Assembly: GCA_948144175.1 (NCBI GenBank)
Contig: CANXME010001993.1
Location: 558,001-622,000, forward strand
Length of the DNA stretch: 64,000 nucleotides
Source: Closterium sp. NIES-65
Lineage: Eukaryota; Streptophyta; Zygnematophyceae; Desmidiales; Closteriaceae
Reading direction: 5' to 3'
Part shown: in pieces, positions 1 through 64,000 of the stretch
How the letters are laid out: each line of letters opens with the position of its first letter
Numbering within the stretch: position 1 is the stretch's first letter
Notes under the pieces: model-generated
Told to the model about the DNA's origin: nothing
The model's input: the letters and a program-made list of their open reading frames with translations, nothing else
Database searches by the model: none
Program-made: the position numbers and the translations under genes

Positions 1-70
1 CGGTAAGAGCATCGCCTCTATCACTGCACTGCCCTTACCCTACTACTCGCGCTGCTAGTCTACTGCTGTC

Positions 71-1430
71 ATGGCTACCCCTAGTGTCCTCGCTTTTGAC
101 GCTGAGGGTCAAGCAATTGACTTTGACGTCTGGGTAGATGACCTGCAGCTTTTCCTACAGAGCGATAGGGCAGACGGTCTCTCCCTCTTTGACCTCACTT
201 CTGGTGCCTCTCCTGCCCCTGCTGCTGATGCTGACGCCACTGTTCGCTCACAGTGGGCCACACGCGATGCTGCTGCACGTCTTGCTGTGCGTCGCCACCT
301 GCCTACCTCTGAGCGTGCACACTTTAGCAAGTACAAGAGTGCTCAGACCTTGTACAACGCTGTAGTTGCACGCTACTCCTCCCCTACTACTGCTGCACTG
401 AGCCGCCTCATGCTACCGTACCTCTTCCCTGACCTTGCTGCCTTTCCCACAGTCGCTGACCTCATTACGCACCTCCGCACTAGTGACACTCGCTACCGCG
501 CTGCGCTTCCTACTGAATTCTGCGCCCAGAACCCCCCCCCATGTACATCACCCTCTACTACATAGTCACTCGGATCCCTGACTCTCTCCGCATAGTTAGG
601 GACCACTTCCTCTCAGTTTGCCCCACCACTCTCACCGCTGACCTCCTCGAGAAGGCCCTCCTAGCAGCAGAGAAGAGCATAGTCGCTGTAGGAGCCTCTC
701 GTGGTGACCCTCGCACCCCCGTCTTTGAGGGGTGTTCCCCCTCCCCCCTTTTGCCCTCTGTTGCCTCTGCTGCTGCGGCCGACCTCGTTGGTGTTTCGAG
801 TCGGTCGGCGCTGCGTCTGCCCCGAGCGGGAGACGCCTCACCGGCAAGGGCAAGGGGGGCAAGGGCGCTAGAGGGGCTGGAGGGGGTGACGGAGGTGGCA
901 GTGGCGGCAGTGGAGGGGGTGGGGGTGGTGGTGGGAGTGGTGGCGGGGGTGGAGGTGTCGGTGGCGGCAGTGGAGGCGGAGGCGGAGGCGGCGGTGGCGG
1001 TGGGGGCGGAGGTGGCGGAGGTGGCGGAGGTGGCAGCGGAGGAGGAGGAGGCGGCGGAGGCGGCGGGGCTGGTCGGGGTGGCGCTGCGCAGAGGGTCGGC
1101 TCCGGTGGTGGTCAGCGCCAGCAGTAGCAGCGCACTCGTGACATCCCCCCCCCCCTCACCAGCTCCGTGAGTGGTACGCTGCATGCCAGCGGGGTGCGGG
1201 TACTGGTCCGTCCACCTACGTTCTACGCACCGGCGACCGCGCGGGTGAGCAGTGCGGGGGTGCGCACTCCACCCAGCGCTGCTTTGGCCGCCTTACGGAC
1301 GCTTGGTGTCACCAGCTCCCTGAGGCCACTGAGATCCCTCGCTGGGGCGAGCTGTCTAGGGCGGGAGTAGCTATCTTTGACCTTGATGCTAATCTTGCTG
1401 CCATGTATGCTGTGACTGTTAGTGATGAGG
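71..1430 (+). pseudogene. copia gag (element A), frameshifted
   Basis: The gag reading begins at the ATG at 71 (MATPSVLAF...), the same start used by C, E and F. The N-terminal 150 residues are the retrotransposon gag polypeptide (UBN2-like) region. The frame breaks at a run of nine C (532-540) just before a conserved MYIT motif, again near 800, and at a TAG near 1125 after the glycine tract. The glycine tract (about 880-1080) is encoded by GGT/GGC/GGA triplets. Downstream, around 1190-1290, decayed remains of the cysteine-histidine motif are seen. No intact capsid protein can be made. Confidence 0.85.
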
Positions 1431-1450
1431 GTGACTGTTAATGGTGCTTT

Positions 1451-4400
1451 TTGCCCGACCCGAGCATTGAGACTGCTGCTCTAGGTACTGGTGAGGCTAC
1501 TGCTCTAGGTGCTAGCGAGGCTGTTGCTCTAGGTGCCAGTGCATCTGCTTCCTCAGGTGCTGGTGAGTCTGCTCTCTCAGGTACCGCGTCAGCTTCGGCC
1601 TCCCACACCTTCACCCTTGACTCGGGGGCTTCTCGCTCCTTCTTTCGAGACCGCACCACACTCATGCCGCTTGGTCGGCCAGTTGCAATCTCTCTGGCAG
1701 ACCCCTTTGGGGATCTTGTCATTGCTCACTTCTCCACTGTCCTCCCGTGTCTGGCGGCCCCCTCTGGCACCCTGTCTGGTCTTTACCTCCCCTCGTTCTC
1801 TACGAACTTGGTGAGTGGTGCTGACCTCCAGGATGCGGGGGTTCACCAGTTTACTCCTGCGAGTCAGCGGGTGACCCACTGCACGGACGCTCGGACAGGC
1901 CGACACCTGGCCACGTTTACACGTCGGCCGGGGTCGAGCCTGTACACACTGACCACTGAGTCTCCTCATGTCCCTGCGTCTGGTCAGGTAGCTGCGTCGG
2001 GTCAGGTGTTTGCTGCAGCGTCCAGGTCTGGTCCTGAGTCTGCCCCCTGCTCGTGTCGCCTCCTGTCTCACGAGACTCTCCTCTGGCACCACCGCCTTGG
2101 TCACCCCTCCCTGCTTCGTCTCCGAGGCATGGCCTCCCGTGTCCTTGTCTCTGGTTGCCCCGGTCCCTCCCTCCCCTTCCCCCGAGGCCTGCCCCTGCCT
2201 GCGTCCCCTGCGTCGAGGGGCGGCAGCGTGCTGCCCCTCACTTCTCCCTGTTTCCTCCGACAGAGGCCCCGCTTCAGACGCTTCACATGGACGTGTCGGG
2301 CCCAGCCCGCGTCCGTGGACAGGGTCACGAGCGCTACTTCCTGCTGGTGGTTGACGACTACTTGCGTTACACCACAGTCTTCCCCTTGCGCAGCAAGGGT
2401 GATGTCACTGAGGTGTTGATCGACTGGATCCGCGCAGCTCGTCTCCAACTCAGGTAGAGCTTCGGCTCGGCCTTTCCTGTTCTACGTCTGCACTCTGACA
2501 GAGGCGGAGAGTTCTCCTCTGGCCTTCTGCGAGCCTACTGTCGTGCACGAGGCATCTGCCAGACCTTCACGCTTCCGGACTCTCCACAGCAAAATGGGAT
2601 TTCTGAGCGCCGCATTGGCATGGTCATGGACGTCGCCCATACGTCCATGATGCATGCGGCTGCCCCCCATTTTCTGTGGCCGTTTGCGGTTCGGTACGCG
2701 GCGCATCAGATCAACCTTCAGCCCAGGGTCTCCATGCCGGAGACCTCCCCAGCTTTGCTGTGGACCGGGAAGGTTGGCGATGCGTTTGCGTTCCGTGTCT
2801 GGGGATCTCGGGCGTTTGTCCGCAACTTGTCTGCGGACAAGCTGTCCCCTCGTGCTACTCTTGCGTCTTCCTTGGCTTCCCCCCTTACGCGCCTGGGTGG
2901 CAGTTCTACCATCCCACCTCTCGCCGTATTCTGTCCTCTCAGGACGTCACGTTTGACGAGTCGGTCCCCTACTACCGCCTCTTCCCCTACTGCACTCCGT
3001 CCCTCCCCCCGCCACCGCTCTTCCTTGTGCCAGGTCGCCCCCCGATAGACCCCCTCCCCCCTCAGGGTCCTGCACCTTCAGGTGTGTCCCAGGTAGACGC
3101 AGTCGAGCCTGTCGAGGTTGCTGGTGACTCTAGTGCTGCTGAGGGTGCTGAACCTAGGGGTGCTGAGCGTGTGGGTGCTACGCCTGGGGGTACTGAGCCT
3201 GAGGGTGCTACTACTGGGGGTGCTGAGCCTGGGGGTGTTGAGCGTGGGGGTGCTACTTGTGGGGGTGCTGAGCCTGGGGGTGCTACGACTGAGGGTGCTA
3301 AGCCTGGGGGTGCTACGCCTGGGGGTGCTGAGCCTGGGGATGCTACGACTGGGGGTGCTGAGCCTGGGGGTGCTACGCCTGGAGGTGCTGAGCCTGGGGG
3401 TGCGGAGCCTGAGGGAGTTGGGCCTGCTCGTGTTGCATGTGGCGGTACTATGCGTGGAGGTTCTCCGGGTGCTTCGTCTCGGCGGGAGCCACTCTCTCCA
3501 CAGGAGCTGCGCGAGTGGTTTGCCTTGCGCTGAAGGCGTGCTGCTAGAGCTGGAGGTTCTTCGGCTAGTGAGGGTGCTGGTGTCGCGGGTCCATGAGGTG
3601 CTCGTACTGGGAGTACTGGAGCTGCTGGGCCTACGGGTTCGACTGGAGCTGGAGGTGCTGAGGGTGTTGGCGCTGAGGCTACTGCTGTCGGTCCTGGCGG
3701 CGGTCCTGCTGGGGGTGCTATTGGTACTACTGGGGGTGCTGGGGGTGTTGGAGCTGGAGGTGCTGCTGGCACTGGTGCTACCACTGGGGGTACTGGTGCT
3801 GTCCGTGCTGTGTCTGGAGTCGCCGCGCGGCCTCGGCTGTACTTCGTTCCGATCCTTTAGTAGGTTCTTGGTCTTCCAACTTCTACTGGTCCTTCTCCTC
3901 CCTTAGAGTGTCCACAGCCTGTCCCGTCAGAGTTCCAGTTACAGCCGGCCTCCCCACTGCCTGCTCCTTCTCCCTACACTGGTCCTACTGGAGGTCTTGC
4001 TGAGCGTCGTGAGCCTGCGTCTCGCCGTGCGTCGCCTGTCCGTCCTGCTCGCACTAGTGGTCGTGGTTCGCGTCAGCGTCCTCCTCCTGTCCTTGGCACG
4101 CACCGGATGTCTCTGCGTCCGTCCACTGCTCCTCTGCGTGCCCCTTTGCCTTCTCCTCCTGAGTCCTCTCTTCCTGCTCTTGCCGACCCGGAGTCGGACT
4201 CTCTTCGTGCTGCCAGTCCTACTGTCACGCGTCTCCTTGCTACTGTTGTCACTAACCCTTCCTTTGACTCCACTGCTGCGTCTGCCCTAATTGCTGAGCT
4301 CGTCGACTTTGCTCCTAACTATCGTCTAGACTACGCTGCTAGTCTTGTCGCTGAGTCTGAGTCTGTTTGTCCTCCGTCCGTCGGGGGTGAGTGTGCCCTT

Positions 4401-6028
4401 GGCACGGACGTCCTTGAGGACAGGCAGGAGGAGTTCCAGTGTTTGGCTGCTGCTTCACCTCATCTCGTGTCCGTACTGCTTACCCCTGAGAGAGAGACCC
4501 GGATGCACTTGACATCCCGACTCCGCGCACTTACGCGGAGGCGATAGAGGGTCCCTACTCCTCTCAGTGGCAGTCAGCTATGGACACAGAGATGGCTTCG
4601 TGGAAGTCCACAGGCACCTACGTTGACGAGGTTCCCCCGCCTGGGGCGAACATCGTCAGTGACATGTGGATTTTCAGGGTGAAGCGGCCGCTGGGTTCTC
4701 CGCCTGTCTTCAAGGCGCGTTACGTGGCTCGTGGTTTCAGACAGCGGCAGGGAGTTGACTACTTTCAGACCTTCTCTCCCACCCCGAAGATGACCACTCT
4801 TTGGGTACTGCTGCACATAGCTGCTCACCGTGACTACGAGCTGCACTCTCTTGGCTTCAGCACTACTTTCTTGCAGGGCAGCCTGCACGAGGAGATCTGG
4901 CTGCGCCGCCCACCTGGCTTCACTGGGTCGTTTCCTCCTGGTACCCAGTGGAGCCTCCGGCGGCCAGTCTACGGTCTCCGCCAGGCACCGCGTGAGTGGC
5001 ACGACACACTGAGGACTACACTTGCGGCTCTTGGGTTTGCTCCCTCAAGTGCCGACCCGTCGCTGTTTCTGCGCACCGACACTTCTTTGCCGCCGTTCTA
5101 CATCCTCGTGTACGTCGACGACTTGGTCTTTGCCACAGCTGACACTGCTGGACTCGCCTACGTGAAGTCCGAGCTGCAGAAGAGACACACGTGCACAGAC
5201 CTGGGTGAGCTGCGCAGCTACCTTGGCCTGCAGATCACCCGGGACAGAGCACGCCGCACCATTACCCTGACTCAGTCACACATGGTGCAGCAGGTCCTTC
5301 ATCGCTTCGGCTTCACATACTCCTCGCCTCAGGCCACTCCTATGTCTTCTCGCCACTCGCTCTCAGCTCTGCCTTCGGATGAGTCCGTAGAGCCGAGTGG
5401 CCCGTACCCAGAGCTTGTTGGCTGCCTCATGTACGTGATGACCTGCACACGACCTGACCTTGCATACCCTCTTAGCATCTTGGCACGCTATGTTGCTCCT
5501 AGGAGACACAGACCAGTGCACATGGCTGCAGCGAAGAGGGTGTTGCGCTACTTGTGCAGTACGTCGGACATGGGGCTTGTGCTTGGAGGGCAGAGTCCAG
5601 TGGTCCTCACTGGGCACGCAGACGCTTCTTGGGCTAAGGACCAGGCTACGCAGCGGTCGTCACAGGGTTACACCTTCAGCCTTGGTTCCGGCTCTGTTTT
5701 GTGGCGGGCTACCCGCTCGTCTTCTGTTCTTGGCTCCAGTTGTGAGGCTGAGATCTACGTAGGAGCCATGGCTGCACAGGAGCTTCGCTGGCTCACCTAC
5801 CTGCTGACTAACCTCGGAGAGCCGCCTCGTTCTCCTCCAGTGCTGTACGTAGACAACAAGGCCATGCAGGCCTTATGTCGGGAGCAGAGACTGGAGCACA
5901 GAACGAAGCACATTGCTCTTCGCTACTTCCTTGCTCGTGAGCTGCAGCAGCGTGGTCAGCTGCGCCTTGCGTACGTGGCCTCTGAGGCCAACACTGCTGA
6001 TATCTTCACCAAGGCGCTTGCGCCTTGA
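1451..6028 (+). pseudogene. copia pol (element A): protease, integrase, RT, RNase H, with breaks
   Basis: Open pieces at 1451-2419, 2620-3048, 2676-3533, 4107-4547 and 4580-6028 together cover pol. Visible motifs are the aspartic protease DSGA (near 1620), the integrase zinc region HHRLGHP (near 2090) with CVPC, integrase acidic residues in LHMDV (near 2285) and LHSDRGGEF (near 2490), QQNG (near 2588), the RT box YVDD (near 5110) and RNase H ending TADIFTKALAP at 6028. A TAG near 2456 interrupts the integrase core and other frameshifts separate integrase from RT. The stretch 3130-3420 encodes repeated Gly-Gly-Ala-Glu-Pro units between integrase and RT. Confidence 0.88.
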
Positions 6029-6314
6029 GATCAACAACGCTTCTGTACTTAGGTGGGTCTCGTGCCTGTCGTGCCTCACTTGCTCACCACTTGACCTTGG
6101 TTGTACTGTTACATATATATATATAAACACTTGCTCTTGCTTGTCTAGCCTTATATATATATATATATGTGTAATCCTGCATGTGAACTGGCCTTGTGGC
6201 CTTGAACTTTTGCTCGGAATGTGTGGTGACTTTGTGATCCACCCTGAGCTTGTTTTTGCTTTGCTTGACTGGTCTTGTGACCCCTTGTTCTCCCCCACTT
6301 TGCCTATGGGGGTG

Positions 6315-6439
6315 TGTCAGATTTATATGACATAGTTGTTGTAGGCTATAGTGGGGTAGCACATATGGGGTACGACTTTCTAGGGTTTGTACTTGTACCC
6401 AACTTTCCCTTAGTCAATCCATTCTCGTTCATTCTCACA
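6315..6439 (+). repeat. copia LTR shared by elements A (3') and B (5')
   Basis: A 125-bp LTR starting TGTCAG and ending CTCACA. It is preceded by A's polypurine tract and followed by a primer-site-like stretch containing TTTCAGAGCAG, then a GC-rich leader. It resembles the LTRs of element C (box TAGTGGGGTAGCACATATGG is common to both). Being bounded by 3' element sequence on the left and 5' leader on the right, it looks like the join of a tandem pair. Confidence 0.8.
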
Positions 6440-9400
6440 GTTTCAGAGCAGTAGGTCCCGCACAGCTCGCTGCTGCCCCGCCGCCGCGTCTGCCGCCCGC
6501 GCAGCCCACTCCTGCCCTGTGCGTCGCGTCCGTCGCCTTGCGCAGCCCGTTGCTGCCCCGCGCGCCGCGTCCGCCGCCCGCGCAGCCCGCTACTGCCCTG
6601 CGCGTCGCGTCCACCGAAAAGAACATTCTCGCTGAAGGTGCTGCTCGTGGCACTCCTCGCACTCCCCTCTTTGAGGGGTGCTCCCCCTCCCCTCTTGCCC
6701 CCTCCTACACCTCCGCTGCTGCTGCTCTCGACTTCCTTGGTGCTGAGGAGGTTGGGGCTGCTTCCGCCCCTAGTGGGAAGCGCAGCAGCGCCAGGGGCGG
6801 CAAGGGTGGCAGGGGAGGTGGGGGTGGCGATGGAGGGGGTGGTGGTGGAGGCGGCGGGGGAGGTGGAGGTGGTGAGGGTGGTCATGGGGGCGGCGGTGGC
6901 ACTGGGAGCGGTGGAGGTGGCAGCGGCGGTAGTGGGGGAGGAGGAAGCGGTGGTGGCAGCGGTGGTGGGGGCTGGAGTGGATCCGGCTAGAAGGGGAGCC
7001 CCAGTGGTGGCCAAGGACAGCAGCAGCAGCAGCCACAACAGCAGACCCCCTCCCCTCAGCAGCTTCGTGATTGGTATGCTCTACGTGGGGCGTCTGGGAG
7101 TCCTGTTCGCTGCCCCTATATCATTCGCACAGGCCCCCGCACTGGTCGCCCATTCAACGGTTTTCACACTGAGTATCGCTGTTTCTCTCGGCTTAGCAAC
7201 GCCTGGCGCGCCAAGTTTCGTGAGGCTACTGAGTTTCCCCACTGGGCAGACCTGTCTAGGCGTGGTGTTCCTATCTTTGATCTTGACTATGATGCAATTC
7301 TTGCTGCCATGTATGCATTGACTATTAGTGCTAAGGGTGACTGCTACTTGTGTGTGCCGCCTGACTTTGGTATAGAGTTTGCAGCCCTAGGTGCTAGTGA
7401 GTTTGGTCTCCCTGGTACTGCGTCGGCTCAGGCCTTGCACACCTTTACACTTGACTCTGGTGCTTCCCGCTATTTCTTTCGCGATAGTACCACAGTCACT
7501 CCCCTCCTTGCACCTGACCCTGTCTCACTGGCTCACCCCTCTGGGGTCCCAGTGCTAGCACGGTCCACTACTGTGCTTCCGTTTCCGGCGGTCCCGTCAG
7601 GTGAGCTGTCTGGTCTCCACCTCCCCTCGTTCTCTACGAACCTAGTGAGCAACGCCGTTCTTCAGGATCATTGGGTTGACACCTTTACTCCTGGAGGACA
7701 GCGTGTGGGGGACGTCCCTGATGTTTTGATTCCTTCGATCCGCGCTGTTCGTCTCCAGCTCCGCGAGCGGTTTGAGTCGGACTTTCTTGTCCTGCGTCTG
7801 CACTCTGGCAGAGGTGGTGAGTTTACCTCCGACCTCCTGCGAGCCTTTTGTGAGGAGCACGGCATCTGCCACACGTTCACGCTTCCGGCCTCTCCACAGC
7901 AGAATGGGGTTGCTGAGCGCCGCATTGGCTTAGTCATGGAGCTCGCTCATACCTCCATGATCCATGCGGCTGCCCCCCATTTTCTGTGGCCGTTTGCGGT
8001 CCGGTACGCCGCGCATTAGCTCAATCTTTGGCCCCGTGTCTCCGTTCCCGAGACTTCGCCCACACTACGTTGGACGGGGGAGGTTGGCGATGCGTTGCGT
8101 TTCTGGGTCTGGGGTGCTCGTGCCTTTGTCCGCGATGCTACTGTGGACATGCTCTCCCCTCGCGCCATTCCCTGCGTCTTCCTTGGCTTTCCCCCTGACA
8201 CGTCTGGCTGGCAATTTTACGACCCAGCCTCGCGCCGTGTCTTTGCGTCTCAGGACGTCACCTTTGACGAGTCGGTCCCCTTTTACCGCCTCTTTCCCTA
8301 CCACACTGCCCCTCTTCCCCCCCCGCGCCGCTCTTTCACGCTCCAAGTTCTCCTCAGGTAGACCCTCTCCCCCCTCCAGGTCCTGCTTCTTCACGTGTGT
8401 CTCAGGTAGACCCTCTTCCCCTGACTAAGCCTGTTGAGGTGACTGGTGACTCAGGTCCTACTAGGGGTGGTCCTGCTCGAGGTGCTGCTTCTGGGGGTGC
8501 GAAGCCTGGAGGTGTTGGGCCTGAGCGTGAGGAGTGTGGGGGTGCTGAGCCTGAGGTTGCGGAGCGTGGAGGTGCTGAGCCTGGGCGTGAGGAGTCTGGG
8601 GGTGTGCTGAGCCTGGGGGTACTGAGACTTGGGGTGCTACGCCTAGGGGAGCTGAGGCGTCTGGTGAGCAGTCTCCTTGGAGCGGTCGCCTCCGTAGTCG
8701 CTCCGCTGGTGCCTCACCGCAGCACTCTCGTCGGCGTGTCCCTCTCTCCACACAGCAGCTGCGTGAGTGGTACGTTAGCCGTTAGGGTCGCGCTGCTGGA
8801 GCTGGGCGCCCTACTGCGGGAGGCGCTGGCGTTGGAGGTTCTCGAGCTGGGGGTGCTGGTTCTGGGGGTGCCGAGTCTGAGCGTGCTGAGCCTGGAGGTA
8901 CTTTGTCTACTTGAGTTACTGGAGCCACTGGTCCCGGAGGTGCTCGTACTGGGGGTACTGGAGCTGCTCGGGCTGGAGACTTTGCTGGACCTGGAGGTGC
9001 TACTAAAGACACTAAGACTTGCGACCCTGGAGCTGGAGGTGCCGGTTCTGGGGGTGCTGCTGCTGGTGATGTCGGTGCTGGAGGTGCTAGAGCTGGAGGT
9101 TCTGGAGCTGCTGGAGGTGCTGGAGTTGGAGGTTCTGGAGCTGCTGGAGGAGCTCGTACAGGAGGTGCTGGCGCTGGAGGTTCTGGAGCTGCTCTAGGTG
9201 CTGGTGTTAGAGGCGCTGGAGCTCGAGGTTCTGGAGCTGCTGGTGGTGCTGGCGCTGGAGGTGCTGGCGCTGGAGGCGCTAGAGCTGGAGGTGCTGGAGC
9301 TACTGGTGCTGGTGGCACTGCACAGACGCGCCTGTTCTTTGCTCCGCCGTCACCGTTGTCTCTGCCGCCGCCTGACTCCGTGCTTCGCCAGGTTCTTAGC

Positions 9401-10613
9401 CTCCCGTCTTCTACTGGTCTTCCGTTACAGCCTGCCTCACCGCTACCTGCTCCTTCTCCTTACACTGAGCAGATAGGAGGTCTTACTGAGTGTCGTGAGC
9501 CTGCGTCTCGTCCTGTCTCGCCTGTTCGCACTGGTCGTACAGGTCGTCGTATTCCTCGTGAGCGTCCGCCGGCTGTCCCCGGCACGCACCTCATGTCTCT
9601 GCGTCTTTCCTCTGCTCTGCAGCGTGTTCCCCTGCCGTCCCCTCATGCGTCTTCTCTGCTTGTCGTTCCTGACCCTGAGTCTGACTGCGTTCGTGCTGCT
9701 CACCCTAATGTCACGCGTCTGCTTGCCACTATTGTCTCTGACCCTTCGTTTGAGTCCACTGCTGCGTCTGCTTTAGTCGCTTAGCTTGTTGACTTTGCTG
9801 CTGCTTGTCGTCTAGACTACACTGCTAGTCTTGTTGCTGAGTCTGGATCCGTCTGTCCTCCGTCCGTCGGGGGGTGAGTGTGCTCTTGGCACGGACGTCC
9901 TTGAGGACAGGCAGGAGGACTTTGAGTGTCTTGCGGCTGCTGTACCTCATCTCGTGGCCATGCTGCTTGTCCCTAAGGGAGACCCGGATGCTCCAGACAT
10001 CCCGACCCCGCGCTCTTACGCAGAGACCATTTTGGGTCCCTACTCCTCTCAGTGGCAGACAGCCATGGACGCAGAGATGGCATCCTGGAAGTCCACAGGC
10101 ACTTACGTCGATGAGGTTCCCCCTCTTGGGGCGAACATATTCGATGGCATGTGGATTTTCAGGGTGAAGCGGCCGCCGGGTTCTCCGCCTGTCTTCAAGG
10201 CTCGTTACTTTGCTCGAGGCTTCAGTCAGTGGGAGGGAGTTGACTTCTTCCACACCTTCTCTTCCACCCCGAAGATGACCACTCTTCGGGTGCTGCTGCA
10301 CGTTGCCGCTCAGCGTGACTACGAGCTTCACTCTCTTGACTTCAGCACAACCTTCTTACAGGGCAGCCTGCACGAGAAGATCGGGCTTCACTGGGTCGTT
10401 CCCTCCTGGTACCCAGTGGAGCCTCCGGCGGCCAGTCTACGGTCTCCGCCAGGCGCCTCGTGAGTGGCACTACACACTGAGGATGACACTTGCGGCTCTC
10501 GGGTTTACTCCTTCGACTGCTGACCCGTCGCTGTTTCTGCGCACCGACACTTCGCTGCCGCCGTTCTACATTCTCGTGTATGTCGACGACTTGGTCTTTG
10601 CCACTGCTGACAC
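6440..10613 (+). mobile_element. Ty1/copia retrotransposon B, internally deleted and 3'-truncated
   Basis: A short GC-rich leader (6440-6620) runs straight into the middle of gag (around 6620, EKNILAEG...), so the gag N-terminus is missing. The glycine tract lies at 6800-6980. Protease DSGA is near 7450. Near 7700 the sequence jumps from the pre-integrase region to the middle of the integrase core, so the HHRLGHP zinc region and first catalytic Asp are deleted. RT reaches YVDD near 10577 and then ends at about 10613 in unrelated DNA. RNase H and 3' LTR are absent. Its protein is closer to family H (MYALTIS, VPDV) than to A, although its LTR is A/C-like. Confidence 0.82.
6620..8361 (+). pseudogene. 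copia gag/protease/integrase remnants (element B)
   Basis: Readable pieces are gag from 6620, a stop after the glycine tract near 6988, protease plus fused integrase at 7309-8019, and the integrase C-terminal part at 8095-8361 (ARAFVRD, VFLGFPPD, QDVTFDESVPFYRLFPY). A TAG at 8017-8019 (CAG in relatives, in ...RYAAHQLN) separates the last two. The integrase fragment holds LHSGRGGEF where relatives have LHSDRGGEF, so the second catalytic Asp is changed to Gly. Confidence 0.8.
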
Positions 10614-10710
10614 CAGGGCTCTTGATATCAGGGTGATTCACCCTTATGACACTTACTATATGGGCGGGTTTGACTATGCACCCTTTTTTACAAGGCTGGT
10701 TTTGTTTTAG
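9356..10710 (+). pseudogene. copia RT remnant (element B), truncated after YVDD
   Basis: Pieces at 9356-9784, 9831-10463 and 10303-10710 cover the region before RT and most of the RT domain (MDAEMASWKSTGTYV, DFSTTFLQGSLHE, YGLRQAPREWH, YVDDLVFATAD). Frameshifts lie near 9870 and 10385. The element sequence stops at about 10613; the last roughly 30 codons to the TAG at 10708-10710 are non-element DNA. Confidence 0.8.
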
Positions 10711-10877
10711 ACCCGTACAAAAAAAAGTGATCGATCATACGACACTGATATTTCAGAGCTATGAAATGTAGTAGCACTTATGAAATCGAGCTCGATCTTA
10801 GAGAGGACACTAGGATTTGTCGCGTAAAAGGTACTTTCCCATCGGATTCCCGCGGGGTATCGAACTTGGGTTTTCCA
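10614..10877. other. unassigned host or older-repeat DNA between B and C
   Basis: 264 bases with no gene or recognised repeat, AT-richer than its neighbours. It ends with TTCCA, the left target duplication of element C, and continues in sequence across C at 18208. Confidence 0.6.
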
Positions 10878-11005
10878 TGTGAGAATAAATGATCAGCATA
10901 ATGACTAAGCCAGTGTTGGGTACAAATACAACCCTAGAAAGCTGTACCCCATATGTGCTACCCCACTATAGCCTACAAACATGTATCAGCTATAATAATC
11001 TGACA
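10878..11005 (-). repeat. 3' LTR of element C
   Basis: 128 bp, reading TGTCAG...CTCACA on the minus strand. It differs from the 5' LTR by a 4-bp indel with nearby substitutions and one further substitution. Confidence 0.93.
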
Positions 11006-11198
11006 CACCCCCATAGGCAAAGTGGGGGAGAACAAGGGGTCACAAGACCAGTCAAGCAAAGCAAGCTCAGGGTGGATCACAAAGTCACCACACAGTCCGA
11101 GCACAAGAGCAGGGCCAGAGGCCAGTTCACATGCAGGAGTACAGACATATATATAACACTAGACAAGCAGGAGCAGGTATGTCACAGTACAAGTAAAG

Positions 11199-14100
11199 TC
11201 AAGAAGAGAGCAAGTGAGGCAAGACAGGCACAAGACCCAGCTGGGTGCAGAAGCGCTGATGGTCACAAGGCGCGAGTGCCTTGGTGAACACATCAGCAGT
11301 GTTGGCCTCAGAGGCCACGTACGCAAGTCGCAACTGACCACGCTGCTGCAGCTCACGAGCAAGGAAGTAACGGAGAGCAATGTGCTTCGTTCTGTGCTCC
11401 AAACGCTGCTCTCGACACAAGGCCAGCATGGCCTTGTTGTCTACGTACAGCACTGGAGGAGAACGAGGCGGCTCTCCAAGGTCAGTCAGCAGGTAGGTGA
11501 GCCAGCGAAGCTCCTGTGCAGCCATGGCCCCGGCGTAGATCTCAGCCTCACAACTGGAGCTGAGAACCGAAGACGAACGAGTAGACCGCCAAGAGACAGA
11601 GCCGGAACCAAGACTGAAGGTGTAACCCTGTGACGACCGCTGCGTAGCCTGGTCGTCAGCCCAAGAAGCGTCCGCGTGGCCTGTAAGGACCACTGGACTC
11701 CGCCCTCCAAGCACTAGCCCCATGCCCGACGTACTGCACAGGTAGCGCAATACCCTCTTCGCTGCAGCCATGTGCTCTGGTCGGTGTCTCCCAGGAGCAA
11801 CATAGCGTGCGAGAATGCTAAGAGGGTATGCAAGGTCAGGTCGAGTGCAGGTCATCAGGTACATGAGGCAGCCAACAAGCTCTGGGTACGGGCCACTCGA
11901 CTCTACGGACTCATCCGAAGGCAGAGCTGAGAGTGAGTGGCGAGTAGACAGAGGAGTGGCCTGAGGCGAGGAGTACGTGAAGCCGAAGCGCTGAAGGACC
12001 TGCTGCACCATGTGTGACTTAGTCAAGGTCATGGTGCGGCGTGCTCTGTCCCGAGTGATCTGCAAGCCAAGGTAGCTGCGCAGTTCACCCAGGTCTGTGC
12101 ACGTGTGTCTCTTCAGTAGCTCGGACTTCACGTAGGCGAGTCCAGCAGTGTCCGCTGTGGCAAAGACCAAGTCGTCGACGTACACGAGGATGTAGAACGG
12201 CGGCAGTGAAGTGTCGGTGCGCAGAAACAGCGACGGGTCAGCAGTAGACGGAGCAAACCCAAGAGCCGCAAGCGTAGTCCTCAGTGTGTCGTGCCACTCA
12301 CGCGGTGCCTGGCGGAGACCGTAGACTGGCCGTCGGAGGCTCCACTGGGTGCCAGGAGGGAAAGTCCCAGTGAAGCCAGGTGGACGGCGCAGCCAGATCT
12401 CCTCGTGCAGGCTACCCTGCAGGAACGCAGTGCTGAAGTCGAGAGAGTGAAGCTCGTAGTCGCGCTGAGCGGCTATGTGCAGCAGCACCCGAAGAGTGGT
12501 CATCTTCGGGGTGGGAGAGAAGGTCTGAAAGTAGTCAACTCCCTACCGCTGACTGAAGCCACGAGCAACGTACCGCGCCTTGAAGATAGGTGGAGAGCCC
12601 GGCGGCCGCTTCACCCGGAAGATCCACATGCCACTGACGATGTTCGCCCCAGGAGGGGGAACTGCGTCAACGTAGGTGCCTGTGGACTTCCAGGAAGCCA
12701 TCTCTGCATCCATAGCTGCCTGCCACTGAGAGGAGTAGGGACCCTCTACGGCCTCCGCGTAAGAGCGCGGAGTCGGGATGTCTAGTGCATCCGGGTCTCC
12801 CTCAGGAGCAAGCAGTACAGACGCGAGATGAGGTGAAGCAGCAGCCAGACACTGTAACTCCTCCTGCCTGTCCTCTAGGACGTCCGTGCCAAGAGCACAC
12901 TCACCCCCGACGGACGGAGGACAGACAGACGCAGACTCAGCAACCAGACTAGCAGCGTAGTCTAGACGACAGCGAGCAGCTAAGTCGACGAGCTTAGCGA
13001 CAAGAGCAGACGCAGCAGTGGACTCAAACGAGGGGTCAGTGACGATAGTAGCAAGCAGACGCGTGACAGTAGGACTGGCAGCACGAAGAGAGTCCGACTC
13101 AGGGTCGGCAAGCGCAGGAAGAGAGGACTCAAGAGGAGAAGGCAAAGGGGCACGCAGAGGAGCAGTGGACGGACGCAGAGACATCCGGTGCGTGCCAGGG
13201 ACAGGAGGAGGACGCGGACGGGAACCGCGACCACTAGCGTGAGCAGTACGAACAGGCGACGCGGGACGAGACGCAGGCTCACGACGCTCAGTAAGACCTC
13301 CAGTAGGACCAGTGTAAGGAGAGGGAGCAGGCAGAGGAGAGGAAGGCTCCAACAAGGACTGCGACTGGACAGGCTGCGGACACTCTACCGGAGGAGAAAG
13401 ACCAAGAACCTGCTGCAGGAGCGGAACGAAGTACGGCCGAGGCCGCGCGGCAGCTCCAGACTCAGCAGGGATAGCACCAGCACCCTCAGCGACAGTACCA
13501 GCGCCACCAACACCTCCACCGGCAGGACCTCCAGCAGTACCAGCAGCAGAACCACAGCGAGGACAGACAGCAGTGGTCTCAGCACCAACCCCCTCAGCAG
13601 CTCCAGCTCCAGGAGGACCCGCAGGCCCAGCAGCTCCGGGACCGGCAGCACCAGCACCCTCGACTGTCGAAGAAGCTCCAGCTCTAGCAGCACGCCTCCA
13701 GCGGTGAGCAAACCACTCGCGCAGCTCCTGTGGAGAGAGGGGCTCCCGTTGAGACGCAGCAGCAGGAGAAACCCCAGGCTCAGCACCCCCAGGCTCAGCA
13801 GCTCCCAACTCAGCACCCCCAGGCTCAGCAGCTCCAGGCACAGCACCCCCCGGCTCAGCACCCTCCGCAGTAGTACCCCCAGGCTCAGCACCCCCAGGCT
13901 CAGCAGCTCCCAACTCAGCACCCCCAGGCTCAGCAGCTCCAAGCACAGCACCCCCCAGCTCAGCACCCTCCGCAGCAGTACCCCCAGGCCCAGCACCCCC
14001 AGGCTCAGCACCCCCAGAGTCAGCACCCCCAGGCTCAGCACCCGCAGCAGCACCAGAGTCACCAGTAACCTCGACCGGGTCAACTGCGTCTACCTGGGAC

Positions 14101-16643
14101 ACACCTGAGGGGGCAGGAACCTGAGGGGGGAGGGGGTCTACCGGGGGAGGAACCGGCACAAGGAAGTCCGGCGAAGGGGGGAGGGAAGGAGTGCGGTAGG
14201 GGAAGAGGCGGTAGAAGGGGACTGACTCGTCGAACGTGACGTCCTGGGAGGACAGAACACGGCGAGAGGTGGGGTGGTAGAACTGCCACCCTGGTGTGTC
14301 AGGGGGGAAACCCAGGAAGACACAGGGAGCAGCACGAGGGGACAGCTTGTCCGCAGACAGGTCGCGGACAAACGCCCGAGATCCCCAGACACGGAACGCA
14401 GACGCATCGCCAACCTTCCCCGTCCACAGCAAAGCTGGGGAGGTCTCCGGCATGGAGACCCTGGGGTGAAGGTTGATCTGATGCGCCGCGTATCGGACCG
14501 CAAACGGCCACAGAAAATGGGGGGCAGCCGCATGCATCATGGACGTACGGGCGACGTCCATGACCATGCCAATGCGGCGCTCAGCAATCCCATTTTGCTG
14601 TGGAGAGTCCGGAAGCGTGAAGGTCTGGCGGATGCCTCGTGCACGACAGTAGGCTCGCAGAAGGCCAGAGGAGAACTCTCCGCCTCTGTCCGAGTGCAGA
14701 CGCAGAACAGGAAAGTCCGAGCCGAAGCTCTTCCTGAGCTGGAGACGAGCCTCGCGGATCCAGTCGATCAGCACCTCAGCGACAGCACCCTTGCTGAGCA
14801 AGGGGAGGACCGTGGTGTAACGCGAGTAGTCGTCAACCACCAACAGAAAGTAGCGCTCGTGACCCTGCCCACGGACGGGGGCTGGGCCCCACACGTCCAT
14901 GTGAAGCGTCTGCAGAGGAGCCTCTGTCGGGGGGAACTGAGAGGAGTGAGGAGCAGCCCGGAGGCGACCCTCGACACAGGGGACACAGGAAGGTCCTGGC
15001 CCGGAGGGAAGGGGAGGGAGAGACTGGGGAAGACCAGAGACAAGGACACGGGAAGCCATGCTCCGAAGACGGGGCAAGGAGGGGTGACCAAGACGGTGGT
15101 GCCAAAGGAGAGTCTCGTGAGACAGGAGGCGAGAAGAACAGGGGGCAGACTCAGGACCTGACCGGGACGCAGCAGCAAGCACCTGACCTGACGCAGCCAC
15201 CTGACCAGACGCAGGGACAGGAGGAGACTCAACGGTCAGGGTGTAGAGACTCGACCCCGGCCGACGCGAGAACGTGGCCAGGTGTCGGCCTGTGCGTGCC
15301 TCCGTGCAGTGGGTCACCCGCTGACTCGCAGGAGTGAACTGGTGAACCCCCACATCCTGCAGGTCTGCGCCACTCACCAAGTTCGTAGAGAACGAGGGAA
15401 GGTACAGACCAGACAGGGTGCCCGAAGGGGCAGCCGGACACGGGAGGACAGTGGAGAAGTGAGAGAGGACAGGACCCCCAGAGGGGTCAGCCAGGGAGAC
15501 GGCAACCGGCCGGCCAAGCGGCGTAAGGGTGGTGCGGTCTCGAAAGAAGGAGCGAGAAGCCCCAGAGTCAAGTGTGAAAGTAAGGGAGGACGAGGGCGAC
15601 GCAGTACCTGAGAGCGCAGTCTCACCAGTACCTGAGAGCGCAGACGCACTGGCACCTAGAGCTGCAGCCTCACAAGCACCTAGCGCAGCAGTACCAATGC
15701 CCGGGTCGGGCTGGAAACACCGGTAACCCTCAGTCTCCTCACTAAGAGTCACAGCATACATAGCAGCAAGGATAGCATCAAAATCAAGATCAAAGATCGC
15801 TACACCAGCCCTAAGAAGCTCATCCCAGTGAGGGATCTCACTAGCCCCGGGGAACTGCTGACGCCAAGCGTCCGTCAGGCGGCCAAAACAGCGCTGAGTG
15901 GGGTGGGCACCCCCACACTGCTCACCCGCGCGGTCGCCGGAACGAAGGACGTAGGTGCAAGGACCAGTACCCCCACCCCTCTGACGTTGAGTGTACCACT
16001 CACGAAGCTGCTGAGGCGGAGGGATGTCCCGCGAACGCTGCTGCTGCTGCTGCTGCGAGCGCTGCGCACCACCACCGCCGCTCCGCTGCTGGGTACCACC
16101 CCGACCAGCTCCACCCCCTCCACCACCACCGCCTCCTCCGCTGCCTCCTCCGCCGCCTCCACCTCCGCCGCTGCCACCACCACCACCGCTGCCACCACCA
16201 CCGCCGCCTCGGCAGCTGCCGCCACCACCACCACCACCCCCGCCACCACTCCCGCCGCCACCCCCACTCCCTCCGCCGCCTCCGCCGCCACCGCCACCGC
16301 CCCCTCCAGCTCCACCCGCACCCTTGCCCCCCTTGCTCTTGCCAGAGCGGCGTCTCCCACTAGGGGCAGACGCCGCGCCGACCGACTCAAGACCAAGCAG
16401 GTCGGCAGCAGCAGCAGAGGCAACAGAGGGCAGCAAGGGGGAAGGAGAGCACCCCTCAAAGATGGGGGTGCGAGGGTCTCCACGAGAAGCTCCTACATCG
16501 ACTATGCTCTTCTCCGCTGCTAGGAGGGCCTTCTCGAGGACGTCGACGGTGAGGGTGGTGGGACAGACTGCGAGAAAGTGGTCCCTGACTACGCGAAGGG
16601 AGTCAGGGAGGCGTGCAACTACGTAGTAGAGAGTGATGTACAT
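11199..16643 (-). pseudogene. copia gag-pol polyprotein (element C), one in-frame stop
   Basis: A long frame from 16643 to 12543 (1366 codons) holds the second half of gag, protease, integrase and the start of RT; it continues in the same frame from 12503 to 11199 with the rest of RT and RNase H. The two are separated by a TAG at 12543-12545 where element E has CAG (Gln in SQRQGADYF), a single C-to-T change. Motifs in order: glycine tract (16110-16330), C-X13-C-X3-H-X4-C (about 15965-15890), protease DSGAS (near 15570), HHRLGHP (near 15095), LHMDVWGP (near 14900), LHSDRGGEF (near 14695), QQNG (near 14600), Gly-Ala-Glu-Pro repeats (13770-14050), YVDD (12171-12182), RNase H ending at 11199. Confidence 0.93.
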
Positions 16644-17116
16644 GGGGGGGGGGGGTTCTTAGCGCAGAACTCAGCAGGAAGGGCGGCGCGGTAGCGAGTG
16701 TCACTAGTGCGGAGGTGCGTAATGAGGTCAGCGACAGTGGGAAAGGCAGAGATGTCAGGAAAGAGGTAGGGAAGCATGAGACGGCTCAGTGCAGCAGTGG
16801 CAGGGGAGGAGTAGCGCGCAACTACAGCGTCGTACAAGGTCTGAGCACTCTTGTACTGACTAAAGTGCGCGCGCTCAGAGGTAGGGAGGTGGCGACGCAC
16901 AGCAAGACGTGCAGCAGCATCGCGGGTGGCCCGTTGAGAGCGCACAGTGGGATCAGCATCAGCAGCAGGAGCAGGAGAGGCGCCAGAGGTAAGGTCAAAG
17001 AGAGAGAGGCCGTCTGCCCTATCGCACTGTAAAAACAACTGCAGGTCGTCTACCCAGACCTCAAAGTCAATGGCGCGACCCTCAGCGTCAAAAGCTAGGA
17101 CACTAGGGGTAGCCAT
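16619..17116 (-). pseudogene. copia gag N-terminal part (element C), out of frame with pol
   Basis: Starts at the ATG at 17116 (MATPSVLAFDAEGRAIDFE). About 150 residues match the N-terminal gag domain of the relatives. The frame is lost at a run of twelve C on the coding strand (16650-16661); element E has ten bases interrupted by a T at the same place and stays open. The rest of gag is read in the frame starting at 16643. Confidence 0.88.
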
Positions 17117-18056
17117 GACGACGACAGCGAAGCAGTGCAAGCAGTAGGGGAAGAGCACGCAGTGACAGTGGGACTGTGCTCACCAGGCAGGGCAGGCCGG
17201 ACAACTCTGCAGAAGGGCGGCTCGGCGACTCAGCGACTCGGCTGCTGGGCGGCTCGGCTCCCGGGCGGCTCGGCGACAGGGCGGCTCTGGTTCAGGGCAG
17301 CTCGGCTCCCGGGCGGCTCGGCGTGTAGGGCGGCTCGGCTCCCGGGCGGCTCGGGTGCGGGGCGGCTCGGCTGCACTGCTGCTCGGCTGCTGCAGGTGGG
17401 CGGCTCGGCTGCTGCAGGTAGGGTGGCGGGGCCGTGAGATCAGGGGCAGCGGGGCCGAAGTAGCAGGGCCGGCAGGTGCAGCGGCGGGGACGGCGGGGCC
17501 GCGGCTGGTGGAGCGGCGGAGCCGGCAGAGAGGGCGGCGGAGCCGCGGCTGAGCAGGCGGCGGGGCCGGCGGCGTAGTCGGCGGCTGGGCCGCGTCGTAG
17601 TGGGCGGCGGGGCCGCGTCAGAGCAGGCGGCGGGGCCGCGTCAGAGGCGGCGGCGGGGCCGCGTCAGATCAGGCGGCGAGGCCGCGTCAGAGGCGGCGGC
17701 GGGGCCGCGTCAGATCAGGCGGCGGGGCCGCGTCAGAGGTGGCGGCGGGGCCGCGTCAGATCAGGCAGCGGGGCCGCGTCAGAGGTGGCGGCGGGGCTGC
17801 GTAAGAGGTGGCGGCGGGGCCGTGTCAGAGCAGGCGGCGGGGCCGCGTCGTAGCGGGCGGCGGGGCCGCGATCGGGCGGCGGGGCCGCGACGTGGCGGCG
17901 GGGCCGGGATCCGGTGGCGGGGCCGCGATCAGAAGGGGTGGCGGGGCCGCGTCTGAGGGACGGCGGGGCCACGAGGGAAAGGGCGACTCGAGGGGTCGCT
18001 AAAAAAAATGCGCGCCTCGGGGCGCGCTTCGGTGGGCCCTAGGCAACGTTCCCACA
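17117..18056 (-). repeat. GC-rich leader of element C with two tandem-repeat blocks
   Basis: The 5' untranslated leader between primer site and gag. Block one (17215-17410) repeats GGGCGGCTCGGCTCCC-type units; block two (17590-17960) repeats units of roughly 19-36 bases around GGCGGCGGGGCCGCGTCAGA. A short inverted repeat GCGCGCC/GGGCGCGC lies at about 18010-18027, followed by palindrome GGGCCC at 18034-18039. Open frames across it are composition artefacts. Confidence 0.8.
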
Positions 18057-18075
18057 GGGAACTCGCTCTATACCA

Positions 18076-18207
18076 TGTGAGAATAAATGATCAGGATGAT
18101 GAATGACTAAGCCAGTGTTGGGTACAAATACAACCCTAGAAAGCTGTACCCCATATGTGCTACCCCACTATAGCCCACAAACATGTATCAGCTATAATAA
18201 TCTGACA
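18076..18207 (-). repeat. 5' LTR of element C
   Basis: 132 bp, the partner of 10878-11005. It is preceded on the plus strand by ...CTATACCA, the end of the primer-binding site. Confidence 0.93.
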
Positions 18208-18225
18208 TTCCACATAACTATGATA

Positions 18226-18796
18226 CCGTATTCTCCCGGATAAAACACCCCGCCGTAATTGTACACCCCCGGGTAGCTTATACGGGGTGCGTGTTATACC
18301 CGACCCCGTTAGTACTATACCCCCCTTTTTGGGGTGATTCTCTATAACACCCCCCTTTTCTTATAAATTCCTATTATAGCTGTTATCGAGTCCGATTCCT
18401 TACGGGAGGATATCGCGAAAATCACTCCATAGAAAAAATTTCGCATGTACTTTCATTTAGAATCAGCCGAGATATCCCCCCTCCCACAATCTCGCTGTCG
18501 TCACGCTGGTGAATCCCAAAATCTCGCTGTCGCCACGCTGGCGAATCTTCCACTGCAAGTGGTCCAAGAGGTGAAGTGGCCCACAATATCCTCGTACTCG
18601 GTTTTGCGGCATTGATCAACAATCTTGAAGTGAATTCAGACCACTGATTTTGTTTCACATCTTTTCTGTTTTATAAAAAATATACCATATCATAAGACCC
18701 GGGTATTATATAGGATTTTCCTTTGAGGAGACCCCCCCCAATTTTTTTCCAATGGTTTTCATAATACCCTAGGGTGTTTTATCCGGAAGAATACGG
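18226..18796. mobile_element. MITE with 25-bp terminal inverted repeats (Tc1/mariner-like?)
   Basis: The left end 18226-18250 (CCGTATTCTCCCGGATAAAA + CACCC) and the reverse complement of the right end 18772-18796 match at 24 of 25 positions. Both ends are flanked by TA (18224-18225 and 18797-18798), as expected for the TA target duplication of Tc1/mariner-type transposons. The 571-bp interior is AT-rich, carries C/G-run motifs near both ends, and has no transposase reading frame. It is therefore a non-autonomous DNA element. The superfamily assignment is inferred only from the TA flanks. Confidence 0.8.
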
Positions 18797-18798
18797 TA

Positions 18799-19536
18799 AT
18801 CCCCCCCCTTCCCGCTTTATCGAGACGAAACTTCGTTCTGATACACCAACCATCGAGATCGCGCGAATCTTCAATCTCAGATATACTTTGCTGGGATTGG
18901 TCGAAATAGGCTCTGACAGCGGAAAATATTTGACTGGAACAGGTGTGACTCGCCCGTTCGGTCGGTACACTCGCTTCACGTTTCACGCATCTGAGGGTGA
19001 CTAACTACAGTCGCAGCGTGTCTGATGCGTGTCGTCTGGAATGTTCAGCATTCAAGCACTACGTGCCAGATGAAGAGATCCGATTGGGCATGGTAATAAG
19101 ACAGGGAAACGTTGCACTCGCAAACCAGATAGGTCAATCACACCCGCCCTGCACAAATCACTGGAGTGTACAGCCAGCGGGAAACACAGTGCGCAGACTT
19201 TATGGAGAGTGGGGATTTTTTTCCCCGGTAACAAAGCGTGCGTTACTTCTCTGATGTTCAGTTCTCGACCCTGAACAATCAGAGTTAACTACTTTACAAC
19301 CCTGAGCAATCAGGGTACTGCTTTTCTGGAAAATGTGCACCCATAATAGAGGGAGAAAATTTTCCCCGGAATCAGGGAGGCCTAAAATGAAACGTCAGCC
19401 CTGCTCCAAGCCACTCAGAGCATACGGTATCAGTACGGCGTTGCAGGATGTTGGACACGCTGAAAGTCCCCTCAACAATTATAAATTCGTTTGTAAGAAA
19501 TCTAACAAAACAGCAAAAATAGTAGACGGAAATTGT
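18799..19536. other. intergenic DNA downstream of the HEMERA-like gene
   Basis: About 740 bases with no supported gene. The nearest 200 bases to 19537 should hold the 3' untranslated region of the minus-strand gene; I see no clear polyadenylation signal. Near 19260-19320 the phrase CCTGA(A/G)CAATCAG occurs twice. Confidence 0.5.
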
Positions 19537-22500
19537 TTAAATGCCGCCTCTAGAAGCACCACCAGCACCAGCAGCAGCATCCCCACTCTCATCCTCCTCG
19601 CTCATCCCCTCACTGTCCTCCTCATAAGCAAGTCGCCCCGGGGTGCCCTCCATGCGTGTGGGCACGGCCACCCACTGCATGCCCGTCTGCTCGTCCTCCT
19701 CCAGGATCTCCGCTGGCCGCCTCCCCCGCCCCTCCCGCACCGCATGCCCGTGCGACGACGCCTGTGCTGGCTGGCCCTCGTCCGAATCCTCGTCCTCCGA
19801 TATCTGAGGGGGAAGGAGAAGGGGTTTGGACAGGATGGATTGAGACAGGAAGGGGTGGAAAGAAAGCCGGTGACACAGAGCGATGAATTGAGATAGATCA
19901 TGGGACACATGCATGGATGAGGAGTCTGCTGGGGCAACAGGTGAGGGTTTTGGACAAGAGCGGAACACAAAACCAACGCCTCCTCAGTCACTCAAACCAA
20001 TCCCTCCTCGACAACCACTCAAATCAACCCCTTTCACACCAATTCCTGCTTCATTTCACACCCTTCGCCAGCGATCCATGCTTTTGTTGATTGCAACCCA
20101 TCTACCATCTGCCTGAGGTGTAAAAGCGTCAGCTTCAGCATACCTCGTCCTCTTCCTCCTCGTCCTCCTCTTCTTCCTCTTCCTCTTCCTCCTCCTCTTC
20201 ATCCTCCTCCTCGCCAATGTCAACGGCGTCTTCCCCAGTCTCCTCCAGCTCTTGCAGGAACTGATGGTGAGCCAGCCAGGTGCATAACAAGGACAGGGAC
20301 AGGGACAAGGACAAGGACAAGGACAAGGACAAGGACAAGGACAAGGACAAGGACAGGGACAGGGACAGGGACAAGGACAAGGACAAGGACAAGGACAAGG
20401 ACAAGGACAAGGACAGGGACAGGGACAAGGACAAGGACAAGGACAGGGACAGGGACAGGGACAAGGACAAGGACAAGGACAAGGACAAGGACAAGGACAA
20501 GGACAAGGACAAGGACAAGGACAAGGACAAGGACAAGGACAAGGACAGGACAGGGACAAGGACAAGGACAAGGACAAGGACAAGGACAAGGACAAGGACA
20601 AGGACAAGGACAAGGACAAGGACAGGGACAAGGACATGGACAAGGACAAGGACAAGGACAAGGACAAGGACAAGGACAAGGACAAGGACAAGGACAAGGA
20701 CAGGGACAGGGACAAGGACAAGGACAAGGACAAGGACAAGGACAAGGACAAGGACAAGGACAAGGACAAGGACAGGGACAAGACAAGGACAAGGACAAGG
20801 ACAGGGACAGGGACAGGGACAAGGACAAGGACAAGGACAAGGACAAGGACAAGGAGAAGGACAAGGACAAGGACAGGGACAAGGACAGGGACAAGGACAA
20901 GGACAAGGACAAGGACAAGGACAAGGACAAGGACAAGGACAAGGACAAGGACAGGGACAAGGACAAGGACAAGGACAAGGACAGGGACAGGGACAGGGAC
21001 AAGGACAAGGACAAGGACAAGGACAAGGACAAGGACAAGGACAAGGACAAGGACAAGGACAAGGACAAGGACAAGGACAGGGACCGGGACAGGGACAGGG
21101 ACAGGGACAAGGACAAGGACAAGGACAAGGACAAGGACAAGGACAAGGACAAGGACAAGGACAAGGACATGGACAAGGACAAGGACAAGGACAGGGACAA
21201 GGACAAGGACAAGGACAAGGACAAGGACAAGGACAAGGACAAGGACAAGGACAAGGACAAGGACAAGGACAAGGACAGGGACAGGGACAGGGACAAGGAC
21301 AAGGACAAGGACAAGGACAAGGACAAGGACAAGGACAAGGACAAGGACAAGGACAAGGACAAGGACAAGGACAGGGACAGGGACAGGGACAGGGACAAGG
21401 ACAAGGACAAGGACAAGGACAAGGACAAGGACAAGGACAAGGACAAGGACAAGGACACAACAACAACAAAATACAGAATACAAAAAACGGAGAAGGGGGA
21501 GGTCAGGGGGGTGGGGAGGTCAGGGGGATGGGGAGGTCAGGGGGGTGGGGAGGTAGAGTCAACAGAGGAGTGAGGGGTTGCTGGGTTGGTGGAAAGACGA
21601 CAGACACAAGCGGGTTGGTGGAAAGACGACAGACACAAGCGTGTTGGTGGAAAGACGACAGACACAAGCGTGCAATGCAAGCAGGCAGACGCGCGGGTGC
21701 ATAGCATATGCAAAAACACATTTGGGCAGGAACAGCACACCACACCCTCTTCCTCCCACACCCCCCGTTCCACTCAAAGCTCAGAGGCAGCACGGAAACA
21801 GCACTCACCGCCTCCTCCTCCTCCTGCTCGCGTGCCATGATGGCCTCCATCTGCTCCTGCGTCACCACCCTGCCTTGCTGTGGGGGGGGTGGGTTGGAAG
21901 AGAGAGGAGCGAGGGAGACAGTGGGAGGGACAGGGGAGAGGGGGAATCATTGAAGTGCCATGATGGCCTCCATCTGCTCCTGCGTCACCACCCTGCCTTG
22001 CTGTCGCGGGGTGGGGCAGAGAGAGAGGCGGAGAGGGGAGAACATTGAAATGGGGGGTTCAAGTCGGGGGACGCTTTTAAGTGCCATGACGACCCCCGCC
22101 TGCTCCCCACCCGGGTCACCACCCTGCCTTGCTGCCATGGGCGAGACAGTGGGAGGGAAGAGGGGGAAGGGAGGTAACACGGACCACATGTGCTCCCCAG
22201 CCAACAGGGAGGGACGGCCTTCCACGGAGCATTGGATGATTGGAATGGCATGAGGGCCTCCCTGTACTGCTGCGTCACCACCCCCCTGCCTTGCTGCGTC
22301 ACCACCCCCCTGCCTTGCTGCGTCACCACCCCCCTGCCTTGCTGCGTCACCACCCCCCTGCCTTGCTGCGTCACCAACCCCCTGCCTTGCTGTGGTGAGG
22401 ACATGTGGCAGGGCAGGGAGTGACATAGAAGAGAGAGGGACATAGAAGAGAGAGGGACAGGGGGGCGGAGGAGACAGAGACAGGGACAGGGATGGGGGAG

Positions 22501-25500
22501 AGAGGGGACCTGGTGACGGGGGAGAGGAGGGCAGTTCAACGCGGCGGTGGCGGGAAAGAAAGAACAAGGGCAGCCCCCCCAGAGCACACAGTGTCCCACC
22601 ACACCACACCGTAGCGTGCCCGTACCCCAAGCTGCCTTTCCTGTTTCCATCCCCAGCCGTGCAGCTGACGTGCTGCATGACGTTGAAGCGGTCCTGGCTG
22701 AGCCCACCTGCACTCCCACCTGCACTCCCACCTGCACTCCCACGTGCTCATCATAACTACGTGCTGCCCCAACAGCAGTGCACCTGGCGCACGACGTTGA
22801 AGGGGTCCTCGCTGGGCTCACCTGCCCGTCCCCCCCACCTGCATCTCCAGCCCTGCCGTGCTGCTGACCTGGCGAACGACGTTGAAGGGGTCTTCGCTGG
22901 GCTCACCTGCACACACGCCTGCTCATCTTCCCTACCTCTACCCCCCGCCAACCATGCAGCGCACCTGGCGCACGACGTTGAAGGGGTCTTCGCTGGGCTC
23001 ACGCTTCCCTGCACCCCCATCCCTACGACCATCCCTGCACCCCCATCCCTACGACCATCCCTGCACCCCCATCCCTACGACCATCCCTGCACCCCCATCC
23101 CTACGACCATCCCTGCACCCCCATCCCTACGACCATCCCTGCACCCCCATCCCTACGACCATCCCTGCACCCCCATCCCTACGACCATCTCCTGCTGACC
23201 TGGCGCACGACATTGAAAGGGTCCTCGCTGGGCTCGTGGAAATTGGGTCCGCGGTAGTCCACCACGTGGTCGGGCGCCTGCTCGTAGTTCACTGTTGGGT
23301 AGACTGGGTCGCCGCCCCACACTGCATGGTGTGTAAGGGAGGGGAGCACAGCGAGCATGGGCGGGCAGACGAGGCAGACGATGCGGGCGTGTGGGGTAAT
23401 CCACCACAAGGTGTGGCTGCTCGTAGTTCACTGTTGGGTACACTAGAAAGCCGCCCCACACTGCATGCACGGAGGTGGGGCGGGGCGGTGAGTGAGAAGA
23501 GCACAGCAGGCAGATCCGGTAGGAGGCTGGTCTGTAGGGTACAGTGGGTCACCGCCCCACACTGCACGGTACACCACCCCACACTGCACGGAGAGTGCAA
23601 TTGGGGCAACCATGGAGAGTGCAATTGGGGCAACCATGGAGAGCGAGTGGAAGGAAGAGGGGAAGAGGGGACAGGAGGAGGGAAGGGGAGAGGGGAGAGG
23701 GGTGAGGGGAGAGGAGAGAGGAAGGGCGAGAGGAGGCGAGAGAGGAGGTGAGAGAGGTGGGGAGAGAGGAGGGGGTTTCCACTGCCCTTCTGCTACTCAC
23801 CTTACTTGAACTGCCCCTCACCGCACTCCACAGCACCTCACCGCGCTGCACCGCTGCTCACCGTGCTTGCACTGCTTCTTGTCCATTCGGATAGCCAGTG
23901 GACCCTTCTGCATCTCACCCTTCTGCTCACCTCTGCCCCTCAGTTCACACACCTCCCCTCACCGCACTGCACCGCTGCTCACCGCGCTTGCACTGCTTCT
24001 TGTCCATGCGGATGGCGAGCGGGTCCTTCTGCAGGCGCACGTCCCTCCCACACATGGCGTTGTACTCGCGCTGGGTCTGGTGGGGGGGCGTGGCGTGGAA
24101 GAGAAAGGGAGGAGTGGCGTGGAAGAGTTGAAGATGAGAGGATGAGAGCCATCCATGCGCACATGTGCTGCACATACCACCCATCCATGCGCACATGTGC
24201 TGCACATACCACCCATCCATGCGCACATGTGCTGCACATACCACCCATCCATGCGCACATGTGCTGCACATACCACCCATCCTGCATGGCGAGCATGTCA
24301 CCTGCACTGCACTGCATGACAGCACCGCACCTGCATGACAGCACCGCACCTGCATGACGAGTATCTGGTGCTCCATAGACCGGCCCGTATGTCACCTGCA
24401 TGGACCCACCCCACCCCACCCCAACCCACCCCACCCCACCACATCCCACCCCTCCCACCGCACCTGCATGGCGAGCATGTCGAGGATCTGGTGCTCCATG
24501 GGCCGCCCTGTCTCCCTCGCCACGCGCCGCACCGCCTTGAGCGACGTGTCATGAGGCCATGCCGCCACCCACTCCTGGTAGTACGCCAAATCGCCCAGGC
24601 GATGCCGCAGCTCCTCCTCTTTTGCCAGTCTGGTGGAGAGGGCAGATGAGGGGCGCACAGGTGGGTGTGGGCGCACAGAGGGAGAGGGGGAGTGCACAGG
24701 TGGGTGTGGGCGCACAGAGGGAGAGGGGGAGTGCACAGGTGGGTGTGGGCGCACAGAGGGAGAGGGGGAGTGCACAGGTGGGTGTGGGCGCACAGAGGGA
24801 GAGGGGGAGTGCACAGGTGGGTGTGGGCGCACAGAGGGGTGTCATGAGGCCATGCCGCCACCCACTCCTGGCAGTACGCCAGGTCGCCCAGTCGCTGCCG
24901 CAGCTCCTCCTCCTTTGCCAGTCTGGAAAACGCATGGGTGTGCGCACAAAGTGGGGGTGGGCGCACAAAGTGGGGGTGTGCGCACAAAGTGGGGGTGGGC
25001 GCACAAAGTGGGGGTGTGCGCACAAAGTGGGGGTGTGCGCACAAAGTGGGGGTGTGCGCACAAAGTGGGGGTGGGCGCACAACGGGGGGAGGGAGCACAA
25101 GGGGCAGGTGGGCGCACAGAGGGGTGTCATGCGGCCATGCCGCCACCCACTCCTGGCAGTACGCCAGGTCGCCCAGTCGCTGCCGCAGCTCCTCCTCCTT
25201 TGCCAGTCTGGAAAACGCATGGGTGTGCGCACAAAGTGGGGGTGGGCGCACAAAGTGGGGGTGTGCGCACAAAGTGGGGGTGTGCGCACAAAGTGGGGGT
25301 GGGCGCACAACGGGGGGAGGGAGCACAAGGGGCAGGTGGGCGCACAGAGGGGTGTCATGCGGCCATGCCGCCACCCACTCCTGGCAGTACGCCAGGCCGC
25401 CCAGGCGATGCCGCAGCTCCTCCTCCTTTGCCAGTCTGGTGGAGTGGGCGCACAAAGGGAGAGGGGGAGTGCACAGGGGAGTGTCATGAGGCCATGGCGC

Positions 25501-26289
25501 CCACCCACTCGAGTCACGAGTCACAGAAGCTGCACAACTGCCTGCAGGGCTCAACATGGGAACAAACTGGATGAATTGTTACGCTACCCGCCCTACCGCT
25601 TCACTTTCACAATGGCCCCCTCTCCCTCACTGCCCATCCCCCGTCACCTTTCCCTCCCCCCCAACTATCCTTCCAGCCTCCCACACCAGAGCCCACCTCT
25701 TGTCTGCCAGTTCCTCGACTCATCAATATTCTACCTGCTGGTCCATCCACCCTCACCTTCCACACTACCCTCCCGCCCTCACAGTGCCCCACCTCTCTCT
25801 TTTACCCGAGTACCCTTCCGTCCTCACCTTACCTCCTTTTTTTGCCCCCACCCCACCCTGCCCGCATCTCTCTATCACCAGCGAGGCGAGAGGCACCCTG
25901 GCGCGCACGGGCTCTTCTGAGTCGACAAAATGATCCTTTACCTGATGACCACACGCAACTCCCCCCAATCTCACAGTACCGCACCTCTTCGTCCACCAGC
26001 AGCATGCGGCACACCCGAGAAAGCACGGCTTCTGCTGTGGTGGGCGTGGCAGTGGCGCCGTGAAGGTTGATGATCCATCCACCCTCACCCACCCCCACCC
26101 CCAGCCCCCCCCCCCCCCACCCACCCCCTCTTCAGTATCCTCCGCCCTCACCCAGTGCCGCACCTCTCATCTGCAAGTGGCTTGCGGCGCACCCTAGCCA
26201 GCACAGCCTCTGCCGTGGTGGGCTTGTCGCCATGCAGCCTGATGTGCCCCGCCTCCGCTGCTGCTAGCGCCATGGCCTGCGAGATGGGG

Positions 26290-26325
<36 letters not shown>

Positions 26326-28369
26326 GGGGATGAGGGCGCGGAGGAGGGGAGGAGGGCAGCAGACAGAGAGGGATGCCTCACTGTGCAGCGCACCCTGATG
26401 TGCCCCGCCTCCGCTGCTGCCAGTGCCATCGCCTGCAGGGTGGAGGGGCAGGTGAGTGGGGGGAAGAGGGGGGTGCGGGATGGGAGGGAGAGAAGAGGGT
26501 GGGGAGAGAGAGAGAGGGGCAGGGAGACGACCTGGTCATCTGCTGCTGCTGCTGCCAGCGACATGGTCTGGGGAAAGGGGGGGAGGGAAAACGGAGACCC
26601 GGAAGGAGGAATGCGCATGTGAGAATGGCGCCACGTGGCGAAGCAGTGAGTACATGCTGGCCACACCCCACCCCACTCTACACCACCGACACACCACACC
26701 ACACCACACCACGCCACGCCACACCACACCACACCCCACCCCAGACCACACTACCCACACCCCATCCCACCGCATCTGTGGTGGCAGCCTCGTCATGGCA
26801 TCCCATCCCATCATGTAAGCACCCACCCAAGACACCCCACACACCCCATTCTGCCACGAAGCACACCCCGCCCCACCCCACCCCACCCCACACCACACCA
26901 CCCACATCCCATCCCACCGCAGCGCACCGCATCGGTGGTGGCGGCCTCCTTCTGCCAGGCGGTCCAGATCTGCTGCTCGCCTTCGTTCTTCTGCCAGTTC
27001 CACCACACCTCCTCCTCCCCCACCACCTCCAGAGGCCCCACCTCCCCCACAAACGCCTCCCCCCGCGCCCACGCGCCCACCCCCCCCGCAGCCCCCTTCT
27101 CCTGCGCCAACCCCTGCCCGTCAGCGCCCAGCTGCTTCCCCCCTGCAGCAGCAGCAGCCTCTCTCTCGCGGTCCTCCAACGCCCACGCCGCTCGCATGCG
27201 CGCCCACCCGCTCAGCCCCCTCAGCGCCGCGCTCTCCGCCTCCCACGCCTCGTCCTCCTCCTCCTCCCAAAACCGCCCGCCCCCCCCGCTGCGCGCCAAC
27301 CCCCCCTCCCCCGCGTCCTCGTCCTCTCCCTCCTCTCCCTCCTCTCCCTCCTCTCCCTCTTGCTCCTCCTCCGTTTCGTCCCCCTTCCCCCACTCATCCT
27401 CCTCGTCCTCGCCCCCGCTTCCCTCTCCGCCACCCCTCATGCCCGCAGGCACGTACTCGCGCCCCTCCGCGCGCGCCATGTGTGCGCGCACGCGCTCCAG
27501 CGCGTTCGCCTCGCCCACGAGCAGGTTGCGCGCGCGGGGGAAGCGCTCGCCCTCGTTGGGGCGCGAGCAGACGGGGCGGATGTAGATGAAGGGGGAGGGG
27601 TACGACTGGTGCGACGCGAGGTAGTTTGGATTCGCGGATTCTTTTATATCCGTTATAAGGAACTCCTCCGCGTCTCTATACTCCTCCACTGCTGCGCGCA
27701 CTGCCTCCGCCTCCGCCTCCGCGCGCCTCCGCGCCTCCACCTCCCGCCGAACCTCCTCCGCCGTCCGCCAACCCCTGTCATCGACCTCCCCCGCCCCCAT
27801 TCCCGCGCTCATCTCGCCCTCCCCTTCTCCCTCCCCATCTTCCGCCTCCCCCTCCGTGCCTGTCCCCGCGCGCGGGTCCCACTCCCCGTAGCTCGCATAC
27901 CCCGCCCGCTCGTATCTCCCCCTCCCCTCCGCCTCCCCCCTCGCTCGCGCCTTTCCTGCCTGCCGCCTGCTGCTTCTGCTGCTGCCGCCGCCGCGTTGTG
28001 AAGAGGGCGCACGCAGCAATGGGGATCCGGCACGTGGCAATCTCCTGCAACGCGAGAACGCGGGGGGAAGGGGAAGGGATGAGTGGGCGCTTCGATCGGC
28101 GCTGAGAGGCGAGCGGGTGGCGAGACGCGATACACGAGAGGAGCAGATTAGAGTGGGAGAGAATGAGGGAGCGGGAGAGTGGGCGAGTGGACGAGTAGGC
28201 GAGAGAGCGAGAGCGCGAGGGGACGAGGGACGAACCTGACGAGCGGACACGCTGAGGATGCACTGCCGCACCGGACAGCCGCACGCAGCCTCGGCCGACC
28301 GCCAAGCCATTGGCGCAGCGACGCTCTCGGCGCAGCGGCTCGCAGAGGCGGCGTCACGATCGCCTCCAT
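19537..28369 (-). CDS. PTAC12: pTAC12/HEMERA (PAP5)-like plastid transcription protein, nine exons
   Basis: Exons on the minus strand: 28369-28236, 28044-26928, 26276-26164, 24629-24464, 24076-23983, 23321-23200, 21877-21809, 20260-20144, 19803-19537. All eight introns are GT-AG and all phases join, giving 2199 bases, 732 residues. The ATG at 28369 sits in GCCGCCATGG and opens an Arg/Ala/Ser-rich, transit-peptide-like stretch. Family motifs from my knowledge of Arabidopsis pTAC12: WWNW (residues 392-395), GHIRLHG, LAYYQEWVAAW, TQREYNAM, DPLAIRM, WGGDPVYPTVNY, DYRGPNFHEP, then EDAVDIG and a Glu/Asp-rich block in exon 8. In plants the protein is part of the plastid-encoded RNA polymerase complex and also acts in phytochrome signalling in the nucleus. 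At 732 residues it is longer than the Arabidopsis protein (about 527) because exon 2 has extra acidic and low-complexity sequence (257-290). Identity is strong from exon 2's end onward; the first exon is inferred. Confidence 0.87.
19804..20143 (-). other. intron 8 of the HEMERA-like gene
   Basis: Donor GACGAG|GTATGC at 20143 and acceptor CCCCTCAG|ATATCG ending at 19804. 340 bases, the one downstream intron without obvious tandem repeats or exon copies. Confidence 0.8.
20261..21808 (-). repeat. intron 7 with about 1.17 kb of GGACAA hexanucleotide repeat
   Basis: GGACAA/GGGACA-type hexamers run from about 20287 to 21457, about 195 units with AAGGAC and AGGGAC variants in clusters. In the transcript the tract reads UUGUCC and ends about 27 bases before exon 8, in the place of a polypyrimidine tract. 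Further upstream in the intron are about four 28-bp units (GTTGGTGGAAAGACGACAGA + CACAAGCG) at 21583-21670 and GGGGAGGTCAGGGGG units at 21497-21553. The long open frames across the tract on both strands come from its lack of stop codons. Confidence 0.95.
21878..23199 (-). repeat. intron 6: exon 6 end copies, exon 7 copies, minisatellites
   Basis: Four extra copies of the last roughly 36 bases of exon 6 with a GT following (about 22965-23002, 22869-22905, 22793-22820, 22672-22707; EDPFNVVRQ). Seven or so 26-bp units of CCCTGCACCCCCATCCCTAC + GACCAT at 23010-23188. Five 24-bp units GCGTCACCACCCCCCTGCCT + TGCT at about 22262-22395, which are amplified from the start of exon 7. A nearly full copy of exon 7 at about 21957-21998 keeps its acceptor but has no GT donor after ATCATGGCACTTCAATG. 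Confidence 0.85.
23322..23982 (-). repeat. intron 5: partial copies of exons 5 and 6
   Basis: A copy of the end of exon 5 with its GTGAGC donor lies at about 23850-23915 (PLAIRMDKKQCK). Partial copies of the start of exon 6 lie at about 23399-23466 (VYPTVNYEQP) and 23525-23575. Between 23640 and 23775 is GGGAGAGGAGAG-type simple sequence. Confidence 0.8.
24077..24463 (-). repeat. intron 4: 31-bp tandem repeat and exon 4 end fragments
   Basis: Four units of about 31 bases (GCGCACATGTGCTGCACATA + CCACCCATCCAT) at 24157-24280. Fragments of the exon 4 end plus donor (MEHQIL, CATGCAG|GTGCGG) recur at about 24285-24380. Confidence 0.8.
24630..26163 (-). repeat. intron 3: tandem copies of exon 4 plus minisatellites
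   Basis: Three further copies of the first roughly 85 bases of exon 4 with its acceptor start at 25435, 25207 and 24922 (minus strand; LAKEEELR...EWVAAWPHDT), spaced 228, 285 and 293 bases from one another and from the true exon start at 24629. A fragment of a fifth lies near 25486-25510. Between copies lie minisatellites: about 33-bp units of GTGGGTGTGGGCGCACAGAG type (24658-24836) and 18-20 bp units of GCGCACAAAGTGGGGGTG type (24945-25080, 25225-25310). A second copy of the end of exon 3 (TTAEAVLSRVC) lies at about 25984-26062. Confidence 0.85.
26277..26927 (-). repeat. intron 2 with partial exon copies and a 44-G tract
   Basis: Contains a run of 44 G at 26291-26334, which is C44 in the transcript and lies 14 bases before exon 3. 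Two partial copies of the start of exon 3 (about 26394-26433 and 26531-26568, MALAAAEAGHI-like and MSLAAAAA-like) and one copy of the end of exon 2 (about 26771-26795, ATTDAV) are present, separated by CACACC-type simple sequence (26660-26760, 26820-26910). Confidence 0.8.
28045..28235 (-). other. intron 1 of the HEMERA-like gene (inferred)
   Basis: Donor CAG|GTTCGT and acceptor TTGCAG|G. Removing these 191 bases joins the frame starting at the ATG at 28369 to the main exon-2 frame in phase. Without the intron, translation could start at the ATG at 28310 in the exon-2 frame; I prefer the spliced model because of the start context and phase fit. Confidence 0.6.
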
Positions 28370-29485
28370 GGCGGCTTGCGCTGGCGGCGGAAGGCCGATT
28401 GGTGGCGGCACTGGCGGAAGAAAAAGATATGCGGGTTACCACTACACCGTTGCGCGATAAACTGGCGATTTAGCGCGGAATGCGGAGAGGATGAGGGAAG
28501 CCGCGAATGCGTTTCGCGAGCCGCTTGAGGAACGATAGGGGTGGATTATAATGGTGAGATAGCTGGAGGGAGTGCATAACGCGCGGAGAACTCTCAAAGC
28601 AGATCAGGGGTTTTTGGGCCGTTATGCTTGGCAGCGTTGGATGTTGGGTGCACTCGCTATGGGATTCTGCGTTAAGAAGGTATTACCTCTTCATCCTGAT
28701 AAGAATGAAAGTTGAAAATCAGCATTCCTATATCAAGTGAACATTTGCTTGAGTTGGATAACGGATCAGGGTAAGAGATTCTGATACCCCAATTTTCAAG
28801 ACGATCAAAGGATTGTGCCCCGATGTTTGTGATTGGGTTGTTTGTGCCATGTATATATTGACGGGAATGGAGTGCTGGTCACGCCCTCGTTTGGCCAAAA
28901 CCGATGTAGTGGTCGAGTGCGCGAAAGGTGCGCGTGCGGCCAACCATCTGAAGGGCTCGATGCGTGCTGGTCGACGGAGTAAGTCGACCAGCAGGGAACC
29001 GTTGTGATGCCGCCGACGAAGGGAAGCCGGCGGCCTAGTTCGACAAGGGAGGTCGACGAAGCAGTTCGTCGACCCACGCGGGACTTGTGCGCAGCCGTCG
29101 AAGGTGGGAGTTCTACGGCAGAGACCGACTGAGTTGGTCGATAGAGGAGTCTGTCGACCAGCGCGGTGTTCAACGGACGCAGTGGTCGATGAGGGAGGTT
29201 GCCGACCAGGTCGCTGGATGGTTGACCCGGTCGACCAGGTAACCTCTTCGACGAGGCTGCGATGGCAAAGGCGACCTCGAGCTGGTAACCCGAGGTCGAC
29301 GTGGAGCTCCTAGCGCAACTGTTGCCACGTGGCCGACTTGTCATGTGCGCGACGGTAGAGAACGTGGTTGGTGGGGCGTTGGCAAGCTGTGGACTTGTTT
29401 CGTTGGCAGGCCGCTCTTCTGCAGCACTGGCGCGGTGTCTCTACGCAATGCTAGCGGACTGTCGACCATGCTGCGCTGGTGGTCG
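28370..29485. other. 5' flank of the HEMERA-like gene and GTCGAC-dense stretch
   Basis: No supported gene. The 200 bases above 28370 should hold the promoter and 5' untranslated region of the minus-strand gene, with no clear TATA box. From about 28970 to 29485 GTCGAC, TCGACC and close variants recur irregularly more than ten times, unlike the neighbouring sequence. This stretch continues across D and E (31003-31026, 38409 onward). Confidence 0.5.
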
Positions 29486-29613
29486 TGTGAAAGTTAGAAG
29501 AGAGAAGAGGACTGCACTAGCAAGAATGAGGATACAAATAGCAAACCCTAGAAGGGTTGTGCTCGCTATAGAGCACCCCACTACAGGCTAGAGCATAAGA
29601 TAACATTCTGACA
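29486..29613 (-). repeat. 3' LTR of element D
   Basis: 128 bp, TG...CA ends, preceded by target duplication GGTCG. Confidence 0.9.
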
Positions 29614-30869
29614 CACCCCCATAGCCAAAGTGGGGTGTAATCAGCAGAGCAAGCAAAGCAGTACAAGCTCAGGGTGGATCACAATGTCACCACACATTCT
29701 GAGCACAAGTTCAAGAAGCAATAGTTTAAAGTTCACAATTATGAGCAAAGCTAGTGGTAGTCACAACGGGCAAGTGAGGAGGAGGAGAGAGAGTGAGAGG
29801 AGAGGAGATAGGAGGCGACGGCTGAAGCTGCAGACACACGGGCAACAGGAGGCACACTGGCACAGCAGCTACCGGAACAACGCTCCGGAATACTGGAGTA
29901 ACTGGCCCCGCGGCTAAAGCAGCGGCAGACGAGCAACGGACCCACGGGCGGCTGGCACAGCTGGCTACGACTGGGCTACCGGAGCAACTCCCCGGACTAC
30001 AGGTGCTGCTGGCGACACGACGGCAACCTCCATTCAGCTTCCCCAAAACTATCCCACTCCCCCTGGCACACACCCGCTGCTACACCGCTAGCTCCACTCC
30101 CCCTTCACCCCCCCTTAGTGCCACTCCACCGGCTCCAACACGTCCACCCCCCCTCAGCGGTAGCTGCAGCACAAGGAGACGGAGGAGGAGGAGGAGCAGG
30201 GAACGGTACAGAGTGAAGTCACCCCCATACCCCTCACCCCCAAACCCTAATTCAGGAGAATGGGGAGTAGGAGGGGTGGGGCGCCAGTAGAAGCACTTGG
30301 GGACAGCGGGGAGGGCAGGGGCAGCGAGGAACGGGCCCACCACGGGACTGGTACAGACGCCCGAGCCGCGCGCAGGCGGCCTGAGCCGCGCGCGGGCCTG
30401 GCTCCGTCCGTACGAGCCGCGCGCGGGCCTGGCGCCGCCCGTACGGGTCGCGCGCGGGCCTGGCGCAGCCCGTACGGGCCGCGCACGGGCCTGGCGCAGC
30501 CCGTACGGGCCGCGCGTGGGCCTGGCGCAACCCGTACGGGCCGCGCGCAGGCCACGACGGGCGACGGGGGGCGATGCGCGGGTCCCCGTCGCCCGTCGCG
30601 GCGCCTCCAGAGGGCGACGCGCCGAACGACGGGGCAGAAGCCCGCCGTGCGCCTCGGGGCGCACAGCGGGCAGAGAACCGCCGCGCGCCTCGGGGCGCAC
30701 GGCGAGCAGAAAACCGCCGCGCGCCTCGGGGCGCACGGCGGGAAGAAAAACTGCCGCACGCCACGGGGCGTGCGGCTCAGAGAGTAGTGGTAGTAGTTGC
30801 AGCGGAAGCAAGGAGGTGGTAAGCCCACCCACAGGATCGATCCAAGGGGATCGACCTGCTCTGATAGCA

Positions 30870-30997
30870 TGTGAAAGTAAGAAGAGAGAAGAGGACTGCA
30901 CTAGCAAGAATGAGGATACAAATAGCAAACCCTAGAAGGGTTGTGCTCGCTATAGAGCACCCCACTACAGGCTAGAGCATAAGATAACATTCTGACA
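30870..30997 (-). repeat. 5' LTR of element D
   Basis: 128 bp, partner of 29486-29613; followed by GGTCG. Confidence 0.9.
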
Positions 30998-31026
30998 GGT
31001 CGACCAGCTTGATTGCTAGGTTGCTA

Positions 31027-31164
31027 TGTGGTAATGAGTAAGCAGGAATGAGTGGGACTATGAATGAAAGCAGTACAAATATGAAACCCTAACTGGGTTG
31101 TACCCCCTATGGGATACCCCACTACAGCCTACACAGCAGTATAAGCTATGGATATGTTCTGACA
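31027..31164 (-). repeat. 3' LTR of element E
   Basis: 138 bp, TGTCAG...CCACA on the minus strand, with target duplication TGCTA to its left. Confidence 0.95.
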
Positions 31165-31373
31165 CACCCCCATAGGCAAAGTGGGGGAGAACAAGGGGTC
31201 ACAAGACCAGTCAAGCAAGACAAAGCAAAGCTCAGGGTGGATCACAAAGTCACCACACAGTCCGAGCACAAGAGCAAGGCCAAAGGCCAGTTCACAAGCA
31301 AGAGTACAGACATATATATATAAAACTAGACAAGCAAGAGCAGGTATATATATATGTCACAGTACAAGTAAAG

Positions 31374-34300
31374 TCAAGAGGAGAGCAAGTGAGGCAAGAC
31401 AGGCACAAGACCCAGCTGGGTGCAGAAGCGCTGATGGTCACAAGGCGCAAGTGCCTTGGTGAACACATCAGCAGTGTTGGCCTTAGAGGCCACGTACGCA
31501 AGTCTCAACTGACCACGCTGCTGCAACTCACGAGCAAGGAAGTAGCGGAGAGCAATGTGCTTCGTTCTGTGCTCCAAGCGCTGCTCTCGACACAAGGCCA
31601 GCATGGCCTTGTTGTCTACGTACAGCACTGGAGGAGAACGAGGCGGCTCTCCAAGGTCAGTCAGCAGGTAGGTGAGCCAGCGAAGCTCCAGTGCAGCCAT
31701 GGCTCCGGCGTAGATCTCAGCCTCACAACTGGAGCCGAGAACCGAAGACGAGCGAGTAGACCGCCACGAGACAGAGCCGGAACCAAGGCTGAAGGTGTAA
31801 CCCTGTGACGACCGCTGCGTAGCCTGGTCGTCAGCCCAAGAAGCGTCCGCGTGGCCGGTAAGGACCACTGGACTCCGCCCTCCAAGCACTAGCCCCATGC
31901 CTGACGTACTGCACAAGTAGCGCAATACCCTCTTCGCTGCAGCCATGTGCTCCGGTCTGTGTCTCCCAGGGGCAACATAGCGTTCAAGAATGCTCAGAGG
32001 GTATGCAAGGTCAGGTCGTGTGCAGGTCATCAGGTACATGAGGCAGCCAACAAGCTCTGCATACGGACCACTCGACTCTACGGACTCATCCGAAGGCAGA
32101 GCTGAGAGTGAGTGGCGAGTAGGCAGAGGAGTGGCCTGAGGCGAGGAGTACATGAAGCCGAAGCGCTGAAGGACCTGCTGCACCATGTGTGACTGAGTCA
32201 AGGTAATGGTGCGGCGTGCTCTCTCCCGAGTAATCTGCAAGCCAAGGTAGCTGCGCAGTTCACCCAGGTCTGTGCACGTGTGTCTCTTCAGCAGCTCGGA
32301 CTTCACGTAGGCGAGTCCAGTAGTGTCCGCTGTGGCAAAGACCAGGTCGTTGACGTACACGAGGATGTAGAACGGCGGCAGGGAAGTGTCGGTGCGAAGA
32401 AACAGCGACGGGTCAGCAGTAGAAGGAGCAAACCCAAGAGCCGCAAGCGTAGTCCTCAGTGTGTCGTGCCACTCACGCGGTGCCTGGCGGAGACCGTAGA
32501 CTGGTCGTCTGAGGCTCCACTGGGTGCCAGGAGGGAAAGTCCCAGTGAAGCCAGGTGGACGGCGAAGCCAGATCTCCTCGTGCAGGCTACCCTGCAAGAA
32601 CGCAGTGCTGAAGTCGAGAGAGTGAAGCTCGTAGTCGCGCTGAGCGGCTATGTGCAGCAGCACCCGAAGAGTAGTCATCTTCGGGGTGGGAGAGAAGGTC
32701 TGAAAGTAGTCAGCTCCCTGCCGCTGACTGAAGCCACGAGCAACGTACCGTGCCTTGAAGACAGGTGGAGAGCCCGGCGGCCGCTTCACCCTGAAGATCC
32801 ACATGCCACTGACGATGTTCGCCCCAGGAGGGGGAACCGCGTCAACGTAGGTGCCTGTGGACTTCCAGGAAGCCATCTCTGCATCCATGGCTGCCTGCCA
32901 CTGAGAGGAGTAGGGGCCCTCTACGGCCTCCGCGTAAGAACGCGGAGTCGGGATGTCTAGTGCATCCGGGTCTCCCTCAGGGGCAAGCAGTACAGACGCG
33001 AGATGAGGTGAAGCAGCCGCTAGACACTGTAACTCCTCCTGCCTGTCCTCTAGGACGTCCGTGCCAAGAGCACACTCACCCCCGACGGACGGAGGACAGA
33101 CAGACGCAGACTCAGCAACAAGACTAGCAGCGTAGTCGAGACGACAGCGAGCAGCAAAGTCGACGAGCTCAGCGACTAGAGCAGACGCAGCAGTGGACTC
33201 AAAAGAGGGGTCAGTAACGACAGTAGCAAGTAGACGCGTGACAGTAGGACTCGCAGCGCGAAGAGAGTCCGACTCAGGGTCGGCAAGCGCAGGAAGAGAG
33301 GACTCAGGAGAAGGCAAAGGGGCACGCAGAGGAGCAGTGGACGGACGCAGAGACATCCGGTGCGTGCCAGGGACAGGAGGAGGACGCTGACGCGAACTGC
33401 GACCACTAGCGCGAGCAGCACGAACAGGCGACGCGGGACGAGACGCAGGCTCACGACGCTCAGCAAGACCTCCAGTAGGACCAGTGTAAGGAGAGGGAGC
33501 AGGCAGGGGAGAGGAAGGCTCCAGCAGGGACTGCGACTGGACAGGCGGTGGACCCTCTACTGGAGGAGAAAGACCAAGAACCTGCTGCAGGAGCGGAACG
33601 AAGTACGACCGAGGCCGCGCGGCAGCTCCAGACGCAGCAGGGACAGCACCAGCACCCTCAGCGACAGCACCAGCGCCAACCACACCTCCAGCGGCAGGAC
33701 CAACAGCAGTAGGCTCAGCACCAGCGCCCTCAGCAGCTCCAGCTCCAGGAGGACCCGCAGGTCCAGTAGCTCCGGGACCGGCAGCACCCGCACCCTCGAC
33801 GGTCGAAGAAGCTCCAGCTCCAGCTCCAGCAGCACCTCTAGACTCAGCAGCACGCCTCCAGCGGCGAGCGAACCACTCGCGCAGCTCCTGTGGAGAGAGG
33901 GGCTCCCGCCGAGACGCAGCAGCAGGAGAAACCCCAGGCTCAGCAGCTCCAGACGCAGCACTCCCAGGCTCAGCAGCTCCCAGCTCAGCACCCCCAGGTT
34001 CAGCAGCTCCCGACCCAGCACCCCCAGACCCAGCACCTCCAGGCACAGCACCCCCAGGCTCAGCACCCCCAGGCTCCGCACCCTCCGCAGTAGCACCCGC
34101 AGGCCCAGTACCCCCAGTAGTAGCACCCCCAGGCTCAGCACCCCTGCGCACAGCATCCCCAGAGTCAGCACCCCCAGGCTCAGCACCCGCAGCAGCACCA
34201 GAGTCACCTGTAACCTCGACCGGGTCAACGGCGTCTACCTGGGACACACCTGAGGGGGCAGGAACCTGAGGGGGGAGGGGGTCTACCGGGGGGGGAACCG

Positions 34301-36998
34301 GTACAAGGAAGTCCGGGGGAGGGGGGAGGGAAGGAGTGCGGTAGGGGAAGAGACGGTAGAAGGGGACTGACTCGTCGAACGTGACGTCCTGGGAGGATAG
34401 AACACGACGAGAGGAGGGGTGGTAAAACTGCCACCCTGGGGCGTTAGTGGGGAAGCCAAGGAAGACACAGGGAGCAGCACGAGGGGACAGCTTGTCCGCA
34501 GACAAGTCGCGGACAAACGCCCGAGATCCCCAGACACGGAACACAGACGCATCGCCAACCTTCCCCGTCCACAGCAAGGCTGGGGACATCGCAGGCCGAG
34601 AGACCCGGGGGTGAAGGTTGAGCTGATGCGCCGCGTACCTCACCGCAAACGGCCACAGAAAATGGGGGGCAGCCGCATGCATCATGGACGTACGAGCGAC
34701 ATCCATGACCATGCCAATGCGGCGCTCAACAATCCCATTTTGCTGTGGTGAGTCCGGAAGTGTGAAGGTCTTGCGGATCCCCCGTGCGCGACAGTAGTCT
34801 CGCAGAAGGCGAGAAGAGAACTCTCCGCCTCTGTCAGAGTGCAGACGCAGAACAGGAAAGTCCGAGCCGAAGCTCTTCCTGAGCTGGAGACGAGCCTCGC
34901 GGATCCAGTCGATCAGCACCTCAGTGACCGCACCCTTGCTGCGCAAGGGGAGGACTGTGGTGTAACGCGAGTAGTCGTCAACCACCAACAGGAAGTATCG
35001 CTCGTAACCCTGCCCACGGACGGGGGCTGGGCCCCACACATCCATGTGAAGCGTCTGCAGGGGAGCCTCTGTCGGGGGGAAGTGGGAGGAGTGAGGAGTA
35101 GCCCGGAGGCGACCCTCGACACAGGGGACACAGGAAGGTCCTGGCCCGGAGGGGAGAGGAGGGAGAGACTGGGGAAGACCAGAGACAAGGACACGGGAAG
35201 CCATGCTCCGAAGACGGGGCAAGGAGGGGTGGCCAAGACGGTGGTGCCACAGGAGAGTCTCGTGAGACAGGAGGCGACAAGAACAGGGGGCAGACTCAGG
35301 ACCTGACCGGGACGCAGCAGCAAGTACCTGACCCGACGCAGCCACCTGACCAGACGCAGGGACAGGAGGAGACTCAACGGTCAGGGTGTAGAGACTCGAC
35401 CCCGGCCGACGCGAGAACGTGGCCAGGTGTCGGCCTGTGCGAGCCTCCGTGCAGTGGGTCACCCGCTGACGCGCAGGAGTGAACTGGTGAACACCCCCAT
35501 CCTGCAGGTCCGCTCCACTCACCAAGTTCGTAGAGAACGAGGGAAGGTACAGACCCGACAGGGTGCCCGAAGGGGCAGCCGGACACGGGAGGACAGTGGA
35601 GAAGTGAGACAGGACAGGACCCCCAGAGGGGTCAGCAAGGGAGACCGCAACCGGCCTGGCGAGTGGCGAAAGGGTAGTGCGGTCTCGAAAGAAGGAGCGA
35701 GAAGCTCCGGAGTCAAGTGTGAAAGTGAGGGAGGACGAGGACGACTCAGTACCTGAGAACGCAGTCTCACCAGTACCTGAGAGCGCAGACGCACTGGCAC
35801 CTAGAGCAGCAGCCTCACAAGTACCTAGCGCAGCAGTACCAATGCCCGGGTCGGGCTGGAAACACCGGTAACCCTCATTCTCCTCACTATAATCCACAAC
35901 ATACATAGCAGTAAGGATAGCATCAAAATCAAGATCAAAGATCGCTACACCAGCCCTGAGAAGCTCATCCCAGCGAGGGATCTCACTAGCCCCAGGGAAC
36001 TGCTGACGCCAAGCGTCCGTCAGGCGGCCAAAGCAGCGCTGGGTGGCGTGGGCACCCCCACACTGCTCACCCGCGCGGTCGCCGGAACGAAGAACGTAGG
36101 TGCAGGGACCAGTACCCCCACCCCTCTGACGCCCAGCGTACCACTCACGAAGCTGCTGAGGCGAAGGGATGTCCCGTGAGCGCTGCTGCTGCTGCCGGTG
36201 CGAGCGCTGGCCACCACCACCGCCGCTACGCTGCTGGGTACCACCCCGACCAGCTCCACCTCCTCCACCACTACTGCCTCCGCCGCTGCCGCCTCCACTG
36301 CCTCCACCTCCGCCGCCTCCACCGCCGCCGCTGCCTCCACCACCACCGCTGGCACCACCACCACCATCTCCGCCACTGCTGCCACCACCACCACCACCAC
36401 CCCCGCCACTAGTCCCGCCGCCACTCCCACTCCCTCCGCCGCCACCGCCGCCACCGCCACCGCCCCCCCCAGCTCCACCCGCGCCCTTGCCTCCCTTGCC
36501 CTTGCTGGAGCGACGTCTCCCACTAGGGGCAGACGCCGCGCCGACCGACTCAAGACCAAGCAGGTCGGCAGCAGCAGCAGAGGCAACAGAGGGCAGCAAG
36601 GGGGAAGGAGAGCACCCCTCAAAGATGGGGGTGCGAGGGTCACCACGAGAAGCACCTACAGCGACTATGCTCTTCTCCGCTGCAAGGAGGGCCTTCTCGA
36701 GGAGGTCGACGGTGAGAGTGGTGGGACAGACTGCGAGAAAGTGGTCCCTGACGACGCGAAGGGAGTCAGGGAGGCGCGCGACTACGTAGTAGAGAGCGAT
36801 GTACATGGGAGGGGGGTTCTTAGCCCAGAACTCAGCAGGAAGGGCGGCGCGGTAGCGAGTGTCACTAGTGCGGAGGTGCGTAATGAGGTCAGCGACAGTG
36901 GGAAAGGCAGAGAGGTCAGGAAAGAGGTAGGGAAGCATGAGACGGCTCAGTGCAGCAGTGGCAGGGGAGGAGTAGCGCGCAACTACAGCGTCGTACAA
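31374..36998 (-). CDS. copia gag-pol polyprotein (element E), 1874-codon frame, RT box YVND
   Basis: One uninterrupted frame from the middle of gag to the end of RNase H. In order: gag second half, glycine tract (plus-strand 36240-36480), C-X13-C-X3-H-X4-C motif (about 36105-36025), protease DSGAS (near 35710), HHRLGHP and CVPC (near 35240 and 35125), integrase LHMDVWGP (near 35040), LHSDRGGEF (near 34835), QQNG (near 34740), Gly-Ala-Glu-Pro repeats (33935-34190), RT from about 32900, RNase H with SSCEAEIYAGAM and TADVFTKAL, stop at 31374. The RT box reads YVND at 32346-32357 where C, A and H have YVDD: codon 32349-32351 is AAC instead of GAC. That Asp binds catalytic metal in reverse transcriptases, so the enzyme is probably dead. 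Confidence 0.95.
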   Translation of the reverse strand: MYDAVVARYSSPATAALSRLMLPYLFPDLSAFPTVADLITHLRTSDTRYRAALPAEFWAKNPPPMYIALYYVVARLPDSLRVVRDHFLAVCPTTLTVDLLEKALLAAEKSIVAVGASRGDPRTPIFEGCSPSPLLPSVASAAAADLLGLESVGAASAPSGRRRSSKGKGGKGAGGAGGGGGGGGGGGGGSGSGGGTSGGGGGGGGGSSGGDGGGGASGGGGGSGGGGGGGGGGSGGGSGGGSSGGGGGAGRGGTQQRSGGGGGQRSHRQQQQRSRDIPSPQQLREWYAGRQRGGGTGPCTYVLRSGDRAGEQCGGAHATQRCFGRLTDAWRQQFPGASEIPRWDELLRAGVAIFDLDFDAILTAMYVVDYSEENEGYRCFQPDPGIGTAALGTCEAAALGASASALSGTGETAFSGTESSSSSLTFTLDSGASRSFFRDRTTLSPLARPVAVSLADPSGGPVLSHFSTVLPCPAAPSGTLSGLYLPSFSTNLVSGADLQDGGVHQFTPARQRVTHCTEARTGRHLATFSRRPGSSLYTLTVESPPVPASGQVAASGQVLAAASRSGPESAPCSCRLLSHETLLWHHRLGHPSLPRLRSMASRVLVSGLPQSLPPLPSGPGPSCVPCVEGRLRATPHSSHFPPTEAPLQTLHMDVWGPAPVRGQGYERYFLLVVDDYSRYTTVLPLRSKGAVTEVLIDWIREARLQLRKSFGSDFPVLRLHSDRGGEFSSRLLRDYCRARGIRKTFTLPDSPQQNGIVERRIGMVMDVARTSMMHAAAPHFLWPFAVRYAAHQLNLHPRVSRPAMSPALLWTGKVGDASVFRVWGSRAFVRDLSADKLSPRAAPCVFLGFPTNAPGWQFYHPSSRRVLSSQDVTFDESVPFYRLFPYRTPSLPPPPDFLVPVPPPVDPLPPQVPAPSGVSQVDAVDPVEVTGDSGAAAGAEPGGADSGDAVRRGAEPGGATTGGTGPAGATAEGAEPGGAEPGGAVPGGAGSGGAGSGAAEPGGAELGAAEPGSAASGAAEPGVSPAAASRREPLSPQELREWFARRWRRAAESRGAAGAGAGASSTVEGAGAAGPGATGPAGPPGAGAAEGAGAEPTAVGPAAGGVVGAGAVAEGAGAVPAASGAAARPRSYFVPLLQQVLGLSPPVEGPPPVQSQSLLEPSSPLPAPSPYTGPTGGLAERREPASRPASPVRAARASGRSSRQRPPPVPGTHRMSLRPSTAPLRAPLPSPESSLPALADPESDSLRAASPTVTRLLATVVTDPSFESTAASALVAELVDFAARCRLDYAASLVAESASVCPPSVGGECALGTDVLEDRQEELQCLAAASPHLASVLLAPEGDPDALDIPTPRSYAEAVEGPYSSQWQAAMDAEMASWKSTGTYVDAVPPPGANIVSGMWIFRVKRPPGSPPVFKARYVARGFSQRQGADYFQTFSPTPKMTTLRVLLHIAAQRDYELHSLDFSTAFLQGSLHEEIWLRRPPGFTGTFPPGTQWSLRRPVYGLRQAPREWHDTLRTTLAALGFAPSTADPSLFLRTDTSLPPFYILVYVNDLVFATADTTGLAYVKSELLKRHTCTDLGELRSYLGLQITRERARRTITLTQSHMVQQVLQRFGFMYSSPQATPLPTRHSLSALPSDESVESSGPYAELVGCLMYLMTCTRPDLAYPLSILERYVAPGRHRPEHMAAAKRVLRYLCSTSGMGLVLGGRSPVVLTGHADASWADDQATQRSSQGYTFSLGSGSVSWRSTRSSSVLGSSCEAEIYAGAMAALELRWLTYLLTDLGEPPRSPPVLYVDNKAMLALCREQRLEHRTKHIALRYFLARELQQRGQLRLAYVASKANTADVFTKALAPCDHQRFCTQLGLVPVLPHLLSS

Positions 36999-37276
36999 GG
37001 TCTGAGCACTCTTAACTGACTAAAGTGCGCACGCTCAGAGGTAGGGAGGTGGCGACGCACAGCAAGACGTGCAGCAGCATCGCGGGTGGCCCACTTAGAG
37101 CGGACAGCGGGATCAGCATCAGCAGTAGGAGCAGGAGAGGCGCCAGAGGTGAGATCAAAGAGAGAAAGGTCGTCAGCCCTGTCGCACTGTAAGAACAGCT
37201 GTAGGTCGTCTAACCAGACCTCAAAATCAATGGCGCGACCCTCAGCGTCAAAAGCTAGGACACTAGGGGTAGCCAT
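36983..37276 (-). pseudogene. copia gag N-terminal part (element E), one-base frameshift
   Basis: Starts at the ATG at 37276 (MATPSVLAF). The frame leaves the polyprotein frame near 37014, where the plus strand reads CTCTTAACTGAC; element C reads CTCTTGTACTGAC at the same place. The deletion falls between SQ and the conserved VARYSS motif and separates the first roughly 87 codons from the 1874-codon frame. Confidence 0.88.
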
Positions 37277-38246
37277 GGCGACTACTGTGAAGCAGTGCAA
37301 GCAGTAGGGGGGAGAGCACGCAGTGACAGTGGGACTGTGCTCACCAGGCAGGGCAGGTCGCGCAGCTCGACAGAAAAGCAGAACGGCGACCGGGCGGCTC
37401 GGGTGTACAGCGGATCGGCTCCCGGGCGGCTCGACGGCAGGGCGGCTCGGGTGCAGGGCGGCTCGGCTCCCGGGCGGCTCGGCTGCAGGGCGGCTCGGGT
37501 GCAGGGCGGCTCGGCTCCCGGGCGGCTCGGCTGCAGGGCGGCTCGAGTGCAGGGCGGCTCGGCTCCCGGGCGGCTCGGCTGCAGGGCGGCTCGGGTCCCG
37601 GGCTGCTCGGCGACAGGCGGCTCGGGTCGCGTAGAAGTGAGACGGGGGGGGGGCCGCGTCAGGGCCGGCGGTAGGGCCGCGTAGGAGCCGGGGCAGGGCC
37701 GCGAAGGAGCCGGGGCGGGGCCGTGATAGGAGCCGGGGCAGGGCCGAGTAGGAGGCCGGCGGTGGGGCCGCTTAAGGGGCCGGCTGCGGGGCCGAGTGGG
37801 AGCCAGCTGCGGGGCCGTGGGAGAGCCGGCGCGGGGCCGCGTAGGAGCCGGCGCGGAGCCGCGTAGGGGCCGGGGACGGGCCGCTTAAGGAGCCGGCGCG
37901 AGGCCGCGTAGGAGCTGGCGGCGTGGCCGCGTAAGGGCCGCGTAAGGGGCCGGCGCGGGGCCGCGTAAGGAGCCGGCGGCGTGGCCGCGTAAGGGCCGCG
38001 TAAGGGCCGCGTAAGGGGCCGGCGCGGGGCCGCGTAAGGGCCGCGTAGGAGGCGACGCGGGGCCGCGTAAGGGCCGGGGCGGGGCCGCGTAAGGAGCAGG
38101 CGGCGGGGCCGCGTAAGGAGCAGGGCGGGGCCGCGACAGAGTGGGCGGCGAGGCCGCAGGGGAGAGGGCGACTCGAGGGGTCGCTGAAAAAAAATCGCGC
38201 CTCGGGGGCGCGCTTCGGTGGGCCCAAAAAAATTTTCGGTCCTGGA
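37277..38246 (-). repeat. GC-rich leader of element E with tandem repeats
   Basis: Block one (37380-37620) repeats roughly 57-bp units built from GGCGGCTCGG, CTCCCGGGCGG and CTGCAGGGC. Block two (37640-38160) repeats GGGCCGCGTAAGG-type units of 15-40 bp. An inverted repeat around CGCGCC-TCGGG-GGCGCG (38197-38213) precedes GGGCCC at 38220. The same architecture is seen in C. Confidence 0.8.
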
Positions 38247-38265
38247 GGGACCTAGCTCTATACCA

Positions 38266-38403
38266 TGTGGTAATGAGTAAGCAGGAATGAGTGGGACTAT
38301 GAATGAAAGCAGTACAAATATGAAACCCTAACTGGGTTGTACCCCCTATGGGATACCCCACTACAGCCTACACAGCAGTATAAGCTATGGATATGTTCTG
38401 ACA
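38266..38403 (-). repeat. 5' LTR of element E
   Basis: 138 bp, no difference from 31027-31164 seen by eye; followed by TGCTA. Confidence 0.95.
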
Positions 38404-38755
38404 TGCTAGGCTCTGATGTAGTTATTGTTGCCATTGCTATTGCTACATTTATGTAATGTAAGTTTTGCTACTGAAATTCATGTCGATTCTCCCTGTGAAT
38501 GTGTGTGTAGAGAGAACACGAGCTAGCAACTAAAAAACTTTACGATCACTCCTAGAACCCGTGCCTTTCCCGTAGTCCATCTCCAGGTGTGGAGTGACTC
38601 TCCACAGTATATATAATGTAGGAGACATATATGGGGTTGCTCATAATCACTCAATTTAATTTCCCCAGGCAATGAAATTGTCAAACTATGTCATATAGTT
38701 CAACATAACATGTACTGAGGAACATCCTAGGGGGTAGACGAACTACTATCGACAC
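38404..38755. other. unassigned AT-rich DNA between E and the gypsy LTR
   Basis: About 350 bases without a gene. It starts with E's target duplication and GGCTCTGATG. That resembles the start of a primer site on the minus strand, but no matching LTR is visible. It includes a short inverted repeat TGTGGAGTGAC-TCTCCACA near 38590-38610. Confidence 0.45.
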
Positions 38756-39026
38756 TGTAAGGAAATTTTTCTTTCCTTACGCCGCATCCTTGCTTAGCGC
38801 GTACATTATTATTCTCGCCACACTATGCACCGTTACCACTAGCGACACTCGCCTCGACCATTTTCCTGCCACCTCGCCCGTCGTAACCCAACCTCATGGC
38901 TCGGCTGGTAACCCGCGCTCCGGGCCTCCGCTTTGACACTTCCCGACCTTAGTCCCAACCTCAGTTATAGGCGCGTCGCGCATCTCCCACAGTTCGTTAC
39001 CGTTACCACTATGGCCTTTGCTATAT

Positions 39027-39255
39027 TGTCAGAATTATATATAACTGCATCTAGTTCTAGCTGTAGTGTAGTCATACATTTGTTCTTGCTTGGTGGTGCA
39101 CCCTTCCTGAACTATAACTTGTACTTGTTTCTCATATTGCATCATTCTCGACCTCCTCCCTTGCCACAACCTTCTCGACTTTCACTTGGCCTAGGCTACT
39201 AAGCCTAAGCCCTACCTAAAACTTAACTACCACTTACATTGCTACTATCTCAACA
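39027..39255 (+). repeat. 5' LTR of element J
   Basis: 229 bp, TGTCAG...CTCAACA, next to target duplication TATAT. Confidence 0.9.
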
Positions 39256-40443
39256 TGGAATCAGAGACTGTTAAGTCCAGGCCTTTGGGACCGCCTCATG
39301 CTTCCGCTGCTGTTTTTCCGGTCGCGCGCCTCGGCCGCGTGGCGATTTTCGTCCTGTCCCGCCCCCGGGTGGCGAGTGACATCTTTTCTGCCCGTCGCAG
39401 GCCCCGTGGCACGCGACGGTGCCCTGCCCGTCGTGCGCCCCATGGCACGCGACGGTGCCCTGCCCGTCGTGCGCCCCGTGGCACGCGACGGTGCCCTAAA
39501 CCTGCCCGTCGTGCGCCCCGTGGCACGCGACGGTGCCCTGCCCGTCATGCGCCCCGTGGCACGCGACGGTGCCCTGCCCGTCGTGCGCCCCGTGGCACGC
39601 GAAGGTGCCCTAAACTGCCCGTCACGTGCCCCGTGGTGCGCGACGGTGCCCTGAGCCGCCGCGGAACCGCCCCTGGCGCCTGCGACGGTGTCCTGAGCCG
39701 CCGCGTACCCGCCCCTGGCGCACTCGGCGGTGCCCCTGCCTCACCCGCGCCTGCACTCGCTGCAGCCGCCCCTGCACCACCCGGCGCCTGCCCTTGGAGA
39801 AGCCGCCCCCGCTCCTGCACTCGGTGCAGCCGCCTCTGCCTCACCCCGCGCCTGCACTCACTGCAGCCGCCCGTGACCTACCCGCGCCAACCCTCTGTAG
39901 CCGCTCTGCGGCTTTCTCCCCGCCCACCCCCTCCTCCTTCGTCTCCCTGCAGTCGTGGGGGGGAGGGTATGGGGGTGGCGGATGTGGGGGTGATGGGTGG
40001 TGTGCTTCCCTTCCCCTCCTCCTCCTTTCGTTCCCACTGTTGCAGCTGCCGCTGGGGGGGAGGGTGTGAGGGTGTGGTGGATCCGGTTGAGTGGCACTGG
40101 GGTGGCGGGTGTGAGACCAACCAGCAGCCGTCCCTCCACCTCTCCTCTCTTCCCCCCTCTGCTGCTCCTGCAGCAGTGTGGGGGGGAGGGGGAGGGGGAG
40201 GGTGAGGGGATGGAGGGGGTGACCAACCAGAGCCAGCCCGCCTCCTCTCTCTCCCTGCTGCCCCTCCTGTGGTCGGGGGGGGAAGAGAGTAAGGGGGTGG
40301 CAGAAGTGCCTTACTGTCGGCTGCCCCTTTGCTGCCGAACCTGTTCTGCTGCCTTGCCTGTTGTTGCTGTTTTCTCTGTCTGTGGTGTACCCCTGCAGGT
40401 TGTGTCTTTCACTTAGCTATTCCTGCATGCAGTTACGGGGGGA

Positions 40444-40672
40444 TGTCAGAATTATATGTAACTGCATCTAGTTCTAGCTGTAGTGTAGTCATACATTTGT
40501 TCTTGCTTGGTGGTGCACCCTTCCTGAACTATAACTTGTACTTGTTTCTCATATTGCATCATTCTCGACCTCCTCCCTTGCCACAACCTTCTCGACTTTC
40601 ACTTGGCCTAGGCTACTAAGCCTAGGCCCTACCTAAAACTTAACTACCACTTACATTGCTACTATCTCAACA
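40444..40672 (+). repeat. 3' LTR of element J
   Basis: 229 bp, partner of 39027-39255, followed by TATAT. Confidence 0.9.
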
Positions 40673-40943
40673 TATATAACTCTCGCTCATGCCTTCGCTT
40701 AAAATACTGTTTTGCTTCGATAGTGCAATTCTCGCCTGCTCGCTCGATTGCACTCGTAACATTTGGTATTCATAACCTACGATCTCCTCTCGGACCGTAC
40801 AGACACATTTGCTTCCCCACTATCTCAAATATTGGAGGGGGTAGATGTATCTCAGCGAACAAGCACCGCCGCTCGAAGTGCTCTCTCGTAAGCACGCACG
40901 GCCACGACCGAGGCTCCCTCTTAGCTTGCCCGATACCCCCGCC

Positions 40944-41428
40944 ATGGCCGAATTCAACGTCGCCACATTTACGCAGGAACAACTCGACCGCCTCATGAGG
41001 CAACTTGATAATTCGGCGCTCAAAATCGCGACGCTCACGGCGGAACTCGACTCTACCTGGCGGCAATTAGCGACGAATGCACCCGCACCAACACAGACGC
41101 CTGAAAATGCACCAGCACAAATGGACGACCCGATCCTCATCTCGTCCGGCACACCGTCACAGCACGATAGCGTGGGACAGTGCTCAAACACAGCCATTGA
41201 TGGCGCCACCTTGTCAATGTCTGGCATGGCAAGAACCAGAGCCGCTCTGACCATGAACACAGCTCGTGAGGCTCGTCGTCACGTCAGCGGGCAACGAAGA
41301 ACTCCACGAGCCGATGCCGCTCAAACCGCAGTGCCCGCCCTGCTTCGATCCTAGCCAGCGCGGAGGTCCGATGGTTCGGTCGTGGGTCTTCACGATGAAC
41401 GTCTTCTTCGACACGAACTACGTCATCT
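40944..41428 (+). pseudogene. Ty3/gypsy gag, N-terminal part (element K)
   Basis: ATG at 40944 (MAEFNVATFTQEQLDRL), open to 41354. A frameshift near 41280 moves the reading to the frame containing FDPSQRGGPMVRSW and FFDTNYVI, which reaches 41428, where copia element F begins. Gag resumes at 45276 with KIRYAVLLLRGPAMDWW, so the gypsy gene was split by F. Confidence 0.75.
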
Positions 41429-41562
41429 TGTCAGAATATTATAGCTTACTTATTTGTGTAGGCCATAGTGGGGTATCCCATAGGGGGTACAACCCAACTA
41501 GGGTTTCCTATTTGTACTCAGTTCGTTCATAGTTCACTCATTCTCTCGTTCACTTCTTCTCA
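41429..41562 (+). repeat. 5' LTR of element F
   Basis: 134 bp, TGTCAG...TTCTCA, followed directly by the primer site. Confidence 0.88.
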
Positions 41563-41580
41563 TGGTATCGAGCAGGTTCC

Positions 41581-42503
41581 TCTGTGGGAACTTTGCTTAG
41601 GGCCCACCACTTCGGAAAACTTTTTTTTTTCTGCCCTAGCGCCCTAGCGCCCTAGCGCCCACCCTTGCGCCCGCCCTAGCGCCCGCTCTAGCGCCCGCTC
41701 TAGCGCCAGCCCTAGCGCCCTAGCGCCCGGCGCCTGCCCTAGCGCCCGTGAGCCACCCGCGGCCTGCCCGTGAGCCGCCGCCCACGGCCTGCCCTAGCGC
41801 CCGTGAGCCGCCCGCGGCCTACTCGTGAGCCGCCCGCGGCCTGCCCGTGAGCCGCCGCCCGTGAGCGCCGCCCGTCAGCCGCCGCCCGTAAGCAGCCGCC
41901 CGTCAGACGCCGCCCGTGCGCCGCCGCCCGTGAGCCGCCGCCCGTGAGCCGCCCACTCGCGCGCCGCTCGACCGTGAGCCGGCGCCGCCCGTGAGCCGCC
42001 CGCCCGTGCGCCACCAGCCCGCCCGTGAGCCGCTGGCGCCGCCCGTGCGCCGCTCGTCCGTGAGCCGCCCGCCCGTGCGCTGCCCGTCCGCGAGCCACCC
42101 ACCCGCCCGTGCGCCGCCCGCGCCTAACGCGAGCAGCCCGCAAGCCGCCCCAGCCGCCCGTGCAGCCGCCCGTGAGCCGCCCCAGCCGCCCGTGAGCCGC
42201 CCGCGCGCCGCCCGTGACCCGCCCCGGCCGCTCGTGCATTCACCCGTGCGCCGCCCGCGAGACGCCTGCGCCGCCCGAGCCGCCCGAGCCGCCCGAGCCG
42301 CCCGAGCCGCCCGAGCCGCCCGAGCCGCCCGAGCCGCCCGAACCGCCCGAGCCGCCCGAGCCGCCCGAGCAACCTGAGGTGCCGAGCTCCTGCTCCTGTG
42401 GGGCTGCTGCTGCTCCTGGACCGGCACAGCCGCTGTGCTGCCGTGTTGCTGTACTACTGAGCTACCCGACTCTTCATGCTCGGTGAGACTGTCAGCTGCT
42501 ATA
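41581..42503 (+). repeat. GC-rich leader of element F with tandem repeats
   Basis: GCCCTAGC units (41634-41740), CCCGTGAGCCGCCCGCGG-type units (41745-42250) and a run of nine-base CGAGCCGCC units (about 42268-42370). Open frames here, such as the poly-(Glu-Pro-Pro) frame at 42214-42486, are products of the repeats. Confidence 0.8.
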
Positions 42504-43559
42504 ATGGCCACCCCCAGTGTCCTGGCTTTTGATGCTGAGGGTCGCGCCATTGACTTTCCAGTCCGGGTCGAGGACCTGCAGCTGTACTTACTGTGCGATG
42601 CGATAGATGAGGTTTCTCTCTTTGACTTTGTCTCTGGCGCTGTCCCTGCCCCTCCTACTGATGCTGACCCCACTGTTCGCTCCAAGTGGGCCACACGCAA
42701 TGCTGCTGCACGTCTTGCTGTGCGTCGCCACCTCCCTTCCTCCGAGCGTGCGCACTTTAGCCAGTGCAAGACCGCTCAGGCCTTGTACGACGCTGTAGTT
42801 GCGCGCTACTCCTCCCCTTCCTCCGCTACGCTCAGCCGCCTCATGCTACCGTACCTCTTCCCTGACCTCGCTGCCTTTCCCACAGTCGCTGACCTCTTTA
42901 CCCACCTCCGCGCTAGTGACACTCGCTACCGCGCTGCGCTTCCTGCTGACTTTCGCGCCGCAAACCATCCTCCCATGTACATCACTCTCTACTTTCTAGT
43001 CACCCGTCTCCCTGAGTCCCTTCGTGCCGTTAGGGACCAGTTTCTCTCTGTCTGTCCCACCACACTCACTGTCGACCTCCTTGAGAAGTCCCTGCTAGCG
43101 GCTGAGAAGAGCATAGTCGCTGTAGGGGCCTCTCGTGGTGACCCTCGCACCCCCATCTTTGAGGGGTGTTCTCCCTCCCCCCTGTTACCCTCTGTCGCCT
43201 CTGCTACTGCGGCCGACCTCGTTGGTTTGGAGTCGGTCGGTGCGGCGTCTGCCCCCAGCGGTAGGCGCCGCTCTAGCAGGGGCAAGGGGGGCAAGGGAGC
43301 GGGTGGAGCTAGTGGGGGCGGTGGCGGAGGAGGTGGGGGCGGCGGAGGGAGTGGGGGTGGCGGTGGAGGTGGTGGCGGGAGTGGAGGTACTGGTGGCGGC
43401 GGTGGAGGCGGAGGCGGCGGCGGAGGTGGTAGCGGAGGTGGCGGTGGGAGCGGCGGGGGCGAGGGTGGCGGTGGCGGCGGTGGCGGCGGAGGCGGGGGTG
43501 GCGGTGGTGGAGGTGGTCGGAGTGGCTCGTCCCAGCGGAGCAGCACTGGGGGTGGTCAG

Positions 43560-43594
<35 letters not shown>

Positions 43595-45413
43595 CTCTCG
43601 CGACGTCCCCACCCCTCAGCAGCTCCGTGAGTGGTACTCGCAGCGTCAGCGTGGTGGGGCGTTCGGTCCCTGCACCTACGTCCTTCGCACCGGCGACCGC
43701 GTGGGTGAGCAGTGTGGGGGCACCCACACCGCCCGCCGCTGCTTTGCCCGCTTGACCGACGCTTGGCGCCAGCAGTTTCCGGAGGCCTCTGAGATCCCCC
43801 GCTGGGGAGAGCTGTCTAGGGCTGGTGTAGCTATCTTTGATCTTGACTTTGATGCTATCCTTGCTGCCATGTATGCTGTGACTGTTAGTGATGAGGGTGA
43901 CTGTTACCGGTGTTTCCCGCCCGATCCGGGCATTGGTACTGCTGCGTCAGGTGCCAATGAGGCTGCTGCTCTAGGTGCCAGTGCGTCTGTGCTCTCACGT
44001 ACTAGTGAGTCTGCACTCTCAAGTACTGTGTCGGCTTCGGCCTCTCACACCTTCACCCTTGACTCTGGGGCGTCTCGCTCCTTCTTTTGGGACCGCACCA
44101 CTCTCACGCCGCTTAGTCGGCCGGTTGCGGTGTCCCTGGCTGACCCCTCTGGGGGTCCTGTCCTGTCTCGTTTCTCCACAGTCCTCCCGTGTCCGGCGGC
44201 TCCCTCTGGCGCCCTGACTGGTCTCTACCTCCCCTCGTTCTCTACGAACCTGGTGAGTGGTGCTGACCTACAGGATGTGGGTGTCCACCAGTTCACTCCT
44301 GCTCGTCAGCGGGTGACACACTGCATAGAGGCTAGCACAGGTCGCCACCTGGCTACGTTTACACGTCAGCCAGGGTCGAGCCTGTACACACTGACCACTG
44401 CTTCTCCTCCCGGTGCTGAGTCTGGTAGAGTCCCTTCGTCTGGTCAGGTGTTTGCTGCAGCGTCCAGGTCTGGTCCTGAGTCTGCCCCCTGTTCGTGTCG
44501 CCGTCTGTCTCACGAGACTCTCCTCTGGCACCACCGCCTTGGCCACCCCTCTCTGCTTCGGCTCAGAGGCATGGCCTCCCGTCTTCTTGTGTTTGGTCTC
44601 CCCCGGTCCCTCCCTCCCCTTCCTCAGGGCCCTGGCCCTGCCTGTGTCCCCTGTGTCGAGGGGCGCCAGCGCGCTGCCCCTCACTCCTCCCAGTTTCCTC
44701 CGACAGAGGCTCCGTTGCAGACGCTTCACATGGACGTGTGGGGCCCTGCCCGCGTCCGTGGACTCGGTCACGAGCGCTACTTCCTGTTGGTGGTTGACGA
44801 CTACTCGCGTTACACCACAGTCTTCCCCTTGCGCAGCAAGGGTGATGTCACTGAGGTGCTGATTGACTGGATCCGCGCAGCTCATCTCCAGCTCAGGCAG
44901 AGCTTTGGCTCGGACTTTCCTGTTTTGCGTCTGCACTCGGACATAGGCGGAGAGTTCTCCTCTGGCCTTCTCCGTGCCTTCTGTCGTGCGCGAGGCATCC
45001 GCCAGACCTTCACGCTTCCGGACTCGCCGCAGCAAAATGGGATTGCAGAGCGCCGCATTGGCATGGTCATGGACGTCGCTCGTACGTCTATGATGCATGC
45101 AGCTGCCCCCCATTTTCTGTGGCCGTTTGCGGTCAGGTACGCGGCGCATCAGATCAACCTCCACCCCAGGGTCTCCAGGCCGGAGACCTCCCCAGCCCTG
45201 CTGTGGACGGGGAAGGTTGGCGATGCGTCGGCGTTCCGGGTCTGGGGATCTCGAGCGTTTGTCCGCGACTTGTCAGACGCAACAAAAATCAGATATGCGG
45301 TTTTGTTGTTGCGGGGCCCCGCCATGGACTGGTGGCGAGTTATCGTAATCTCGCCACGCGCCTATGAGCCACCGTCGCAAGAGGAAGAGCGATTCAGGCC
45401 AGTCGTTACCTAG
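42504..45413 (+). pseudogene. copia gag-protease-integrase frame (F), fused to gypsy gag codons
   Basis: From the ATG at 42504 (MATPSVLAFDAEGRAIDF) the frame is open for about 924 codons of element F: gag domain, glycine tract (43307-43530), a CAG run (43565-43594), C-X13-C-X3-H-X4-C (about 43670-43742), protease DSGAS (near 44070), HHRLGHP (near 44533), LHMDVWGP (near 44730), LHSDIGGEF (near 44935), QQNG (near 45032). After 45275 it runs 45 codons into gypsy gag and stops at 45411-45413. The absence of stops over 2.8 kb suggests that the truncation is recent or that the copy was young when truncated. Confidence 0.9.
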
Positions 45414-45847
45414 AGTTCGTTATGCGAAACAGCTGAGTATAGCATGTGGGATGCGTGGTGCGCGGGGCTTCGGGCACGCTTCGAGCCGATTGCGGCTTCT
45501 CCGAAATGTCGGTTCAAGACTACACCACTGGTTTTCTCGCTCTGTGCAAGCAGGTCGGCTATATGCATGAGGCGGAGCAGGTGGACCATTACGTTGGCAG
45601 GCTGAAGCCGGACAATTCGCAGAAGATAATGCTTCTTGGTCTATTGAATTTCAACGAAATTATTGCGCTCGCCGAGAAAATCGACATTCTGCGCCGACCG
45701 AGACCGGGATCCTACTACGGACATCGCCCTCGGGGACCGGCCGAGCACGCCACCGTACACACCGTTGCAGTAAACGTAGCTGCTGTGCCATTCAAGGGGC
45801 GCCACTTTGCTTGAAATAGGCTGGAACATCGCAAGAGCGAATGCCCA
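45276..45847 (+). pseudogene. Ty3/gypsy gag, C-terminal part (element K)
   Basis: Continuation of the gag begun at 40944: KIRYAVLLLRGPAMDWW, then in a shifted frame (45446-45814) MSVQDYTTGFLALCKQ, EQVDHYVGRLKP and a basic tail, then a decayed zinc knuckle (NRLEHRKSECPC) at about 45812-45845. These are Retrotrans_gag features. It is cut at about 45848 by the truncated 3' end of copia element G. Confidence 0.8.
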
Positions 45848-48800
45848 TGTGTGAAGGACCTGCTGCACCATGTGTGACTGAGTCAGGGTAATGGTGCGCT
45901 GTGCTCTGTCCCGGGTGATCTGCAAGCCAAGGTAGCTGCGCAGTTCACCCAGGTCTGTGCACGTGTGTCTCTTCTGCAGCTCCGACTTCACGTGGGCGAG
46001 TCCAGCAGTGTCAGCAGTGGCAAATACCAAGTCGTCGACGTACACGAGGATGCAGAACGGCGGCAAAGAGGTGTCGGTGCGCAGAAACAGCGACGGGTCG
46101 GCAGTAGAAGGAGCAAACCCAAGAGCCGCAAGTGTAGTCCTCACTGTGTCGTGCCACTCACGGGGCGCCTGGCGGAGATCGTAGACTGGCCGCCGGAGGC
46201 TCCACTGGGTACCAGGAGGAAACGACCCAGTGAAGCCAGGTGGGCGGCGCAGCCAGATCTCCTCGTGCAGGCTGCCCTACACGAAAGCTGTGCTGAAGTC
46301 AAGAGAGTGAAGCTCGTAGTCGCGCTGAGCGGCTATGTGCAGCAGCACCCGAAGAGTGGTCATCTTCAGGGTGAGAGAGAAGGTCTGGAAGTAGTCAACT
46401 CCCTGCCGCTGACTGAAGCCTCGAGCCACGTAACGCGCCTTGAAGACAGGCGGAGAACCCGACGGCCGCTTCACCCTGAAAATCCACATGCCACTGACGA
46501 TGTTCGCCCCAGGTGGGGGAACCTCGTCGACGTAGGTGCCTGTGGACTTCCAGGAAGCCATCTCTGCGTCCATGGCTGACTCCCACTGAGAGGAGTAGGG
46601 ACCCTCGATCGCCTCAGCGTACGATCGAGGAGTCGGGATGTCTGGTGCATCCGGGTCTCCCTCAGGGGCAATCAGCGTGGACACGAGATGAGGCAAAGCA
46701 GCAGCAAAACACTGGAACTCCTCCTGCCTGTCCTTAAGGACGTCCGTGCTAAGAGCACACTCACCCCCGATGGACGGAGGACAGACAGACTCAGACTCAG
46801 CAACAAGGCTAGCAGCGTAGTCTAGACGACAGCGAGCAGCGAAGTCGACAAGCTTAGCAACCAAGGCAGATGCAGCAGTGGACTCAACGGAAGGGTCAGT
46901 GACAACAGTAGCCAGGAGATGCGTGAGAGTAGGATTGGCAGCACGAAGAGAGTCAGACTCAGGGTCAGCAAGAACAGGAAGAGAGGACTCTGGAGGAGAC
47001 ACCAACGGGACACGTAGAGGAGCAGTGGAAGGACGTAGTGCCATCTGGTGTGTGCCTGGGACCGTAGGAGGACGCGGACGCAGAACACAACGACTAGTGC
47101 GAGCAGCACGAACAGATGACGCAGGATGAGACGCAGGCTCACGACGCTCAGCAAGACCTCCAGTAGGACCACTGTAGGGAGAAGGAGCAGGAAGAGGGGA
47201 GGCGGGCTGAAACTGTGACTGTGACTGGACAGGCTGTGGACACTCTAAGGGAGGAGCAGGACCAGTAGAGGGCGGGAGACCAAGAACCTGCTCAAGGAGC
47301 GGAACGAAGTACGGCCTCGGCCGCGCAGCGCCTCCAGAACCAGTAAGGACAGCAACAGTACCCCTAGCAGCAGCACAAGCGCCAGCAGCACCTCCAGCTC
47401 CAACATCGCCAACTCCAGCACCCTCAGACGCACCAGCGCCAGTAGAAACACCAGCGCCAACACCCCCAGCAGCTCCAGCTCAAGCAGCTCCAGCAGGACC
47501 AACTCCAGCAGCCCCAGTAGCACCCCCAGTCCCAGCAGCTCTAGTACCGCCAGTACGAGCACCTTCGGGACCAGCAGCAACAGTAGTACCTCCTGCTCCA
47601 GCAGCACGGCTCCAGCGCCGGGCAAACCACTCGCGCAGCTCCTGTGGAGAGAGTGGCTCCCGCCTCGACGAAGCACCGCCGGCGGCCACACGAGTAGACC
47701 CAGCGCCCCCCAGGCTCCGCACCCCCAGGCTCCGCACCCCCAGGCTCCGCACCCCCAGACTCAGTACCCCAAGGCTCAGCACCCCCAGACTCAGCACCCC
47801 CAGGCTCAGCACTCGCAGACTAAGCACCTCCAGACCCGGCACCCGCAGGCTCCGCACCTCTAGCAGCACCAGAGTCAACAGCTACCTCGACAGGCTCGAC
47901 TGCGTCTACTTGGGACACACCTGACGGGGCAGGACCCTGAGGGGGGAGGGGGTCTACCGGGGGAGGACCTGGCGCAAGGAAGAGCGGCGGCGGGGGGAGG
48001 GGCGCAGCGCGGTAGGGGAAGAGACGGTAGTAAGGCACCGACTCGTCAAAGGTGACGTCCTGGGAGGACAAAACACGGCGCGAGGTGGGGTGGTAAAACT
48101 GCCAACCAGGCGCGTCAGGGGGGAAGCCAAGGAAGACGCACGCAACAGCACGGGGGGAAAGCTTGTCCGCAGACAAGTCGCGGACAAACGCCCGAGATCC
48201 CAAGACCCGAAACGCAGATGCATCGCCAACCTTCCCCGTCCACCGCAAGGTAAGGGAGGTCTCTGGCAAGGAGACCCGGGGCTGTAGGTTGAGCTGATGC
48301 GCTGCGTACTGAGCCGCAAACGGCCACAGAAAATGGGGGGCAGCCGCATGCATCATGGACGTACGAGCGACGTCCATAACCATGCCAATGCGGCGCTCAG
48401 CAATCCCATTTTGCTGTGGAGAGGCCGGAAGCGTGAAAGTCTTGCGGATGCCCTGTGCCTGACAGAAGGCTCCCAGACGGGCAGAAGAAAACTCCCCGCC
48501 TCTGTAAGATTGCAAACGCAGAACAGGAAAGTCCGAGCCGAAACTCTCCTTGAGCTGGAGACGAGCTGCGCGGATCCAGTCGATCAACACCTCAGTGACG
48601 TCACCCTTGCTGCGCAAGGGGAAGATTGTGGTGTAACGCGAGTAGTAGTCAACCACCAGTAGGAAGTAACGCTCGTGCCCCACGGACGCAGGCGGGGCAC
48701 CACCCGTCCATGTCGAGAGTCTGCAGCGGAGCCTGCGTCGGAGGAAACTCGGAGGAGTGAGGGGCGGCGCGCTGTCGCCCCTCAAAGCAGGGGACGCAGG

Positions 48801-50926
48801 TAGGGCTAGGCCCCGGAGGTAGGGGAGGGAGAGACCGGGGGAGACCAGAGACAAGGACACGGGAGGCCATTCCTCAGTGACGAGGCAGGGAGGGGTGACC
48901 AAGACGGTGGTGCCAAAGGAGAGTCTGGTGGGACAAGAGACGACACGAGCAGGGAGCAGACTCTGGACCAGACTTGGACGCTGCAGCAAACACCTGACTC
49001 GACGCAGCTACCTGGCCAGACTCAGCAGCCTGAGGAGACTCAGTAGTAAGGGTGTACAGGCTCGACCCTAGCCGACGGGTGAACGTGGCCAAGTGTCGGC
49101 CTATCTGAGCACACGTGCAGTGGGTCACCCGCTGACTCGCAGGACTGAACTGGTCAACCCCCCTATCCTGTAGGTCCGCTCCACTCACCAAGTTCGTAGA
49201 GAACGAGGGGAGGTAGAGACCTGACAGGGTGCCAGAGGGGGCTGCCGGGCACGGTAAGACACTGGAGAAGCTAGCAAGGACAGGACCCACAGAGGGGTCT
49301 GCCAGGGAGACTGCAACCGGCCGACTAAGCGGCGTAAGTGTGGTGCGGTCTCGAAAGAAGGAGCGGGACGCACCCGAGTCAAGGGTGAAGGTGTGTAAAG
49401 ACTGAGCCGAGGTAGTACCTGAGAGAGCAGACTCACCAGCACCTGGGGCAGCAGACGCACTAGTACCTGGGGCAGCAGACGCAGTAGCACCTAGAGCAGC
49501 AGCCTCACCAGCACGTAGAGCAGTAGCCTCAATGCCCGGGTCATGCGGTACACACAGGTAATAGTCACCCTCAACACTAGTAGTCACAGCATACATGGCA
49601 GCAGGGATAGCATCATAGTCAAGATCAAAGATGGCAACCCCCGCCCTAGACAGATCTCCCCAGCGAGGGATCTCTCACGCCTCAGGGAACTGGTGACGCC
49701 ACGCGTCCGTCAGGCGGGCGAAGCAGCGCTGGGTGGAGTGCGGGCCCCCGCACTGCTCACCAGCGCGTTCGCCGGTACGGAGGACGTAAGTGCAGGGACC
49801 AGTACCCCCACCCCGCTGACGCTGCGAGTACCACTCACAAAGCTGCTGAGGGGACAGGGTCTCACGAACGCGCTGCTGCTGCTGGCGGAGACCACCACCG
49901 GACCCACTCCTCTGCGTAGAGTTGCGACCAGCTCCACCGCCGCCGCCGCCACCGCCTCCGCCGCCTCCGCCACCTCCGCCGCCTCCGCCACCTCCGCCGC
50001 CTCCGCTCCCTCCGCCACCACCGCCGCCTCCTCCGCCTCCACTGGTGCCACCGCCACCGCCACCCCCGCCACCACTCCCACCACCACCCCCACCCCCTCC
50101 ACTTCCTCCACCACCACCTCCACCGCCCCCGCTAGCCCCTCTAGCTCCCTTGCCCCCCTTGCCCTTGCCGGTGCGGCGTCTCCCGCTAGGGGGAGACGCT
50201 GCGCCAACCCCATAGAAACCAACGAGGTTGGCAGCAGCAGCAGAAGCAACAGAGGGCAAGAGGGGGGAGGGGGAACACCCCTCAAAGACGGGGGTGCGAG
50301 GGTCACCACGAGAGGCTCCTACAGCGACTATACTCTTCTCTGCTGCTAGGAGGCGCTCCTCGAGGAGGTCAACGGTGAGAGTGGTGGGGCAAACTGAGAG
50401 GAAGTGGTCCCTGACTAAGCGAAGAGAGTCAGGGAGCCGGGTGACTATGTAGTAGAGGGTGATGTACATGGGGGGGGGTTCTTGGCGCAGAACTCAGCAA
50501 GAAGCGCAGCGTGGTAGCGAGTGTCACTAGTGCGGAGGTGCGTAATGAGGTCAGCGACTGTGGGAAAGGCAGCAAGGTCAGGGAAGAGGTACGGTAGCAT
50601 GAGTCAGCTCAATGCAGCAGTGGCAGGGGAAGAGTAGCGTGCAACTACAGCGTCGTACAAGGTCTGAGCACTCTTGTACTGGCTAAAATGTGCACGCTTA
50701 GTGGTCGGTAAGTGGCGACGCACAGCAAGACGGGCACCAGCATCGCGTGTGTCCCACTGTGAGCGAACAGTGCTATCAGCAATAGCAGGCGGGGCAGGGG
50801 AGGCACTAGAGGTGAGGTCGAACAGAGAGAGGCCGTCTGCCCTATTGCACTGGAGGAACAGCTGGAGGTCATCGACCCTGACCTCAAAGTCAACAGCACG
50901 ACCCTCAGTGTCAAAGGTAAGAACAC
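45848..50926 (-). mobile_element. Ty1/copia retrotransposon G, main body (minus strand)
   Basis: Minus-strand copia body truncated in the RT domain on the left (RNase H and 3' LTR absent) and cut in gag codon 6 on the right at 50926, where an H LTR begins. Its missing front (LTR, leader, gag start) is at 61529-62652 on the plus strand. The 5-bp words next to the two cuts are AACAC (50922-50926) and GTGTT (62648-62652), one target duplication in opposite orientations. Confidence 0.85.
45855..50926 (-). pseudogene. copia gag-pol (element G), many breaks
   Basis: Pieces in coding order: gag N-terminus to about 50604, gag from MYIT at 50469 to 49675 with glycine tract (49935-50160), C-X13-C-X3-H-X4-C (near 49800-49725), protease DSGAS in 49596-48874, integrase in 48989-47820 (LHSDRGGEF is LQSYRGGEF here), linker repeats 47870-47480, RT in 47044-46277 and 46144-45855. 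A run of nine C precedes MYIT, as in A, and breaks gag there. A TAG near 46277 replaces the Gln of FLQGS. No function is possible. Confidence 0.85.
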
Positions 50927-51058
50927 TGTCAAACATTATATGTTTGTGTGGTTCTAGGCTGTAGTGGGTCACACCATAGGGGGTACACCAGATTAGGGTT
51001 TCATATTTGTACTGTTGTTCCTGCTAGTCACATTTCATTCCTGTTTCTCATTCTGACA
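50927..51058 (+). repeat. left (5') LTR of element H
   Basis: 132 bp, TGTCAAACATTATATG...CTGACA. It shares the ACATTATATG variant with the LTR at 62653-62784 and lacks the AAATATATATG variant of 58027-58157. Confidence 0.9.
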
Positions 51059-51870
51059 TGGTATTACGAGCCTAGGTTCCACCTAGGACCGGAACGTTAG
51101 GGCCCACCGTTTCCGCTAGCCGCGCCCTCGTGCGCCGCCTTTTCCTAGCGCCCTCGTGCGCCTCGTTCCCTCGCGTCGCCCCTTACGGCCTCTCACGGCC
51201 CCATCTTAAGACCCCGCGCTAGCCCCTTAAGGCCCCGCGTCGGCCCCGCGCTAGCCTCTCACGGCCCCCTACGGTCCCGCGCTAGCCCTGAACGGCCCCG
51301 TGTAGCCCCGCGCTAGCCTCCCACGGCCCACCTACGGCCCCGCGCTAGCCTCCTACGGCCCCGATTGGCCCCGCGCTAGCCTCGAACGGCCCCGTGTGGC
51401 CCCCGCGCTAACCTCCCACGGCCCCGTAAGGCCCCGCGCTAGCCTCCCACGGCCCCTTCAGGCCCCGCGCTAGCCTCCCACGGCCCCGATAGGCCCCGCG
51501 CTAGCCTCCCACGGCCCCTTCAGGCCCCGCGCTAGCCTCCCACGGCCCCTTAAGGCCCCGCGCTAGCCTCCTACGGCCCTGAATGGCCTCGCGCTAGCCC
51601 CGACCGGCCCCCGAACGGCCCCCCGCGCTTGCCTCTCACGGCCCCTCCCGCGCTCGCCCCTCTACGGCCAAGCCGCGCAGCGCGACCCGACCCGAACCGC
51701 GCCGCCCTAGCCGAGCCGCGCCGCCCTAGCCGAGCCGCGCCGCCCTAGCCGAGCCGCGCCGTCCTAGCCGAGCCGCGCCCTCCTTACCTGAGCAGCAGCA
51801 CCAGTACTGAACTGCTACTACTACTGCTACTTCTACTACTACTGCTACTTCTGCTACTGCTACTTCAGCT
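51059..51870 (+). repeat. GC-rich leader of element H with tandem repeats
   Basis: Units of about 30 bases around CCCCGCGCTAGCCTCCCACG (51215-51600), then GCCGAGCCGCGCCGCCCTA units of about 22 bases (51690-51780), then TACTACTACTGC triplet sequence up to the gag ATG. Confidence 0.8.
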
Positions 51871-54800
51871 ATGGCTAGCCCTCCAGTTCTCTCGTTCGAT
51901 ACTGAGGGCCGCCCGATTAAGTTTGAGACCTGGCTCGATGATCTGCATCTGTTCCTCCAGCTCACTGCTAGAGAGGATATCTCGCTGTACGATCACGCAC
52001 TAGGCACAGTCCCTCCTCCTGCTACTACTGCTGCTGCTACTGCTCGCTCACAGTGGCAGACTCGCGATGCCCACGCCCGCTTTGCTATCCGCAACTCCCT
52101 GCCAGTAGACGAGCGCGAGCACTTTGGCCAGCATCAGACTGCGCAGGCCCTGTACACTGCTGTAGTTGCGCGCTACTCCTCCCCGGCCTCAGTTGCACTA
52201 GGCCGCCTCTCGCTTCCCTACCTGTTCCCCGACCTGTCCGCCTTCCAGACAGTCGCTGACCTCATCACTCACCTCCGCACTAGTGATGCCCGCTTCCGTG
52301 CAGCCATGCCCGCTGAGTTTCTTGCCTCCAACCCTCCCCCGCTCCGGCTCACTCTCTACCACCTAGTCACCTGCCTCCCTGACACTCTGCGTACAGTCAG
52401 GGACCACTTCCTAGCTCGCTGCCCCACTGAGCTCACCATTACCGCCCTAGAGAAGGAACTACTTGCAGCTGAGAAGAGTATTGTAGCTGTAGGTACCTCT
52501 CGTGGCGACCCCCGCACCCCTTTCTTCGAGGGGTGTTCCCCCTCCCCCCTGCTCCCCTCTGTCGCCTCTGCTGCTGCTGTCGACCTCCTTGGTGCTGAGC
52601 AGGTCGGCTCTGCGTCCGCTCCCAGCGGGCGCCGCAGCGGCAAGGGCAGGGGAGGCAAGGGCGGTGGGGGTGACGGCGGGGGAGGCGGTGGTGGGGGTGG
52701 TGGCGGCGGTGGGGGTGGTGGCGGGGCTGGAGGGGCTAGTGGCAGCGGTGGGGGTGGTGGAGGCAGCGGCGGCGGCGGTGGCCGGGGTGGGGGCGGTGGT
52801 GGTGGCGGCAGTGGACGTGGAGGCGGCAGGGGCGGTGGTGGTTGTGGTGGAGGCGGCGGTGGTGGTCGTGGAGGCTCTGGCACTGGCCAGAGCGCGCAGC
52901 ACCCTCAGTCCTCCCAGGAGCTTCGTGAGTGGTACTTACAGCACGGGGGTGGGGGGGGTAGCCTTAGCTGCACGTACGTCATCCGCACTGGTCGCCGCAA
53001 GGGACAGACGTGCGGGAGGGCGCACACTGCGCAGCGCTGCTTCTCTCGCCTAGATGACGCGTGGCGTGCTCAGTTTCCTGACGCTCCTGAGCTCCCTCAG
53101 TGGGCTGATCTCCTCAAGAAGGATATCGATATCTATGCTCTTGATTTTGATGTTATTCTCAAAGCCATGTATGCATTGACTATTAGTGGAGAGGAGGACC
53201 AGTACCTGTGTGTTCCGCCTGACCCAGGCATCCGAACCAGTGCGGCTACTGCTCTAGGTGCTTGTGTGTCCGCCACCCCAGGTACTACTGAGTCCACTGA
53301 GGCACTGCACACCTTCACTCTAGACTCAGGCGCTTCGCGCTGTTTCTTTCGTGACCGCACTGCTCTTGAGCCCCTTGCTCGACCAGTCGCTGTCTCGCTC
53401 GCTGACCCCTCTGGGGGTCCGGTCATTGCGACCTCCTCCACTGTCCTTCCTTGTCCTGCTGTCCCGTCGGGCACACTGTCAGGTCTCCACCTCCCCTCGT
53501 TCTCTACGAACTTGGTGGCGGGTAGTGCGCTTCAGGATGGGGGTGTTCACCAGTTCACCCCTGCCTACGAGCGCGTGACACACTGCACGTGTGCTCGGAC
53601 GGGCCGTCACCTGGCTACCTTCACTCGGCAGCCGGGGTCACCTGGCTACCTTCACTCGGCAGCCGGGGTCGGACCTGTACACACTGACCACTGAGTCCCC
53701 TCAGGTAGCGGCGTCTGCGTCTGCGTCTGCGTCAGGTCAGCTGTCTGCCCCCTGCTCGTGTCGCTCTCTAGCGCACAAGACTGTCCTCTGGCACCACCGA
53801 CTTGGTCACCCGTTAGTGCAGCGCCTTCGGGGCATGCACTCCCGGTACCTTGTCTCTGGTCTTCCTCGGGTACTCCCTCCCCTCCCACCCTCCCTTGCTC
53901 CTCCTTGTCTTCCCTGTGTCGAGGGGCGGCAGCGCGCTGCCCCTCACTCCTCCTCGTTCCCCCCGACGACTGCTCCTTTGCAGACGCTCCACATGGACGT
54001 GTGGGGCCCAGCCCGCGTCCGTGGTCAGGGCCAGGAGAGGTACTTCTTGATCGTCGTTGACGACTACTCGCGCTACACCACGGTCTTCCCCTTGCGCACC
54101 AAGGGTGAAGTCCCTGATGTCGTGATCCCTTGGATCAGCATAGCACGTCTTCAGCTGCGAGAGCATTTTCGCTCGGAGTTTCCTGTCCTGCGCTTGCACT
54201 CTGACAGAGGTGGCGAGTTCTCCTCCGACCTCTTGGCAGCCTACTGTGCCGAGCACGGCATTCGCCAGTCGTTCACGCTTCCGGCCTCTCCACAGCAGAA
54301 TGGGGTTGCTGAGCGCCGCATTGGCTTGGTCATGGAGGTCGCTCGTACCTCCTTAGTCCACGCGGCTGCCCCCCACTTTCTGTGGCTGTTTGCGGTCCGG
54401 TACGCTGCGCATCAGCTCAACCTCTGGCCCCGTGTCTCCGCTCCGGAGACCTCGCCCACACTGCTGTGGACGGGGGAGGTTGGCGATGCGTCACGCTTCC
54501 GTGTCTGGGGATCCCGAGCTTTTGTTCGCGACACGTCTGCGGACAAGCTCTCCTCCCGCACTGCTCCCTGTGTCTTTCTTGGCTTTGTCCCGGATGCGTC
54601 TGGCTGGCAGTTTTACCACCCCGCCTCGCACCGCGTCTTCCCCTCTCAGGACGTTACTTTTGACGAGTCCGTGCCCTTCTACCGCCTCTTCCCCTACCGC
54701 ACTGCCCCGCTCCCTCCCCCGCCTCTCTTCCTCGCGCCAGGTGCTGCAGTGGTAGACCCCCTTCCCCCTCAGGGTGCCGCTCCCTCAGGTGTCTCTCAGG

Positions 54801-57792
54801 TAGACCCGGTTGAGCCTGCCGAGGTAGCTGTCGACTCGCGTCCTGCTAGAGGTGCTGAGCCTGAGCGTACGGAGCCTGAGCGTGCGGAGCCTGAGCGGGT
54901 GGAGCCTGGGGGTGCTGAGTCTGGGGGTGCTGAGACTGGGGGTGCTGAGCCTGGGGGTGCTGGGTCTGGGGGTACTGAGCCTGGCGTTGCTGAGTCTGGG
55001 GGTGCTGAGCCTGGTGGTGTTGTAGTTGACTGTGAGGCGCCTGGAGGACCTCCCTCTTCCCAGCAGCTACGTGAGTGGTACTCACGGTACTGCAGCCTCC
55101 GGCGGGGTGCGTCTCGGGCTCGTGGTGCTACTGGAGTTGGTACTCGTGTTTCCCCACCACGGCGGGAGCCACCCTCTTCCCCACAGCTTCGAGAGTGGTA
55201 CGCTCGGCACATCAGTCTCCGTAGTGGAGCTGCTGGTGCTGGGGTCCCCGGAGTTGACGCTGCTGCGGGTGCTACGGACCCTGGTGCTGGAGGTGCTGCT
55301 GCTGCTGGCGGTGCTGCTGGAGGTGCTGCTCGTACTGAGGACCCGGGCGTTGGAGCTGCTGCGGGTGCTGCGGACCCTGGTGCTGGAGGTGCTGCTGCTG
55401 CTGGAGGTGCTGCTGTTGCTGCTGGAGTGGAGGACCCGGAGGGTGGAGCTTCTGCTGGTGCTGAGGACCCTGCCGCTGGTGTCTCTGCTGGTTCGGGAGT
55501 TGCTGCAAGGCCACGGCCGTACTTCGTTCCGCTCCTTCAGCAGGTTCTTGGTCAGCCTCCTCCTCCTTGTCCTCCTCTCGCCTTAGAGTGTCCGCCGTCT
55601 GTCCAGTCACAGCCACAGTTACCGCCTGCCTCCCCACTCCCTGTGCCTACTCCTTACACTGGTCCGACTGGAGGTCTTGCTGAGAGACGTGAGCCTGCGT
55701 CACGTCCTGTGTCACCTGCGTCTCGTCGAGCGTCGCCTGTTCGTGCTGCTACCACTGGTAATCATGTCCAGCGTCAGCGTCTCCTGCTGTCCCAGGCACT
55801 CACCAGATGGCGCTTCGTCAGTCCACTGCTCCGCAGCGTGTTGCTCTCCCGTCGCCTCCTGCGTCCTCTCTTCCTGCTCTTGCTGACCCGGAGTCAGACA
55901 CCTTTCGCGCTGCCAGTCCTACTGTCACACGTCTCCTGGCTACGGTTGTCACTGACCCTTCCTTTGAGTCCGCTGCTGCGTCTGCCTTAGTCACTGAGCT
56001 TGTCGACTTTGCAGCTGCGTGTCGTCTAGACTACGCTGCGAGTCTTGTTGCTGAGTCTGAGTCTGTCTGTCCTCCGTCCGTCGGGGGTGAGTGTGCTCTT
56101 GGCACGGACGTTCTTGAGGACAGGCAGGAGGAGTTTGGTTGCCTTGCCGCTGCTTTGCCCCATCTCGTGTCCATGCTTGTTGCCCCTGAGGGAGACCCGG
56201 ATGCACCAGACATCCCGACCCCACGCTCTTACGCAGAGGCGATGGCCGGTCCCTACTCCTCTCAGTGGCAGTCAGCCATGGACACAGAGATGGCTTCCTG
56301 GAAGTCCACTGGCACCTACGTCGATGCGGTTCCCCCACCTGGGGCGAACATCGTCAGTGGCATGTGGATTTTCAGGGTGAAGCGGCCGCCGGGCTCTCCG
56401 CCTGTCTTCAAGGTGCGTTACGTTGCACGAGGCTTCAGTCAGCGAGAGGGAGTTGACTTCTTCCAGACCTTCTCCCCGACCCCGAAGATGACCACTCTTC
56501 GGGTTCTGCTACACGTCGCCGCTCAGCGTGACTACGAGCTCCACTCTCTTGACTTCAGCACAGCTTTCTTGCAGGGCAGCCTGCACGAGGAGATCTGGCT
56601 GCGCCGCCCACCTGGCTTCACTGGGTCGTTCCCTCCTGGTACCCAGTGGAGCCTCCGGCGGCCAGTCTACGGTCTCCGCCAGGCGCCACGTGAGTGGCAC
56701 GACACACTGAGGACTACACTTGCGGCTCTTGGGTTCGCTCCTTCTACTGCTGACCCGTCGCTGTTTCGACGCACCGACCCCTCACTGCCGCCGTTCTACA
56801 TCCTCGTGTACGTCGACGACTTGGTCTTTGCCACTTCTGACAGAGCTGGTCTCGCTCACGTGAAGTCCGAGCTGCAGAAGAGACACACGTGCACAGACCT
56901 GGGTGAACTGACAAGCTATCTTGGCTTGCGGATCACCCGGGACAGAGCACGGCGCACCATCACCTTGACTCAGTCACACATGGTGCAGCAGGTCCTTCAG
57001 CGCTTCGGCTTCACGTACTCCTCGCCTCAGTCCACTCCTCTGCCTACGGGACACTCGCTCTCAGCTCTGCCTTCGGATGAGTCTGTAGAGCCGAGTGGTC
57101 CGTATTTAGAGCTTGTGGGCTGCCTCATGTACCTGATGACCTGCACTCGACCTGACCTTGCATACCCTCTCAGCATCTTAGCACGCTATGTCGCTCCCGG
57201 CCGTCACCGGAAGGAGCACATGGATGCAGCTAAGAGGGTGTTGCGCTACTTGTGCAGTACGTCGGGCATGTTGCTAGTGCTTGGAGGGCGAGACCGGCCT
57301 GTTCTCACTGGGCACTCAGACGCTTCTTGGGCAGACGACCAGGCTACTCAGCGGTCGTCTCAGGGTTACACCTTCAGTCTTGGCTCTGGCTCTGTCTCTT
57401 GGCGTTCTACTCGTTCTTCTTCTGTTCTCAGCTCCAGCTGTGAGGCTGAGATCTACGCCACGGCCATGGCTGCCCAGGAGCTTCGCTGGCTCACCTACCT
57501 GCTGACTGACCTTGGAGAGCAGCCTCGTTCTCCTCCAGTGCTGTACGTCGACAACAAGGCAACCATACCCTTGTGTCAGGAGCACAGACTGGAGCATAGG
57601 ACGAAGCACATTGCTCTGCGTTACTTTCTAGCTCGAGAGCTACAGCAGCGTGGTCAGCTTCTTCTGCGTTACGTGGCCACTGAGGCCAACACTGCTGATG
57701 TGTTCACCAAGGCGCTTCCGCCTGTTGACCATCAGCGTTTTTGCACTCTTCTAGGCCTTGTGCCGACTGTTCCTCACTTGCTTACTTCTTGA
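51871..57792 (+). pseudogene. copia gag-pol (element H), two frameshifts
   Basis: Three long overlapping frames, 51871-53694, 53591-55990 and 55807-57792, cover the whole polyprotein. Gag starts at the ATG at 51871 (MASPPVLSFDTEGRPIKF); glycine tract 52660-52880; C-X13-C-X3-H-X4-C 52965-53040; protease DSGAS near 53325. A perfect 31-bp tandem duplication (53608-53638, 53639-53669) shifts the frame after protease. Integrase: HHRLGHP (near 53793), LHMDVWGP (near 53990), LHSDRGGEF (near 54195), QQNG (near 54293). A second frameshift lies near 55790 before RT. RT box YVDD is intact at 56809-56820; RNase H ends at 57792. Apart from two shifts the copy is well preserved. Confidence 0.92.
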
Positions 57793-58026
57793 CTTTGGCT
57801 GTACTGTGATCATTATATATATATACCTGCATGTTTGCCCTTGCTAGGTTGTGATCATTGTACCTCTTGCTCTATTATAAAACTGCATGTGAACTGGTCT
57901 TGTGACCACTTGCTTGTGCTCGGAATTTGTGTGGAATCCTCGAGATCCACCCTGAGCTTGTTTGCCTTGCTTTGCCTTGACTGGTCTTGTGACCCCTAGG
58001 TCTCCCCCACTTTGCCTATGGGGGTG

Positions 58027-58157
58027 TGTCAAATATATATGTTTGTGTGGTTCTAGGCTGTAGTGGGTCACACCATAGGGGGTACACCAGATTAGGGTTT
58101 CATATTTGTACTGTTGTTCCTGCTAGTCACATTTCATTCCTGTTTCTCATTCTGACA
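58027..58157 (+). repeat. right (3') LTR of element H
   Basis: 131 bp, TGTCAAATATATATG...CTGACA, followed by GGATG and gypsy sequence. Confidence 0.9.
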
Positions 58158-61100
58158 GGATGGTACATATGGGCGAAGTAGGCTGATGTAGAATGACGGA
58201 CTGACGTACCTGTCAGCAGGGAGGAGGAGATGGGCGGTGACGGGGGTGATCATGTGGCTGATGCGAAATGGCCCGCAATATCGTGGTTGGAGCTTTGGAG
58301 TGATGGGCAGCTGGAGGTTTTGGGTGTCGAGTAGAATAAGGTCGAGGGGCTGGTACGCAACGGGACAAATCTCTCAGCGGAAATGGGTCATCAAGCCTGA
58401 CAACCCTGTGACGATGTGACGGCCTGCTGCCCAAGGCAGGAAAAAACTAAAACCCTATCGGATGGCATGCCATTCGAGGGAGCCTCAACCCTAAATCCAT
58501 GCCTCCCCGTGTTTAGGGTTGATGCCTCCCTGACTGGATGCATGCGCGACTTGGGTTTATGTTTTTTTGCTCGCGTCAGCGAGCTCCCCCGGGCGGACTC
58601 GCTTGTCTGCTGAGATATATTCGGCCGGCAGTGTCGGTCGGCGTTGTGTTTAGCGATGATATTTGATTTCTTTATTGCGTCTGCTGCTCGGGTCCGTGCT
58701 GCCTATAAAATTTTTGCGAAATGTTGCGCACGTGGTATTGGATTGTTGGGGCTCGAGGTCATAGGTACTGTGGGGTCTTGTCCGTAGTTCACGTAAAAAG
58801 GTGACTGTTGGGTTGTGGCTGATGGGGAGTTGTTGTACGCGAATTCAATTAGTAACAATTGCTGTTCCCACATGGTCGGGTCGTCGCACATGGCTCGAAT
58901 TAACTGTTCCATGGTCTGGTTTGTTCGTTTTGTCTGTCTGTCCGTTTCGGGGTGGTATGATGAACTAAAGTGTGCCGAATTGCTGCCACGGGTTCCGCCA
59001 GAAGTTGCTTGTGAATTTTGTGTCGCAGTTGATGATAATGGCTGCTGGTATCCCGTGCAGTCGAACAACGGTGGCGATGAATAGCCGAGGTGTTTCTTTG
59101 GCTGAGATTGACTCATTTCAGGCTGCGAAATGTGCCATCTTCATCAGTCGATCGATGACAATGAGGATCGCGTTGTTCCCACTTGCCCTAGCCGGCAACC
59201 CCGTGACGAAGTCCATCGTCATCTGCTGCCAAGCACGTGCTGGGGGTGGTATCGGCTGCAAGTGTCCTGCCAGCCGCTTCCATGATGACTTCATGAGTTG
59301 GCAGGTGGGAAAATATGCCACGTGTCGTTGCACATCGGTCAACATCCCGGCTAGTAATAATGCCGCTACAGCTGCTGCCGTGTTTTTTCTACCCCGAAGT
59401 GACCTGAGGTAACGCCGTCGTGTGCTTCATGTAGTAGCAGATCCCTCACCAAAGTGTAGCCCAGTACCCAGATGCGATCGGTGTCGGCTTTCACGTAATA
59501 AACCCCTTTTGCTGCTGCAAACTGCTGCGACTTTCCACCTGTAAAGAATTGGTCTGTTTGTTGGCCATGGGTAATTAGTCCTGTCAATAGCAGGCTGGTC
59601 TGAGCGAGTAGTATGGCATGTATCTGGGCAGTTGGGCGGGTCAGTGCGCCGGCGATGTTCGATGCCCCTCTTTTGTAGGTGACTGTGTAATGAAAGTTGG
59701 AGTCGAAAAAGTCGAGCCAACAAACCTATCATGGGTTAACGTGGGCCCGTGCGCAAAGGTACTATAGTGATTTGTGGTCTGTCCGTACTGTCACGTAAGC
59801 GCCAGTCAAGTAACAGTGCCAAACCTTGAATGCGTGCACAATCGCGAGCATTTCGCGGTCGTGTATCGGGTACTTTTTCTCTAGCGGATGCAGCTTTCGT
59901 GACTCGTATGCGATGGGCTTTAGGCCGTTGCCGAAGTCCTGTAACAATACGGCTCTGATGGCGATGTCCCTTGCGTCTGTAATTACTTAGAATGGGCGGT
60001 GTGGGTCGGCAGTGCGGAGGACGGGTGGTGAACAGAGAACAATTTTCAGAGCAGAGAAGGTAGCGTGCTCTTTCTCTCCCCATGTAAACGCCATTCCCTT
60101 CCATAGTAGATCCTTTAGTGGGGTCGTTAAGCATGCCATGTCGGGGATCAAATGACGGACGCATAATTAACAAACCCTAAGAAACTCTGCAGCTCCGTGA
60201 TGTTGGTTGGGGGACGCCAGGCTTTTACTGTATCTAACTTCTTCGGGTCAATTTTGACCCCAGCCTTCGAAATCACGTGCCCCAGAAACTCTAACCGGTT
60301 TAAGAAAAAACTCACACTTCGAACCCTTGGTGAGTAGGGGGTTTTCGTCTAAAATCTTGATCACTGATTCTAAATCCTTTAAGTGCTGCTGTTTGTCGTG
60401 GCTGTAAACAAGAATGTCGTCGAGGTAAACTATGACGCATTTATCCAGAAGCGGCCTAAACGCCTCGTTCATGATCATTTAAAAAGTTGCCGGTGCGTTG
60501 GTCAGTCCGAAGGGCATGACGGTGTATTCGAAAGATCCGAACCTAGTTCTAAAAGTTGTTTTGGCGTAGTCAGCCGGTTCGACTCTAATCTGATGGTAAC
60601 CTCCCCGTAAGTCAATCTTCGAGAATACGCCGGCTGTTCGCAGTTGGACTATTAGTTTGTCAGCGCGGGGAATCGGGTATCGCGATTTGATGGTTACTCG
60701 GTTCAGTGCGCGGTAGTCCATGCACATGCCAAAACCTCCGTCCAATATTGGTGCGGCGAACGGGGATGAGCTCGGTCGGATGGTTTTTTTCTCTAACAGG
60801 TAATCTAACTGCTTCCTCAATACGTCAAGCTTGGGCTGTGTCAGTCTGAACTATCACTGTACGGTTGGCTGTGTCCCCGGTCTAACTCTATTCGGTGATC
60901 GTGTGCCCGCTGAGGTGGCAGTCTGTCGGGTAAATCATCCGGGAAAATCCCCGGATACCGTTTCAACAGTTTTTGTAGTTCGAGCGGTACAGCTGCTAGC
61001 TGTTTCTAAAAACCGCTCAGCGCCTCTGCTTTTCCTACTACTGCAATATCCACTGCTACGCCGGTGATAGCCCATTTTACGTCATGGCGTTGACGTGGGC

Positions 61101-61528
61101 CGTGGAAGAGTCATGCAACTGCCAGCGAGGTATCTCGGCCCAGTTACTACTACTTCTTACAGACCAGCTACACGTCGTCCAGACAATTCGTGGGTTGTAG
61201 CGTTGCAGCCAATTACGTCCCAGTAAAATATCGTGCCCATCCTGCCTCGTCGCGAGCAATTCATGTGTAAACCCGAAGTTCCCCTCGCAGAGGGCCTTTA
61301 CTCTCTTTGCTTTCTCCTGTATGGCCAGATGTGTGCCGTCGACTAAGCGTGTGTCTATCTCTGGTAAGCAACAACCGATTTCCAGCTATCGCGGTATTAA
61401 TGAAGCTGTGACTTGCTCCTCCGTCTGTAAAAATCTTCACTGCTGCTCCCTGTATTTTCTTGTGAATCATTATTGGGCAATCTGTCGCTCTACCCTCCTC
61501 ATTCACCCGAGCCCGATCGACAGCATGA
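58158..61528 (-). pseudogene. Ty3/gypsy pol (element K): protease, RT, RNase H, integrase, decayed
   Basis: Reading on the minus strand from 61528: protease with FTDGGASHSFIN (61506-61261) and HDILLGRNWLQRYNP (61259-61077); RT with [19 protein letters not shown] and [12 protein letters not shown] (60820-60479) and YLDD (60478-60248); RNase H with YESRKLHPLEKKYPIHDREM and TDHKS (59947-59762); integrase zinc region, LRDLLLHEAHD...HFG type (59587-59366), core with MTMDFVTGLP (59345-59118) and FAYNNSPSATTQQSPF (59116-58703), and a C-terminal GPFRI region (58420-58160). Protease-RT-RNase H-integrase is the gypsy order. It lies opposite in strand to gypsy gag at 40944-45847 and is probably its inverted continuation. 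Confidence 0.85.
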
Positions 61529-61653
61529 TGTCAAACTCTCATGCTATAGTCTATGTAGGCTGTACTGGGGTATACAATATGGGGTACAACACTTCTAAGT
61601 TTTCCTACTCGTACCCACCTGCTTGCTAGTTCATTCATCCCTCATTCTTCACA
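61529..61653 (+). repeat. 5' LTR of element G
   Basis: 125 bp, TGTCAAACTC...TTCTTCACA, followed by the primer site. Confidence 0.87.
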
Positions 61654-61696
61654 TGGTATAGAGCAGGTTCCCTAGTGGGAACGCTTCCTTGGGCCC

Positions 61697-62634
61697 ACCA
61701 CTTAAATTTTCCTTTTTGACCGGAGCGCCAGTCGCTCCTGCCCGAGGCGCCCCTCTTTCGCCGCCCTCTCCAGGCCCCTAGTGGCCCCTAGCGGCCTCGT
61801 CGCCGCCCCCCACGCGGCCTCGTTGCCGCCCCTAGCGGCCCCGTCGCCGCCCCTCGCGGCCCCGTCGCCGCCCCTAGCGGCCCCGTCGCCGCCCCTTACC
61901 CTACGCGGCCCCGTCGCTGCCCCTACGCGGCCCCATCGACACCCCTAGCGGCCCCATCGCCGCCCCCATCGGCCCCGTCGCCGCCTCTCACCCTAGGCAG
62001 CCCCGTCGCCGCCCCTACGCGGCCCCGACGCCGTCCCTACGCGGCCCCGTCGCCGCCCCTAGCGGCCACGTCGCCGCCCCTATCGGCCCCGTCACCGCCT
62101 CTCACCCTAGGCGGCCCCGTCGCCGCCCCTACGCGGCCCCGTCGCTGCACCTACGCGGCCCCGTCGCCGCCCCTAGCGGCCCCGTCGCCGACCCTAGCGG
62201 CCCCGTTGCCGCCTCTCACCCTACGCGGCCCCGTCGCCGCCTCTAAGCGGTCCATGCTGCCGCTCCTAAGCGGCCCCGTCGCCGCCTCTCACCCTACGCA
62301 GCCCCAACGCCGCCTCTACCGAGCAACCCAGCAACAGAGCCGCCGAGCCGCCCAGCAGTAGAGCCGCCGAGCCGCCTGACAGCCGAGCCGCCAAGCAGCC
62401 GAACCGCCGAGCTGCCCGACAGCCAAGCCGCCCAGCAGCCGAACCGCCGAGCCTCCCAACCGCCGAGCCGCCCAGCAGCCGAGGCGCCGAGCCGCCCGAC
62501 AGCCAAGCCGCCCAGCGGCCGAGCCCCTGAGCTGCCGAGCCGCCCTGCCGTCGAGCCGCTACCAGTCCTACCGGCGCGCCCCGGCCCTACTTACTCGTAC
62601 TGGTGAGCTCACTCCTTGCTAGACCTCTGTAGTC
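61697..62634 (+). repeat. GC-rich leader of element G with tandem repeats
   Basis: About 22-bp units around GCGGCCCCGTCGCCGCCCCTA (61790-62300) followed by GCCGAGCCGCCCAGCAG-type units (62310-62540). Confidence 0.8.
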
Positions 62635-62652
62635 ATGGCTACCCCCAGTGTT

Positions 62653-62784
62653 TGTCAGAATGAGAAACAGGAATGAAATGTGACTAGCAGGAACAATAGT
62701 ACAAATATGAAACCCTAATCTGGTGTACCCCCTATGGTGTGACCCACTACAGCCTAGAACCACACAAACATATAATGTTTAACA
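62653..62784 (-). repeat. 3' LTR of the second H-family element
   Basis: 132 bp. Its reverse complement begins TGTTAAACATTATATG and ends CTGACA; it differs from 50927-51058 at two positions I can see. Confidence 0.9.
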
Positions 62785-63022
62785 CACCCCCATAGGCAAA
62801 GTGGGGGAGACCTAGGGGTCACAAGACCAGTCAAGGCAAAGCAAGGCAAACAAGCTCAGGGTGGATCTCGAGGATTCCACACAAATTCCGAGCACAAGCA
62901 AGTGGTCACAAGACCAGTTCACATGCAGTTTTATAATAGAGCAAGAGGTACAATGATCACAACCTAGCAAGGGCAAACATGCAGGTATATATATTTATAT
63001 AATGATCACAGTACAGCCAAAG

Positions 63023-64000
63023 TCAAGAAGTAAGCAAGTGAGGAACAGTCGGCACAAGGCCTAGAAGAGTGCAAAAACGCTGATGGTCAACAGGCGGAAG
63101 CGCCTTGGTGAACACATCAGCAGTGTTGGCCTCAGCGGCCACGTAACGCAGAAGAAGCTGACCACGCTGCTGTAGCTCTCGAGCTAGAAAGTAACGCAGA
63201 GCAATGTGCTTCGTCCTGTGCTCCAGTCTGTGCTCCTCACACAAGGCTATGGTTGCCTTGTTGTGGACGTACAGCACTGGAAGAGAACGAGGCTGCTCTC
63301 CAAGGTCAGTCAGCAGGTAGGTGAGCCAGCGAAGCTCCTGGGCAGCCATGGCCGTGGCGTAGATCTCAGCCTCACAGCTGGAGCTGAGAACAGAAGAAGA
63401 ACGAGTAGAACGCCAAGAGACAGAGCCAGAGCAAAGACTGAAGGTGTAACCCTGAGACGACCGCTGAGTAGCCTGGTCGTCTGCCCAAGAAGCGTCTGAG
63501 TGCCCAGTGAGAACAGGCCGGTCTTGCCCTCCAAGCACTAGCCCCATGCTCGACGTACTGCACAAGTAGCGCAACAACCTCTTAGCTGCATCCATGTGCT
63601 CCTTCCGGTGACGGCCGGGAGCGACATAGCGTGCTAAGATGCTGAGAGGGTATGCAAGGTCAGGTCGAGTGAAGGTCATCAGGTACATGAGGCAGCCCAC
63701 AAGCTCTGGATACGGACCACTCGGCTCTACGGACTCATCCGAAGGCAGAGCTGAGAGCGAGTGTCCCGTAGGCAGAGGAGTGGACTGAGGCGAGGAGTAC
63801 GTGAAGCCGAAGCGCTGAAGGACCTGCTGCACCATGTGTGACTGACTCAGAGTAATGGTGCGCTATGCTCTGTCCCGGGTGATCTGCAAGCCAAGGTAGC
63901 TGCGCAGTTCACCCAGGTCTGTGCACGTGTGTCTCTTCTGCAGCTCGGACTTCACGTAGGCGAGTCCAGCAGTATCACCTGTGGCAAAGACCAAATCGTC
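63023..64000 (-). pseudogene. copia RT/RNase H (second H element), one nonsense codon, partial
   Basis: Open from 63835 to 63023 (270 codons) with MVQQVLQRFGF, LTGHSDASWADDQATQRSSQ, SSCEAEIYATAM, HRTKHIALRYFLARELQQRG and TADVFTKALPP. Upstream of the TAG at 63863-63865 the RT C-terminal region continues to the window edge. It is nearly identical in protein to the end of H. Confidence 0.9.

Follow-up and report, generated by a model that had tools for sequence, protein, structure and literature searches.

Exon-like sequence beside an exon is familiar from two settings: mutually exclusive tandem exons, in which extra exon-like sequence adjoins an exon, and a model of intron gain in which tandem duplication of exonic sequence around AGGT creates pairs of splice sites, leaving the start of the downstream exon at the 5' side of the intron and the end of the upstream exon at its 3' side. 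Duplications formed during DNA repair provide the closest framework for the locus described here. In the part of Pace et al. 2009 drawn on here (PMC2671141), SDSA duplications in human DNA are local and able to copy splice sites, with a size (mean 162, median 147 bp) like that found below. For tandem duplications in helq-1 worms, the corresponding part of Kamp et al. 2021 (PMC8654963) gives as the origin an SDSA end that was extended and then end-joined.

The window analysed here is a stretch of 64,000 nucleotides from Closterium sp. NIES-65 (contig CANXME010001993.1, positions 558,001 to 622,000), in a genome assembly of 874 Mb and 2400 contigs. Its minus strand carries a gene running from 28369 to 19537, with nine exons and eight GT-AG introns of 191, 651, 1534, 387, 661, 1322, 1548 and 340 nt, numbered 1 to 8. 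Exon 1 (28236..28369) begins with the start codon at 28369, and exon 2 (26928..28044) was placed by the spliced model. Exons 3 (26164..26276), 4 (24464..24629), 5 (23983..24076), 6 (23200..23321), 7 (21809..21877) and 8 (20144..20260) were placed by the spliced model together with alignment to PDB sequences, and exon 9 (19537..19803, stop codon included) by the model together with P0001, an annotated (predicted) protein of Closterium sp. Naga37s-1. The spliced model of 2199 nt, stop included, is open over 732 residues, and P0001 uses the same junctions except for an additional stretch at intron 8, in agreement with the nine exons and in-phase introns proposed in the preliminary description. 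The assignment to pTAC12 made there is likewise borne out: residues 385-641 match three pTAC12/PAP5/HEMERA subunits (PDB 8w9z, 8xzv and 8qma, with E=2e-70, 2.7e-69 and 1.8e-66), and two of these three alignments cross the junctions of exons 2-8 with small gaps only. The product matched no Pfam family at E<=0.001. Among the 19 protein relatives listed for the gene, which include sequences from Closterium, Marchantia, Selaginella and seed plants, the closest is from Naga37s-1, with 96-97% identity over the matched part of the searched region; a relative from Closterium sp. NIES-64 is 55% identical. Over its full length, P0001 is 78% identical to the window protein. By its sequence, the gene is thus an ordinary HEMERA/pTAC12/PAP5 orthologue of a Closterium alga, which shares the conserved region 385-641 with its land-plant counterparts while its N-terminal half lies outside the alignment to their structures.

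The preliminary description had reported, within introns 2-6 of this gene, copied ends of exons 2-6 and copied starts of exons 3, 4, 6 and 7. When every exon, extended by 60 nt on either side, was compared with the whole gene by BLASTN, all of these copies were recovered, on the sense strand and in the adjacent intron, with E values from 5e-4 to 4e-38. Intron 2 holds a copy of the last 21 nt of exon 2 with the donor and following intron sequence (26699..26791, E=3e-8), followed by two copies of the exon 3 start with its acceptor (26548..26587, E=5e-4; 26390..26485, E=3e-19). In intron 3, a copy of the exon 3 end with donor (25959..26048, E=1e-11) precedes a piece of exon 4 covering its nucleotides 55-84 (25481..25510, E=3e-7) and three copies of the exon 4 start with acceptor (25352..25449, E=4e-38; 25124..25255, E=2e-35; 24839..24970, E=5e-37). 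Intron 4 carries two copies of the exon 4 end, one lacking the donor (24352..24388, E=1e-6) and one including it (24273..24299, E=5e-5). The exon 5 end with donor (23811..23912, E=2e-27) is found in intron 5 ahead of two copies of the exon 6 start with acceptor (23532..23570, E=7e-9; 23395..23467, E=1e-17). Intron 6 contains three copies of the exon 6 end with donor (22963..23000, E=4e-11; 22861..22904, E=3e-13; 22782..22819, E=1e-12), then five short copies of the exon 7 start that partly form a 24-bp array (22246..22395, BLASTN), and finally two copies of that start with acceptor (22081..22174, E=1e-9; 21955..22025, E=3e-24), the exonic part of the latter being identical over 46 nt. All these copies lie on the minus strand, and in the four introns with both kinds (2, 3, 5 and 6) copies of exon ends precede copies of exon starts. 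BLASTN detected no copies of the edges of exons 1, 8 and 9, of the exon 5 start or of the exon 7 end, and no exon-edge copies in introns 1, 7 and 8. The minisatellites said to accompany the copies are also present, including an array of 195 ACAAGG units in intron 7 (20287-21457). As a control for chance, a same-strand copy was found within 1.5 kb for 6/9 exons, an inverted copy for 0/9 and a match at an unrelated locus for 1/9. Duplicate pairs in unmasked bases numbered 19 in 5387 for the gene, 1 in 2251 for the upstream flank and 0 in 1263 for the downstream flank (non-transposon flanks).

Overlapping partial matches beside exons also appeared in a search for cpn60/CCT genes. In HEMERA and five cpn60/CCT loci, three of which were chosen because such matches were already visible, 28/35 exons had a same-strand copy within 1.5 kb, compared with 0/35 for inverted copies and 3/35 for an unrelated locus. 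The corresponding figures were 10/19, 1/19 and 4/19 in the six remaining loci, which complete the family (22 contigs grouped into 11 gene sets, one contig per set), and 8/10, 0/10 and 2/10 in three aminoacyl-tRNA synthetase genes (parts of three of seven gene sets surveyed). In both families, exon ends were taken from HMM match edges and the nearest GT or AG. Over the pooled 15 genes (HEMERA, 11 cpn60/CCT and 3 synthetases), a local same-strand partial copy was present for 46/64 exons, an inverted one for 1/64 and a match at the single unrelated locus examined per exon for 9/64, so that the copies do not behave as introners or other dispersed elements. Copies occurred in 10 of the 11 cpn60/CCT loci and in all three synthetase genes examined; L035, with two exons, is the sole gene without any among the twelve of the first two surveys, and in L032 the copies are confined to a 29-bp array next to an exon whose limits are poorly defined. 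The nearest copy was concordant (5' part upstream, 3' part downstream) on 71/71 exon sides having one. Counting every copy, 143/145 were concordant and 0/145 full length, these 145 not being independent events since they include tandem arrays in L028, L034 and L032. Mutually exclusive tandem exons need both splice sites, unlike the Closterium copies, which reach one or none. The partial exon-edge copies therefore belong to the genome and not to HEMERA or its family: a HEMERA-specific pattern is ruled out by the cpn60/CCT and synthetase genes, and with housekeeping genes also affected no gene-specific function is necessary. The first observation of self-copied exon edges was thus real but under-stated; repeated short duplication across junctions holds for HEMERA, and its confinement to one gene does not. 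In six genes, 60-base tiles had a local copy in 41/66 cases at exon edges, 41/169 in non-exon-like intron and 33/1691 outside genes, an approximately 10-fold excess in genes that may partly be an age effect because the outside sequence is mostly transposon and perhaps too young. Among open-access titles and abstracts, the search covering few subscription papers, we found no description of exons flanked by their own partial copies, in Closterium or elsewhere.

The copies have a characteristic spacing. For 63 nearest copies in 12 genes, the median offset from the parent was 155 bp (quartiles 134-189) and the median spacer 73 nt, within a search limited to 1.5 kb. When all kinds of nearest self-duplication were pooled, with arrays of units up to 45 bp masked, offsets peaked at 140-150 bp, and the 67 of 112 that fell within 100-200 bp had a mean of 148.7 and a standard deviation of 20.1. 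Offsets of 120-180 bp were found for 39/93 exon-involving pairs and 29/113 intron-only pairs, the latter peaking in the same range. As in repair-mediated proximal duplications, the source lies within 5 kb and the size is about 150 bp, this size being here a measured offset and not a copied length. Full-exon copies were rarer than expected (0 vs 3.5), a mildly significant difference only. In the 26 introns between neighbouring exons, 14 contained both a copy of the upstream exon end and a copy of the downstream exon start, 3 and 2 contained one kind alone and 7 neither; this co-occurrence is significant (Fisher p=0.0085, on a hand tally). We considered a single insertion giving both kinds of copy in an intron and set it aside, as no mechanism for it could be derived.

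In the 15-gene sample, edge copies are nearly always direct, ordered, local and about 150 bp from their parent, and none is a full exon. On this basis we favour, with moderate confidence, recurrent in-place duplication of about 150 bp acting genome-wide, with selection against copies of whole exons; the duplications themselves probably arise from break repair. A DNA break would occur within or beside an exon, repair would copy some 120-180 nt past the break and then end-join the extended end, and a tandem or near-tandem copy would result. Selection would remove copies that fall inside an exon or that take in a complete exon together with its two splice sites, since these would change the protein. 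Those spanning one junction would leave in the intron a half-exon with a single splice site, which we propose is tolerated because the normal exon is still spliced. Introns would thus grow and fill with decoy edges, presumably ignored for want of a paired second splice site (exon definition) and not because the sites are weak. The likeness to the worm duplications lies in this proposed route, the extended break end being joined rather than annealed, but the worm mutants span about 100 bp to 10 kb with a median near 1 kb in the part of that study used here (PMC8654963), compared with about 150 bp in the alga. The human set, as far as the part used here describes it (PMC2671141), has 4 partial exon/intron donors in 824 duplications, against 46/64 exons with copies in Closterium; it also left out copies less than 50 bp away and includes an example of an inverted exon, whereas the Closterium copies are almost all direct with a median spacer of 73 nt. 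The Closterium pattern would then be an extreme, gene-shaping variant of repair-mediated duplication, and intron growth by exon-edge duplication has not been described on this scale in the literature searched.

The copies may alternatively be viewed as products of repair from a diverged homologous template, be it an allele, a homoeolog or a hybrid parent, a reading which we consider possible if somewhat doubtful. The old native edge would survive, together with the intron belonging to it, as the copy, and what is now the live edge would have been newly copied from the other version, so that differences would be synonymous from the outset and intron flanks unmatched. Compared codon by codon, nearest copies and exons differed by 308 synonymous and 168 nonsynonymous changes (dN/dS-like ratio 0.17), and those of the synthetases by 65 and 21 (0.10). 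A reference was provided by P3-P6, diverged relatives of the HEMERA gene with 80-84% identity across the exon-2 query (461/961 bases in the case of P6); in each of them exon 2 has one or more in-frame stops and about 90 nt interrupt exon 4. For dead exons and copies in P3, P5 and P6, counted likewise, the ratios were 0.5-0.8 when relatives were compared and 0.42-0.44 when copies were set against their parents; this baseline of 0.5-0.8 omits pairs with few changes, namely P3 against P4 exons (1.85, 7 changes) and the window against P2, the twin region described below (exons 1.27, 5 changes; copies 0.38, 7 changes). On this baseline, a ratio of about 0.25-0.4 would be expected when the copy is dead and the exon is live; the copy-parent differences are too synonymous for simple neutral decay, which counts against the duplication reading favoured above. 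The bias is stronger in younger copies (0.13 at identities of at least 92%, 0.11 at 86-92% and 0.24 below 86%), and synonymous differences are nearly equal in direction (130 GC->AT, 119 AT->GC), as between two coding sequences. CpG decay as a source of the bias was rejected, the ratio being 0.19 outside and 0.20 inside CpG context. Exon parts of copies are 79-100% identical to their parents and the splice sites near-intact, yet an intron flank could be aligned next to the junction for 6/26 copies upstream and 9/21 downstream. With flanks mostly unrelated, many copies may not be plain tandem units today, a further point against the duplication reading. A recombining hybrid genome with sequences of different origin is known in the C. 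psl. complex, in strain NIES-4550, from the part of the report used here (PMC10407611).

Against a diverged template, flank-matched copies were expected to look neutral and did not, the ratio being 0.19 in 17 copies with an alignable intron flank and 0.17 in 55 copies without. Nor was there heterogeneity of the kind that a mix of constrained and neutral copies would give (chi2 55.1, df 49, p=0.25, for the 50/52 nearest copies with any difference, counts entered by hand). Moreover, the two members of each of the five twin gene pairs compared share about 99-99.9% identity, and hence for these five genes no diverged template is seen in the genome. Polarising the changes with P3-P6 assigned the synonymous excess to neither branch, some window copies predating the split from P3-P6, which makes these an unsound outgroup for those copies; nor was it assigned by pairs of copies, in which 106 synonymous and 80 nonsynonymous changes were confined to the copy. 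The synonymous bias together with the unmatched flanks would fit copies that were once part of a working, diverged version of the gene, and faster synonymous change in the live exons is another possible source of the bias. A fuller version, in which half-exons would be fossils of coding edges continually rewritten by short-tract repair from diverged versions, each displaced edge staying in the intron with a live splice site, and in which splicing would have to choose among several sites of nearly full strength, some of them identical, by exon definition alone, seems to us rather unlikely. The copies may preserve old exon sequences beside live exons.

Short repeats present by chance could also give rise to the copies through replication slippage or unequal exchange, with no break repair at all, the minisatellites representing the same process at a smaller scale. 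Many minisatellites indeed lie in the same introns as the copies, and both copy number and array length differ between near-identical gene copies. Slippage alone, however, does not predict that offsets should cluster near 150 bp while units of 50-110 bp are scarce (arrays of units up to 45 bp being masked), and an apparently young case in L030 may tell against it: two copies of a 30-bp exon piece flank a 23-bp palindrome, where the near-identical twin L041 has one copy. The palindrome could be filler left by end joining, and the difference may instead reflect a deletion in L041. We regard slippage as an unlikely source of the pattern.

The splice sites on the copies are largely preserved. Where copies were aligned across a donor, GT was kept in 34/36, and across an acceptor AG was kept in 46/51. 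Scored with a matrix built from the real sites, 38 decoy donors had a median of 7.49, compared with 7.55 for real donors and 2.65 for random GT, the donor matrix being weak in that 38% of random GT pass the lower quartile of real sites (5% for acceptors). Decoy acceptors with AG at or near the junction (47/53) had a median of 10.74, compared with 12.05 for real acceptors and -4.89 for random AG; exon ends of the cpn60/CCT and synthetase genes having been set by HMM match edges and the nearest GT/AG, the real sites of both kinds were partly picked by that same rule. In the CCT gene L028, eleven copies of the start of one exon (HMM 343-399) lie ahead of it in steps of about 124 bp, and 7/11 show no difference from the real 3' splice site across 97 nt, of which 40 nt lie upstream, so that local sequence cannot single out the real site. 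It would be natural to infer from this arrangement that the real site in L028 is chosen by exon definition; if this is general, Closterium would offer a natural test of splice-site choice.

Decoy sites of nearly full strength and a low dN/dS-like ratio would also be expected had selection retained the copies as alternative splice sites or parts of isoforms, and two annotated (predicted) proteins, P0002 from Naga37s-1 and P0003 from NIES-64, do include exon copies, one of exon 3 among them. We nevertheless hold this to be improbable, and the part in alternative splicing raised in the preliminary description stays hypothetical. The inner ends of the copies lack splice sites, with GT after 0/23 upstream copies and AG before 3/23 downstream copies, and P0001 skips the copies. 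Parent-copy spacing modulo 3 was 15/25/23 with no bias to multiples of three, leaving in-frame read-through unsupported. Breakpoints matched as expected for nested exons within 15 nt in 10/23 pairs, compared with 6.0 when shuffled (p=0.03; p=0.19 for the median), a weak fit which, with the missing inner sites, led us to set aside both copies as independent exons and an older exon into which the live one had been placed, splitting it. As P0002 and P0003 warn, gene predictions and domain searches in Closterium will take in half-exons.

An assembly artefact, conceivable in a repeat-rich and highly duplicated genome, is very improbable. A syntenic twin of the window (P2) lies on a second contig; the two are 95-99% identical over the shared parts but differ in their transposon-sized insertions, one of which, about 7 kb long, is within intron 6. 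The window's copies of exon edges from exons 2-6 are found in P2 too, which rules out a local slip in assembly. Twin contigs carry the same copies and diverged paralogues some of them, an exon-3 copy is present in annotated proteins from the assemblies of the two other strains, and differences between copies and parents are structured by codons. Tandem duplication of an exon piece containing AGGT, as a recent source of introns, would likewise place exon-derived sequence with splice sites in introns but is scarcely credible, since HEMERA introns 2, 3, 5 and 6 show the opposite copy order and existing introns are enlarged, with none shown as new.

Recurrent in-place duplication implies turnover, which was visible at two depths of divergence. 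Between the window and P2, copies of the exon-4 start with acceptor number three and two, respectively, and two minisatellites have one unit fewer in P2. At greater depth, the exon-6 start copy nearest its exon (23395..23467) is also present in P3, P5 and P6; the window and P3-P6 lineages are alignable there over 124 nt, flanks included (E to 1.6e-16), and since the copy stands at an equal distance from the exon in both, it predates their split. Copies of the exon-3 and exon-4 starts are probably also older than this split. At the window's copies of the exon-3, exon-5 and exon-6 ends, P3, P5 and P6 match only at the exons themselves, and these three relatives in turn have copies of the exon-5 start which the window is without. 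Copies being partly common and partly lineage-specific, the process has acted repeatedly on HEMERA.

The diverged relatives of the HEMERA gene designated P3-P6 (loci L011-L018) were compared over 19 kb. They have long flanking blocks in common, at 91-98% identity, which on sequence comparison indicates that these relatives were dispersed as a large unit. Their exon 4 is broken between exon residues 34 and 38 by an interruption of about 90 nt, followed by a second copy of the end of exon 4. This interruption may be the outcome of the same process of recurrent local duplication that is proposed for the exon copies in the introns, striking here the interior of an exon.

Exon copies were also found in annotated proteins from other Closterium strains. 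P0003, a predicted protein of NIES-64, contains peptides resembling those of P5, exon copies among them. In P0002, a predicted HEMERA protein of Naga37s-1, intron 2 is read through and a copy of the exon 3 start is included; this read-through is likely a gene-model error due to the exon copies.

Repeats were observed at other surveyed genes as well. The CCT gene L028 carries, at sense positions 4510-5814, an array of eleven copies of a 124-bp unit comprising a 3' splice site and the 5'-most 57 nt of an exon, and its twin L038 aligns at 99.6% across the array region. At sense positions 1960-2150 of L030, a 30-bp repeat flanks a 23-bp palindrome-like filler, an arrangement present in only one member of the near-identical pair L030/L041.

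Comparison of the window with its syntenic twin on contig C1829 revealed two insertions of about 7.3 kb with retrotransposon domains, at 10878-18207 (integrase domain) and 31027-38403 (integrase and reverse transcriptase RVT_2 domains), both missing at the syntenic place of the twin. Within the HEMERA gene, intron 7 holds a 1.17-kb ACAAGG hexamer array of about 195 units (window 20287-21457), located just upstream of the exon 8 acceptor. The 5' flank of the gene contains a 143-bp direct repeat (window 29471 and 30856), its copies 95.8% identical and 1385 bp apart.
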